A stretch of 64,000 bases of DNA from Branchiostoma floridae (Eukaryota; Chordata; Leptocardii; Amphioxiformes; Branchiostomatidae), in the NCBI RefSeq assembly GCF_000003815.2, contig NC_049979.1:19773201-19837200 (forward strand), in the 5' to 3' direction. Made by a program: the position numbers and the translations under genes. Below the pieces are notes generated by a model. It was given only the letters and a program-made list of their open reading frames with translations. It did no database searches and was not told where the DNA came from. Shown here in pieces: positions 1 to 64,000 of this stretch (the stretch's first letter is position 1; the number at the start of each line of letters is the position of its first letter).

Positions 1-89
1 CCTTCACCAATTTGACACTTAAGCTTTGATGCAGAGTAATGTACAAACAACAGGATACAATGTTCCTTATCTTTCCAAGATAAAACATG

Positions 90-562
90 ACAAGTAGAGG
101 ATTATTGCAATAACTTTTATTATGAAAATAGTGGTCACAAATCTACAAACTTTTGTTTTTTCTAATAGAATGACTACAGCATCTCAGGCTACAAATCAAT
201 TTGTACAAACATCACTCCTATTTGATGGGTTTAACTGCTACATGGAACTACTTTTGTTACAAAGTTCACAAACGTAAACTCTTGCTTTTGACTTAAGAAA
301 GATTAGGTCATCATTTGGCCTAGAATGATTACAAAATGCAACAGTATCAAACTGTCACAAACAGTCCACATTGCAAGACATGAGAATGATTTTAATGCTT
401 TTACAAGACAAAACATTTCTTACTGCACTAGTCCAAAATTGTTTTGAATCCATTTACAAAGAGCACTTGTAACTTTACCATAAGAGAAAACATCCTATCA
501 ATATTGACATCTATGGAACATTACTAAAATTGCTTTTCATTATTTTTAATCTAAAACTCCTG
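90..562 (-). other. NPHP1: NPHP1 3' UTR with poly(A) signal
   Basis: AT-rich non-coding sequence follows the NPHP1 stop codon. A canonical AATAAA on the minus strand lies at 121-116, so cleavage is expected roughly 15-30 nt further, near the window edge. No other gene is visible in this stretch. The exact 3' end is inferred. Confidence 0.5.
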
Positions 563-3500
563 TTATGTTGTACAGTTTGTTGACAAGAGGTCAAAGCTGA
601 CCTCTGCAATGTTGAATGGTTCATGGAGGCAGTCAGGAGAAAGGAGGGAGGCGAGGCCGCCTTTCTGCTGGTTCTTCTTTAAGAACTTGGAGATTTCCTT
701 CCACCTTGCCTGAGGGAATATACAGTAAAACAAAAGTTAAGACATGTCATTGGTACTGATTTTATATGAAGCCTGAATTCTGAGGTCCTTTGTTTGGTAG
801 GAGGACTGTTTTGGATCTGATTTGAATAGCATAGCAACCCTGATGGCATGGTAGTGTGCAGTGGTTAGCCATGAGTTCGATTCTGCCTGTGTCGCTCACC
901 TGGCATGCATGTTACCGGAAAGGGTTACAGTCCATGGACGGGATATTAAGCTGTTGTCCACTGTTCATTGTGCTTGTTGAACAGAGCTAGGGGAGTGTCA
1001 CTGGTACAATGAACCTGTAAATACTGTACATACTGGTAGGGACTGTCTGCACTATCACAACCAGTGGAACAAAGGCTCTTCAATGAACTAAACTGGATTG
1101 ATATCACTGTCACTATGATGCTTACATAAATCCAAATGGTAATCATCAGCAAAACCAAACTAAACCATAACAACAGTGTCCCAGAATCTGTGAACTCACA
1201 TCCATGACTGACCCGTCCCACCACTTGTACTCAGGGAGTGATGTGGAGAACAGCAGGGCATAGGCCGTCTCCAGAAACACCTGGCTGAACAGGGTCTTCA
1301 TCTGCTCACTGTCACGCTAGGGGAGGACACAGAAATATATTTGTTGAAAACATGACAACACATTACACAAGTTAGGCAGGTGTTCACACCTAGTATAGGC
1401 TGTCTAGCTAATAGTACAAAATTTTACCATGTCTATTCATGATACACAACATAGGTACATCAATGATGGTAATACACAAAGACCAGTAATAAAAATGCAC
1501 AGAATAAGAATTAGTTAGAAACATCCTACTCTTACTTCTCATCTCAATTCAGTAATTTTGAGCAAGCCAAAGCTTAGATCTACTGAAGCTTATCTATACC
1601 TTCCTTCTTACCTTGTTTGCTTTCTTCATTGTCTTCATTTTCTCACCCCAGACACTCTGAAAATAAGGAAACTCTGCATCACACACAACAAACTCTACAA
1701 TGTACATGTTAATTTATCTGACATGCATATTTGACATTTTCTTACAATATCTTTCCACACTGTACAAACTGCCCAACAAATCATTTCTTTCCACTCATAG
1801 TAATAATCATACCCTGTGCCTGCCAACAGGGGAAGCACAATGCTTTCTAGTGGTAGTGCAACAGTTTTGCTACTGCTAGCATGCTCAGCCAAGCAGCCCA
1901 ACTCTTTTCATGAATTCAGTAAGTGTATTGGGTTCTTTTACGTGGAAGTTTGACGCTTGAGGCGTAAAGCTGCCTCACACACAAGTCTGATGACTTCACA
2001 TCGTCATTCAAAAGGATCAGAATCTGATGTGTGACAGTGACTCTTTTCCAGTTGTGGTCCAGCAAAATAGAACTTATACATTGACAACAAAAGCTGATAA
2101 TAGTGATATAAGACTGTACTCACCCTGACAGCATCCATGATGTCTGTCTGCATGATGGCTTTGGGAAACTGGGCCAGCACTGGGCTGTGAATGAGATCTG
2201 TGAACACAGGACAATTGTTACCGGTAATACTAAATTGATCTGACTTCACTACCAAACGTTATGTAGACTATACCACACTCAACATTATTTCATCTGCAGA
2301 TAAACTTGAAACATCTGACCAAAATCTGACCAAGTGCTTGAGTAATTTCTAATTGACGTACTTGTCCATTGGTTGTCACTTAAATTATTTTACCCAACGA
2401 TCTACACCTAAACCTTACTTTAGAATCCTGTCTGCCATTTTCTGCAAGTTCCATTGAGTGGTAACTACAATGTACAGACAGGTTCAACTGTAGTACAAAT
2501 ATTTTGCAAAGTTGAGAATCATGTTTATCATAGCCTAACAGGCCTATACATAAGGCTTTAACTATGAACTGTACATACCTGCAGTGTACATGTTCAGCCT
2601 GTCCCTTAGCAGGGTGTCAGCGAGGATCTGTCGATAGTATGCCGTGAATTCTGCATAGTGCACACTACTCACTAGTGTGTCTGGCAGCATACTGGCATTG
2701 AAAGAGGGCAAATACAATGTATGAATGGTTGTCACAGTTGAAGCCACACAATAGAATTTTTAAAAATTAAATTAGTTGTTAACTGAATACTATGACGATC
2801 TCTCATCTTTTCTCTTACCTATTTTCCTTGTGGGATTTTCAGCAAGGCTTAATGACAGAGCTGATCACAAGATATAGACAGCATGATTTCTGCATGGCAA
2901 ATCTACACTTATTTCCAGAACAGCCCCAATTAACTGTTGTTAGCTCACTCTTTATGAAAGAATAAAACAATCACTTGTACTAGCACATCACAATACTGAA
3001 ATGCTAACTTTATCCTCATGCTGGATCCTATCAACATTGCATAGAAAAAGAATGTACTCACTCTAAGATGTCTTTTCTCTCCTTGTTTGGAGTTCCGACC
3101 TTCACTATGAGATGAGGCTGTTTATTGGCTGTCAGCAGTGACTTAAAGCGACTACCACTTGCTGTTATGCATCAGGAAATTGGGGGAGGGGGAAAGATTA
3201 ATAATATGCTACAATCAAGTGAGAAATACCCCAAAGCTGTATAAAATTAAGTCATCTTGTTTGAGCAACCCTGTATCATAAACATACAGGCTCATCAGGG
3301 TAAGGATTAAGGAATTGCATAGATGTTCAGAAAGCACAACTATAATTGTCTAAATCTTCATATTTCACCATATGTCAGACAATCTCTGCAAAGCACCCTA
3401 CAAACCACAGGCAAGTGAAAACAATAATTTACTATCTAATTCAACATTACATCAACACCTCTTTAGTATTTGACTTACTGACCAATACCTGGAACTGACA

Positions 3501-6500
3501 ATATAACATTACACCAGTGAAGTTTTGACCAATTCACTTTCACTTAAAAATACAAATTTTGAAGTAAAAGGTTTTTAAAAAAAATTATTGCATATCCTAA
3601 CAAATGGTCTGTGAATCATAAAAGTGAGCTTATCCAAATGTGCAAAATGTAAAGCTTCCCCTACCAATGAGTTAAGTGCCACAACCACACTTGGTGCCTC
3701 ACACCTACACATGATACCTGCCTGAAAGGTCTGTGTGTTTTGTTTTGGATGAATGATACTTGGCTGTTAGAAGGAGAACAATATGGTGTTTGATTGAGAA
3801 GTTCTGTTGATCATACAATCAACTTAGTACAGTCAATATTACAACTCTCAGAGGCGGCGGCAGCAAATTTCGCTTGGGGGGGCGACCCTTTACTGACAGA
3901 ATTTTACCGCACATGTAGTGCCGAAGGCACATGTAGTGCCAGCGACCATCCTAGGGGGGTCCGGGGGCATGCTCCCCCGGGAAAATTTGAAATCTGCACC
4001 CTCTGAAACCCCATTTTCTGTATTTTGAGGGACAAATTTTGCTGAGGGACTATGCTAAATCTAATGCCATTTTTGTCAAAGAAAGATGTTTGAGGGCGAT
4101 GACCCACGCCTCAACAACCATGTCGTTGTGAGCGCCGGAGGCAATAGTCATCCACGGCTAGGGAGGTCCGGAGAAAATTTTGAAATCTTGACCGCCTAAA
4201 ACGTCATTTCCAGCATTTGAGGGCCACATTCTGCTTGTAAACTAAGCTAAGTACGATAGCAAAATTTCTATTAGTTTAAAAGTTTTTTGAGAGCGACGCT
4301 CCCGCAACATATTGTCCTGCGCCGAAATGGCCGAAGACGCGGGCCGTCACAAGGGACTCTGGCGAAATTTTGAAATCGGGACTCTCTGAAACGTCATTTC
4401 TTGCGTTTTCAGGCGTAAATTTTGCCGTTAGACTAGCTTGATTTAAAGAAATTTCCATCATCAAAAAAATACACAAGGTTTCAGCTTGATTTTCTGGGGG
4501 GGCGACGCCCCCCCAACATATTTTTCGGGGGGGCAGCCGCCCCCCTTGCCCCCCCGGTGCCGCCGCCACTGACTCTGTATTAGTTTGGTAGTTCAACTAC
4601 AGACATTGGCTCAGGACCCAGAATTGGTTAAAACATACTAACTAGTACATAGCTAAGAAAACAAGTCAGCTTCTGATATGCCAAACTCCTAATTTAGATT
4701 TCTATCCAAATATAACAAATATGATATTAATTGGCATTTATACAAATCAACTGTAATCTGTGAATCCAAAGAGGAAAACTGCTCAGTGGTGAAAATTGTC
4801 AACAAATTTGAATAAACAGTCATGATTAATTAATTGCAATACTCTTCCACATTGTGTATCTGCAGTGTATATGACAGAATGGGGACAATCTTACAGAGGG
4901 TGGGGGGGTTAGGGTGCATGCAACAAGTGGTGGTCCAAGCTGTAATGCACAGCTGACAGCCAACAGACAATTAGAGTATATGTACATATAGAATGATCAT
5001 GCATGGTTAGAACACCTTGTTAAGAGAACCTGTAGGAGGATATACTAGGAACAGACATGTTAGCTGAGGAGGTTAAACCAACAGAGTATATCTTTGTTTT
5101 GTATTGTTGTACCCAAGGAAGGCAAAAATGAAACTTTCTTCTAGAATATGGCACAGCAACCTCATGTGTAAAAATAGCTCACTGTGTTAGTATTTCTTGG
5201 GAGTCATAACATAATTGATTTTTCAGTAACATGGTGTAATTGATCTGAATAATTATGCACTGTGTCTATAGTAGAACATTCTTAATGAATCTTAATTGAT
5301 TATCATTAAACCTGCATTTGAATCCAGGAATATAGATTAAAAGGTTTCTTTTAACATCCAAAAATGCCATACAACAAAAAAAACCTCACCTGTTCTAGAG
5401 ACAGCTGGGTCTACTTCCACTCCCTTCTCATAGGGAGTACCTCCGTTTAGTGTACAGTCATAGGACCTGTGCAAACAACCAAAAAATATGGTGATTTGGG
5501 GGCTAGAACTTATTCCAATAAAAGTTGAATATTCCAAGTGAACTATTTCCACAATATTCCACAAATCAAATTTGAAATGAAACACCTGATGTTTTTTTCT
5601 TCTGTATACTACAAATTAAGATAACATCATCTAACAGTGTGATAATGTGTTGATGAAAGTTAATTGTGAACCTGTCAAAAGTGTTGTATGTGGTTCTGAT
5701 GCAAACAACACAAAGAGGTGAGGTGTTAAAATGTTGCTTACTTGTTTGCAATAGGGCTGCCATTGTCGTCAAACAGCTTTAGATGGGCCCAGCCACAGCT
5801 CAGTTCACCTTGCTCTCCAGTTTTCTACATATTTTAAACAAGATGATGACAAATCAAACTGCTGCTAAAGGATTCCGCATTATTCTATTCACTCCAGTTT
5901 TCTAAAAAGATTTGGGATATAACAATGATAAAATCACATTTCAAAGATTAAAAGGATTTTGCAACATTCAAATGCAGTTTTTTTTTTCTGGAATCGACAT
6001 ACTGCCCCCCTCCCAATATTGTTGAAGGCAATAAAACCTACCGTTCTGACATAGGTGACACCCAGTTCAAAGAGTAGACCTGCAAAAACAAATGACAACT
6101 TGTCTATGAATCATACTTTTAACTAGAAAGAAAGAGATATCTAAAGTAAAGATGAACAAGGACTTATCAAACACAGAAAACCCCCATTCAGAGTGTTATA
6201 TTGTACATTAGAGTGACATTTTTGAAAATTCAAATGATATAGAATGTCAGAATTTGTACTGACCTATGTTCTGCTCCATATTGTTTGATCTGACAAAACA
6301 TTCTCCATCCAGAATACTTGGTAGCATCCCCTGCACCTGAACAAATAATTGGGACTTCAAGTACGACTACCTCAGGATTTTTCTTCCCAAAGGCTTAGTA
6401 AAGCCTTATAATATATACATATAATCAAATATTCATACATTTAGTTGCAGAATCAACCTTAAAGACAAGATAAGACAGACCAAATACTTGGAAGCTGTAT

Positions 6501-9500
6501 TTGGCTAGTATGAGAGAAGTTATGATTATGGAAAATGATCCTGAATTTGTTGTGGGTACATTTTGGCACTGGAAATGGTAGCAACACGTGCAAACTGACA
6601 GTATCTATGTATGACATATAATGTTTCACTTACTTTGAAAACCATTTTCTGGATTGCAATTTCATCTCTAAACATTCTTTTTGTACTTACCCTTGGGTTG
6701 AAGGTCCAGGTCTTTGGTTCCTTCTCCAGCCACTTGGCCTGGACTGTGTGAATGTTACTTAGGACCTGTCCACAACAGACATTTCAAATGGATAGAAAAC
6801 ATACCATGGTATGTACAGTACAGGCACAGTCTTTTTAAACAACATTTCAGCCAAATTTTGCTTCATGATTGAATCTGGCTAATTCTTAACAAATTTACTA
6901 GCAGTAGTACATTTAGGTGAACACTGACGACAATTGCTAAACAAAAATGAGGGTGCTAAAAATTGTGTTTATCCTGGAGATAGAAGTAACCATCATGTGT
7001 CAATAGGGATTAGTGAAAACAATCTATAATGTTAACATATCATAAAAATCCTATTACTTATCTGACTTTGAAAGAAAAATATTTTATCATTATGATAGTA
7101 GCTACGCTCCCAGGAGCAAGCGGGTTGTGAGTGTGAGTGAGATGATAGTAGCATGAGTATGTATTCTGACTGCAAGCCATACCTTGACACCATCAAAGAG
7201 AGCTACTCTGACATGCCGGCTCTTTACATCTAAGGCTGTAATAACATACACAAAGCAGTGATTAGACTTTGGCTCCTCAACATGCACATTGCAGTGTTTT
7301 GCTTTAGGTCCATATTATCTATCTACACCCAGAAAAACATGGAATAACACACAGCATGCTGTTTATTATGCGCACATATGAGAGGAGGGATTTGGATTAA
7401 GTGGTTTGACCATACCTGACCCTGTGTCTGGTACTGCCTTGCAGTTCCACAAAGTGAATGTTCTCTGGATACGGACTGTCTTGGAACGAATCTGAAGAAT
7501 ACAAGAGTATGATTACATTTCACAACACCCTAAGGCACAGCATACTTGTCATAGATGTATAAGTTCATTTCTGAAAGGTACAGCGGTTTACCTCAGCCAG
7601 ACATATTACAACCAAAGCAGGCTGTACTAAGGTTTAAAGCAAAGCTGAAGCAAAGTTGCAGCCTACCTTACAGTCTGTTGGGTTCCAGTGGAGGTCCCTG
7701 AATGACAGGTGAGATTCACTCAGTTTGGGGTAGATGTAGTGTCCTGTGGTGTAGGTCTCTGCAGGAACAGGAGATATCATACATGTAGCACTATTATCAC
7801 AATGTTGCTAGTTTGACATTACTATATACATCATCCTCAAGTTGCAATTTGGTTTCTTCAGAATCGCTTTCACTTTGATTAATTTTATAAACATGTAGCA
7901 TAACATGAGAACAGCTAGTGTTATACCATATATACACTTTGAATTATTAAACTAGATCATGCAAGACATGAATGGTGGCATCATATCTGGAAACATACAA
8001 TGTGCTGATTTTAAGCTGAGCCTCTATTTGTGCACCAGTATGTTTGAGATAAACTCACCATCCTCCTCTAACAGTTTATGGAGTGTAGAGTGCCTGAAGC
8101 CTGATGGGATACCTCCCATAGCTGACAACACATCTGTAACTGTTGTCTACGGAAATGAAGAAAGGAAAAAATCATATTATTACATAACATCAAGTCAATC
8201 ATAACTAATGCATAAACATTGCAAAGCCACCAACTATAGAGAAAGCTGTCAGTGACTTAACCCCCTAACTTGTACATTGCTCTGAGGCCATTCTAATCCC
8301 ACGCACAAATATAGAAGTAGTATGACAACACTGCACTGTGTATATTGGGTACAAAGAAACACACACACAGGTACACATACACACAATGAGTACTTAATTT
8401 CATTTGAATGAAAAATCAACACAATACAGGCTGGGTCTAACTTTAAAGTTTCGTAACAAAATGGTACTAAACTCTGTAACGGATTACTGATCCTGTAACG
8501 GATGCTTCTTATTTGACAAACTGTTGTAATTCCCACAGCATGGGATGTCTCACCTCAGTAAAGGCCTTGCTCACTTTCCTCCAGAGTGATTTTCCACTCC
8601 TACAAATTGGAAATTAAAGAATATTTAGACATAATTTTTCACCTGCAATTTCCAAACCCCTGCTCAATAATCATTGAATGAAGTATAATCTACCTAGACT
8701 GGAAACTGTTGTCATACATGTATACCATACCAGTTAAACTCCCATTTTGGACGGGGAATTTACAATTACATAGATATATTATAACATAAAAGCTCAATTC
8801 ATAGGTAATTGGTGGATTGCTTGATTGATTGATCGATTGATTTACTGACTTACTGGTAAGACCTGAACTTACGCTTTCGAGGCATCTAGATCTTCTTTTT
8901 CTTCAGCTGCAATAAAAGCATAGCAAAATCATGTACAATTTATACTATAAACAACAAAGATTGAATTATTAATAGAGCGTGGAAACCAAGCATGTGACAC
9001 TGACGTACAAAATACAACAGTCCAGTAAAACCAACTAAAATTCAAAGACGTTTTACCTACCTTCTGGAGAGTGTACCTCAGGGAATTTGTCATACACCTG
9101 TATGGTATACATATAATTTTGAAAGTTACAAAATTTTTAATAAGGATGAGATAACATATACTTGACATAATACGGAAGCACATAACTGTTATTTCACTGA
9201 CACAATCCATTAAGCACTTTTAAGAACTGTATACAGTATTAAGAACTGTATACAGTAACAAAACGGAAAAAAAGTACCAAAATGAAAATAGCCACAAGGT
9301 AACAATATTTTACAATATCAAAAAAAATTTGCAGTGATGATTGATGTCTTAAACATAGTGAATACATCATCATCATCACCATCATTCTTCCTCGTGTGAG
9401 GTGGAGCAGAGTGGTGAATACAGTCAACAATATCAATGATTTGGCTTTATTACATAGTATAATAGTGTTATGTATTGTATTGTATCGTATATTATGTAAT

Positions 9501-12500
9501 TGTATTTGAATTTGTTTATTGTAACTGTCGCGTTCTGGCGGCCCTTCTTCGGAGTAAACAACAACAACTCGACGTGCTCGAACGGGCGGTGGCCCCGTTC
9601 GGGGAAGGGTGTTCTAGAACCGCCAGAACGCGACCAGTAATGTGATTCAAAATAAAGTCAGTCTTGTCTTGATCGTCTTACAAGTGTGACGTTTGTCTGT
9701 GTGTCTCCGTCTTTGGTTGGTCCTTCCCTCTTTTCAACATTGGTGGCAGCGGTGGGATGCCGCTTTCGAGCGGCCAGACCCGTGATGAAACACCATCCAA
9801 GGCCCTCTGCCCGCTACCGTGTCGCCCGACTCGCCCGGAGACCATCGGCCAACCGCCTGATCACCCGACAACGTCTACCATGTGTCAAGCCGTCTCCGCT
9901 CGCTGCCGCTGTCGACAGAGCCCGACTCCACTCCACCCTGACGCCGTCCGTCGCCGACCGCGTGTACCTCGACCCGTGTCGACCACAGCTACCCTCGTCA
10001 CCAACTGTGAATTTTTGAGAATGAGCACCGGCGAAAACTTCTGCTGTGACCAGACCGAACTGTAAAAGGGCCTCTACTTGCTCCAGGAAGGCCACTGAAC
10101 TGTCATGCCGCAAGACCTGCGAACTTGAAATATACTGCTGCACGATGTCCTGTCCAAGGTGTTAAGTATTTTGTCTGGAGAGTATTGTGATATTTAGTAT
10201 TGTGGTGCTTACCTAGGAAGAACTAGAGCCTGCGGGACGACACTTCTAGGTAGAAGACTACTTTGCCCCTTGTCAGAACCTGCGAGGTTGCTGATTGTCA
10301 AGGAAATATTGTCACGATGATTGAATTTTGTATATTGAAATTATTTGAACTGATGCTTACCAAGTGTACTAGTAGAATCAATGACATTATTGATGGCTGC
10401 GGGGCGACTACTGCTAGTAAGACTATCCTGACCACACTGAGGGTGTGCCCACATGTATTGTTTGTGTTTTAAGATAGCGTTCTCTATGCCTTGACCGTAA
10501 GCCTGCGGGATAACGTTGATGCCTTGTTGAACCTATGCTGTGCTGTATTCTGAATTTTGACTGTGTGATGCTTGCCTAAGGAGCGCTGACGTCTGCAGGA
10601 CGTCTCTCCTAGGAAGATCAATGGTTGTATGATGCTCGCCTTAGGAGATAGAATGATTGCCTACGGGCCGACCCTATTCCTAAGTGCTTTTACTAGATGT
10701 GGAAACTGTGTGTACTTGCCTAGCTAGATGTGGAAACTGTGTGTACTTGCCTAGCTAGATGTGGAAAGCATATATTTGTAGCTACATAGAACGACTGCCT
10801 GCGGGCCGACCCTATGGAATGTTTTGATATGCCTTGAAGTACTTCGAAGTGGTGAGTCCACAGAAATATTTGTAGTATTGAAAGCGACACCTATAACTAG
10901 CTTAGACTTGATTTTAAAAAATATATGATTAGATTTTGTATGATAAAAGGATAAGTAGCAGGTGAGGACACCTGCTAACTTGAGGGGGGAGGAATGTTAT
11001 GTATTGTATTGTATCGTATATTATGTAATTGTATTTGAATTTGTTTATTGTAACTGTCGCGTTCTGGCGGCCCTTCTTCGGAGTAAACAACAACAACTCG
11101 ACGTGCTCGAACGGGCGGTGGCCCCGTTCGGGGAAGGGTGTTCTAGAACCGCCAGAACGCGACCAGTAATGTGATTCAAAATAAAGTCAGTCTTGTCTTG
11201 ATCGTCTTACAAGTGTGACGTTTGTCTGTGTGTCTCCGTCTTTGGTTGGTCCTTCCCTCTTTTCAACAATAGTATATATCACCTGTAGGTATGTACTTGG
11301 CACAAGTCCTCTTTTACCATTTTTGTCCTCAGCTACCCACCAGCCATCATCCCTACAAATATAAAAATTTATTACATACACAAAACAATGAATTGGTTGA
11401 ACAAAAATGAAATAAAACCAAAGACCCAAGAGGGAGAGAGAGAGATTTACAACTAAATGGAAGACAGGAATGTAGCATAATAGGTTGCCCAATACAAATA
11501 TAATATGCAATCCAAAGCCCTCTTCAACAAGACCACATCCACCTATAATGTGCATGCCCTTTGAAGTCAAGTTATACATGTACTAGTATGTCACTGGAAC
11601 ATATACTATATAATAACTTACTGAGTCTCCACTATACTGAGTATGTCTCCCTTCTTGAAGTTGAGATCACCTTCTTGTTCCCCCTTGAAGTCAGATAGGG
11701 CCTCCCATTGTCGTAACTATGGGTGGGCACAACAAGGCAAAATGTCAGATGCTGGAGGTAACAGGGAAGGAACTTCAACTCTTATAGTTTGCTAGTATTT
11801 GCTAAGAGATGTATGCCAATTTCAAAAAGAATTGGAAAAGCAGTTCTTAACGACTTTCCTCACTCTACCCAGGTGTAAAAATGGGGATATCACTTTGGTT
11901 GGGGAGGTAAAATGTCATAGAAGAAGAGGGACGGGCTCCACTTTCTGATACAATGTACTATGCCACTGCCTCTACGGACTCATGAATGTTATGGGACTAC
12001 CTTTACAAAATGTACCTCTGACAACAATGTCACTGACGCATACAGTTATTGTTAATTCTCCTCCTAAGAAGAAATCCCCAATAATTCCACAGATATCCAA
12101 GTCTAGAATATTAATTTCTATGGTCAAAATGGTACTCAAACACAAAGTACTAGTACATGTATGTTACTACAACAGGGAAGGTAATTCATCTCAGCAATAA
12201 CTTACTGTGTGATCTTTTACTTCTGTTGTTGTCTGTTCTACTTCTGATTCTTCTTCATCTTCATCTGTCTCCTCCTCGCTGCAATGACAACAAAACTGAC
12301 AACTCAGACTTTCCTTTATGCCTCCATTTGCCAAAGCTTGGAAAAAGAGAACTGTAAATCATGAAATGTTTGTGATAGTATTATTTTCATGATTTTCAAT
12401 GTGATTTATTATTACTGCAAAATCATAACACTAAGAATTAAATTGAAAACAGAACCACCAAGAATATGTGTTTTCTACTTCTACTGAAATGTATAGAATT

Positions 12501-15154
12501 GTTTCAACTGTAAACTCTAAGCACAGCAAAACATTCTATCCTTCCACAAAATGCAACCACCTCAGACGTACATGCATTTACAGTAAGATTTACTAAGAAC
12601 ACAAAAGGGATTAAGGTGTGATGATGTTACCTCTCTTCTTCAGAGTCCTCCTCTGATTCGTCCTCATCTTCTGACTCTCCCTCATCTGTCTCCTCCTCCG
12701 ACTCCTCCCCAGTCTCTGTGTCGTCTGTCTCCGTGGCTGACTGGGCTCCTCCCTTCTCCTGCACTTTCCTATAGTCAAGAGGAAAAGACCTACAGTTACA
12801 CAGGTAACATAAACACATGCTTATTTCTCCACCTGTGACAAGTTAGTTAGCGTTACACAATCTTATTGGGCCTCCTCACCAGCCTGACCAATGGAAGGAC
12901 TGCTTGAAACTTGATTTAATCAGGCCAGCATGCAATTCTAAGTTTAGAACTACATGCATGAATGCAGCAACACAGCTGCATTCAGCCAATCAGTACCACC
13001 CTGAGGAAGGTAAATATTGGCTAAAAGGCAGAAACACTTGTTTGCGTATAAATCACTTCATTATCATGTGAATCACCAACATGATTACACTATTCACCAA
13101 TGCAACCAATAGGTAGTTTCAGAATATATCGTTAACTATTGAAGTGTATGTATGTAAGCCAGCTTTATAAAATAAATGAAAGTGGCATATATCATTTTTT
13201 AAGTAAAAGTCATATATGAACAAAAGACATGTACATGTACACATGTCAGACTTTCCTACCTGAAGTAATCTTCTTCCACCTCATCAGGCTCTAGCTTACT
13301 GATGAGTTTCTCCAGTTGGTCCTGTATAGAAACAAGCATGAAAAAAATGTCTCTTCAACTGACATTTTTTCTCAAACAGTGTAGACTGAATACATTGACA
13401 GCATCAACATTTATTAAAAATGCTGCAAATAGCAATTTTTAAGCAATCATTTACATAACAGGCACTAGTACTTTTATGACTTTGTTTTCAGAGTGATTGC
13501 TTGCTGTGCTATTTTAGCTAACAAACATTAGCAATTGAATATTTTAACATATAGTTAGAAATACGACAATGTACTTACCCGAAGTCCGTCCACCCGTTTT
13601 ACTTCATCTTTCTTCTTTCTATCAAAGTCTGGTACTTTGATTGGTTCATCTCCCTTTAAAGAAATCAAAGTTCTTTTTCTGTCTAATCAACTGATGATCA
13701 AGATGAAAAGGACTGAATTCAAAGCTTAGCTTGTTTTCATATCATCAAAATACATTTTGTGCAAAGTGGATAGAAGCAAATTTTAAACATGTGGTTGACT
13801 AGCAAGAATATACATGTTCTCAAAAAAATTCACTCAACTTCTGGTAGGACATTTAAAGTCATAATGACAATAACTACTTCATCGTCAACATTCTAAAAAT
13901 ATCATTACAAAAATCAAAGGTATTCATAATAGAATGCCTATTTCCAAATCACGAAGTATTTGACCCATACACAAGTCCACTCAAGAAGGAATCTCTGGAA
14001 AAAAATCAGCATCTTCTTTGGCAACTAAATGACTGAACTTAAACATTTGACAGAAAATCTTAATAAGATTTGGTTTTACCTTCCTCAGTGCTGACACCTT
14101 TTTGTGCAAAGAGTTTGCAGTCTCCTTCAAACTGATGGACCTGATGAAATAAAATGATAATGGTACATGTTAGGCCAATCGACAAAACAGTAGAATTGTT
14201 GAATATCAATTACAGACGCATAATGTATACCAGCTGTCAATTGCATTTTCACCTTTAGGGTAGTGTATGAAAAATAACAGAGCTGATAAGCAACTTTGAT
14301 TCAGTTTGAAGTATAATTTTTTGAATTATACTTCAAACATCGTTTGCTCGGAAGTTGCTGACTACCAAGAAGTTATGTGCTCGGCTGGTACCAGCTGCAG
14401 CCAGGTTTTGGCCATAGATTCTACTTTCTATTAGGGTTTGTGTAACAATGCCTACAGCATGCAAATAAAAAGACTTAAATCATATTTGAAACATATGCTT
14501 GTCAAAGACAACTTACTCTCTGTACAAGTCTGACAACTTGGTAGTTCTCTCTGGGATGGTGGTATCATCCAGTAGAGACTGAGCTTCCTGACTTACATTG
14601 TCCACCTGCCAACAATAGAATTATCAATGACAATTTTCAAACAATGAAATTGTGACAATAGGACTGGCACATGTGTATGGAAATCATACAAGTTTCACAC
14701 AACAATGGTTATGGTTACGAAATACATGTAAACGAGACAACTGCTTTGATTTGATGCACGTTTCCTTGAGTGACGTTATAAAGTTCTTCTCTAAAACTGG
14801 ACTCTTCTAAATCAATTTTATGCGTTATTTATTATGGTGAGGGACACGCCCAAGTATGGCAGTTGATATGAACGAAACATAATTTGTCACTATTTCCTTT
14901 CTAATGTCCTATTCGTATATTGATATTGCGGCTGCGATATTGCGTCGTTGTTATCGGCCCCATCTTCACTAAACCTATGAGAATTTTTTCCTACATACCA
15001 TCTTTTCATTTACCAAACGTGCAAAATTTAGCCCCCCTCCCCCAAACCACTTGTTGTCATGGTTCACGATGCGATTTCGTTTACTTACCTTTCTCTTCAG
15101 TTCATCTCCTTCTCTCTGCGCAGTCTGCAGCGGTCCTTTGTCTTTAGAAGGCAT
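563..15154 (-). CDS. NPHP1: Nephrocystin-1, complete, 27 coding exons
   Basis: Scaffold protein of the ciliary transition zone and cell junctions. Exons (all phases join): 15154-15089, 14605-14517, 14140-14080, 13653-13579, 13321-13260, 12768-12631, 12278-12206, 11716-11622, 11352-11283, 9097-9061, 8906-8873, 8599-8554, 8146-8059, 7758-7667, 7491-7416, 7229-7183, 6765-6691, 6336-6264, 6079-6042, 5824-5742, 5466-5390, 3161-3062, 2691-2579, 2197-2124, 1656-1612, 1316-1200, 709-563; 696 aa (human 732). Seen: N-terminal coiled coil starting [10 protein letters not shown], Glu/Asp-rich stretch (residues ~119-188), SH3 domain (~189-243; [17 protein letters not shown]), then the nephrocystin homology region with [14 protein letters not shown] and [15 protein letters not shown], and a C-terminus matching human ([14 protein letters not shown]). 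The SH3 partners known in vertebrates are p130Cas and Pyk2. The intron between exons 9 and 10 hosts an LTR element. No break seen in the coding sequence. Confidence 0.95.
845..1000 (+). repeat. tRNA-derived SINE-like fragment in NPHP1 intron
   Basis: An A-box-like stretch (gtagtgtgcagtgg, from 851) is followed by a B-box-like gagttcgattct at 873-884, the usual spacing of a Pol III SINE head. It lies in the last NPHP1 intron. The right boundary is not defined, and no target-site duplication was found. This could be a degraded SINE or a chance match. Confidence 0.35.
3849..4571. mobile_element. Non-autonomous GC-rich DNA transposon-like element, tri-modular
   Basis: The ends are inverted: cagaggcggcggca on the left and, read on the other strand, cagtggcggcggca on the right. 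They are flanked by a 5-bp direct repeat actct (3844-3848 and 4572-4576), consistent with a target-site duplication. Inside, a ~180-bp module recurs three times, each with a 'gaaaattt(t)gaaatc' core followed by 'ctctgaaacgtcattt'-like sequence and a G-rich/C-rich hinge. No protein is encoded. CAG.GGCGG ends resemble hAT termini, but a 5-bp duplication is short for hAT. Family is therefore tentative. It lies in the NPHP1 intron between exons 21 and 22. Confidence 0.6.
9466..9739 (+). repeat. 5' LTR
   Basis: 274 bp, begins TG and ends CA. It matches 10995-11268 throughout by eye. It contains an aataaa near its 3' part on the plus strand, so its poly(A) signal faces away from NPHP1 transcription, and an imperfect GC-rich hairpin (gcgttctggcgg ... 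ccgccagaacgc). Confidence 0.9.
10995..11268 (+). repeat. 3' LTR
   Basis: 274-bp copy of the left LTR. It ends only 14 nt from the splice donor of NPHP1 exon 9 (exon edge at 11283). Confidence 0.9.
14304..14338. repeat. Perfect 15-bp inverted repeat (hairpin), NPHP1 intron 2
   Basis: Arms gtttgaagtataatt (14304-14318) and its exact complement (14324-14338) are separated by 5 nt. It may be the core of a small foldback element or a chance AT-rich palindrome. No flanking duplication was identified. Confidence 0.6.
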
Positions 15155-15631
15155 TGTGCGAACAAATTTTTGCTCCAAAAACTCAATTATTCCTGTGATA
15201 AACTTTGTTATGTTTTGTTTTGTTTTCAAACTCGAACAAACAAACAACAATCAGCCGCCATATTTTCCGGAAACGAAGGGAACGATGGGAGATTTTCAGG
15301 TTTGGAACAGTTCAATTTTCTTTGGGTGTGCTTTCAGAATTATTCGGATACAAGTATTTTCAACTGACTCGTTGATAAATTAGATGACAATGTTTTGAAT
15401 ATATTACTTAATTGTAGTAAAGCTTTGCTAAGATGTGATACAATGTTAGGCAGAAATATTGACGTTTATATCATCATAGATAATCAGACACACCCATTTA
15501 CAACTTGTAACCGTCCAGATTTAAACTGGCGGCCACGTTTGAAAATCTCCAGTTGCCGAGTGTTGCCCTGTTATCTTTGTTTGGATGGTTTGAATCCGCC
15601 TTTTTGTGAAAGTGTTGCAGACAGTGTCACA
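15155..15631. promoter_or_regulatory. Shared promoter interval, NPHP1 / Scm3-like gene
   Basis: The start codons of the two divergent genes are 477 bp apart, so both promoters and both 5' UTRs must fit here, unless non-coding first exons lie elsewhere. No TATA box was confidently placed. Upstream in-frame ATGs for the plus-strand gene exist but are not in coding-like sequence. Co-regulation is inference from spacing alone. Confidence 0.6.
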
Positions 15632-17778
15632 ATGGCTCACAACTTGTCCTTTGATCTTGAAGAGAAGAGGCGAGGGGTCACCGCCCGAATGAAGGCGGCG
15701 ATGGAAAGCATTATTCATAAGGTAAACGCGCTGTATAAACGTTTATCTCTGCCCCTCCACTTTGACAAGTATTTTTGTAAACGATCACAAATCTTTTACT
15801 TATTTTTTTGTACACACGTTGACGTTCTAATTATGGATACCTGTTTTGTCATATTCTTATGAAATGCGTGACTTGATTTACACCATACACCATGAAATAT
15901 AATCGTGGAGTCATCATTTCAGGTAAATTGAAAAACTCAAACTCAACTCAAATTCGTAATGTTCTGAAGTTTAATATTAAAGTGACGTTAGATAATAAGT
16001 TCATACAAGGACAGTCAAGGTGCATAGATCCAGCGTTTAGAACCAGGTGCCAACTTCAGATGCACTGTTTGAATAAAGTGTGAAAATTATCATGATGATG
16101 TTGATTTAATTGTTAACTTAATGTCAATATTATCACTATTTCAGTACCAGAATGTCGGTGAAGAAGAAGGTGACTTCTTCATAATGGACAGCTTGCAGCT
16201 ATGTGATGACAAAGGTGTGGCAACATTTTTTTTTTAAATTAGCAATCAAGTATGCATAATTTTTTACATGAAGTGAAAAAGAAGGTTTCAGACTTCTTCA
16301 TAATGGATGTACTACTACTAGTAGCTTGCAGCTATATATGTGAAGACATTTAGGTGTGGCAACAGTACTTTTTGTGAGCTGTCTACACATAATCTCTTAC
16401 AAGTTACATACTATTACTAGTATTAGGTATTGTAACACCAATGCTCATAATTCTGCAGGAAGAAAAACTGCCATTTTTTTTACATGTGACACAACCTGCA
16501 TGCAGCTGGTATCCCGTCTGTTCGTCTATAGCTTTATGCCTTAGTCAGTTTCTCTACGGGCAGATGTACACAGGTGGGCAGACACAGGACCTTCGCATAT
16601 CAAACTGGCCATAATATTCCTCCCCCTCAACAAATTAAGCCAATGTCCATGCAAGATGCAAGGCCATGATGGAGTCAGGATAATCAATCGCACCCAGTAG
16701 GAGATTTATCAATTACTAGGTTACTTAATTATTTATTAATCACCAGGTTACAATGAACAGGATTCGGATGTCCCTGTCAATAGAAAAATTGTGTTTATAA
16801 AAATTTCATTTATGATCATTCATTGATTCCTCAGGTCAACTCAGACATCAAGAGGTTGCACATTTCGGCTTCCTACAAGGTACATGTTCTTTTCTTGCAT
16901 CATACTTTATGATGATAGTGTGAGTCAATATGATGTTTAACAGTTATTTTACTAGATTATGATATGATTATTACTAAATAGAGAGTTATCTCGGTATAGT
17001 ATATTCATTTACCAGTAGTAAGTCATAATTTTGTATGGCAGGAATTGGATATTTAGAAGCTTATCATAATTCATTCTAATATTCTGAATTTCATACATAA
17101 CAATACAGACTACACAGTACACAGTAACTCACAAGCAAATCAAGTGCTCAAAATATTTTTGTCAGCCAGGTTGTCCAGGCGGCAACCTCAGTCAAAAATC
17201 AGGTTGCACCTTCAACATTTCAGGTTGCCCCACTTCCAAGTTCTTACTTACTTCAAAATTTCAAAAAATCAAAAATCAACTACTCATCCATTATCTTTTC
17301 TTCCAGTTACATGTAACTACTTCTGTTTCACCATATCAAGAAATAAATACAAAGCTTTGGGCAGGGGAAATTTAAAAGCAGTGCTCCAAATGCAAAATTT
17401 CAGGCTGCACACTGAGCTACCTGGGTTTAAAATGAAGATGCGCCAAGCGAATGTACCCAGAAGGATGAAAAGTAGAACGACGGCCAGAGCTGCCATTTCA
17501 TTACAGAATAGAGTACTTAAATAAATAAATAAATAAAATAGAGTACTTATACTCAGTAGAAAGAATCTGGCAGGAGAAGATGTCATTTCACAACCGAAAT
17601 AGTAAATGATACATTTTGGTCTGTAGCCTGTATGGGAGATAGTATCACCATTAGTGATGTTTATTCAGTATCAGTATAAGTTTATTTGTTATTTTCCATT
17701 TGTAGCTGGTCTTCCAGAAGACTCTGCTACCTGCAGTGCCAAAGCTGATGACAAGGAACTGGAGAGTGACACTGAACT

Positions 17779-17809
<31 letters not shown>

Positions 17810-20800
17810 GACCAGCCATCTGCTGTCAAGATGCTGAGGGACTTTGGTAGTAGGGTGGGTTTGCTAGTGACATCCTGGTTGAAAGTAATACATACAATTA
17901 TATTGAAATGAAAGAAGTTATGTACATAAAAATGTAACCAGCTGCTGCCAAGCCACGCGCCTGTGAAGCTGGTCTGTAAAAATTAAACTTTAAAGACCAT
18001 TAATTCCTGCTATATAGATACAGATACAAACACAAAACAAAGAAAATAAAACACAATGTCTATCATACTACATCTATATAGCTTAGCTTGCATACCTATC
18101 TGTTATTTAAGCATACTGTGGTCTACTGGTTTAGCTACTTATCTTTCTGTTGGATGTCGACATGTCTCAATCCTGATGCACTTTGATTTGGAGCATTTCA
18201 GATCATCAAAATAGTACATGTTTTCTTAGCACATATGAATATAAACTTTTTGTGAACTGTTGGTCTTTTTTCTTTTGATGCACATATGCATAAGTACGCA
18301 ACATGCTCATTTTTGTCATTCCCAATGTAGATGGAGCACTCCATATGTAGCAAGATGATATGTGAGGAGGGTGAGGATGGTAAAGTCCGCTGGATACTTC
18401 AAGATGGTGAGTTGTACGATGGTCCTAATAAGAAATACACTCAGTCTGGTAATTGATGGTGACATTGTGTTTAAATTGCAAATTTTAAGAATGAAGAACT
18501 TAAAAAGGCTCTGCTCCTGAGCCATCACCAATAACAAAACTTTAAATTACATTTGTGTCAGATGTGGAAGAGGACATCCTGACGACTATTGGTGACAGTG
18601 ACAGTGACCGAGGAGACATCAGTGGTGAGGACGAGTGGGCAGAAAGTGATGAGGAGAATGATGAGGAGAATGATGAGGAGAGGAGGTCACCAGACCAGCA
18701 GAACGAACACAGTCTTGAAGACAGCAGAAGCTCAGCTGGTATTGTGGAGAGTGAAGAAGAAGAAGAGTTATCGGATTCAAGTGGTATAAGTTACAGGGAC
18801 CCACTACATTCTAACACATCTACCAATCACATCAACCAAGATCACAAAAGAGATGACGGGTGTAAAGGGAGTACTTTGTTCTTCCACAAAAGTAGAGAGT
18901 CTATGGATATACCCACAAACAGGTGCAAAGACAACAAAGGCCATAAAAAGGGGCTTGACAGACCAACTAACAATGCCAGCAAACAACACCACCAAAGAGA
19001 CTATAGCTATAAAGAGAAAACTATGGAAGTTGACAAAAGTAGAGAGTCCATGGATATGCCCCCAAATGAGAACAAATACAATAGGAGCCATAGGAAGTTT
19101 ACTGACAAGCAAAACAAACCAACTAACTTTCTTAATGGCAGCAGAAAATCAGCTGGTGTTGTGGATAGTGAAGATGAACTCTCAGATTCAAGTGGTATCA
19201 GTTATGAAGAACCACACATATTTCACTCAACTAATAATGCCAGCAACAAAGGTCACAAAGGCGACGGTGGCCATAAGAAGAAATCTCTGTCGCTTCACGA
19301 AAGTAGAGAGTCTGTGGATATGCCTACAAAGAAGTGTAAGGACAATGGGAGTTATAGGAAGCTTACTGACAAACAAAAGAAACCAAGTAACATTTCTACA
19401 AATGGCAGTAGTAGGAATGCTGGTGCTGCAGAAAGTGAGGATGAACTCTCAGATTCAAGTGGTATCAGTTATGAAGAATCACACAAGTCTAGTACATCTA
19501 CAGATGCCAACAGAAAAGATTCCAAAAGAGACACTGTCTATAAGAAGAAATCTTTGTCAGTCCATACAAGTAGAGAGGCTGTGGATATGCCTACAGATAA
19601 GGGCAAGGGCAATGGGAGTTATAGGAAGTTTACTGACAAACAAAAGAAACCAACTAACATTCCTACAAGAAGCAGTAGAAGTTCAGCTGGTGTTGTAGAA
19701 AGTGAGGATGAACTCTTGGATTCAAGTGGTATCAGTTATGAAGAACCAAACAAATCTAAGATGTCTACATCAACTTATACTAGCAGCAAGGATCACAAAA
19801 GAGACAGTGGCTATAAGAAGGAATCTTTATCAGTTCACAAAAGCAGAGAGCCTGTGGATATGCCTACAAACAAGTGCAAGGACAATGGGAGTTATAGGAA
19901 GAGTACTGGTATTGAGAAACACAACAAAGAAAGTAACATTTGTACCAGTGGCAGCAGAAGTTCAGTTGGTGTTGTGGAAAGTGAAGATGACCTCTCAGAT
20001 GCAAGTGGTACTACTTCTGGTTATAGAGAACCACAGAAGTCTCATTCAAGTACTAATGCCAGCAGCAAATGTGTCAAAAGGGGCAATGGCTTTAAAGAGA
20101 AAACTTTGCCAGTTGACAGAAGTGGGAAGTCTATGGAAATGCCTACAAACAAGTGCAAAGACAACTCAAGCCATAGGAAACATATTGACAAAAACAAGAC
20201 ACCAAAGGAAGATCATCAGTTCTCACCATTGTTCCCTGATGAGGGCAGAAAGAAGACTCCATCAAAAACTTCACAAAGTAGAGATCATCATAAAGGCACA
20301 GACATTACATCTAAAAGACATCCACCTTCTACACAAGTTGCTAATAGAAGCAAGATCAGGAACAGCACATCAACTAAAGCACACACCCATTCTGTCAAGA
20401 AGGAAGAGCTCAGTAACTCAGCAAAGAAACAACAAAGTCACAACAACGTGTGCATGGTTGAAGAGTTTGAAGACATGGATTTTTCGTCCTCATTGGATAG
20501 TAAAAACAGGAAAATCGATCCAAGGGTAGAGCCATCTTGCAGTACAAATTCTGGCCATGGTACTCCTGTTTCAAGGAAGTCAGAGAAACACAGGAAGAAA
20601 GCTGACAGGAAATATACTCACCAAGATGTCATAGATCTGTTAGAAGAACCTGAGGAGAAGTCAGAGATGGGGAATGTTACACCACTACACCACAGGAGCT
20701 TCAGCAAAGCAGAAAACACAGACCAAGGTGTCAGTAGAAGAAAGTTCTTCAGTGTTCCAGCTAAAAGAAGAACAGCAGCCTTGACATCAAGTAGGGACAC

Positions 20801-23720
20801 TGACATTATCTCTGCTGGTAGCAAGAACGTGGACTTGTCCACACATCAGGCCTTATGTGACTTCTTGGGAGAACAGCCCAGTGACACATTTCAAAGGACA
20901 AAGAAAAAAGTAAAGAACAATCATACTCCCAGTGCCTCTACATCTCTTCAAGATGATGGTGGCCAGAGGAGCAAGAGGGATGCAGCTCTAAGGAAGGGGC
21001 AAGATCCTAATAACCATCTTGTGGGGTCCAGTTCTGAAGACAGTGGTGTAAGAGTGATCACTACTGCATCAACTTTGGGCCAGGTAGAGAAAATTTCATT
21101 CACAAAACCACCACCTAGAAAGGAAAGAGTATTGGTCCAACCATTTAAACAGCAGTTGCCATGTCACCAAAATGAAGGCTTTTCAGACAGCAGTAACCCA
21201 AGCTTCAACAGTCTGTCAGATGAGTACCCACTGGATCAGAAAGAAGCTAGGAGAAACACAGAAGCCTCAAGGAGTGTAAAAGAACAGCAAAAGACAAGGG
21301 AAGGTCGAGTCACCTATGCTAAAATGGATGAATATTCAGGAGAAGATTCTGACTTAGATGAGTCTGGTTCAAGTGAAAGACAGTGCAAGGCCTCCAAATT
21401 GTCCACCTTCAGTAATCCTTCTACTGGCCCATCAGCCAACAGGTCCACCCAGCCAAAAACAAGAGCAGTCCAAGAAAGTGAGGAAAGCATGATTAGTGAG
21501 GAGGCATCGCAACTCAGCACTTCAGCACACAGTATGGAAGAGACTTGTAGTTCTAATGCTGACCACAGTATTGAGATGGAGCATTCAGACCCTTCTCAAA
21601 CTTTCAGTCCCCAGTATTCTGATGACAACAGTTTCGAGGATGTTGAAGAGCAACTTCCCTCTGCAAAGCCAAAGAATGCTTTCTTTAATGCTCCTCTGAC
21701 CAATACACCAATCTCAAAGTCACGGCCACAGCATAGTCCTCTCACTCCCATATTGAAGACGCCAGGACAGAAGAGTGCAACACCTTGCAGGGAGAAGAAA
21801 AGTGTCTGCTTTTCTAAAGATGTAGAAGATCAGTTTATACAGCTGGATGCAATTCAGTCGTGGATACCTCGTATGCAACCGCCAATGGTCAACCTTCATG
21901 ATGGCCGTGAACTTGATCTCCCATCTCCAGAGTGCCACCAGGAAGACCAAGAAAGCCTGGAAACTTCAGAAGAGAATTTGGAGGAACCAGTATCTTCTCT
22001 GCCTTCCTCTTCTATACATGAAGTGAGGTCTCACCCAAAGAGTCCTGCCGTTCAGACATCCACTCCTAGAAGAGATGCTGACAGACCAAGATTCTCAACA
22101 CCAAAAGGACGTAAGATTGCACAGAAACCTGAAGTGCCCTCTCCCTCCACTCTCCATCGATTGGACAACATGAAACTGGGGTCCCCTATTCAAAAAGGTG
22201 CTTCCTCACAACAGGATGTGCTGAAAGACCAGTACTCAGAGGAAATGGAAGTGGACGAGTCACAAAAGTCCTCTACAGATTGGACCAAACAGTCTGTCAG
22301 CAGAGAACAAAGAAAGATGGACAACAAACTGACAGAGAGGAAGAGTGCTAGAGAATCTCGAATCTTGCAAGTTAACACCAGTAACTCCTCCTTCAGTGAT
22401 GTGGCAATGTTCTCTCAGTCATCTGAATCAAGTGGAGAAAAGCATGATGAGACTGGATCAAACATCCTGACACCAAGACGCAGTGGGAGGTCAAACAGTA
22501 CAACTGTTTTAAGAGCCCCCAAGACAGATCCAAGACACAACAAGAGAGGCGGTGCAAACAGACCCTCAGATGTTACAAGGAGGCTGAACAGATCTGAGGT
22601 GCTAAATGCACAAACAAGTAAGATTGACAGAGATGAGAGAGGAGCATCTAAACAACTTGAATGCTCATATCGTCTAAGACCAAGAAAAGTAGTCAATTCT
22701 GATGAGCAAGAAGTCAAAGACAGTCCAAGAAAAACATCTTCCAGACAAAATAGGAGGTACACCACAGCCAGAGAAAGACTAACAGAAAGGGCAGGACAAT
22801 CGTCTAGAAGTGTTGAGAAAAGAAAGGCTGACAACAAGTTTCCTCTGACTGCATCTCAAGCAAAACAAGTAGGCAGACAGAGGAAAGACGTTGGGCAATG
22901 GGGTCAGAGACGTTCGGCTTTTTCATCTACCTCTGAGACTGAAACAACTAGTAGCACTAGTGCACAGCAGGTTTCATCACCAGAGGTGGGGAGAAGAATG
23001 GTCACCAGAAGCCAAAGTTCATCATCGGAGATAGATACAGAGGAGAAGAAGACTAGAGGTCAAATGTTGCTAGATTCCAAAGTAAAAAAGGTTACAAACC
23101 GTCGTGGCCAATCAAAAACAGTAGGAGAGTCATCTGGTTCTGCTGCCAATCAAAAGAAGGGGCCAGGTAGGAGGAGAATCATCAGCTCTTCTGATGAACA
23201 AGAAAACCTGGGAACTCCTAGGAAAGTGTCTGGCAGCCAACGAATGAAATACAGCCAAGGCAAAGGGAGACTGACAGAAGTGAGAAGTCAAAGGTCACCA
23301 CAGAACTTTGAGGACAGGGAGGTCAGGAGGGAGTCTCCTAACCCAGTTGTAAGGCAAGAGGAATTACCAGGTGAGTTATGTGTACTTCTACAGAAATAAA
23401 AGAGTGGAGTTGTGGCAATTTCAACTCATGATGGGCAATGAATATAGCGTGGGAGAAAAAAAATTTCATATTAAAACTTTTTACTGTTTGATGCCAGTCT
23501 CTCGTTGCGGCCTGTTACAGGGTAACTGTATGTCAATATCAGCACTGCCATCTCATGGGGCTCAATTCATAAGGACAGGCTCATTGTGTTTCAGGTAATT
23601 TAGGCTATACATTATTAGGCCTGTGAGTCTGATAAAGACTAATGCTTCTAACATTTTTTTTGTCTTCTGGTTGCAGACAGGAGAGCTGAGTGGAAGAGAA
23701 GGAGTACCCGTCGCCGGTGA
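15632..23720 (+). CDS. Scm3/HJURP-like CENP-A chaperone candidate, 7 coding exons
   Basis: Exons 15632-15721, 16145-16214, 16835-16879, 17706-17854, 18331-18406, 18562-23370, 23677-23720; phases join; 1760 aa. Residues ~15-62 look like the Scm3 domain of HJURP/Scm3, which loads the centromeric histone CENP-A: a basic helix (EEKRRGVTARMKAAMESIIHK), then YQNVGEEEGDFFIMDSLQL and DDKGQLRHQE, paralleling the fungal '..IIEKY..EGDEIDL..GEIVxDxGHLR' pattern. An acidic Asp run follows (94-102). Exon 6 encodes ~90-residue tandem repeats, then a long Ser/Lys/Glu-rich, probably disordered region with a PP1-docking-type KKSVCF (~1222-1227). The C-terminus is basic (RRSTRRR). Human HJURP is 748 aa, so this is over twice as long. 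Start chosen because coding character begins there. The domain call rests on a short motif; the gene model itself is solid. Confidence 0.65.
16271..16364 (+). pseudogene. Degenerate tandem copy of exon 2 of the Scm3-like gene
   Basis: This intronic stretch repeats exon 2 and its donor flank (16156-16226): 'gaagaagg', 'acttcttcataatgga', 'agcttgcagctat' and 'ggtgtggcaac' recur in order. The copy has a short insertion around 16311-16322, lacks a good acceptor, and is interrupted by stops in the exon frame. It looks like a local tandem duplication that decayed, not a used alternative exon. Confidence 0.7.
18727..20205 (+). repeat. In-frame ~90-aa tandem repeats inside exon 6
   Basis: The phrase 'SRESxDMPTxKCKDNGSYRK' recurs at about 18893, 19040, 19301, 19568, 19847 and 20125, and the acidic phrase 'VESEDELSDSSGISY' precedes each later unit. 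Spacing is about 261-279 nt, with one shorter 147-nt step between the first two. The units differ at many positions, so they are old enough to have diverged, but they keep Ser/Asp clusters of the type seen in CK2 sites and SUMO-interaction motifs. Confidence 0.9.
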
Positions 23721-26432
23721 GGAGTCCCCTTGTGACATGCTGTAACAAGTAGCAGGGCTCCAAAATGTGTTCCTGAGGAGATAGCTAAGCAACAACTATA
23801 CCTTCTCCTTTTTGTGTTAGTGTTCTTTTCTGTCCTTTTAGACTGAATCATTGTTCATTTTTATGAATGTTAAGCAAAAGTCCTTATTACCTGAATAGCA
23901 GTATCTGATCAATGAACAGAATATCAATCTATGGGTTTGATGTGTGTAAATTGAAAGAAGTTTTTGCTGTTGAGAGAATTGTGATCAAACCTGGTGAACA
24001 GGCTTATCAATTGATGTCATCTTCGCCATGTTGGATTACAGCCTACGTCTGTTAACCACACGAAGATGCTACCTGACAACATGGTCGTTGGGAGATAAGT
24101 ATCAGTATTACGTCAATGAAAAGCCTGTATAGTATCATTGTCAGCAATACTAGAAGCTTGGCAGTAACACTTCTGATATATATACGACCAGTACTACAGC
24201 AGGCTTTTAGGCATCCTGAAATGAGACTTTATTTAAAGGCATTTAGTTTATCAGTTTATAAATGCAGGATGCATGATGAGCAAGCTTCTTTTTTCATGTT
24301 TCAGACTTATATCTGCTTTTTGGAGTTTTCAACTACTAAAAGAGTAACCACTTTAAAAGTATATTACATTCTGCTTTTATTGCTGTTCAGTTTTGATAGC
24401 TGTTGTGGATTTAGCTAGTACTTGGTTAAATAGTACATATATTATATGTTTTTACTATTATGTTAAGTTGGAGCTTACTTTTTCTACACGTTACTGTTTA
24501 ACTTTTTGAGTTAAACAAATAGTGTAACATCAATTAGGTGCTTGAAGCTAAGACTAGTACATATTTCTATCATTATATAACTAGATTGTGCTTCATAATA
24601 TTTACTAATGAATAAAAGAGTTCTCTATGACGTATATTCTATGGCTCACAAAATTTCATAGCTTAGTATTAACATCTTATTTTAAATCACTTAGTAAGTG
24701 ACTTTTAACAGGTTGCTTCCTACATGTAGTATCTCTGATCATTTGTAAATTTGGCTTTTATTGGATTGGAAAATGATCATGAGAGCATCTTTCTAGTCAT
24801 GTTTCTAGTGTCACTATTAAAAAGAGTAATCGATGCAAGACAGTCGATAATCTAGATGTTAGTAACTGTATTCTTAATTATGTTCCCTTGCACTGAATTA
24901 AACTTTCTTGTAAACAAGTCATTTTGAGTCCATGTCATGTGTGAATCTGCATGATTTCGTGATCCTTTTATATGTAATGTAAAAACACCAACCATTTTAG
25001 TGATCTAAAATGTCATTTTTTATTAAGTGTCATATTACTCTGTGTATTTGCCAGCATTTCCAAATTGAGAAATATATAAAATCTTCACACATTGCTTTGG
25101 CTGAATGATATACATGTACAATACCAGGCACATTCTTGCTCAACCTATAACATTCAAAGAGCTGTTTTTAGTACTCACGAAATTTCAACACAAACAAGGG
25201 CTAAACTATTCTTAACTTAAAACTCCAGTCTTCACATGCCATCCGCCTACGCAAGGACAGCCAAACCCGTCTGTACCCTGCTCTTTCAACTGTCACTCTT
25301 AGTCCCTGTGGACGTCCCCCCCCCCCAAAAGCTGTCAGCCAATCAGAGAATATGCCTTTCAGTTTCCAAAAGGGCTCTCGCGTATATAAGGGTAAGCTCA
25401 TTAATATTTATAAGCAGGGCGGTCAGGAACTAAGGGTGACTGTTGAAAAAGCAGGGTACATCCAGACAGGCGGTATGGATGTCCCTGCGTAGGAGGATGT
25501 CACGTGTGATTCAGCTAAAACAGGCAATCATTAGTTGGTCAATGTAACCTACATGATCTACAATAAAGGAATGTTACAGAGATATTACACATCCTTCACG
25601 TGTCGTCGTCCAATCATCATGCCAACTTTGAAGCCTCCTTGACACAGAGTTGCACTATCCATCTACTATCCAGAACAACTAGTCACTGTAACATCAAATG
25701 ATCATGATAGCAACCTTTGCTAATCTGATGACTCTCCATAGGGCCACCAATTCAATTGGCTGTTTCTTGGAACTATATCCAAATATTACAATTTTGAAAA
25801 ATAGGTTCACTGTAGTCCACTGTTCTAAGACCTATTTTCAAGCATAGAAGCTACATGTTCGCTTTATCTGTCTTTGCTGTAAGTCTTTGCAATACTCAAA
25901 GCATGCCTTACTTTGAAAGTTTGATGCTTTCTACCAACCATTTCACTTCAGTTTCTGTAAAAACAGCTTGTAAATCTCACCATAAACATCAGATCATCAC
26001 TATTGTACATTGTTTTCTTCTTTTCAGATAAAACCTTAAAGAACCAACTAATCAAATTGGTGTCAACAGTACTCTTGCTGTAAAAAGGACCAACAACTAA
26101 AATTTTCCTCTTTTGCACATGATATGCACATTAAATCACCACTATGATGAAAGCAATACAGTATCATGAATACAGTGATACAAAATAACGACCGTGGCAA
26201 TTTCTTGTAAATTCCACTGCAAGTGCAAATGACTTGGCTCAATCATACACATTTGGCAACAAAACTATCCTTGGCTGTATCTAAATACCAGAGTTAACAT
26301 TAATGTTAAAGTAGACTAATAAAAATGATACATAAAACACAGCCATAAGAAACTGAGTCACTGCAAGGTGCTGTCCATTATGTGTAACTGTCTGCCTTTA
26401 TTCCACTTCTGGAAACATGGGACCAGTTATAA
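23721..26432. other. Convergent intergenic stretch: 3' UTRs and a foldback repeat
   Basis: Downstream ends of the Scm3-like gene (+) and AIDA (-) face each other here. Possible poly(A) signals include aataaa at 24611-24616 on the plus strand. Apart from the inverted repeat at 25236-25503, no coding potential was found. Confidence 0.6.
25236..25503. repeat. Foldback element with CCAAT/TATA-like loop
   Basis: The left arm (about 25236-25317) and right arm (about 25412-25503) are imperfect inverted copies: 'cctacgca(a/g)ggaca', 'taccctgct(c/t)tttcaac' and 'gtcac(t/c)cttagt(c/t)cct' appear in both, on opposite strands. The ~95-nt loop carries cagccaatcagag and gtatataaggg, a CCAAT/TATA-like arrangement. 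No encoded protein. Probably a MITE; promoter activity is only suggested. Confidence 0.6.
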
Positions 26433-29400
26433 TTAGTCCTTGGTCAGAGTAAGGTAGAGCTCCAGAAAGAGAGGTTTGACCGTCAGGAGGTTCAGTTTCT
26501 TCCTCTTGAAATCTGTCGGCTTCTTGTAGCTGTAAGATTGGAATAAGAGCAATATTCCTGTCATTCAAGAAATCTATTGGAGTTACTGTAAGTTCTGAAA
26601 CACAGTACTAGTGGTATTTTATTCACTGGTTTGCTGCAACCTCAACACAGAATAAAAATGTTGTTGCATACATTGTATACCTGAACACTTCAAGAAAAAA
26701 CACATGAGCATTCAATTGGCTTGCTCTTATCACAATTGTCAGTCTAATAAATCTAACATATGTAGAGATTTTAAGATTAAAATGTTGAACATTTCTACTC
26801 ATGAGCAATGCTTAGGCTGAAATAATTTTTTTTGCCAAAAAGCAACCACAACAGGGTAAAGGATAAAGACTAAGATTTCAAACAGATAACTCACAGTTCG
26901 ATGGAGGCAGGGCCTGATTTCAGCTCATCCATCTCCATAAAGGCCCAACACTTGATGCTGGTCATTCTCTTCTTGGGCTTGTAGTGTTTGAACTCGAAAA
27001 ATATTGCTGTTCCTGTGGGAGAAAGGAACGGTCAAACTATGGATACTGAATAACTCTCAGAGACAGTTAGGCGACAAACTTCTATGTCAACTAACGACGT
27101 GCTGTGTTCAAGGTTAATATCCTGTATAGGTTCATGTAGTTGTGCCCAATGTCCGTGACTCTGATGCGACATGGTGCCATGAGGATGAGAGAGACTGGGC
27201 TGTAATAATATGCTTGGATGCCTGGCTACACATGTACATTGTATACAGTATACAGTATACACAATACATTGTATACAGTATATACAATACATTCTGCATC
27301 CCCCTTCCCCCAAATACCCAGTGATTTTTCAGTATTGTATTAGAAGTATCTCACCTTTGGGCATCTTCTCTACATGTCTCTGTATTTCTACATCCACGTT
27401 GAAGTACACATAGGGGTCTTCCTTCTTACTGGCTATGGGTGTGTCCTGGGGCTCGGTCAGGTCAATACCACTGACATCTGTGGGGTAGGCAAAAAGTAAC
27501 CACTCTTAACTTGTTTGGCAATAACAAAAATGTTCATTCTTGGTGATTCCACTGCTGTATCAGGAAATAGAAGAGAGGCTACGTACGTACCTTTCACACT
27601 AACAGTTACGTAAGGGTCTATGTGCTGACCAGCATCCTTCAGTCCTATCCTCTCTATCCTCATGGTCAAGTTTGTCATCCCTGGCTCCGGGGGAAGTCGT
27701 GGCAGTAGGCTTCCACCTGGAGTTAATGTGAAAAAAAACTTCTGTTAAGTATGTACAGTAGGAAAACACTTTGACAATTCAATGCTAATATACATGTAGA
27801 GCTACATGTACATCCTCACAGAAAATTAATATTAATATATATGTTTGATAGAAACAGGACACAACCTCTGTATTAGCCTCATCTGGGCATCTATTCCAGT
27901 ATAAGAGTAGGCATCTATTCCAGTATGTAGGCATCTATTCCAGTATATAGGCATCTATTCCAGTATATAGGCATCTATTCCAGTATATAGGCATCTATTC
28001 CAGTATATAGGCATCTATTCCAGTATATAGGCATCTATTCCAGTATATAGAAAATCAGATGTGCAGTTTTCTAGGGTGTTTTGTAAACTATGATATTCTT
28101 CGGAATATATGGTAGAGACACAGCATTATACATGGTATATTTATATAACAAAACATAAGCCACAAATCTTACTGACCATACCGGATGTGTAGACTTACTT
28201 GTTGGTTTGGGTGTGGTCGGTGTGCTCCGTTCACCTCTCGTTTCCTCTTCCTCCTCCTCTTCCCCATCTAAGTTCAGCACACTGATGTCCACCTCAGGTC
28301 CTGCTGGTCTCCTGGTGGACAAATTGGCATGTTTTACTGGACAAGTATAAGCCCTTTCACAGAGATCAAACTGCATGTGCAGCAACAAGAATTGTAGATA
28401 ATATGTCAAAGGTACAGGCCATGAAAAAGAAAACTCGACCATTGTTTTGATTTGCATAACAATGTCCAGTTGGGATTTGTTTTCTTCTTCTTGGCCTTTA
28501 CCTTAGACATAGTACCTAGAATTCCTGTCATCACACATGCGTTCTGATTACTGTGAAAGGCCTTATTGGGGATGGGGGTGTAGGAAGCAAGATGAAGGCA
28601 CCTTTATTACAGTCTGATGTTATCAAAACATACAAAGAATCGGAATCATCAGCAAGCATTCCTAACAATATAGTTGTACAAGAGGTACTTTAACTGTTGA
28701 CATCTATAGGTCCTGCAATGTCAACAATGATTAACAATCGTATAATCCTTTCTTCTGCATTTGCACAATAGTAGCAGTAGTAGACTGCAATTTGATAAAT
28801 CAACAAAATGCAGAATAATGTAAACAATACCAATCTTTGTAGTTTTCATGAAGTGCATACCTGACTGGGGAGAAATGTGACACCTGGACTGGGAACTCCT
28901 CTGGGTTGGCATCCAGTAAATTTTTCAACACTGAGAGAAAGAGAGCACAAAAGAAGCAAAAAGAAAATGGAAGTTAAATATTGTAGGAAAGTAGTTTAAA
29001 TCATGCATATGAAAGAAGAAAAACAATATTTGAAATGTTGTAAGCAAGCCTAGCTTTGTTAAAATTTTGGTGCACTGTAACTAAGGGTGGGTAGCAGTAT
29101 AAAATGTTCAGGTCTGGTCCAGGCCCAGGTCTGTTTTTTTCAGACCACTCCAGTAAGAAATACCTGTTCTGTACCAGTACCCTGCTCTAAGTGTAACTAT
29201 GTATGATGGTGCAATTACTAGTTGTAACATGTAACATGGTAGGAGCCTATGAGGTTCTATGTGAGTCATACTTGGTTCCACTTTTTTCAGCTCTTCCAGT
29301 GACAGGGAGTCCTCCAGACTGGTTCCATGGGCAGCCTGAAGAGCCTGGCTTCTCAAGTCTAAACATGTCGACACTTTGGACAGGATTCTCTGAAGCACAA

Positions 29401-32045
29401 AATATCTCAATATGTAACTTATGGCTTTATACACCATATGATGCATCAAACTGAATTCTAGAGTGCCAGAAATCATATTTGAGTCCATTACCTATGGCAG
29501 ATCATTGGGTAAATATGTCCCTATTCAACCCTATTCAAATGTCATACAAACAGTATGCGTCACTCGGAAATCTGGCCGAGGATGCAACAAAGAAATTGAT
29601 CATTACTGATGTGCTGTATAACTTAAAATTCTGAGCAAATGATATTTGTGATTGAAAGATTAGACGACCATCCTGGTATATCTGTAAATTACAAATGAGA
29701 TATTAACAAACTAATCTAGAGCAGGCGATTTATGAAAATATAGATACAATTGCAGCAGTCTGCGATAAGGACACAAAACTTGGCCCCGGTGTATACATTG
29801 TACTCAACAGTTTCAGGAGTGGATCCATTGTTAAAGATGATGTTAACAATAGTTACTAGGAAACAAATCTACACTAACAAAGAACTCTATTCATACACAT
29901 ATGGATACCCTATTAATCACTATATATATATAGTAGGGAATATGCATGTAAGCATGGGAATATGCATGTACTAGGCAACTTTTTCTGATTTCTAGATGTG
30001 CGCCTGTAGATTGACTTGTTTGGGCCACAAGTCTACCTACAACGTATAACAATACGTCACACTAGCCTCAGCTAACAACATATACGTCATACCTGTCAAC
30101 TCTGAAGAATAGGAAGGATCTGATCCTTGAAATGTTTCTTTACTGTTGACAAACCTGTGAGCCCTTGATATATATCCCAAAAGATTTTAAGGTTACATTT
30201 TCAACTTTTGTATCACACATTCATGCCTTGCAAAGTTTCATACTTTTTTCATCATTTTTCTGCATTCTTAACTTCTTTCTGCAAATTACACATGTGTATT
30301 TCAAACTCTAAACATACATATCATACTGGTAACATATGTTCAAAGGGAAAACAAACCTTCGGCATCATCTTGTATTTGGACAGCGCTATTTTATAGCCAG
30401 ACATCTGGCATAGGGTTTTTTCATATACTAGTCATTTATCATTCATGTTTCTTTGCTCTAAGTCTTAACAGAGTAAACAGTTAGCTGAGGTCAATTACCT
30501 TTTGGTCATCTGTGAACGTGCGTGAATCTGACGACGAACCTTCTTTTCTCAGTTGCCGTGACAACCTGGAACAACAAAACGAGACAAGGCAATGGACTTG
30601 TAAATCTATGAACTACGTAAATGCAATGGCCAAGGGTGTGTCCCTGATGTTCACCCTTCAATGAGAGAGAACATAGCAGATAATTCAACCTGTCCTAATA
30701 AAAGGTCAGAAGATAATGCAATACATTTTGTACATCGTCATCAGTAACAACCTGGTTCTTGTCTATTCCAAATTGCCAAGCAAAAGGGATGAGAAAGGAA
30801 AGAAAAGGGATGCTACACATTTCTTTCCTTATTTCATTTGTCAAGCAAAACTGTTAAAACACCATATCTAATTTGGATTTCAACCATGAAAAATTGCAGC
30901 TCTTGTCTTGGTACAATTATGAAGAAGAGAGGGGAGCGGCACAGAAATGATATTATTAGCTTATCCTGTAGCTTTTTCAACATCATCTTCAGGATCATTC
31001 TACATCAATGAAACTTCCTTTCATTATTAACAAAAAACTTCCAAATACCTTATTGAATATTAAACAGCTTGATATCTTATTTTGATTCACACTCATTCAA
31101 GCCTATTTGACAGAATAACTTCAATGAAAAATAATCTACTACTGTAAATGCATTTAAGTTCACGTGGATTTAATTTCGCGGTAGCGGGAAAAGGGTCTTT
31201 TCCCGGTGGATTTAACTTCGCGGTAACACCATAGACTGCAGTCTAACACCATTATAGAAAAATGTTTGCGGTGGTTTTAATTTTGCGGTAAAGTGGTCAC
31301 CGCGAAAACCGCAAACATTAATCCACCGCGAACATTTCTGCATTTACAGCATTAAGTTGTGATAAAGGTGTGACATGCAAAAAGGTATAATATGTGGGAA
31401 GAGTGTTAGAAAAATGTGTATTGCTAATGAATATTCAGACACTACAAAACTAGTACCTGCCAATCCAAACAAAGACTTGGAAATTAGATATGACCAGAGA
31501 AACATGCAGGTTACTCGTTACAAAGGGAATAGATGGATTGTAAATGTACAAAATGATTTATCAGAAATTCTTAATGTTTCTGTCCACAAACTGCTAATCA
31601 GATTGGAAACAATATCATATCCTAANNNNNNNNNNNNNNNNNNNNNNNNNNNNNNNNNNNNNNNNNNNNNNNNNNNNNNNNNNNNNNNNNNNNNNNNNNN
31701 NNNNNNNNNNNNNNNNNNNNNNNNNAGGAATAATTTTTCCAGCCCCCCCCCCCCCACCCCACACACACACAACAAGTAACATAAAGAGTTTGCGTATCTT
31801 TTTAAGAAAATAATTGTTGAATGAATTGTTTTCCTCTGAGTTAAAAACATATAGCGTATGTTGAAAAGCTGAAGGGTTCCAAGTTAAGTGGGATTCGTAT
31901 GTCAACAAAACAAAATACTTCTCTCTCTAGATACTGACATTTGATACTCGTCCACGGCCTCGACCAACTGGCCCCAGGAATCGAAGTCCGTTGCTTTTTT
32001 GAAGGCTCCGTGCCATTTGGCCACTTGCTTGGTCTTCTCTGACAT
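26433..32045 (-). CDS. AIDA: Axin interactor, dorsalization-associated protein, complete, 9 exons
   Basis: AIDA binds Axin, blocks Axin-driven JNK activation in vertebrates and acts in dorsoventral patterning; it has an N-terminal helical domain and a C-terminal C2-like membrane-binding domain. Exons 32045-31939, 30565-30499, 29389-29272, 28930-28861, 28311-28199, 27716-27591, 27477-27355, 27012-26895, 26529-26433; all phases join; 312 aa (human 306). Seen: FDSWGQLVEAVDEYQ at the N-terminus, STCLDLRSQALQ, an acidic linker, then RIERIGLKDAGQHIDPYVT, IFFEFKHYKPKKR, KCWAFMEMDE and YKKPTDFKRKKLNLL, near identical to human. An assembly gap and several repeats lie in introns and do not touch exons. 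Confidence 0.95.
27887..28050 (+). repeat. AIDA: 20-bp minisatellite, 8 copies, AIDA intron
   Basis: Unit gcatctattccagtatatag recurs head to tail eight times; the last six are almost perfect. There are no spacers, so this is not a CRISPR-like array. Near-identity suggests recent expansion and likely length polymorphism. Confidence 0.95.
29075..29182. repeat. Fragment of the TAGGG-ended 'ggtccaggtcc' repeat family
   Basis: The phrase ctaagggtgggtagcagta at the start, then caggtctggtccaggcccagg and 'accagtaagaaatacctgttctgtaccagtaccc', match the diagnostic parts of the longer copies at 32804-33295 and 45751-46133. It is a shortened copy in an AIDA intron. Confidence 0.6.
31141..31350. mobile_element. 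MITE with actgtaaatgca termini
   Basis: The left end actgtaaatgca and the right end tgcatttacag are inverted. 'ttcgcggt' and 'ttgcggt' motifs recur inward on both arms, giving a foldback of about 210 bp. No coding capacity. It lies in the first AIDA intron. Superfamily not determined. Confidence 0.75.
31626..31725. other. Assembly gap (100 N)
   Basis: Exactly 100 N, the conventional placeholder for a gap of unknown size. It falls inside the first AIDA intron and is followed by a C-rich/CA-rich stretch. Confidence 1.
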
Positions 32046-32803
32046 ACCCGTTCAATCGGTGGCGAGCTTCGGAAAATTTTTCATGGGGAAAACGTCGGTG
32101 GTCGGGGGAAAATGGTTTGTTGAACTTGCCGGAGGAACCAACGCCCTCCCATAACCCGGCGAAGGAAACACGCCTCACTTCCGGGTTAACGGCTGGGCGA
32201 GTCCACTATAAACGGATGTAAATTTTAGAAGAAGTAGTTCAAATTCTTACGTAATATACATTAGCATTTGGTACAAATCAAAACATTTTGTTTCATATAT
32301 TACTTTTGCTATCATACTAAATTTCATTTCTACACCGATTTTAGGAAAAAATAAGCTTCCTGTAAACCACCCCTTATAACGAATGAAGTATACCAACTTC
32401 CGGTTAAAAAAAATGATACCAATGCGTCCTGTTCACCTGGCCTCAATCCATCAATCATTCGCGGGCATCGTGATAGACATTATTCTCCATACGTTCTGTT
32501 GTGTTGTGTGGCCCCGACTCAAGTGTGTTGCAGATGATGATTCGGCCCTTACCCTGGGACATGCTTTTACTACTTTTAGTAGGGCGCTTCCAGATTAATC
32601 TCCAAGCAGATCCTACGGTGCCATAAGATAAAGTTACTAGTAGTATCAAAGCTAGCAAAGGAGTATAGCCGGTCAAAGGGAGTCAGACGGACACCGGAGC
32701 ATACACACTCCTAGGTCGGCTTCACTTAATAATACGTTCACTAGAACAGCGTGTTACTCACAGGGTCGGTGTGAGAACCACTGAAACACCGTACTGAGGC
32801 GAG

Positions 32804-33295
32804 TAGGGATGTTCACCGGTACAGAAAATTTCAGGTCCAGGTCCGGTTCAGGTCCAAAGGATCAGGTCCAGGTCCGGACCTGAACCTGGACCTGATGCAG
32901 TATGACTCATACCGATGGTCCATTTCGCTACAAAGAGATCTGTTTGGTGGAGTATTAGACTTACACTGGCGTTTTCAAATCCTTCAACGCTAACTGCACC
33001 TGTACGATTGGCTTTAAAACTTGGTAGAAATTACTCGTCGTCGTCGTTGTCAGTCGACGTGATCAAACATTAAAAATTACATCAGAAATTACTATAAACT
33101 CTACTCTACTTCACTCTTGTTATTTTCTTCCACCTGCAAGCGCCAAAACGTGTGAATGCCTGATAAAATAATCTGTTAATTTTCTAATCGGTCCAACATC
33201 CTGTCCACCTAATTTTTTCAGGTCCGGTTTTTCTGGACCGGTCCAATAAGAAAAACCGGTTTTGTATCGGTACGCTGTACCGATACCCAGCCCTA
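32804..33295. mobile_element. TAGGG-ended non-autonomous element, full-length-looking copy
   Basis: The ends are inverted: tagggatgttcaccggtac on the left and, on the other strand, tagggctgggtatcggtac on the right. A palindromic cluster near 32838-32895 alternates 'caggtccaggtccgg' and its complement, and 'ggtccggtttttctggaccgg' occurs near the right end. No protein is encoded. Further copies are at 45751-46133 and a fragment at 29075-29182. Confidence 0.7.
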
Positions 33296-35380
33296 GAGGC
33301 GAGTATAAACAGTCTCCTTGCTCCCGGGATTCGAACCCGTAGACCCCACTGGTGTTACAGCGATCATATGATAACTTATGAACTGATTTTTATTACTTTT
33401 GACATGTAGGTGTGAAACCAAACATAAAGCCTACCTGTACTGTAGCATGCAAGTCTCTCAGGTCTTGCGTGATGCGCCTTTTTGTATAATAAAGATTTGA
33501 TTAACATTAACAATAACGTTAGGTATCTTTATTATTTTTTCAAAGAAAAAAGGCAAAATTTGTATTTTAGAAAAACACCATTTTTGTGATGATGTTAATG
33601 AGCATGGATGAATTGATATGTCATATGAGTTTCGAGTTGTAGGTGACCAGGGCACAGAAGCAACGGAGCACAGTAGGACCCAGAAGTAACAGCTGATAAT
33701 GTGCTCAGAGTGTGATTGTCGGAAATCCTCTTTCGCAGATTGCTGAAACTACACAGTTCAGTTCAGTTCAGGTCATCCTCATACGAGGTGCCATTAACAA
33801 TGTCTAACCATGCATCTCTATCTGACATGGCGGCTAGCAGGTTGTTAGAATACGTCTAATCTACTATACGGCTGTGTAGTATTCTTCTGTTAGATTTCAA
33901 CAAAAATCTGTGCCTGGTTGCCCACGATCTACCGTTAAGAACGGTAACCTCCTTGCGTTGAGGCCGGAAAACGATAAAAGGCTAAGATGGGTACTGTCCT
34001 TGGTGCTGATCTCGTCATCTGCGGGGATCACCTAGCCTTGCGCATACAACCTAAACAATCCGCTAGGTGGCGCTAATGACGGGCTTTACACCAAAATATA
34101 TATGAAAGTTCCTCAGGGAAACTAACGGTAACGACTAGGTCTATCCCGCAAGGATAATTCATCAAAGGGTATGCAGGAGATTCACTTGTTTGCATAATTT
34201 TAATTCTAAAAAATGAAAATGCGATAGTAGCACCTTGTTACTTTCATACTGAGAGCGCATGTAGTTTAAGTGAAGAAGACCATTGACATTTGAGGATTAT
34301 GCAAAAGAGACCCTTATTTGCATCATTATGAGTAATTACTATATTTTTACTAGAGTCTAGAGTCTACACATATAATAAGGATTTCATACAAATTTCATCC
34401 GAACTTGAGGCCAAAGTTCTCAGAGTAACCCTTCAAGCGAACGTGAAATGCACTACCCATACTCTAATTAAGTAATTATAATGGTCAGCCACAAGGTGTT
34501 TATGATTTCATAACGACTTCGCTCACATAGTGGTTTTGTTCGGTGGTATCAAAGGACCAGGCGTTATCATACCATGTACACCGAGGAACAGGCGGGTTGT
34601 TAACGTCATCATATAGCCCATCCAAATAGCCTGACCCATATAAGAGAAACAAATTCCCTGTTAAAACACATACGTTCTTTATTCAATAATAGGTCATACA
34701 TATTGAATGCAGAAACTCGCACAATCTGAGTTTATTTAAATATCCAAGTTTATTTTATTGTGTAAATCCCCTGAACGAATTGTAAACAACGAATCCAGTC
34801 TCTTAAATGTAAATTTTACAATAGATTTTTGCTAATAGCCGTATTACGTTGCAGATAGTTCTAGCATGTATTGTTTTGCATTTTAGCCCTAGGACAATAA
34901 GGTTTTTCTAAGTGCGTTAACAAATAAACCAGTTATCAGTCAGCAATATAGCCGTGCTAGACTTTATTAGACATGGATTAAGAAAATCATGGTATCATTG
35001 TAATGAGACAAAACTAAGGTATAAGGTCGTGAAACTCTAGTTGTGTTGTAATATTGCGTTATTCTAAACAATTGAAATCAACTTCAACAAGAACCAAATA
35101 AAGTTTAGATATATACAAATACTAAAGAGAAGGATTATCGATTGGATAAATACCAAAGCTAAAGGCCCAATTATGTCTAGATCTTATTGAATCTAATACA
35201 ATACATACTTAAACTGGAGCTCAGTTTATTAGATATCCCATTGAAGTATAAATGTGCCGTAGTGTCCACTTTCAATTGAACTGCACCATTATTATATGCG
35301 AAAAGATGTCAACAAAACAACGACAAATCCATCTATGTGGTCAGATTTTCATGTCATGTCCTTCGGTGGGAAAGTTGTTC
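33296..35380. other. Intergenic, no gene seen
   Basis: Downstream of the minus-strand TPR-TIR gene and upstream of AIDA. It contains a tRNA-like B box near 33326-33342 without a tRNA, a short cagtt repeat near 33758, and a CTCF-like site at 34060. The 3' UTR of the TPR-TIR gene probably occupies its right part. Confidence 0.5.
34060..34075 (+). promoter_or_regulatory. CTCF-like motif (15 of 16)
   Basis: ccgctaggtggcgcta matches the degenerate CTCF core CCASYAGRKGGCRSYV except at the third base. Binding is untested; similar words also occur in repeats. Confidence 0.3.
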
Positions 35381-38336
35381 TTAGTCGTTTAGAGGCCTCT
35401 CCTCCAAAGCTTTCTTTAGTTTCAACCAATCGTAAGAGCCGATTGCATCACGTGACACATCCACATACGTGATGATGCGGATTGAAGCTGGTACGTTACA
35501 TTTCTCGAGCATGATGGGAATGACGCAACCTCTCTTGCTTTCCAAACTTTCCGCCAGGGCTTGGTTTGTCTCGTACTTACACCACTCACTGGTCACGAAG
35601 TTTGGTGTGAGGATCAGCAGGGTCTTGTAGCTGTTCTTGATGCTGTGAACGATGTTGTCCGGCACATACCTCCCTAATGCAAAGTCTCGGTCAGCTACAC
35701 AACCTGGAAAACATAGAGATCTTATTTTATAAACAATGTTTACAATGTAAAAATATCAGGCGTTGTGAAATTGATCGCTGTGCAAATAATAACCCAACTA
35801 CACACCAACACACGCACAGAGCGATAAAGTACTGCTCATCGGTTTAAAATAAGAGCCTTTGAATGTTTGTGCCACATAACACTAGCTTTTAAGCACTTAA
35901 TTTCTAAGAACTTAAACGCTGTATATATGAGTTGAACGAATTTACAACACTTTATGTATAGTCAACGCTGTGGAGGTCGAAGTGCTATTCACAATCTATT
36001 CGTGGATTATCGGCGAACAATGATGTATCGCAATATTAGCTTTTCCCACGCCCGTGTATCAGCCACCGACAATAAGGCCTTATGTCAATTGCACCCTTGG
36101 ACCAACTCCTAGTATTTGCTTGCTGTGATAAAAGGGACCTATGCATGGCATTGACCAGGCACTTTGGTCTGCCTCTTAGGCACACAAAAAAAGACGACAT
36201 GAATATCATGCAATATGGTAACGTTACTCCTTCAATAAACTGTTAAACTGTGAAATTCAGACACACACTTCACTATATATTAACCGGATAAATGCAAATA
36301 TTTTGAACGACTATAGAGAAATAGCGTGTTTGGTTATTACACTACTTTACAATAGAACCATGTCTACTTATTATTTCTACAGTAGACAAACCTTTAAATC
36401 GATATTCCCCCTCCAGTGCAGGTAGAAGTGCGTAGTTCACCCAGTCGGCGTCTTTGCTGCTGTGTGACACGAAGAAGTCGTACTGGAACTCATGGCCATG
36501 TCGGGGTTTCTCTACTGCCATTGGGAGGTTCACGTGAACGTTTGACTTGGACCGTGTGGAGGACGTGTCATCCGCTCCAGATGCTCTCTCATCATCTACT
36601 TCTGGAAGTCTGCTTCTCATAGTCGCTGCCGTACTGCGGTATCTTAGGTTGTTGTGCCGTTGAAAACAATCAAGACAAATCTTGGCAAGCACGTATTTGT
36701 CATGGTCAATGAGATACTGGCATACTTGTATCATCTGGCCACCGAACTTGAAGACGCAACCTTGAAGAGCTTGTTTGATGTTTGGGTACCGGTACCTCTT
36801 GTAGCCTTCGTTGATCCAGAAAGCCAGTTCGGCGATGTAATGCTCTCTGCGGTCTGATCTAAAAAGTTCCAGTAGGTTCCTCAGCACGCCAGCAAGGTTC
36901 CCGGTGAAGGTAGAATTATCGTTCTCAACGGCACGCTTATACGACTCTGCTGCCATTTCGTGCTCTCCTGCAACTTGAAGACTCAGACCTCTGGCTGCAT
37001 GTATCCTGGGATTGGCGAAGCCGTCTTCTAACTGCAGTGCCATGGCAAAGTTGTCAAGTGCATCACCTAGTTCATCCATGTCCTCAACGTTTCCTGTTAC
37101 AGGATGAACGGCAAGCCTGTGACAGACTTTACCAACGTGGTAGATATTGAATGGCGTCAGTACGCCCTTACAGGATGCAACTGCGTCTTGTTTGGCCATT
37201 AGGAGTAATTCTTTTGAGGGTAATGCCGCTGGATTTGGAGCTTCTTTGCGCTTTTGGTCGTACTCGAGCATACTAACTTGCGACCTATCGTAATATGCAA
37301 ACCAATTACTTGTACAGTCAGGCATTATCTCTATCGATTGATTCAACATCTGTCGAGCTTTGTTGAACATGTTAACTCGCATGTAGCTCCTCCCAAATCT
37401 CCGGTAGATCTCACTGTCATTTGGGTTGATTTCCAGTGCCTTTACGAAGCAACCGAACTGGAGCCCTTCTGTCCGGGGATTTCTTCTTGAATGTAGCGGG
37501 GAGATTTATACCTTTTGAATGTCGCTCTGCACTTATTCTCNNNNNNNNNNNNNNNNNNNNNNNNNNNNNNNNNNNNNNNNNNNNNNNNNNNNNNNNNNNN
37601 NNNNNNNNNNNNNNNNNNNNNNNNNNNNNNNNNNNNNNNNCCGACTAACAGCACAACTAGGATTCATCTTAGTTACCTCTATCAGAAGTCTTTGTGCTTC
37701 AAGTAGCCCCTCCTTCCTGTCGTCTTCCGTCAATGGTGTTTTATCCTGCCTGTCATTTCGTACCTGATCGAAGCGCCAGTAACAGATACTCAGGTAATAT
37801 TTCCAAACAAGACACTCTTCTTCGGTCAAAGCATTAGTGTTACACACCAAGCTTAAGGCTGTTTCCAAGAGACTGATCGCTTGTCCTACCTTCGAAACCA
37901 TATCTTTGCTGTCGTCCCTTATATCAAATGTAAGAGCATACGCTTGTTCCGCAAAACAGCGAGCGTTTCTTGCCTTGGCAGCATCGGATTCGTCCGACAA
38001 CAGTCCCTGCAGTTGATCCCTACACGCCATCTCATCCTTCGCTCTCATCAGTCGGCCATAGATGAACTGTTTGTTGGCGATAGCGTTCAGGTTGCTTGTA
38101 TCCTTTTCAGTGAGTTTCTCCAATAGTTTACGTGCCTCACCTTGCCCACGTTCTATGCGGAAAGCAAAAATGCTCAGTAGGTTGGTCATAGCATTCTCCA
38201 TCGGCCCCTTTTCCCGTTCCATCCTTTCCTTGAGATCGTCATACCACGGCGTAACATCCTTCGTGTCCTTGATGAACAAGTCAAGGTGAAAGAAGCCAGG
38301 TTTGGGAACTGTAGGAAGAAGCCCACCGGCAGCCAT
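35381..38336 (-). CDS. TPR-TIR protein, copy 1 (interrupted by gap and an apparent frameshift)
   Basis: Two exons: 38336-36392 and 35703-35381, joined in phase 1 inside the TIR domain. The N-terminus MAAGGLLPTVPKPGFFHLDL leads into helical TPR-like repeats reminiscent of IFIT proteins (e.g. AESYKRAVENDNSTF). A C-terminal TIR domain starts at YDFFVSHSSKDADWV and continues with KTLLILTPNFVTSEWCKYE. The BB-loop segment reads DRDFALG, lacking the usual Pro-Gly. A 100-N gap (37541-37640) replaces what the paralogue predicts to be 39 bp. Near 37471-37480 the frame shifts by one missing base relative to the paralogue. Whether this is an assembly error at a contig end or a real lesion cannot be told. 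Role inferred: innate immune signalling adaptor. Confidence 0.85.
37541..37640. other. Assembly gap (100 N) inside TPR-TIR copy 1
   Basis: The neighbouring paralogue has 39 bp between the codons that flank this gap, so the true missing sequence is probably much shorter than 100 nt. Confidence 1.
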
Positions 38337-39723
38337 TTTTCAGGTGTTCGGACTTTGTCTCCACTCAGATTCAACAATCAAACAGATAGCAAACACTCCT
38401 GGGGACATAAGAATAAAACCTTTCTTCAGAATAATTGTGCGACTTCGTTGTTACTGTGAATGCAGGTATTTTCTCTCCGACGGTCATTAGTATAAAGGCT
38501 CACTCAAAGTACCATGGGCCTGGGCAATAGACGCACCACGACCATGCCCGTGGAGCCACTCCTTAGTTTCACAGTGTAAATCATTAACTACATGTATTGC
38601 AATCATAGTACGTTTATAACACTGTCACATCATTCTTACGTATACTTTGGAAATGTAGTCAAGACTATAGCTTGTTGGATCTGGAGCATGGACATGATGA
38701 AAAGAAGGAAATGATAAACAGGACGGGAAAATAATATATATGATGGCATTTTTGTGATTTGCTCAGATCTCAGAAAAACAAAGCTCAAGTGTCTAATACC
38801 GTTTCTACAATTCTAGGTTCAAGACATGCGTTCAAACATTGCATCTGACGGTACTTCTCTAAACATCTAAATGCTACTCACCAAAAGCCGTCCGACAACT
38901 GTCGTTCGAATTCGGGTCTGCGGTTTGGTTCAGTCCCGACAACGTCATCCAAAAACATGTGACTACCTGAGCAAACTGTGAAACTGTGACGTCATTGCTG
39001 TAGTCTCTCATGGCCCACGCCATGGGTGATTACACTCAGAGAGGTTAGCGGGGGACTACCAATCAAATTTCCCATTTTATCTGCAGAACTTGAAACCGGC
39101 TGCACATATGACAAGGCAACAGGACAATCGTTAATGGTGGAGGCTATTGAAGCCATTGCCTTTTCTAGACAACGTTTTCACTAATGTGAGAATCATCCTC
39201 TTAATATATATATTCTCTATCGACATGGCCATGTCGAAAAGACAGCCAAGACATTGTCATATAACGATACGGTCAACGGACTTTGTTTAGATAACGGAAT
39301 AAAAAGCTGAACAAAGGTCCTATATAGTGCTGACAGTCCAATATTTGAAGCTTTGTTCTCAGTGAGGTACGACATGGAACCGAGTCAAAGGCGGAAAGTA
39401 CAGAAATGCTGTTGCACGTGACCAGCATGAATGCCATTTGACACAGCTAGCTTATTGTTCATCGCTATGTATATGTAAACCCGTAAACATCCTGCACACG
39501 TACAACTGTCTCTACAAACGTGTCTACAGCCGTCGAGCAAAACTATATTTGTCATGATTTTCTAAGTAAATGTCATGTCACTGAAAAATGGTGTAACCCA
39601 GCTAATTAGAAAGCGAATAGCAAGTAACTCCGTATCCGGCACCCAAGTTCACGAGGTTGCTCCTTGTATTTCTACATAATTTGCGTGCGGACACGGTTCA
39701 ATAGAAATCTAGTCTGGACAAAT
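38337..39723. promoter_or_regulatory. Divergent promoter interval between TPR-TIR paralogues
   Basis: 1387 bp separate the two start codons of the head-to-head paralogues. The stretch has no coding potential. Shared regulation is plausible but not shown; no interferon-type or NF-kB element was confidently identified. Confidence 0.5.
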
Positions 39724-42700
39724 ATGGCTGCCGGTGGACTGCTTTCCCCTGTGCTCACACCTGGCTTCTTTCACCTTGACCTGTTCATCAAAGACACAAC
39801 GGATGTTTCTCAGAGGTACAAAGAGCTCAAGGCAAGACTGGACCTGGAAAAAGGGCCGATGGAAAGTGCCCTTACAAACCTTTTGAGTGTTTCTGCGTTC
39901 TACAAACGACGCGATCAAAATGACGCCATAGACGTCATAGAGGACTTACTAGAAGGCCTCACCAAAAAGGACGAGAACAATCTGAACGCCATCGCCAACA
40001 AACAGTTCATATATGGTCAACTGATGAGAACGAAGGAGGAGATGGTGTGTAAGAATCGACTGCAGGAACTGTTGTCAGACGAATCCGATGCTGCCACAGC
40101 AAGAAATGCTCGCTGTTTTGCGGAGCAAGGCTACGCGCTGGCATTTGTAAGAGACGACAGCAAAGACACGGCTTCGAAGATAAGACAAGCGATCAGCCTC
40201 TTCAGAACAGCCCAAAGTTTGGTGAGTAACGTTGGCATAGATGCTGTGAGTGAAGAAGAGCGTCTTGTTTGGAAACACCACCTGGGGATAGCCTACTGGC
40301 GACTCGATGATCTCCGTGTACACGCAGAAAACAAGGCGACATCGTCTCACATGAATGACGACAGGAAGGAAGGGTTACTTGAAGCACAACGACTGTTCAT
40401 AGAAGTAACCAAAATGGATCTAAGTTGGAAACACAGTCGGTTCTACATCGCACGAGCATGGGGTATGTTGGGAACTCTTGAGCACAAGTGCAGAGTAAAA
40501 TGCGAACAGTATCAATCCCCTGACTATCTTGTCAAGCAGATTCCCCAGACCGAAGGTCCAGGGCTGGAGTGGGGTTGCTACAAAAAAGCACTGGAAATCA
40601 ACCCAACTGATTATAAGGTGTACAGGAGGTTTGGACAGAGCTACAGTCGTGAACAGCTGTATGAAAACGCTCGACAAATGCTGGACATATCGATAAACAT
40701 AATGCCTGAAAAGACAAGTAATTGGTTTGCATATTACAGTAGGTCCCTCGTAAACTTGTTTGAGTACAATCAGCTGATACGCCGGTGGCGCAGGGTAGGG
40801 TCCCCAATCCCAGAAAAACAGTTACTGCAGCGAGCCAAAGTAGACGCCATTACATCTTGCGAGGGGGTAAGGACAAATTTCAACACTTTCCTCCTAGGAA
40901 AAGTATGTCACAGGCTTGCAATTCATCCGGCAAACGAAGTTGTGGACATGGATGAATTAGAGAATTCACTTGACAACTTCGCCAAAGCACTACAGTTAGA
41001 GGACGGATACACCGACCACAAGATACATGCAGCCAGAGCATGGAGTCTTGAGGTTGCGGGAGAACACGAAAAGGCGGCAGAGTCGTACAAGCGTGCGGTT
41101 GAAAGCGACGAACCTACCTATCACTATAACCTAAATGGGGTACTTAGAAGCCTAATGGTACTCCATGAATCAGACCACTGTCACAAGGGGCATTACATGG
41201 CCGAACTAGCCTTCTGGATCAACGAAGGCTACAAAAAGTACGAAGATATCAGACGCTCCCTTCGCTATTGCGTCTCCAAGTTTGGAAGTCAGATGATACA
41301 AGTATGTCGGCATCTTATTGATGATGGCAATTTCCAGCTGGCTAGGATCTGCCTCCGATGTTTCAAACAGGAAGATGACATTGAAAGCTACACAGCCGCA
41401 ACGTTGTTGCTATCAGAAATTCTCGAAGATGATGAACATGGAGCATCTGGTGCTGTCGGCAAGTCGACAAGTCAATCCGAGCACGGAGTCTCCAGCAAGG
41501 CAGCCCCAGTAAGAGTAGAGAATCCGCGTGAAGATCAAAAGTTCCATTATGACTTCTTCGTGCTACACAGCGGCGAGGACGCCGGTTGGGTGAACTATGT
41601 CCTTGTACCAGCGTTGGAGGTGGACTGGGAATTCAAAGGTGTGTAGTAATCCTTGCCTTGTAATATTAGCGTTTCACTTAATGTTAGGGTATTTCTTTAT
41701 ATATGATTATTGTAAAGAACCCCCAGGACTATTAGTTCCTTTGATCAACATGTGTGTTTAAGACTGTTTTGGGGGTAGGCTATACAACATGGCATTTGCA
41801 TATGGACTTTTGACAGTATTATATCTATCTGATGTGGATGTACAAATTTAGGCAGTAAACCATTTTAAAAAATCTATTCATTTAGCATACATTATGTACT
41901 TTCTCTAGCTAGCTAAGACATGGTCTCAATGGACTGTTGACGTAAGGCGCTATGGCCAGTGACTGGTCGTTAATTGAATCTTGCGAAAAGCTTGGAAAGT
42001 CTAGCCCCATATCGAGAAAGACTGATTGAAAACAACCAGACTTATCTGATACCTGGTAAACACCCTGTCGGAATCTGTTGCCAATACTACGTGACCTGTC
42101 GCCGCCTCAGCTGTGGCACAAATAAAGAAAAATTACAGGTCAATCTATAATGAATGGGCGGAGGGAATCCTCTAGTGAACAGGTTAAAACGTTAACATTT
42201 ACACGCTCTCATTGGCAAATAAAACAACAAACTGCTATCTGTGCAAAATTATGCTTGTGTCTGCCGCTTTATTATATGATTCTTCCACATCTGTTTGTAC
42301 TGAACTCCATATCGACCTAGGAGAAAGAAATTGCGTTCTTGGTGTTGTTTTCTTTCACCGCTGTTCCACGGCTGTGTACGGTGGACGAGTTCACGAAAAA
42401 CACATACACTTTATATGTGTCGCCAAACCTAGTGCTTGGAGACTACATTTGCGAAAAGCTAGAGCAAATATAGCCCATATAGATTACATGTATATCTCTG
42501 ATTTTTTTATATAGTTCTGCTAAGTGTGCTATTTCTATAGTCTGATCTCTCTGTCTCTGAAGGTTAGACTGAGCTCGGCTCAGTGATGTCAACACCAACA
42601 GTGTAAACATTCTTTCTAATGTTTACTGTCAATACCATATCCCAGGTTGTGTAGCTGACCGAGAATTTGTACCCGGGAAGAGCGTGTTCGACAACATCAT

Positions 42701-43007
42701 CTACAGCATCGAGAATAGCTACAAGACCCTGCTGATCCTCACACCAAACTTCGTGACCAGTGAGTCGTGTAAGTACGAGACAGAACAGGCCTTGATGGAA
42801 AGTCTCAAGTCCAAGTCCGGGCGAGTCATTCCCATCATGCTCCACGAGTGTGACGTACCCGCTTCAGTCACGCACCTGGATGCGTCACGTGCTATCGGCT
42901 GTTACGATTGGTTGAAACTGAAGGAAGCTTTGGAGAAGAGCCCTCCAACAGAGGCAGACCAAGAGGAACAAATCGTTGGAAGCCTCCAAGACATGACATT
43001 GAAATGA
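39724..43007 (+). CDS. TPR-TIR protein, copy 2, intact
   Basis: Exons 39724-41638 and 42646-43007, joined in phase 1; 758 aa. The start MAAGGLLSPVLTPGFFHLDL matches the paralogue's start and has A at -3 and G at +4. Residues ~1-590 are helical TPR-like repeats (e.g. AWSLEVAGEHEKAAESYKRA). The TIR domain runs from ~609 (YDFFVLHSGEDAGWV) through CVADREFVPGKSVFDNIIYS and NFVTSESCKYETEQAL to ~735. BB-loop Pro-Gly is retained, but box 1 reads LHSGEDAG and the Trp before Cys is Ser, unlike copy 1. The intron splits the TIR domain at the same codon in both copies. TIR genes with TPR or other partner domains are expanded in amphioxus; signalling or NADase activity is not established here. Confidence 0.9.
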
Positions 43008-44634
43008 GTAGCGGTTGCATTGTCCTGCCTACTCAAGTGACTATACGTGGAGCATTATGTTACAAGGGTTGCAGTCAATAGTAGCTTTAGCAGACACTGT
43101 GATTCCCAATTGCAAAATGTAATAGGTATAACATCAACTCTCATAATTCCACCGGATGCCACAATACCGGCATATGAGAGAAAATACATGAATTTAAAGT
43201 GATTTGTACCAATGCAGCACCAGTAATCCAGATGTATATACACGTCAGATATATGACCTCTATGATATTTTTTATTTGGCGGTATCAAGCCTCCAGGACC
43301 TAATGTTCAATGTGACAATACCAATTAGAAACAGATCAATGGAAAGTTGAAATCATAATCAAAGTTACAATACCGGGTGGTTTTGGCGCTTGAATTAGAT
43401 TGTTCATTCCAGTTTATTCCATTTTAACACTGATGCATATACGCTTTGTAACATACTAAGCATTATACATAAGCAGACATGCATTTCAAATACATTTTGT
43501 AAAATAACTTTGTAGAATTGACAGACTTTCTTTACATTTTATCTAATGTTTTAACGTTTGTCCAATTGTTAATGTAAACCTGTGGATTTTAGAACAACAT
43601 AGATACACGGTTATGCATTTATGGCGTAAATTTTCATTGAAAATTTTTGTTTTCATTATCACTAGTATTTTGTACGTGCCGTATGTCAGTTATTTATTAC
43701 TTTTAGGTCTGATTTTGCTAATGCATAATGCGGTTGCCCCTTTGCTACTAAGCCACTGAAAGGAATGTGATTGTTTTTCAGTTTTTTGCTTCTCTCATAT
43801 TCATGATCCTTTTTAGACTTATCTTGATATTGATAAATAAGTAAATATACATCAGGACACGTTTGCTATTCATATAGTACAAACCGGCGCCATGATATTT
43901 CATGCAGCACTGAAGAACATGTACCACGGCTTTGCACAAGGAATCACCACATTTGTGACGAATTGATTTTCATTCTGAGATTGATAAAGTGGATTTAATG
44001 AAATATGGTCGATATTTTATATCAATATCAATTTATGACAACAACAGCAACGCTAACTTGGCCTAACAGAAAAGGCTTGCTATCAAATTGTGATAACTCA
44101 TCCACATGACTTGAAACAATTACGAGAATTTAAGAAAAAAGTTTGAAAGATTCAAGGCTTTAACTTGACTTGGCCAACGGTAAGTTACATGAAATATTCA
44201 AAGAGAAGTATATCATCAGCTTAATTCATCATATCATTTTTAACCTCCTTGATCATATTCAACATTTAACGTTATGGTTGCTCAGCCGAAAGTGGACGAG
44301 TCTATTATTGATGTTGTAAACAATTTATTTACACTAAATGTTTCAATCAAAATTTTATTAACCGCGAACTATGATTTATCTATCCATTGTCATCAAAATG
44401 ACTACTAGTAGTTTGTCGATTAAAAAAAAAAGGAATATGTCAAAGAAAGCCTCACCCCTCAAGATGTAGTGGTACATGCTGACTTCCGGGTTAGAGGTCA
44501 AATTTGCACCAGTTCCCGCCTCCTGAACTTGCATGCACCAAGTTACATTGTGCTCAATGTTAGCAGCGTGTTCACAAGTACGTGACTTAATAGAGCATCC
44601 ATTGTTTCTAGCGACATCAACTATTAACTGAACC
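43008..44634. other. Intergenic, no gene seen
   Basis: AT-rich sequence between TPR-TIR copy 2 and FKBP3, holding the 3' UTR of the first and the promoter of the second. No repeat or coding signal was recognised. Confidence 0.5.
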
Positions 44635-47600
44635 ATGGGAGAACCAGAAAGGATATGGACCGAGGAGCAATTGCTGTCGGACGATGTCGGCAAGAAAGAT
44701 CTGATCAAATTTCTGCAGGACCATGCTTCCAAGGAGGTGAAAAATATTTTAAACCGTCATAGGCATGAGTCCTGAATTGCTTTGCAAACACGATATCCTT
44801 GCAAATTATGCATATATTTATGATAGTCATCCTTATGCATCATGCTAGAAATACGTGCAGTATTTGCCATAAATTATTTTTCGTTGCGCACGAATTTTCG
44901 TTGTGCGCCAATATTTTGATTCTAGAATTCGTATTGGATCGGAAATTTTTGGTGCAATGCAGCTGCAAATGTACTAAATCACAGTGCACAAATGTTTTTC
45001 TGCAGTTCCTTGCAAGCCACAAGCTGTTGGGCAGCGCCAAGAACGTTGCCAAGACGAGTAAGAAGGAAAACCTGGTGGAGTCCTACAATCAGATGTTTGA
45101 CACCAAGGTAAGATGGGCGTGAACATGGAGGGCTAAATCATAAATTCTCAGGGCCAGACATAATTTGAATAATAATGGCTGGAGGTGTTGATCAATATGC
45201 TGACTTATTTGCATCATTTCTTTTTAAGTATAGGTTGTTTGTCATGTGGGTTTATGTATTTGTACTCAATTTGGTAAAAGTGAACAGGTGCAGATGATAA
45301 AAAAATACTTGCTCAAAATAATGGGAACATAATTACTAACAGTTATATATGGCCTCCTTTGGTCAATATTGACCATGGTAAAATCTTAATTGATATCAGC
45401 CTTACAGCATCGGCTGTGGCTAAACAGTCCTATACGAGAATAAAAGTCTCTGCCACGTATGGCACATCTAACATTACTAGCATGTAACATGAAGTTATAT
45501 TCAAATAACGTTACACGTACAAACCTGCATACAGTTCAACTTCAGAATTAGAGTCTGCTCAAGCAAGTTCAAGTAAATGATATTTATTTCAAAGATATTT
45601 CAAAATTAAGGGCCTAACCCTACACCACTTCTTCTCAAGTCCAAGGGCTATCCACTATTGAACTTTGAAGTAGGGAAGATTTCTTAGATTACCTCTAGAC
45701 TATCTACCAGTTAGATTTACATTGTTATATTGTTTTTGCATAGGATACAGTAGGGGGCCGGTACAAAACAGTTTTTCTTGTTGGACCAGTCCAGAAAAAA
45801 CGGACCTAAAAATATCAGTGGACCGGATGTCGAAAATGAACAGATTATATCGGCAGGCGTTCACTTGTATTGGGGCTTACAGGTCCAACAAAAGAACAAG
45901 AGCGAAGTAGAGGAGAGTTTCTACGGTCAAACTTGGGCTAAAACAGAGGCAGTTAGTGTTGAACATGAAGATAGAATTTTGAAACTACACCAAACAGAAT
46001 CCTTTGTAGCGAAATGGACCATTCATAAGTCTTCACAGATAATTAGGTCCAGGTTCATGTCCGGACCTGTACCTGATCCTCTGAACCTGAAGCGTACCTG
46101 GACCTGAATTTTTTGTACTGGTACCCACCCCTATGTACGTATGTATTTCAGGCATTCAAAGATGCTGCACAGGACAAGGAGTTTGACGACATGACAGCAA
46201 AGGCTAAAGAACTCAAGATGACTGAGAAGCCACAAGAAGAAGAGGAGGAAGTGGTATGGGTTATACCATGAATGTATCAGATGTATTGGATTTGAATATT
46301 TGAAGCTGTGCGAAATGTGCTTTTATGTGTTAGATCGATCTTATGGCCTCAGCGCTTTTGGGGTTCAGCCAAGAAGGCACCAGGAAAGAAATGCCCCTTA
46401 CTGTATCTGGCAATTGTGGATTTTGTTGTATAATAGTTATTATAAAATCATGGAATTTTCTGTAACACTTCCTGAATCCTTAGATAATGACAATCACACA
46501 TTATTGTTTCCTTTTATTTACTGGCAAGGTGGGAGGTATTTAATTCATTACTAGTTGGTTCTTACAAGTTTGTAGTAATGTATGGTACAGATGTTTCAAA
46601 TGAAAGCTCTTCTGTATGGGTAGAAAAATATTGTAACTGCGTTTGTGTAGTTGATGCTTGATCCAACTAACAGCACCAAGAAAAATCACAATGCAAATTT
46701 TCAACTTCTTCAAATATCAGAATCTCTCACCTTTGAGTCGAAAGTGCCAAAAGCTCTAATGTCTTATGGCCTCCTTGACACCCCTCAGAAACAACCCAGT
46801 TTTTGTTTTTCTTTGTACATGTGTTCTTTCCTTTAGGGTGAGCCCGCTGGTCAGAGCGACATGGAAGCGTGGTGTGAAGACTAGCTGACTGCTGCCTACC
46901 CCTGTGTCAGGGATCCCAGCAGCAGTGTTATCAAATACTGGATACTACTACTCTTTCCTTTGCAGGCTGCGGAGGCCCCCAAGTACACCAAACAGACACT
47001 GAAGAAGGGTGATGGGAAGAACTTCCCCAGTAAGGGAGACCTGGTGTCCTGCTGGTACAAGGGCATGCTGGAGGATGGGACTGTGTTCGACACCAACATC
47101 TCCGATGGTTAGGAAAAAATGTCTCTCTATCTTCTTTAGCTCCCAGGAAACTAAGGTTGACAGTTATTGGCTGGTTGGTTTGTCTTGACGTGTATGCCCA
47201 AGAAGAGGCAAGAACAAGCACAGTTTCTGGCCACTGGACATGGGTACACATTTTGCCTTTATCATTTTTTAATTGGTACAGATCCTGTGCAAGATCTGAA
47301 GTGTGCACATTCTATAGATTACAGCTTTTGTGTAAGAGACAGCACTTAATGTTTGCATACATGTACATGTACTTTGTGAACAATTGTTAATGGCAAAAAC
47401 ATATCTTACAGGGAGCAAGAAGAAGAAGGCCACTCCCCTGAAGTTCAAGGTTGGAACTGGCAGAGTTATCAGAGGGGTGAGTCTTAGGGACTTCTTCTAA
47501 AGTACTTAATAACTCCGTTCATTCAGAGTCAGACATGTCCAACAAGGTCTCCATCCTTTGTGTTATGCATTGAATTGGTTTGCCTTCATATATGAAATAC

Positions 47601-49044
47601 AGTCAAACCTCCCCAGTGACAAGTGACCTCCCTACATAGGATCGCTTTCTGGTAATCCCTCAGATTGAATGGAATACTAGTAACCAGTTTCCTTTGTATA
47701 GTGGCCACCGGTCTGTAATGACAGAATGGCCACTCTTGTAAAATCACGTGTTTAGCCTAAGTCATAGAAGAAACTTAATGTATGTAAGTTTATGTACATT
47801 CAAGGAGGTTAAAATACATTGTACATGTATTAGGCCAAATGATTAGTTATTTTTTTTAAAAGACAACACAGTGTGAATAGCTTCTTCTTGGTAAGTCATT
47901 TGAAGGTAAAGTTCTTTTAACTCAAGCAGACTTTTCACTCTGCAAATGTTTTATTTGCCTTCATCAGGATGCTCTGCTACTTCTTGCCACTAGGTGGCGC
48001 TGTGACCATACTGCAATGACAGTCCCAAATGTGACTGTGTTTATATCCCCCTAGAAGCAATCAATAGCAGAGGTCATTACGTTCTGATGAAAGCAGCTGA
48101 ATGGTTGTTGTAATGTTAGTAGGTGAGAAAAGCATGTATAAAGAACATTACCATGGAATGACAACAACAGACTTTATAAGTATAATTACTGAGACTTGAT
48201 TTTTGTTGCCCAGTGGGATGAAGGACTGATGACCATGACTAAGGGGGAGAAAGCCAAGCTTGTCATCGAGCCAGACTGGGCTTACGGTAGGAAGGGGCTG
48301 GATAAGAAGTATCCTTTACTAAGTTTTGACCTCTATCACTATGCCTGTTACTGTTGAATTTTGTATCAAGGAAGAGAAGTATTGTTTTAGATTTGTCTGT
48401 CTGTGTGTTTGTCTGTCTGTATGCCTGTGTGAGTGTCACGTCACCATACATTCACAATGCTGCTACCATACATCCACTCCACTCCACTCCACTTCCAGTC
48501 CCTTGTCCTTGGGACTGAAAAGAGCCAATCACAGAGCAGTATTATTGAGGGCCTGAAGTCTGCTATCTCAGATTACCTTGTTATGTTGTTGTGAGGCTGC
48601 TAAGTGCTAACTGATATGGTGGTGCCACATAAACTTTCCAACCCACCCCAATCAAAATATAGCTTGCATTGAATATTACCTCACGTGCACGTGTGGTAAG
48701 TTTTAATTTTGGGTGTGCATGAATATTTTGTGGCTTTGGGTAGGTAGGCATTAGATTTCAATTGTTTTGTTTGAGTGATGCCAGCTAGAAAAGCTTCTTG
48801 TTTCAGTTGGTTGCAATATGGGACACAATTTGGATAGGAGGGTGGCAGAAGCAAGGTACAATTGACATCTGTCATCATACTGATTTCTGCCTACACAGAT
48901 GAAGTTTAAAGCTAAGGTTAGATACCCTTGTCTGAGATGGCAAGGATCTCATCTGGTTACACCTACATTTCCTTAACCTTGAACCCCAGAATCCCCCCAC
49001 ATGCAACATTAACCTTTGAGGTTGAGCTGGAGAACATAGAGTGA
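44635..49044 (+). CDS. FKBP3: FKBP-type peptidyl-prolyl isomerase 3 (FKBP25), complete, 7 exons
   Basis: Nuclear prolyl cis-trans isomerase that binds rapamycin, nucleic acids and chromatin factors in vertebrates. Exons 44635-44736, 45006-45107, 46152-46253, 46966-47107, 47412-47476, 48214-48308, 48990-49044; phases join; 220 aa (human 224). Seen: N-terminal BTHB helical domain ([35 protein letters not shown]), an acidic linker, then the FKBP domain with [28 protein letters not shown], the basic loop [33 protein letters not shown] and [17 protein letters not shown]. Drug- and substrate-binding aromatic positions (Tyr, Phe-Asp, Val-Ile, Trp) appear conserved. The first three exons are each exactly 102 bp and phase 0. 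Confidence 0.97.
45751..46133. mobile_element. Second copy of the TAGGG-ended element, in FKBP3 intron 2
   Basis: Left end tagggggccggtacaaaac and right end ...gtacccacccccta-type termini are inverted. Inside are 'tttttcttgttggaccagtccag' and 'ggtccaggttcatgtccgg', matching the copy at 32804-33295 in opposite orientation. Non-coding. Confidence 0.65.
46837..46884 (+). other. FKBP3: Possible alternative terminal exon of FKBP3
   Basis: A pyrimidine-rich tract and ag (…ttctttcctttag) precede a phase-0 stretch encoding [15 protein letters not shown] and a stop. Spliced after exon 3 it would yield a protein with only the BTHB domain and linker. Intron position and phase fit, but the acidic peptide could be chance. 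Confidence 0.25.
47987..48002 (+). promoter_or_regulatory. CTCF-like motif, full match to degenerate core
   Basis: ccactaggtggcgctg fits CCASYAGRKGGCRSYV at all 16 positions. It lies in FKBP3 intron 5. Occupancy is unproven. Confidence 0.4.
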
Positions 49045-49114
49045 CCAGGCCAGAGGTCATCCAGGGGTTAAAGTGCACAGCACCTATATTACTAGTAGCT
49101 AAAGCAAGCCTCCT

Positions 49115-49176
49115 GCCATGCATGGAGGGCAGGGGCACCTGGAAGGCCATGCATGGAGGGCAGGGGCACCTGGAAG
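49115..49176 (+). repeat. 31-bp direct duplication
   Basis: Two consecutive copies of a 31-bp unit beginning gccatgcatggagggc look identical, implying recent slippage, just downstream of FKBP3. Confidence 0.95.
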
Positions 49177-49266
49177 GTTTGTTAAGGAGAGAACTATTAT
49201 ATATATATATGCTCTACACAACTGTGCTTCCACTCTAAATGAATAGCATTGTGGATGGATGCAACA

Positions 49267-49312
49267 TGATATGATATGATATGATATGATATGATATGAT
49301 ATGATATGATAT
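49267..49312 (+). repeat. (gatat)n microsatellite
   Basis: About nine uninterrupted gatat units. Confidence 0.95.
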
Positions 49313-51760
49313 AAACAAGGGTACATCCTATGTCATCACGTGGCAGCAACCAACCAGTAAACAGTGATAGGTTGTCCACAATTTCCTCTTGTAGCACTAG
49401 ATGCAATAATGATGAATGGCTTTAGGTGATCCTGATATACTCTGCTACCTGGTAGCCTACATTACACACTGGCCTCTCTGAAGAATGCCCAAAGGGTAAA
49501 TTTAGGATGAGCTATCAGCACTCCCTGGTTGGCTGCCTTCATTTTGATGACATGTAGGTTGAATACTGAGGCTATAATCTATAAACGTGGGTTGGGCTGG
49601 TATGATGTACAGCTGGGTCATCACAGACTGATATGCAAAGTATTTTGTTTATTTGTTTGTTTCTTGTTATGATGCATGTCATTTAATGACACAAAACCTC
49701 CAGAGTGATATTTACTGTCTAGAGTACCAGCAAATACCTTTGTCTGAAAAATTGTATTTAGAGCGGGGTCAGCAAGCTTTTACTTCAGTCGTGTCTTAAG
49801 AAGGTACAGCCAAGACTTGCCACAACTTGAATATGTCTTGAGTTGTTGTTAACTGACCGACTTAAAAAGTATCAACTTTCCAAGACCAGTGAATCATGTC
49901 ATCACTATTGCTAAAACATGACCATAGTTGCAGACATCTAGACATGGTTTAGTCATGCAGACAAGGTGATATCTAGCTATGTAGGTTAGGTGAGAGAAAT
50001 TTACTGTTTATTTTTATGGCAATATTGGATTTACTGTTTAGATTGAATTTCATTATGCTGTTTTCAAGAAAGCTTTCAAAATTTTATTTTAGTCCACCAT
50101 AGAAATCATCAAAGTTATGAAGTTTGTAGATTATGTTGAATTGTTGCTTCTCCTTGTAATATTTGGGCTTTCTGCTTTTCCCCCTTTTTTTGTTACATTT
50201 TAATCATTCACAATCTTTCACAAAGGCATTCCAAGATTAGATTTATTTCTTTTTGAAAATGTCTAGAAAAGAAGAGTTAGTGAACAGATTGTAATGTTAT
50301 CTACTTTGGCCATTCAGTATGTTGATTCTTGGTGACTTCTTTTTAAGGTATATTTGAAAGCCAATGTTATGATTTTTGACTTATAAGTGATATAAGAACT
50401 GAAACAGGCAGCTAACGATGTGACAGGTTATGAGAATGACATGTTGTCTAGTGCTGTTGTAAAGGTATAGGTTAGCATTTTTGTATATCACAAGTCTTTG
50501 CCAGATGATGGTGGATAGAAAGCCAGTTACCTGTCCAAAAATAAATAAGTACCTGACATATGGTCTCCTTTGTATTCTATTAATGTTCACAATAACTACT
50601 ATAAATGCAGTTTGGATCATTCACTAGGGTATTATGGGCTTTGACACATTTTAGGCATATGTTATATATTTACAAGTTTTAAGTTAAAATCCTCCCCACA
50701 CCACTCTTTAATTGCCTATTTTCTCTACACAGATAGTACAATAACACTTACAAAACATAAGCATATATTTAATATGTACATTCATACAGAGAAATTGTGA
50801 ACACATGTAAGGCATTTGAAAACAAATTATTATGATTTACTTTTGACACATTTTCTGCAGCTCATAACTCATCTTTGCAACATTTACAACATTTAAAACG
50901 ATCTATGTGGGACATTGAGAAACACACTAAATAGCATTGAGAAGAAGAAAAAACAAATTTCTATGAATAGTATGGTGCCATTGATCTTGAAATTTTGGCA
51001 AAAAGGAACGTACTTGACTTCGTTTTGTAAGATCCAATTTGTATATCAGCAAAAGTTGTAAGTTGTAAGCATTTCTCTTAAACTGGAGCACACTTGTTGC
51101 TAACTAATAAACACATTTATGCTTGCAATGTTGGTTCCAGTTCAACCAGGCCAGGGTATCCAATATCCAGTATGTTGTAAGCATACATAAGACCAAATCA
51201 TGGAAAAGTTTTACAGTAAACTTTTGTGAGCAACACCACTGACACATTATTTACAATTGACTGGTGAAAAGGAGAAAATACCATCTATACTCTATTTTAG
51301 AACTTGTTGCTCTACTGTAAATATTTCATTTGTCAGCTAATAAGAGTAATAGGTTTTGACTTGTGTGAGGCAAACCAAAAGTGGAACATTGGCATTCGGT
51401 GTAATTCACTCAATTGTTAGTTTTACCAGCACATCAAAAAGTTACATCACCACCACAGGTGTGCACATCAAAGAGCCGCGTAGGGCAACAGGTGTGACTA
51501 GATGCGCCAGGTGTGGGTTCTGTGGCGTGCAGCCGCGCCATCTGGCGTTAGGCTGGCTGATGTACACTGTCAAAAACTGTTCACACAAAAAACGTCCGTC
51601 ACGGTGATAGTTTCAGAAGGAATACAATGTGTCCAAGCATTATACACGAGGCACTCTTCAATATACGCTAAAAGAACTAGTTTGAGATTAGTCTGTCTGC
51701 AAATCTTCATTCTACTGTGCCCTCCTCGGCCTGTTCTTTTTCAACGACTTCTCGTCGCCA

Positions 51761-52300
51761 TCAAGCCATCGCCTTCATCACAAGTTGCCTCAGGTGCATC
51801 TTCTCCTGCTGGTTGAGTCTGTCGGTGGCCCTCTTCAAGACATCCTCTGGGGCATCGGGGGACAGCAACTGCTCGATAACCTGGGCACCACCCTTCATTT
51901 CGTTCCCGTTGCCGTTGGTTTTCCTCACGCTCGGCGCCTGCTGCTCGGACGCGGTGGACATGGCCCTGGCGTGAGCCGCGAACATCGTGTCGTGATGGCC
52001 CAGTCCGTCAGCGTGTGCCTGCATGCTGAGGTCGAAGTCCCGCCGGTGATGACTGAATAAATTCGGGTGCACGTGGGCCTGCTTGAGCCCTAGCATGGTG
52101 TCCTCTTGACCTAGTCCCTCCGTCTGTGCCTGCATGCTGGCGTCGGGGCGGCGCTGCAGATGTTGCCAGGCGGTGGTGGCGGCGGCTGGTTCCGTGACAC
52201 CCATCGCCTTGCCCTGCAGCACTTCCGTCAGCTGCACCAGCCGCTGACGTGGCAGCCTCTGCAGCTGGGTCAGGATCTTCGACTGTTGCCAGAAATACAT
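51761..52300 (-). CDS. Unrecognised 179-aa protein with internal repeat
   Basis: One open coding exon from ATG at 52300. Just upstream, tttatctgcag (a good acceptor) lies 18 nt before the ATG, suggesting a non-coding 5' exon further right. The region is much more GC-rich than its surroundings, supporting real coding sequence. I do not recognise the family. Seen: no signal peptide or membrane span; two related blocks, DASMQAQTEGLGQEDTMLGL and DLSMQAHADGLGHHDTMFAA, ~40 residues apart; and amphipathic Leu/Gln-rich ends (ILTQLQRLPRQRLVQLTEVL and EDVLKRATDRLNQQEKMHLR). This suggests a helical, perhaps transcription-cofactor-like protein, but that is a guess. Confidence 0.6.
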   Translation of the reverse strand: MYFWQQSKILTQLQRLPRQRLVQLTEVLQGKAMGVTEPAAATTAWQHLQRRPDASMQAQTEGLGQEDTMLGLKQAHVHPNLFSHHRRDFDLSMQAHADGLGHHDTMFAAHARAMSTASEQQAPSVRKTNGNGNEMKGGAQVIEQLLSPDAPEDVLKRATDRLNQQEKMHLRQLVMKAMA

Positions 52301-55300
52301 GATGGTGCCTTAGGAAAACCTGCAGATAAAGAATAATGATCGATTAACCTTTGTGTTAAATCGTGCGAGATAATCTACAAATTGCATGGATCATCATTTG
52401 ATGACGGAAAAGCTCTGAGTATAATCTCTCTGTGTTTGTCACCTGTTGTCAGACGACAACCTGTTACCGGACGGTGGCATTTCTGAGCCGTTTCCTGACA
52501 GATGGTAGTCGCAAGTTTTTAATCGTAAAAAGGCATAGATGGGTCACTGGAACGTGAGCGTATAATGTCGTATTCGCGTATATAATATAGGCACATATAG
52601 TTGTGTCCAAAAGGTCGTATGCGTATGCGACGGCCAGTATTCTACTGGTCCTCCAGAGAGGACGGATTCTCGAAAGAGACTCGGTAGCTATAAATAGGTT
52701 TGGATGCCAGGCTATATGACGTATCCGCATTACATTATGGGTACGTACTCTGCCTAACTACTTTAATCATTAACCATGACCCTTTCACTGGTCGGCTTTC
52801 CAGGGCTCTGAACATCTTCATGATCAAGCAGATGTTGAGAGATACGGCTGTACCGTTTGATAGCTGCGCCGCGTTTGCAAACTGTAAGCCGAGACTAATG
52901 TTTCAGTGATTACACTTTGTTTGTAACCGTGGCATTGTGAAACATGATGTCTCTTACGAGTTACGAGTATGATTGCAGTTCATTTGTTCAGTTGTAGTTC
53001 ATTTGCGGCTTTGCATTACGGTTAGAAAATTTATCCCCCAAGCACACGTTTGGCGTTCACTCCTGTCGTACATATTTGGTACTGTTTTGTGTAACTTATG
53101 CATGCAAAAATGATTTAACACTTTTAAACAAAGAGCGTGGAATTACCACCTCTATCAAAAGGGTATATCTGCCACTTGTACGAGATCCCAACGATAGGAC
53201 AGACTGCCTTGATAAGATAGCGCTACACAAACATAGTACAATACTAACACACCTGAAATGTATACTACTATTACTAGGTAACACTCTTTGGCAATTCCTC
53301 TTTCTGATACACCATTGTTCATGTGTCTATCAAAAGATTACCTACTTGTATATTTCCACTGGCTCAAAGTATTGTAAAGGCAACAGTGACTTGTAAATCA
53401 CCTACCTTTTCCGTTACCGCCGTTACAAACACCTAAACTCTGCACCTAAACGTAGCCACTCAACCGTACAGAGAAGGGAGTAGTCAGCAACAGCACTTAA
53501 GAAATCTAGCGCCGTTCCACCGTGTCAGACTGAGCAAATGTCTGTCGGTGTGGCAATATCGACCGACCTAACGGAAGATCACCTTCACGTGAACATCACG
53601 CAGGTGTGCGGTCCAAGGTTCAACTATGAACGTGATCGTCGCCGCCCCCCTCCCCACACGTGTCACACAGCACGTAAATACACCTGGGGTGACCGCAATA
53701 CGTAATTCTACAGTTTTGTAGACACTACAACAAGTTGTGATGATTATAATCCTTACAGTATATTCCTACCTTTCGACTACCAACCCGTTCCTGCCGACGA
53801 CAACGTTAACGTAACGGCAAACGACTTTTCCTGTGTGTTTTGCCCGGGACCAAATAAAAAGACCCGTATCGTATTTCAACACATAACATGTACACCTTTC
53901 AACTTGTGACCCTCGGGCAGCCACCTGCAAGTGACACCACTGTGGTAATCAATTCTGGAATTAACCAGCCGTCGTTGGTGCTTTAATCGCCAAGTATGCG
54001 GGTTTCTGAAGTCGCCTTCGTGTAGTTCTAGTCCGCCTACATCCGTGTTTGCATAGCGTGTCGGCCAATGTATATATAGTCAGTTAAGTCAATAAGACAT
54101 AAGTCTTTTCAATAGGCGGGCCCATAGTACGATAATCACGCTAGCAGAAACACCTGACGTGGATTAGCCTCCGTATGTAGCAGGCCGTTCTTCGACTGTC
54201 GTTTACCTACTTTGACTGAGCTCCCGCTAAAAAGATACTGACATTTTTGCTTTGTTTGACTGATTGCATACTGTCTTCTCATTGCTCTCAGCTCTAAAAA
54301 GTTGCATGCCTAGACAGCAATCAGAAAACAGTACGTTATAAGCGGCAATGTTATTAGACTCGCCGAGCAGCCTGCTACGCCGAGGCTATACGACCATGCA
54401 TGTAGTGTATGTAATGCATGTATATATTTGTCCACGGTAGACCTACATTCAAGAAACGCATACATTGCAAAAAAAACTGTCACCAGCTTACTGTATGTAC
54501 ATGTATCATGCAACTACACGTATTATGATAGAATTGGGAGGAGTCGTGGTAAACATGAATTATCACCGTAACCTTTCACTAGATTCCTACGGTTGATAAA
54601 AACGAGAAATTCGCAAATGCCTTACCTTGCTTGGTACTTTTTCTACAACACTACAGCCACCTAACGAGTTTGGTAAAGACTACTAATGCTTGGAGCAGTC
54701 ATGCATACAGAAGATTATGCACATGGCGTGTGTGCAAATGGACAAGATCAAGAGAATAGCCTACAAACTACCTGTGGTGGCATCAGCTTTCTTGCATACC
54801 GAAGTGATCCCGAAAGAAATTCTACAGAAGCAGAAATCTTCCGTATTTATGTCAGATTGACGCTTCGATCACATTCTTGATTATTTACCAGATAGATATG
54901 GTCAATATACGCCTTAATTGTGATTCCGATGTTTCTACAATCTACCGATAGTTTACTACGTAAGTCACGTAAAACGCCCACCTACCGCTCGCTGTTCAGA
55001 ACTGTTGAACGATGAAGCTCTTTCGGTGAACCCAGTTATCTGCACTGCCGGGTTAAAGGTCTTTAAACATCCGGCTCAGCTCTGTCGGCTTGGTACTCGA
55101 CCTCTTGGCTAGAGTCAACTGTAGTCTGCATGGGGATACGGGGCATACCGGTAGGGCAGTGCAATTATGCAAAATTCTCGGCGCTCATAATGCAATACAG
55201 AAATGACCCTATTACGAAGGGACGTATTACCCACTCTCTACCCTACAAACCAACACGGTTTCACGTATGTCACGGTGTGTGTTTTGCCGATGTAAAAACC

Positions 55301-58300
55301 TAGTGCACTAAACACTCGATCGCCCATTGCTTGAATACTGTGTATATGTACCTTGCTATGCAAACCCAATGACACAGGTGCACATACCTTAATTACGATT
55401 ACACATCATATGACTAGCGTTATGACATGTTATTGTGATACCAAATAAAAATAGCCAAACCTCGCCTTCCCCACCCAAACCGGCTACAGTCCACTATATG
55501 CAGCGTTTGTTACATCAAAGCACGTATTGATATAGATAACCCCTACTAGGACCCAAATGGTTCGGTCCGTCCGGAGCCACGCTGAAATAGACATCCAAGG
55601 TATTGCATTGACGTACGCGGGCCTATATATGGCAACAAAGGTCTTAGAGCAGCATTCAAACGAAATAGTGGCATGTCACAAGGTATATATTCGTTGACTT
55701 TGTTGACATAAAGGCAAAGTTACAAGGGCAAGACATCTGACATAGAGGCTACAGAGAGGAGGCTTGTTTTGGACCGTGTTTATTATTCGTTCTTAGTACT
55801 TCTTACGTAACCGCGTGGTGTATGTCAACATTGAGCGGTGACCGCTGGATGGAAGTATATAGGTCACTTTGTAGCTTGTGCCAGCGCCTGGCATGTCCAA
55901 AAGAAATGGTCAAAACAAGTGTTTAATTGATATACACGATGATGTAGATATCTATAATATATCTCCTTTAAATGTCACAAGTAAACAATAGATATAATTA
56001 TGCGACATCGATACTGTCGAAGTCACCAAACTCTGACGAATCACTTTGTAGTTTAAATGAAGCTACTACTACTGTATGCTGTTGATGGTTTTAATTATTA
56101 GAATCATTTCAATAGTTATTTTGATCATTATTACTAATAGATAAATCTGTCACACCCAACCTCTGAAGTGATACTGAGTATATATATATACCGCCGGTGT
56201 GAATAAGAAATGGATATTAAAGAAGCCACAACATATCTAAATTAAGAGCTGTAATCTCTATTTGAGGACCATGTTACATTCACGGTATGTTAGGTTTAAA
56301 ATGGAAGGCGTGCTTCGGACAGTCGCGGATTTGTTGACTGATTTCTGGCGTAAAATGTTGCCGTAGATTATGGCTATTGACGATCATGCGTAGAGCCTTC
56401 AACCCTCGCTGAAATCCTACCGAAACAAAATGTGTCTAAAGTCGTCCAGCGAATGTAACGTTAACAAAGATGTACATATATAATAACGTACTGTTGAAGT
56501 GAATTATAGACTCGAAATAAGCCTCATAGGGCAGGGTTTCAATCTATAAGTCCCCTACACTTGTAATAGCTGTAAAGACCCAAATCAGCACCCGACCCTA
56601 GGTCCGTATTTGGGTTTAATGAATGGTGAAGACACGTACGTGAAAAACCGAGTGCATTTCTTACATACGTTTGAAAGGCAACCGGTATATGATGTGTTTG
56701 CAATCCGACGAGTCTGGTAATTAACTCTAAATGGCATTTCCGCCAGTAATACGTGTTTTACTCGATCACAGAGCCCTGTTGAATATGCCTGATGAAATAG
56801 TAGATTTTCTGGCGAAAAATACGCGGGACCTTTAGAATCAAGCTCGACGACCGTGGGATAAGGTTTTAATGGACAGTGCAGGTGTTGTAGAGCTATTGAA
56901 CCTGTGCTATATTGCCAATTCTAACATCATGTAGTACGGGAATGGCAGGTGAACAGATATGATATATAACACCACAGACACAACCTGTCGGATTCTAACG
57001 GAATACAATATCAGGAGATAGCGGGTTACCACCTGTTTGCGGATATCGTACAATGCGGATGTATACATTGCCGCTACTTGATTGTACAGATATGAGCAGA
57101 ACATGCGTAAGTCCGAAGCGTTGTCCCAACGTGTTCGATAAACAATAGAAAGTCTCCCATATACTTTTTTTCTCACATCAAATGCAGTAGTCCATTAAAA
57201 CGCTAATTCTGTTGCGTTAGCCTGTGGCTTGTTTTACATCAAACCGGCACAAGTGCTAACACTGAATGCCCGCTAACCGTTTCGTTGTACGGCTATAGTT
57301 CTGGATGCGTATCTACAACAAAGCGATACCTAACATAGGAATGTGTATCTACAATAAAGCGATACCTAGCATAGTCGTGATGTCCCTCTGCAATGGCAGC
57401 ATGTATAGTAGCATTTGCCGTCTCCCCCACTCGAACGAAAACCCCACCGATCTGCTAAAGCCCGACGACTGGCGAAGGGTTCTCGTCCGGGCGGGGGAGT
57501 GGCGTTGTACGGCCGCAGGGCGACAGGTGGTCGCACGAGTACCGGAAGATGACTATACGACAATTTTCCGGTTCAAGTCGTTTCGCTTTGCTGGACAGGT
57601 TGTGTTATTTGTGCGCAGTCCACGTGATAGTAGAATTTTTTATGTTTTTTTCGCACTAATCTTTCTCTTAGGATCACCTAAAAAAAGACACTGATTTGAA
57701 AAAAAAAAGTTGTTACACCTATTCTTCAATGGATTTTCAAAACTTCATTCTCATTGGCGAAGTTGCTATTACAAAGGGAGCTTACAGCTGAACATTCCTA
57801 TTTATCATTATATGTACGCGGATGTCTTAGGAACCAGGAAAAAGTCGACCTTTACACCAGAAATGTGTAGAGGTCAATAATGTTTTCGACCTTGATGACA
57901 CGAGTGCAAACACAATGAGGACTGTAGAATGTAGATCGTTGACAACATATGCGGGGCAAAGTTTGCAGCAAAGATGCAAACTCAGTATTATAAGAAGAAA
58001 AAGAATAACAATACACGGACATGCATCAAATAGATATATGGAGCAGTACTAGTATAATGTGTTACATCCACATTCACGTGGTAAAGTTATGCATCTAGAG
58101 CATTTACTCACTACTTACTTACTAATTCTTACCTGAATGAACGCACATCATCCCATCATTTCAGCAGCTCCGACGACAGCCACAGACCTCTCTCTGGAGA
58201 AAGGTTATTTTTTGCCTCCTTTTTCCTTCCTTCCACCCCCTTTTAACTCATGAGACATCGTTACCATATCTCGTTTGAATGGAGCAGGGAGACACCACGG

Positions 58301-59932
58301 CGACGTCCCCATACAAAGGAACGCCAGCTGTAGTGGCCACCAGTGGTCGTGGCCGGACAGAGACCGGGAGAGCCGGACCAGGAGGTGTCTAGCCAGCGGG
58401 GCCGGTTCGCTAAAACAAGCCCTTTGGTCCTTTGTATTGTGTATGATGTTACGGAAGATTGGAAACTTGATACAGATAACACTTGTACGCGCACAGAACA
58501 GAGACGGTCAATTTGTCTAGTAAGGCCTTCGTCAGATTTCCAAACCGGGGCCCGACCGGCAGCTTTTGGGAATGAAAAGAATGATATAAAAAAGACACTT
58601 AACTACACACGACGTAGAAAATAGTCGTGGGCATTATTTGTGTATATTTGTACGTATAACGTTACATTTACAAACAGCCCGGTCGGGCCCCGGTTTGGAA
58701 ATGTGACTATGTGCAATGTGCAGTTTGTCAAAAACATTTATTTGAAGGCTCTAGGTCTGGATGTGTTTTCAAAGTGTATCTGTGTGCTTGTTGCCAACAG
58801 GCGAGCTAGCTCGCTACTTTTTTAAATCATATCATAAACGTGTGTTATGCTGCAGCTCTTGGCTGGATTTGGCTTAGGTTGACTCCACTGCTGATGCAGA
58901 ACACAGTGAAAGGTGATTACATATGAAACACTTTTAAACCACCGTTACAATACACTCTCTCCTAGGAATATTGGGAGAAAAGATCTTTAATCATATTGTC
59001 CACTTTATTTACCAAGCTGTTGCATTTATCGGGAAAATACCTATAACACAGATGCCACCACCGGCTGGACATGTAGCGACATCAAAGTCCAACCGTACCT
59101 TATCAGGAGGTATTATCCAGTTGTATCATTATACAGGGCACAATTTGTGGCTGATAGCTTTGTCCAATAGTTGACCCTTCTTAGATGAGAGCATTGATCA
59201 GTTTATCGACATTTCACAGGAAAGATATGTCGTACGGTACATCAATACATATCACAGTCAAGGTTAGCAGACAGGGGATCGAGAGGTCGGTTCCTAGCTT
59301 TAGGGGTCCCTCACTCCACCCAGGTGCACATGGGTACCTGGCTTCGGTTAGGGACGTAAAGGGACACATTACCAGCCAACCATCGCATCCTGCCAGCCTG
59401 GCAAATCAGCTTTGGTTGTGGACCAAGACAACATTTACATCCTGGAAGTTTACCTCACATCCTATCCCTCTGCAATATTCAGATAAGTACGGACAAACGC
59501 AAAACAAAACACAAACACACAATTCGAAAACAATACCTCCGTATCACGGAAGTAACAGAATATCCACCTTACTTTGAGCGCAGTTTGAACGTTGATATTG
59601 TACTCTTGCAAGTACTTGATGTTTATTTCGGCCTATATTGCTGCTTTAGTAATTGTATGCCAGTATCGTTTATACTTTCTAACTGTCCCTAACTAATTGC
59701 ACTACTAGTACTCTGGATACTAATTACAAGCCTCAGTGCCCTACTGCACCCCTCACGTGGTTTTAATGGATCGGTCCAAAATATTCACCGAAACTATTTA
59801 TGAGGAAGTTAGTCCGTTAATCGAGAATAGCGTTTTGTCGCCATTCAAGGCTATTATTTAAGAACAATAAGCCATAGCTTTTACTGTACTTAGATCTTCC
59901 ATCACAGAGAGCAGCTGGATGTGACATGAGAC
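52301..59932. other. Long intergenic stretch, no confident gene
   Basis: About 7.6 kb. It probably contains the 5' end of the 51761-52300 gene and the promoter or 5' exons of the Bcl-2-like gene. Notable parts: a tandem duplication of ~50 nt near 57305-57375, a GC-rich patch at 57420-57560, a second GC-rich patch at 58270-58410, and an inverted repeat at 58536-58702. No open frame had convincing coding character. Confidence 0.4.
58536..58702. mobile_element. Short foldback element, 24-bp perfect inverted termini
   Basis: The arms at 58536-58559 and 58679-58702 are exact complements (24 bp, centred on ccggggcccgaccgg), with 119 nt between them. Small size, perfect arms and no coding capacity suggest a young MITE. 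No clear flanking duplication was identified. Confidence 0.6.
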
Positions 59933-61441
59933 ATGGCGGAGAGGATCCCACACCAAGCCGGAGGGGACCAGCTGGACAGGGCGTTATTGGAGGCGTTCGT
60001 GCCGCTACTGAAGGAGACGGTTATCCCCAGCACCATCATCGCGCACCTCATGGCACTCCTACCACAAGGTGACTTCAGAAACTGTACTAACTTGTCTGAA
60101 ATATGTATCTGATGTTGTCTTCTTTCGTAAATTAGTATTTGGGGATACAATGCGAAAGCATAAATGAAAGAACCATAAAGGTCATTGAGCTACTTCCTCT
60201 TTTTTGTTGTTTCCTGGTTCGTCACTACCGTGGCCGACAAGAACTCATACATTAGCTGTGCATGTGTGTTTTGTTGGTCAAATGTTTCTTAGACACGGAG
60301 CCATAATAAAGTGGTAAAGCGTTATTGTGTTGCTGGCTACTTGTGAACGACAGTAGACCAGAAATGACGTACACATTGAATCAGGAGGTTGACTGGTATA
60401 TCTACTTTTGATGGCGAAACAGAAAATAATACAGTGCTTGCACAGGGAAGAAGAGTTTCATCTTTTATTTTCACATACACATTACATTGATTAAAGTTAG
60501 AAACAAGTTTTGTATTATATCATCCATTTGCAAAGGGGAATGAAAGGCATGTCTTATACACTGCTATCCCAAGTAGTATAGTAGGAGTACGCTGCGATGA
60601 TTATTCAGGCGCAAGCAGGCGCAGGTCAAAGGTCATCGCCTGCCGATACTAGTTATTCAGGCGCAGGTTAGAGGTCAGAAATGATTTATTCAGGCGCAGG
60701 TTAGAGGTCAGATATAATGTATTCAGGCGCAGGTGAAAGGTCAGATATTATGTATTCAGGCGGGGCAGGTCAGGGGTCAGATATCATATATTCAGGCGGA
60801 GCAAGGTAACTATGGCACCCCACCCCACCCCAAATGAACCTCCCCTCTCCAATCGTGAATGACATGCCCTTATATGGCCTGGTTCTAAGTCTCTAAGTCA
60901 ATCAATCGGTTGAATCTGCTGAGATCAGTAGTATAGTAGGAGTACGCTGAAAGCACAAACAACAGACGTCTTTCGCCAGTTACTATATCACAAAGCCCCA
61001 GGCTTGTTTCCCCAACATCGGCGACTTCCCAGTTCGGTGGAGTACGTAAAAGTAATACAATGGGTGGATACGATCTCGGCGGACGAGAAATATGAAAAGA
61101 TTATAGACAATTTCGTGGATAACGTACCCAACGCGAGGGATGGGCTGAAAACGGTGCTCGAAAAAGTACTGCAAGAGGAACGATTAAACTGGGGTCGACT
61201 CGTTATCGCAATGTCTTTCGCCGCGGACGTATGTGTCAACTTGCACGAACGGTATGACAAAAATACCGACGCCATCTCGACCGAGTTACCAACGTTGATT
61301 TGCAACTATGCGGGAAACTGGTTGTTACACCAACGTGGATGGGACGGATGGATTGACCGTCGCCGGCACGACAAGTACCCGTCGTTTGTACAGTGTCTCT
61401 GTTGGCTTCTCACTGCACACGTTTGCATCATCGTGACGTAA
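59933..61441 (+). CDS. Bcl-2 family apoptosis regulator, two exons
   Basis: Exons 59933-60068 and 61002-61441 join in phase 1; 191 aa, typical for multi-domain Bcl-2 proteins. The BH1 signature NWGRLVIAMSFAADV is at 108-122 and BH2 WLLHQRGWDGWIDRR at 152-166. The last ~18 residues (FVQCLCWLLTAHVCIIVT) form a short hydrophobic tail that may anchor it in mitochondrial or ER membrane. A BH3 with the usual L...GD core is not obvious; the segment around VIQWVDTISADEKYE (63-77) is the best positional match. Such proteins gate mitochondrial outer-membrane permeability; pro- or anti-death role cannot be told. The intron carries a minisatellite. The start ATG has a plausible acceptor just upstream (catcacag), so a 5' non-coding exon is possible. 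Confidence 0.85.
60572..60594 (+). repeat. 23-bp direct repeat, left copy
   Basis: Identical by eye to 60927-60949. The two copies bracket the minisatellite in the Bcl-2-like intron. Confidence 0.9.
60601..60806 (+). repeat. ~33-35-bp minisatellite, about six units
   Basis: Units of the form 'ttattcaggcgcagg...agaggtcagat' recur at about 60601, 60653, 60686, 60720, 60753 and 60788 with minor divergence, in the intron of the Bcl-2-like gene. Confidence 0.85.
60927..60949 (+). repeat. 23-bp direct repeat, right copy
   Basis: Second copy of the 23-bp sequence, 355 nt from the first. Confidence 0.9.
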
Positions 61442-61555
61442 ATTTTGCACTGAACACGCCCGAACATGCCCGAGCATGTTAAAACACGCCCACGAACGGT
61501 ACGCTGGTTGGCCAACGCTAGATGTAATGTTGATTTACATAATTGCATAAGATTA

Positions 61556-62360
61556 TTGCTTTGGAGTAGCTATACGTGTTGCTCCGGAGTAAAAACACTG
61601 CTCCGGAGTATGCTCCGGAGTAAGTGAGTAACTATATTTGTTGTAAGTATGTATATTTGTCATGCACGTACGAACATATCTATATGTACATGCAGTAAAA
61701 CATTGCTTTGGAGTAACGTATAGTGTTGCTCCGGAGCAAAAACACTGCTCCGGAGTAAAAAATACTGGTCCGGAGTAAATGAGTAAGTATATTTGGTGTA
61801 ATAAGTTAGTATATTTGTCATGTACGTACGAACATATCTATATGTACATGCAGTGAAACATTGCTTTGGAGTAACTATACGTGTTGCTCCGGAGTAAAAT
61901 AAACTGCTCCGGAGTAAAAATAAACTGCTCCGGAGTAAAATAAACTGCTCCGGAGTAATATTAACTGCTCCGGAGTAAAATAAACTGCTCCGGAGTAAAA
62001 TAAAACTGCTCCGAAGTATGCTCCGGAGTAAATGAGTAAGTATATTTGTTGTAATAAGTTAGTATATTTGCCATGTACGTACGAACATATACCATCTATA
62101 TGTAAATGCAGTGAATCATTGCTTTGGAGTATTGCTCCGTAGTAAAATAAACTGCTCCGGAGTAAAAATAAACTGCTCCGGAGTAAAATAAACTGCTCCG
62201 GAGTAAAATAAAACTGCTTCGGAGTAAAATAAAACTGCTCCGGAGTATGCTCCGGAGTAAATGAGTAAGTATATTTGTTATAGGTAAGCATATTTGTCAT
62301 GTACATACGGACATATGTCATCTATATGTACATGCAGGAAATCATTGCTTTGTAGTAGCC
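61556..62360 (+). repeat. Nested CTCCGGAG satellite
   Basis: Five block starts share 'attgctttggagta' or a close variant (about 61556, 61702, 61859, 62118, 62344). Within blocks the ~19-20-bp unit tgctccggagtaaaataaac repeats, about twenty copies overall, each with the palindrome ctccggag. Between blocks a longer conserved stretch recurs (gtaagtatatttgttgtaa ... catgtacgtacgaacatat). Open frames through it are repeat translations only. Confidence 0.9.
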
Positions 62361-62570
62361 TTATACGTGTGTGTTATGTAGGCATATATCAACACAACAC
62401 AAAAGGCACTTGTGTACGGTGACCCTGTTTCTCAACACTTTACTATTACTTGACGGCGATCAAAATTGTATTAAGATATTCATAACCAACACACATGTCG
62501 TCCTATATGTCACATATGGTATCACATTAGGAAAGAAAAATTGTACTGCAAGCGATATGGCGACCTCACA

Positions 62571-63206
62571 TTACTTCAGGACGAGGTAACCATATTTTTT
62601 CATCAATGTCTGTTCTGGCACCCAGTTCTTGCTGTGTACAATCTCATTACTGTAACGAGGCAATGCAGCGAACTCTATTAGATAAAACTTTTTGCCAGCG
62701 CGCTTCTTCTGTTTGATGACGCGTTGAGGAACATCGCCTGGCTGGTGAGGTAGTGCGATGGACCAGNNNNNNNNNNNNNNNNNNNNNNNNNNNNNNNNNN
62801 NNNNNNNNNNNNNNNNNNNNNNNNNNNNNNNNNNNNNNNNNNNNNNNNNNNNNNNNNNNNNNNNNNNNNNNNNNNNNNNNNNNNNNNNNNNNNNNNNNNN
62901 NNNNNNNNNNNNNNNNNNNNNNNNNNNNNNNNNNNNNNNNNNNNNNNNNNNNNNNNNNNNNNNNNNNNNNNNNNNNNNNNNNNNNNNNNNNNNNNNNNNN
63001 NNNNNNNNNNNNGTATCCGTGTCGTGTTCGGACGACACGTCGGAGTCGTCGAAAACATCGCGCTCCCGGTAAGAGCCCGTCTCGGCATCAACGACGACTT
63101 CTCCCGAGGCAACACCTGACTTGTCTCGGTGTTTTCTTTCAAGATGACGCTCGAGGTTGAACGCACGATCAAATTCCCGATCACAAATTTCGCAGACGTG
63201 AGGCAT
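62571..63206 (-). CDS. C2H2 zinc-finger protein fragment, interrupted by gap
   Basis: An ATG at 63206 opens MPHVCEICDREFDRAFNLER, a textbook C2H2 finger (C-x2-C-x12-H-x4-H), followed by a basic then acidic stretch up to the 246-N gap. Beyond the gap the frame continues with FYLIEFAALPRYSNEIVHSK and NWVPEQTL to a stop at 62571, faintly like a chromo-type or other small binding domain. Continuity across the gap is not proven. It might be a host regulator or derive from a mobile element; I cannot place it. Confidence 0.4.
   Translation of the reverse strand: MPHVCEICDREFDRAFNLERHLERKHRDKSGVASGEVVVDAETGSYRERDVFDDSDVSSEHDTDXXXXXXXXXXXXXXXXXXXXXXXXXXXXXXXXXXXXXXXXXXXXXXXXXXXXXXXXXXXXXXXXXXXXXXXXXXXXXXXXXXXWSIALPHQPGDVPQRVIKQKKRAGKKFYLIEFAALPRYSNEIVHSKNWVPEQTLMKKYGYLVLK
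62767..63012. other. Assembly gap (246 N)
   Basis: A run of 246 N inside the zinc-finger coding fragment. The non-round length suggests an estimated gap size. Confidence 1.
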
Positions 63207-63301
63207 ACTTTTTTGTTCGGTGGACAGAAGGAAAATGATTAGATCTTGATGTGCACACATATATTTGTCGGGCATTTAGTTTTTTAGGGATCGTACGTTT
63301 T

Positions 63302-63401
63302 NNNNNNNNNNNNNNNNNNNNNNNNNNNNNNNNNNNNNNNNNNNNNNNNNNNNNNNNNNNNNNNNNNNNNNNNNNNNNNNNNNNNNNNNNNNNNNNNNNN
63401 N
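63302..63401. other. Assembly gap (100 N)
   Basis: A 100-N placeholder between the zinc-finger fragment and the candidate exon to its right. Confidence 1.
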
Positions 63402-63503
63402 ACACAAACACACAAGTAGCTTTGTCACCGTTCAGTTTTTCCATTGTAACCATAGGTTTGACTTATAGAGGTAAATACACAGATGTTGAACCGTGTACTG
63501 CAG

Positions 63504-63658
63504 AATATGAGCACATCCGGGACATCATCAAGGGACGCCAGACTGGGTGCGGCATGACGTTTTTCAGGGGCGTGGGAGCGGTCTGTGCACATAACCTGCA
63601 GCGGATTGTGGCAGTGGACATGCTGACGCATCTCTGCTGTCTTACTGATGACGATAAA
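63504..63658 (+). CDS. Candidate internal exon of an unidentified gene
   Basis: A tactgcag acceptor and a gataaa/gtgagc donor bound 155 nt that stay open in one frame (phase 1 in, phase 0 out), giving EYEHIRDIIKGRQTGCGMTF and FRGVGAVCAHNLQRIVAVDM. The splice sites are good and the composition is coding-like. No family was recognised. Partner exons would lie beyond the right edge of the window or in the adjacent gap. Confidence 0.35.
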
Positions 63659-64000
63659 GTGAGCCTTCAGACAAACTAGCATGAGAGTTTAGAGATGACC
63701 AGTAGAGGCATTGCAATAATAGACGACGATCTGGAGCCGTCGATACTTATACCTTGCGATACCAAAATTTCCAACAGTTTTCCAAGAATGTTCAACATAG
63801 TAACGTTATACATTTAAAAACTCTGCTTCAACATACAGCAATTGTTTTGTGTTGAAAAAATTCTTATATACTATATACTGCGTTGACTACCAACACGCAC
63901 AGGTGAACTTTCATGAGTTAAGTCAATGTCAAGTTCAATGTCTTATCTCTTTGCTTTCTCATATGTCGTGTAAATTCGCCAAGTGCGAAATCCATGCAAC

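Follow-up and report, generated by a model that had tools for sequence, protein, structure and literature searches.

Gene Organization of the Amphioxus Locus

The window, that is, the whole 64,000-base stretch of Branchiostoma floridae DNA that was analyzed, spans bases 19773201-19837200 of contig C1 in a genome of 513,431,437 bases and 431 contigs. On its plus strand, splice signals and open frames define a seven-exon gene model with six GT-AG introns in compatible phases, which encodes a protein of 1760 amino acids and ends at 23720. Exon 1 (15632..15721) supplies the start codon and the predicted scm3-domain helix (LEEKRRGVTARMKAAMESIIHK) and terminates in SIIHK; exon 2 (16145..16214; YQNVGEEEGDFFIMDSLQLCDDK) contributes the Y of a KY dipeptide, an acidic and hydrophobic strand region and the first part of a DXGXL motif; and exon 3 (16835..16879; QLRHQEVAHFGFLQ) holds the end of that motif (G-QLRHQ) and the end of the scm3 domain, with one G codon divided between exons 2 and 3. 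The peptides quoted in the original prediction are encoded where it placed them, except that one of them, SLQLCDDKGQLRHQE, spans exons 2 and 3 rather than lying within a single exon. As the reading frame 5' of the chosen ATG stays open to 15368, an earlier start is possible and the true start of the candidate protein is not fixed.

Farther downstream on the same strand, exon 4 (17706..17854) is acidic with an Asp run, and exon 5 (18331..18406) follows in the gene model; when these two exons and the start of exon 6 were compared with Pfam, the sole match was CDC27, at an E of 4.9. Exon 6 (18562..23370) is a 4809-base open exon that encodes a Ser/Thr-rich, mostly basic and presumably disordered tail, and exon 7 (23677..23720) adds a basic C terminus and the stop codon. 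The last 559 residues of the protein returned zero Pfam matches at E ≤ 10. Within the tail, at 21738-21827 (residues about 1203-1232), the segment ILKTPG...KKSVCFS resembles an RVxF-type motif, which we take to be a protein phosphatase 1 docking pattern, and the protein contains two other loose RVxF matches.

The window contains several other genes. A divergently oriented gene on the minus strand (11190-15154), delimited by eye from ORFs, has an SH3 segment (PF07653) above its cut-off together with acidic and coiled-coil-like segments, and we take it to be nephrocystin-1-like. Its likely ATG and that of the candidate are about 480 bases apart, so the two genes may share a bidirectional promoter. 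Two similar genes lie head to head at 35384-38339 (minus strand) and 39628-43004 (plus strand), in which a TIR ORF comes after TPR ORFs, a description that draws on four scanned ORFs, with 37536-38339 joined by eye. Exons of three other families were also observed, namely an AIDA-type C2 domain gene (27460-27744, minus strand; 34.7 bits), an FKBP-type isomerase (46885-47109, plus strand; 24.6 bits) and the Bcl-2 family (60932-61438; 46.4 bits).

Profile Evidence for an scm3 Domain

The original prediction placed the product of exons 1-3 in the Scm3 family and proposed a profile search of the N terminus as a check. When the N-terminal 78 amino acids were scanned, the Pfam Scm3 model covered residues 9-58, with 50 of its 53 profile positions aligned, and scored 28.8 bits against a cut-off of 24.3 (E = 1e-6 after library size was taken into account), which bears out the assignment. 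Scans of longer segments gave 25.2 bits for the first 218 amino acids, again above the cut-off, and 23.2 bits for the whole 1760, slightly short of it. Rival Pfam families on the N-terminal region were insignificant (BUD22, E 9.8; DUF6124, E 0.097 with exon 1 alone). Built up by exon set, the Scm3 score rose from 13.4 bits for exon 1 alone to 25.7 for exons 1 and 2 and 29.3 for exons 1-3, indicating that every exon contributes signal in the expected, collinear order, and exons 2 and 3 without exon 1 gave zero Pfam matches. For reference, the human HJURP chain fragment scored 40.1 bits with the same model.

Comparison of the 78 N-terminal residues with PDB chains by phmmer found three chains at E 1.2-1.3, none of them HJURP or Scm3. 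Identity is low even inside the scm3 domain, at 27.26% among the deuterostomes studied (PMC13322267, in the sections drawn on here), and, given this low identity, similarity to a single solved member was not treated as defining for Scm3/HJURP. A six-frame search of the amphioxus genome with PF10384 returned zero matches; the exons are short and the control matched in 0 of 14 genomes, so this outcome shows nothing.

Features attributed to the scm3 domain in PMC13322267 include a KY dipeptide, regularly spaced hydrophobic residues along a helix, a strand of acidic and short hydrophobic residues, and a DXGXL motif that is relaxed in metazoans. The candidate has the KY dipeptide at K30-Y31, aligned with the KY of 3r45_C (human HJURP), 2l5a_A and 2yfv_C (yeast Scm3), and it has DXGXL as DKGQL, across exons 2 and 3. 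In the helix region, which in the family is about 25 residues long, four hydrophobic positions are, as judged from sequence, common to the candidate, human 3r45_C and yeast 2l5a_A, and two further positions are common to human and yeast and absent from the candidate. Of the 22 helix residues up to KY, the candidate shares 7 with human and 6 with yeast, and human and yeast share 3 with each other. The strand region after KY (EEEGDFFIMDSLQLCDD / EEEGDFFIMDSLQL) is acidic and hydrophobic, yet bulkier than usual (F, F, M).

Shuffle and Splice Controls

An alternative is that the apparent domain is a product of chance, in which a basic helix was combined by eye with an acidic segment to give something that only looks like scm3, and several controls bear on this explanation. 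When the 78 residues were shuffled 5000 times, the true sequence ranked first of 5001 under a profile made from two yeasts and human (15.8 bits, the next scoring 7.7) and second of 5001 under one made from yeast alone (10.3 vs. 10.6 bits). When the small profile was run over 2757 single ORFs in the window, the top score (8.7 bits) lay elsewhere and the exon 1 ORF was second (5.6 bits). Because the reader of the sequence had been free to choose splice sites, a splice control was also made, in which exon 1 was fixed and exons 2 and 3 could be any GT-AG choice from the gene's own introns, the reverse complement of these introns, or seven other stretches of the window. The home-made profile (two yeasts plus human) was tried for this control and rejected. 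With it the true protein scored 15.8 bits, whereas the top fished splicing from the gene's own introns scored 19.8, and the maxima of the seven other stretches lay between 10.8 and 18.9 bits, two of them (18.9 and 16.9) above the true protein; the reverse complement of the introns peaked at 15.7. A three-sequence profile that ranks false splicings above the true protein is too weak to separate the two, and the control was repeated with Pfam.

The Pfam control set comprised 36 models sharing exon 1, that is, the true model and 35 controls, the latter being the top four per stretch with distinct exon-2 starts, chosen by high score and not randomly; one model in which the true exon 2 was followed by a false exon 3 was removed and the true model substituted. 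A Pfam E of 2.5e-5 was reached by only one of the 36 models, namely the true one, and by none of the 35 controls, and an E of 5e-4 was reached by four, the true model and 3 of the 35 controls. A chance assembly gains some ground from these three controls, in which exon 1 joined to false exons attained 5e-4, and from the inability of the three-sequence profile to tell true from false splicing. It is countered by the standing of the true model as the sole one to pass 2.5e-5, by the exons joining the 4.8-kb open exon in frame, and by the publication of a Branchiostoma HJURP (PMC13322267), and we consider it extremely unlikely. Membership of the candidate in the Scm3/HJURP family is supported, as far as profile and motif comparisons go.

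Relationship to Known HJURP and Scm3 Proteins

We propose that the candidate is, very probably, the HJURP/Scm3 of amphioxus, a member of the chaperone family that deposits the centromeric histone CENP-A on chromosomes. Orthologs of HJURP have been reported in echinoderms, teleosts and cephalochordates, including Branchiostoma belcheri XP_019630933.1 (PMC13322267, 2026), and as amphioxus HJURP is already described there, the present finding is correct yet known in substance. The original prediction described recognisable HJURP as patchily distributed in animals, a view now outdated, since most metazoan lineages investigated have it, cephalochordates included (PMC13322267). The candidate is likened to XP_019630933.1, the reported cephalochordate protein, by its published description and not by sequence letters (PMC13322267), and with one copy found in the genome the two are most likely orthologs. 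That copy number comes from a protein search of the candidate's own genome (E ≤ 10), which returned three matches, all of them exons of the candidate gene, and found no second copy. Similarly, just one strong HJURP match emerged in most deuterostome genomes, and a short N-terminal scm3 domain is common to deuterostome HJURPs (PMC13322267).

Like human HJURP (3r45_C), the candidate has an N-terminal scm3 domain with KY and the helix identity given above, but it keeps DXGXL where the human chain has PQGLR. With yeast Scm3 (2l5a_A; K. lactis 2yfv_C) it has in common KY and an acidic strand region, and 2l5a_A also resembles it in its D-x-G-x-I and helix residues. The yeast proteins differ in their far higher Pfam scores (70.8 bits for S. 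cerevisiae and 59.4 for K. lactis), and the tail of the candidate, with its repeat array, is far longer. The whole candidate protein had no HJURP_C or HJURP_mid match in Pfam at E ≤ 1; we take these to be family names for conserved regions outside scm3, where the Mis18-binding R2 presumably also lies. Homology outside scm3 is reported to be common to tetrapods and teleosts and not to extend to echinoderms (PMC13322267).

A Repeat Array in the Exon 6 Tail

Inside exon 6, at 18994..20164 on the plus strand, a tandem array with a unit of about 267 bases, or about 89 codons, runs for 4.3 copies with 76% matches. Alignment at the protein level gives six imperfect units; the first is shorter than the others, the last has diverged, and SRESVDMPTKKCKDNGSYRK and VVESEDELLDSSGISYEEP are examples of their cores. 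The best Pfam match to the repeats was an archaeal Pus10 model (E 0.013), below the cut-off, and we found no mention of an array of about 89-residue repeats in HJURP in the sections of PMC13322267 drawn on here. In human HJURP, two repeats that can substitute for one another are reported to bind the Mis18 complex (PMC6731319). The roughly five to six 89-residue repeats of amphioxus might likewise be a lineage-specific multivalent docking region recruiting the chaperone to centromeres, a proposal that we regard as doubtful; if it were so, our guess is that an array of unrelated sequence would play the part of the two Mis18-binding repeats of the human protein.

The tail also bears on another explanation, under which the candidate is a former HJURP, or a relative of it, that kept the scm3 domain and took up other chromatin work, for example as chaperone of another H3 form. 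Nothing points to this directly; the tail is without a significant Pfam match, and the repeat array has no HJURP counterpart that we found described in the same sections of PMC13322267, both of which such a change would accommodate. However, the protein search of the genome yields one copy only, and HJURP proteins are little alike outside scm3 even among deuterostome orthologs (PMC13322267), so that a changed role appears very unlikely.

Proposed Mechanism and Significance

Taken together, we hold with high confidence that the locus encodes amphioxus HJURP/Scm3, apparently in single copy, with an scm3 domain that would carry CENP-A-H4 and a tail that would target the centromere, both as expected from the family. 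Also present in the genome are a SANTA-family exon (35.8 bits), SANTA being a domain of Mis18BP1/KNL2, and two exons that exceed the cut-off for Yippee-Mis18 (at 36.9 and 29.7 bits), one of them presumably Mis18-like and the other a Yippee-like protein, as judged by eye. In the family mechanism, as set out in the sections drawn on here, the scm3 domain carries CENP-A-H4 and centromere targeting proceeds via Mis18/Mis18BP1 or CENP-C (PMC13322267; PMC6731319). In amphioxus, the helix of the scm3 domain (residues 9-58) would lie along the CENP-A alpha2 helix and the strand after it would pair with CENP-A loop 1. Bound in this way, a CENP-A-H4 dimer would travel with the protein to the centromere, brought there via the Mis18/Mis18BP1 complex and/or CENP-C by the long tail, which is basic and rich in Ser/Thr, and CENP-A would be handed over at that site. 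By analogy with the family, CENP-A-H4 binding, CENP-A loading, recruitment and timing may all be properties of the candidate.

The broad question of which animals keep the HJURP chaperone has been answered in PMC13322267, and the contribution made here is the exon-level anatomy of HJURP in a probable basal chordate. Since both the KY dipeptide and a fungal-like DXGXL are kept, the candidate offers a convenient link for comparing fungal Scm3 with human HJURP.
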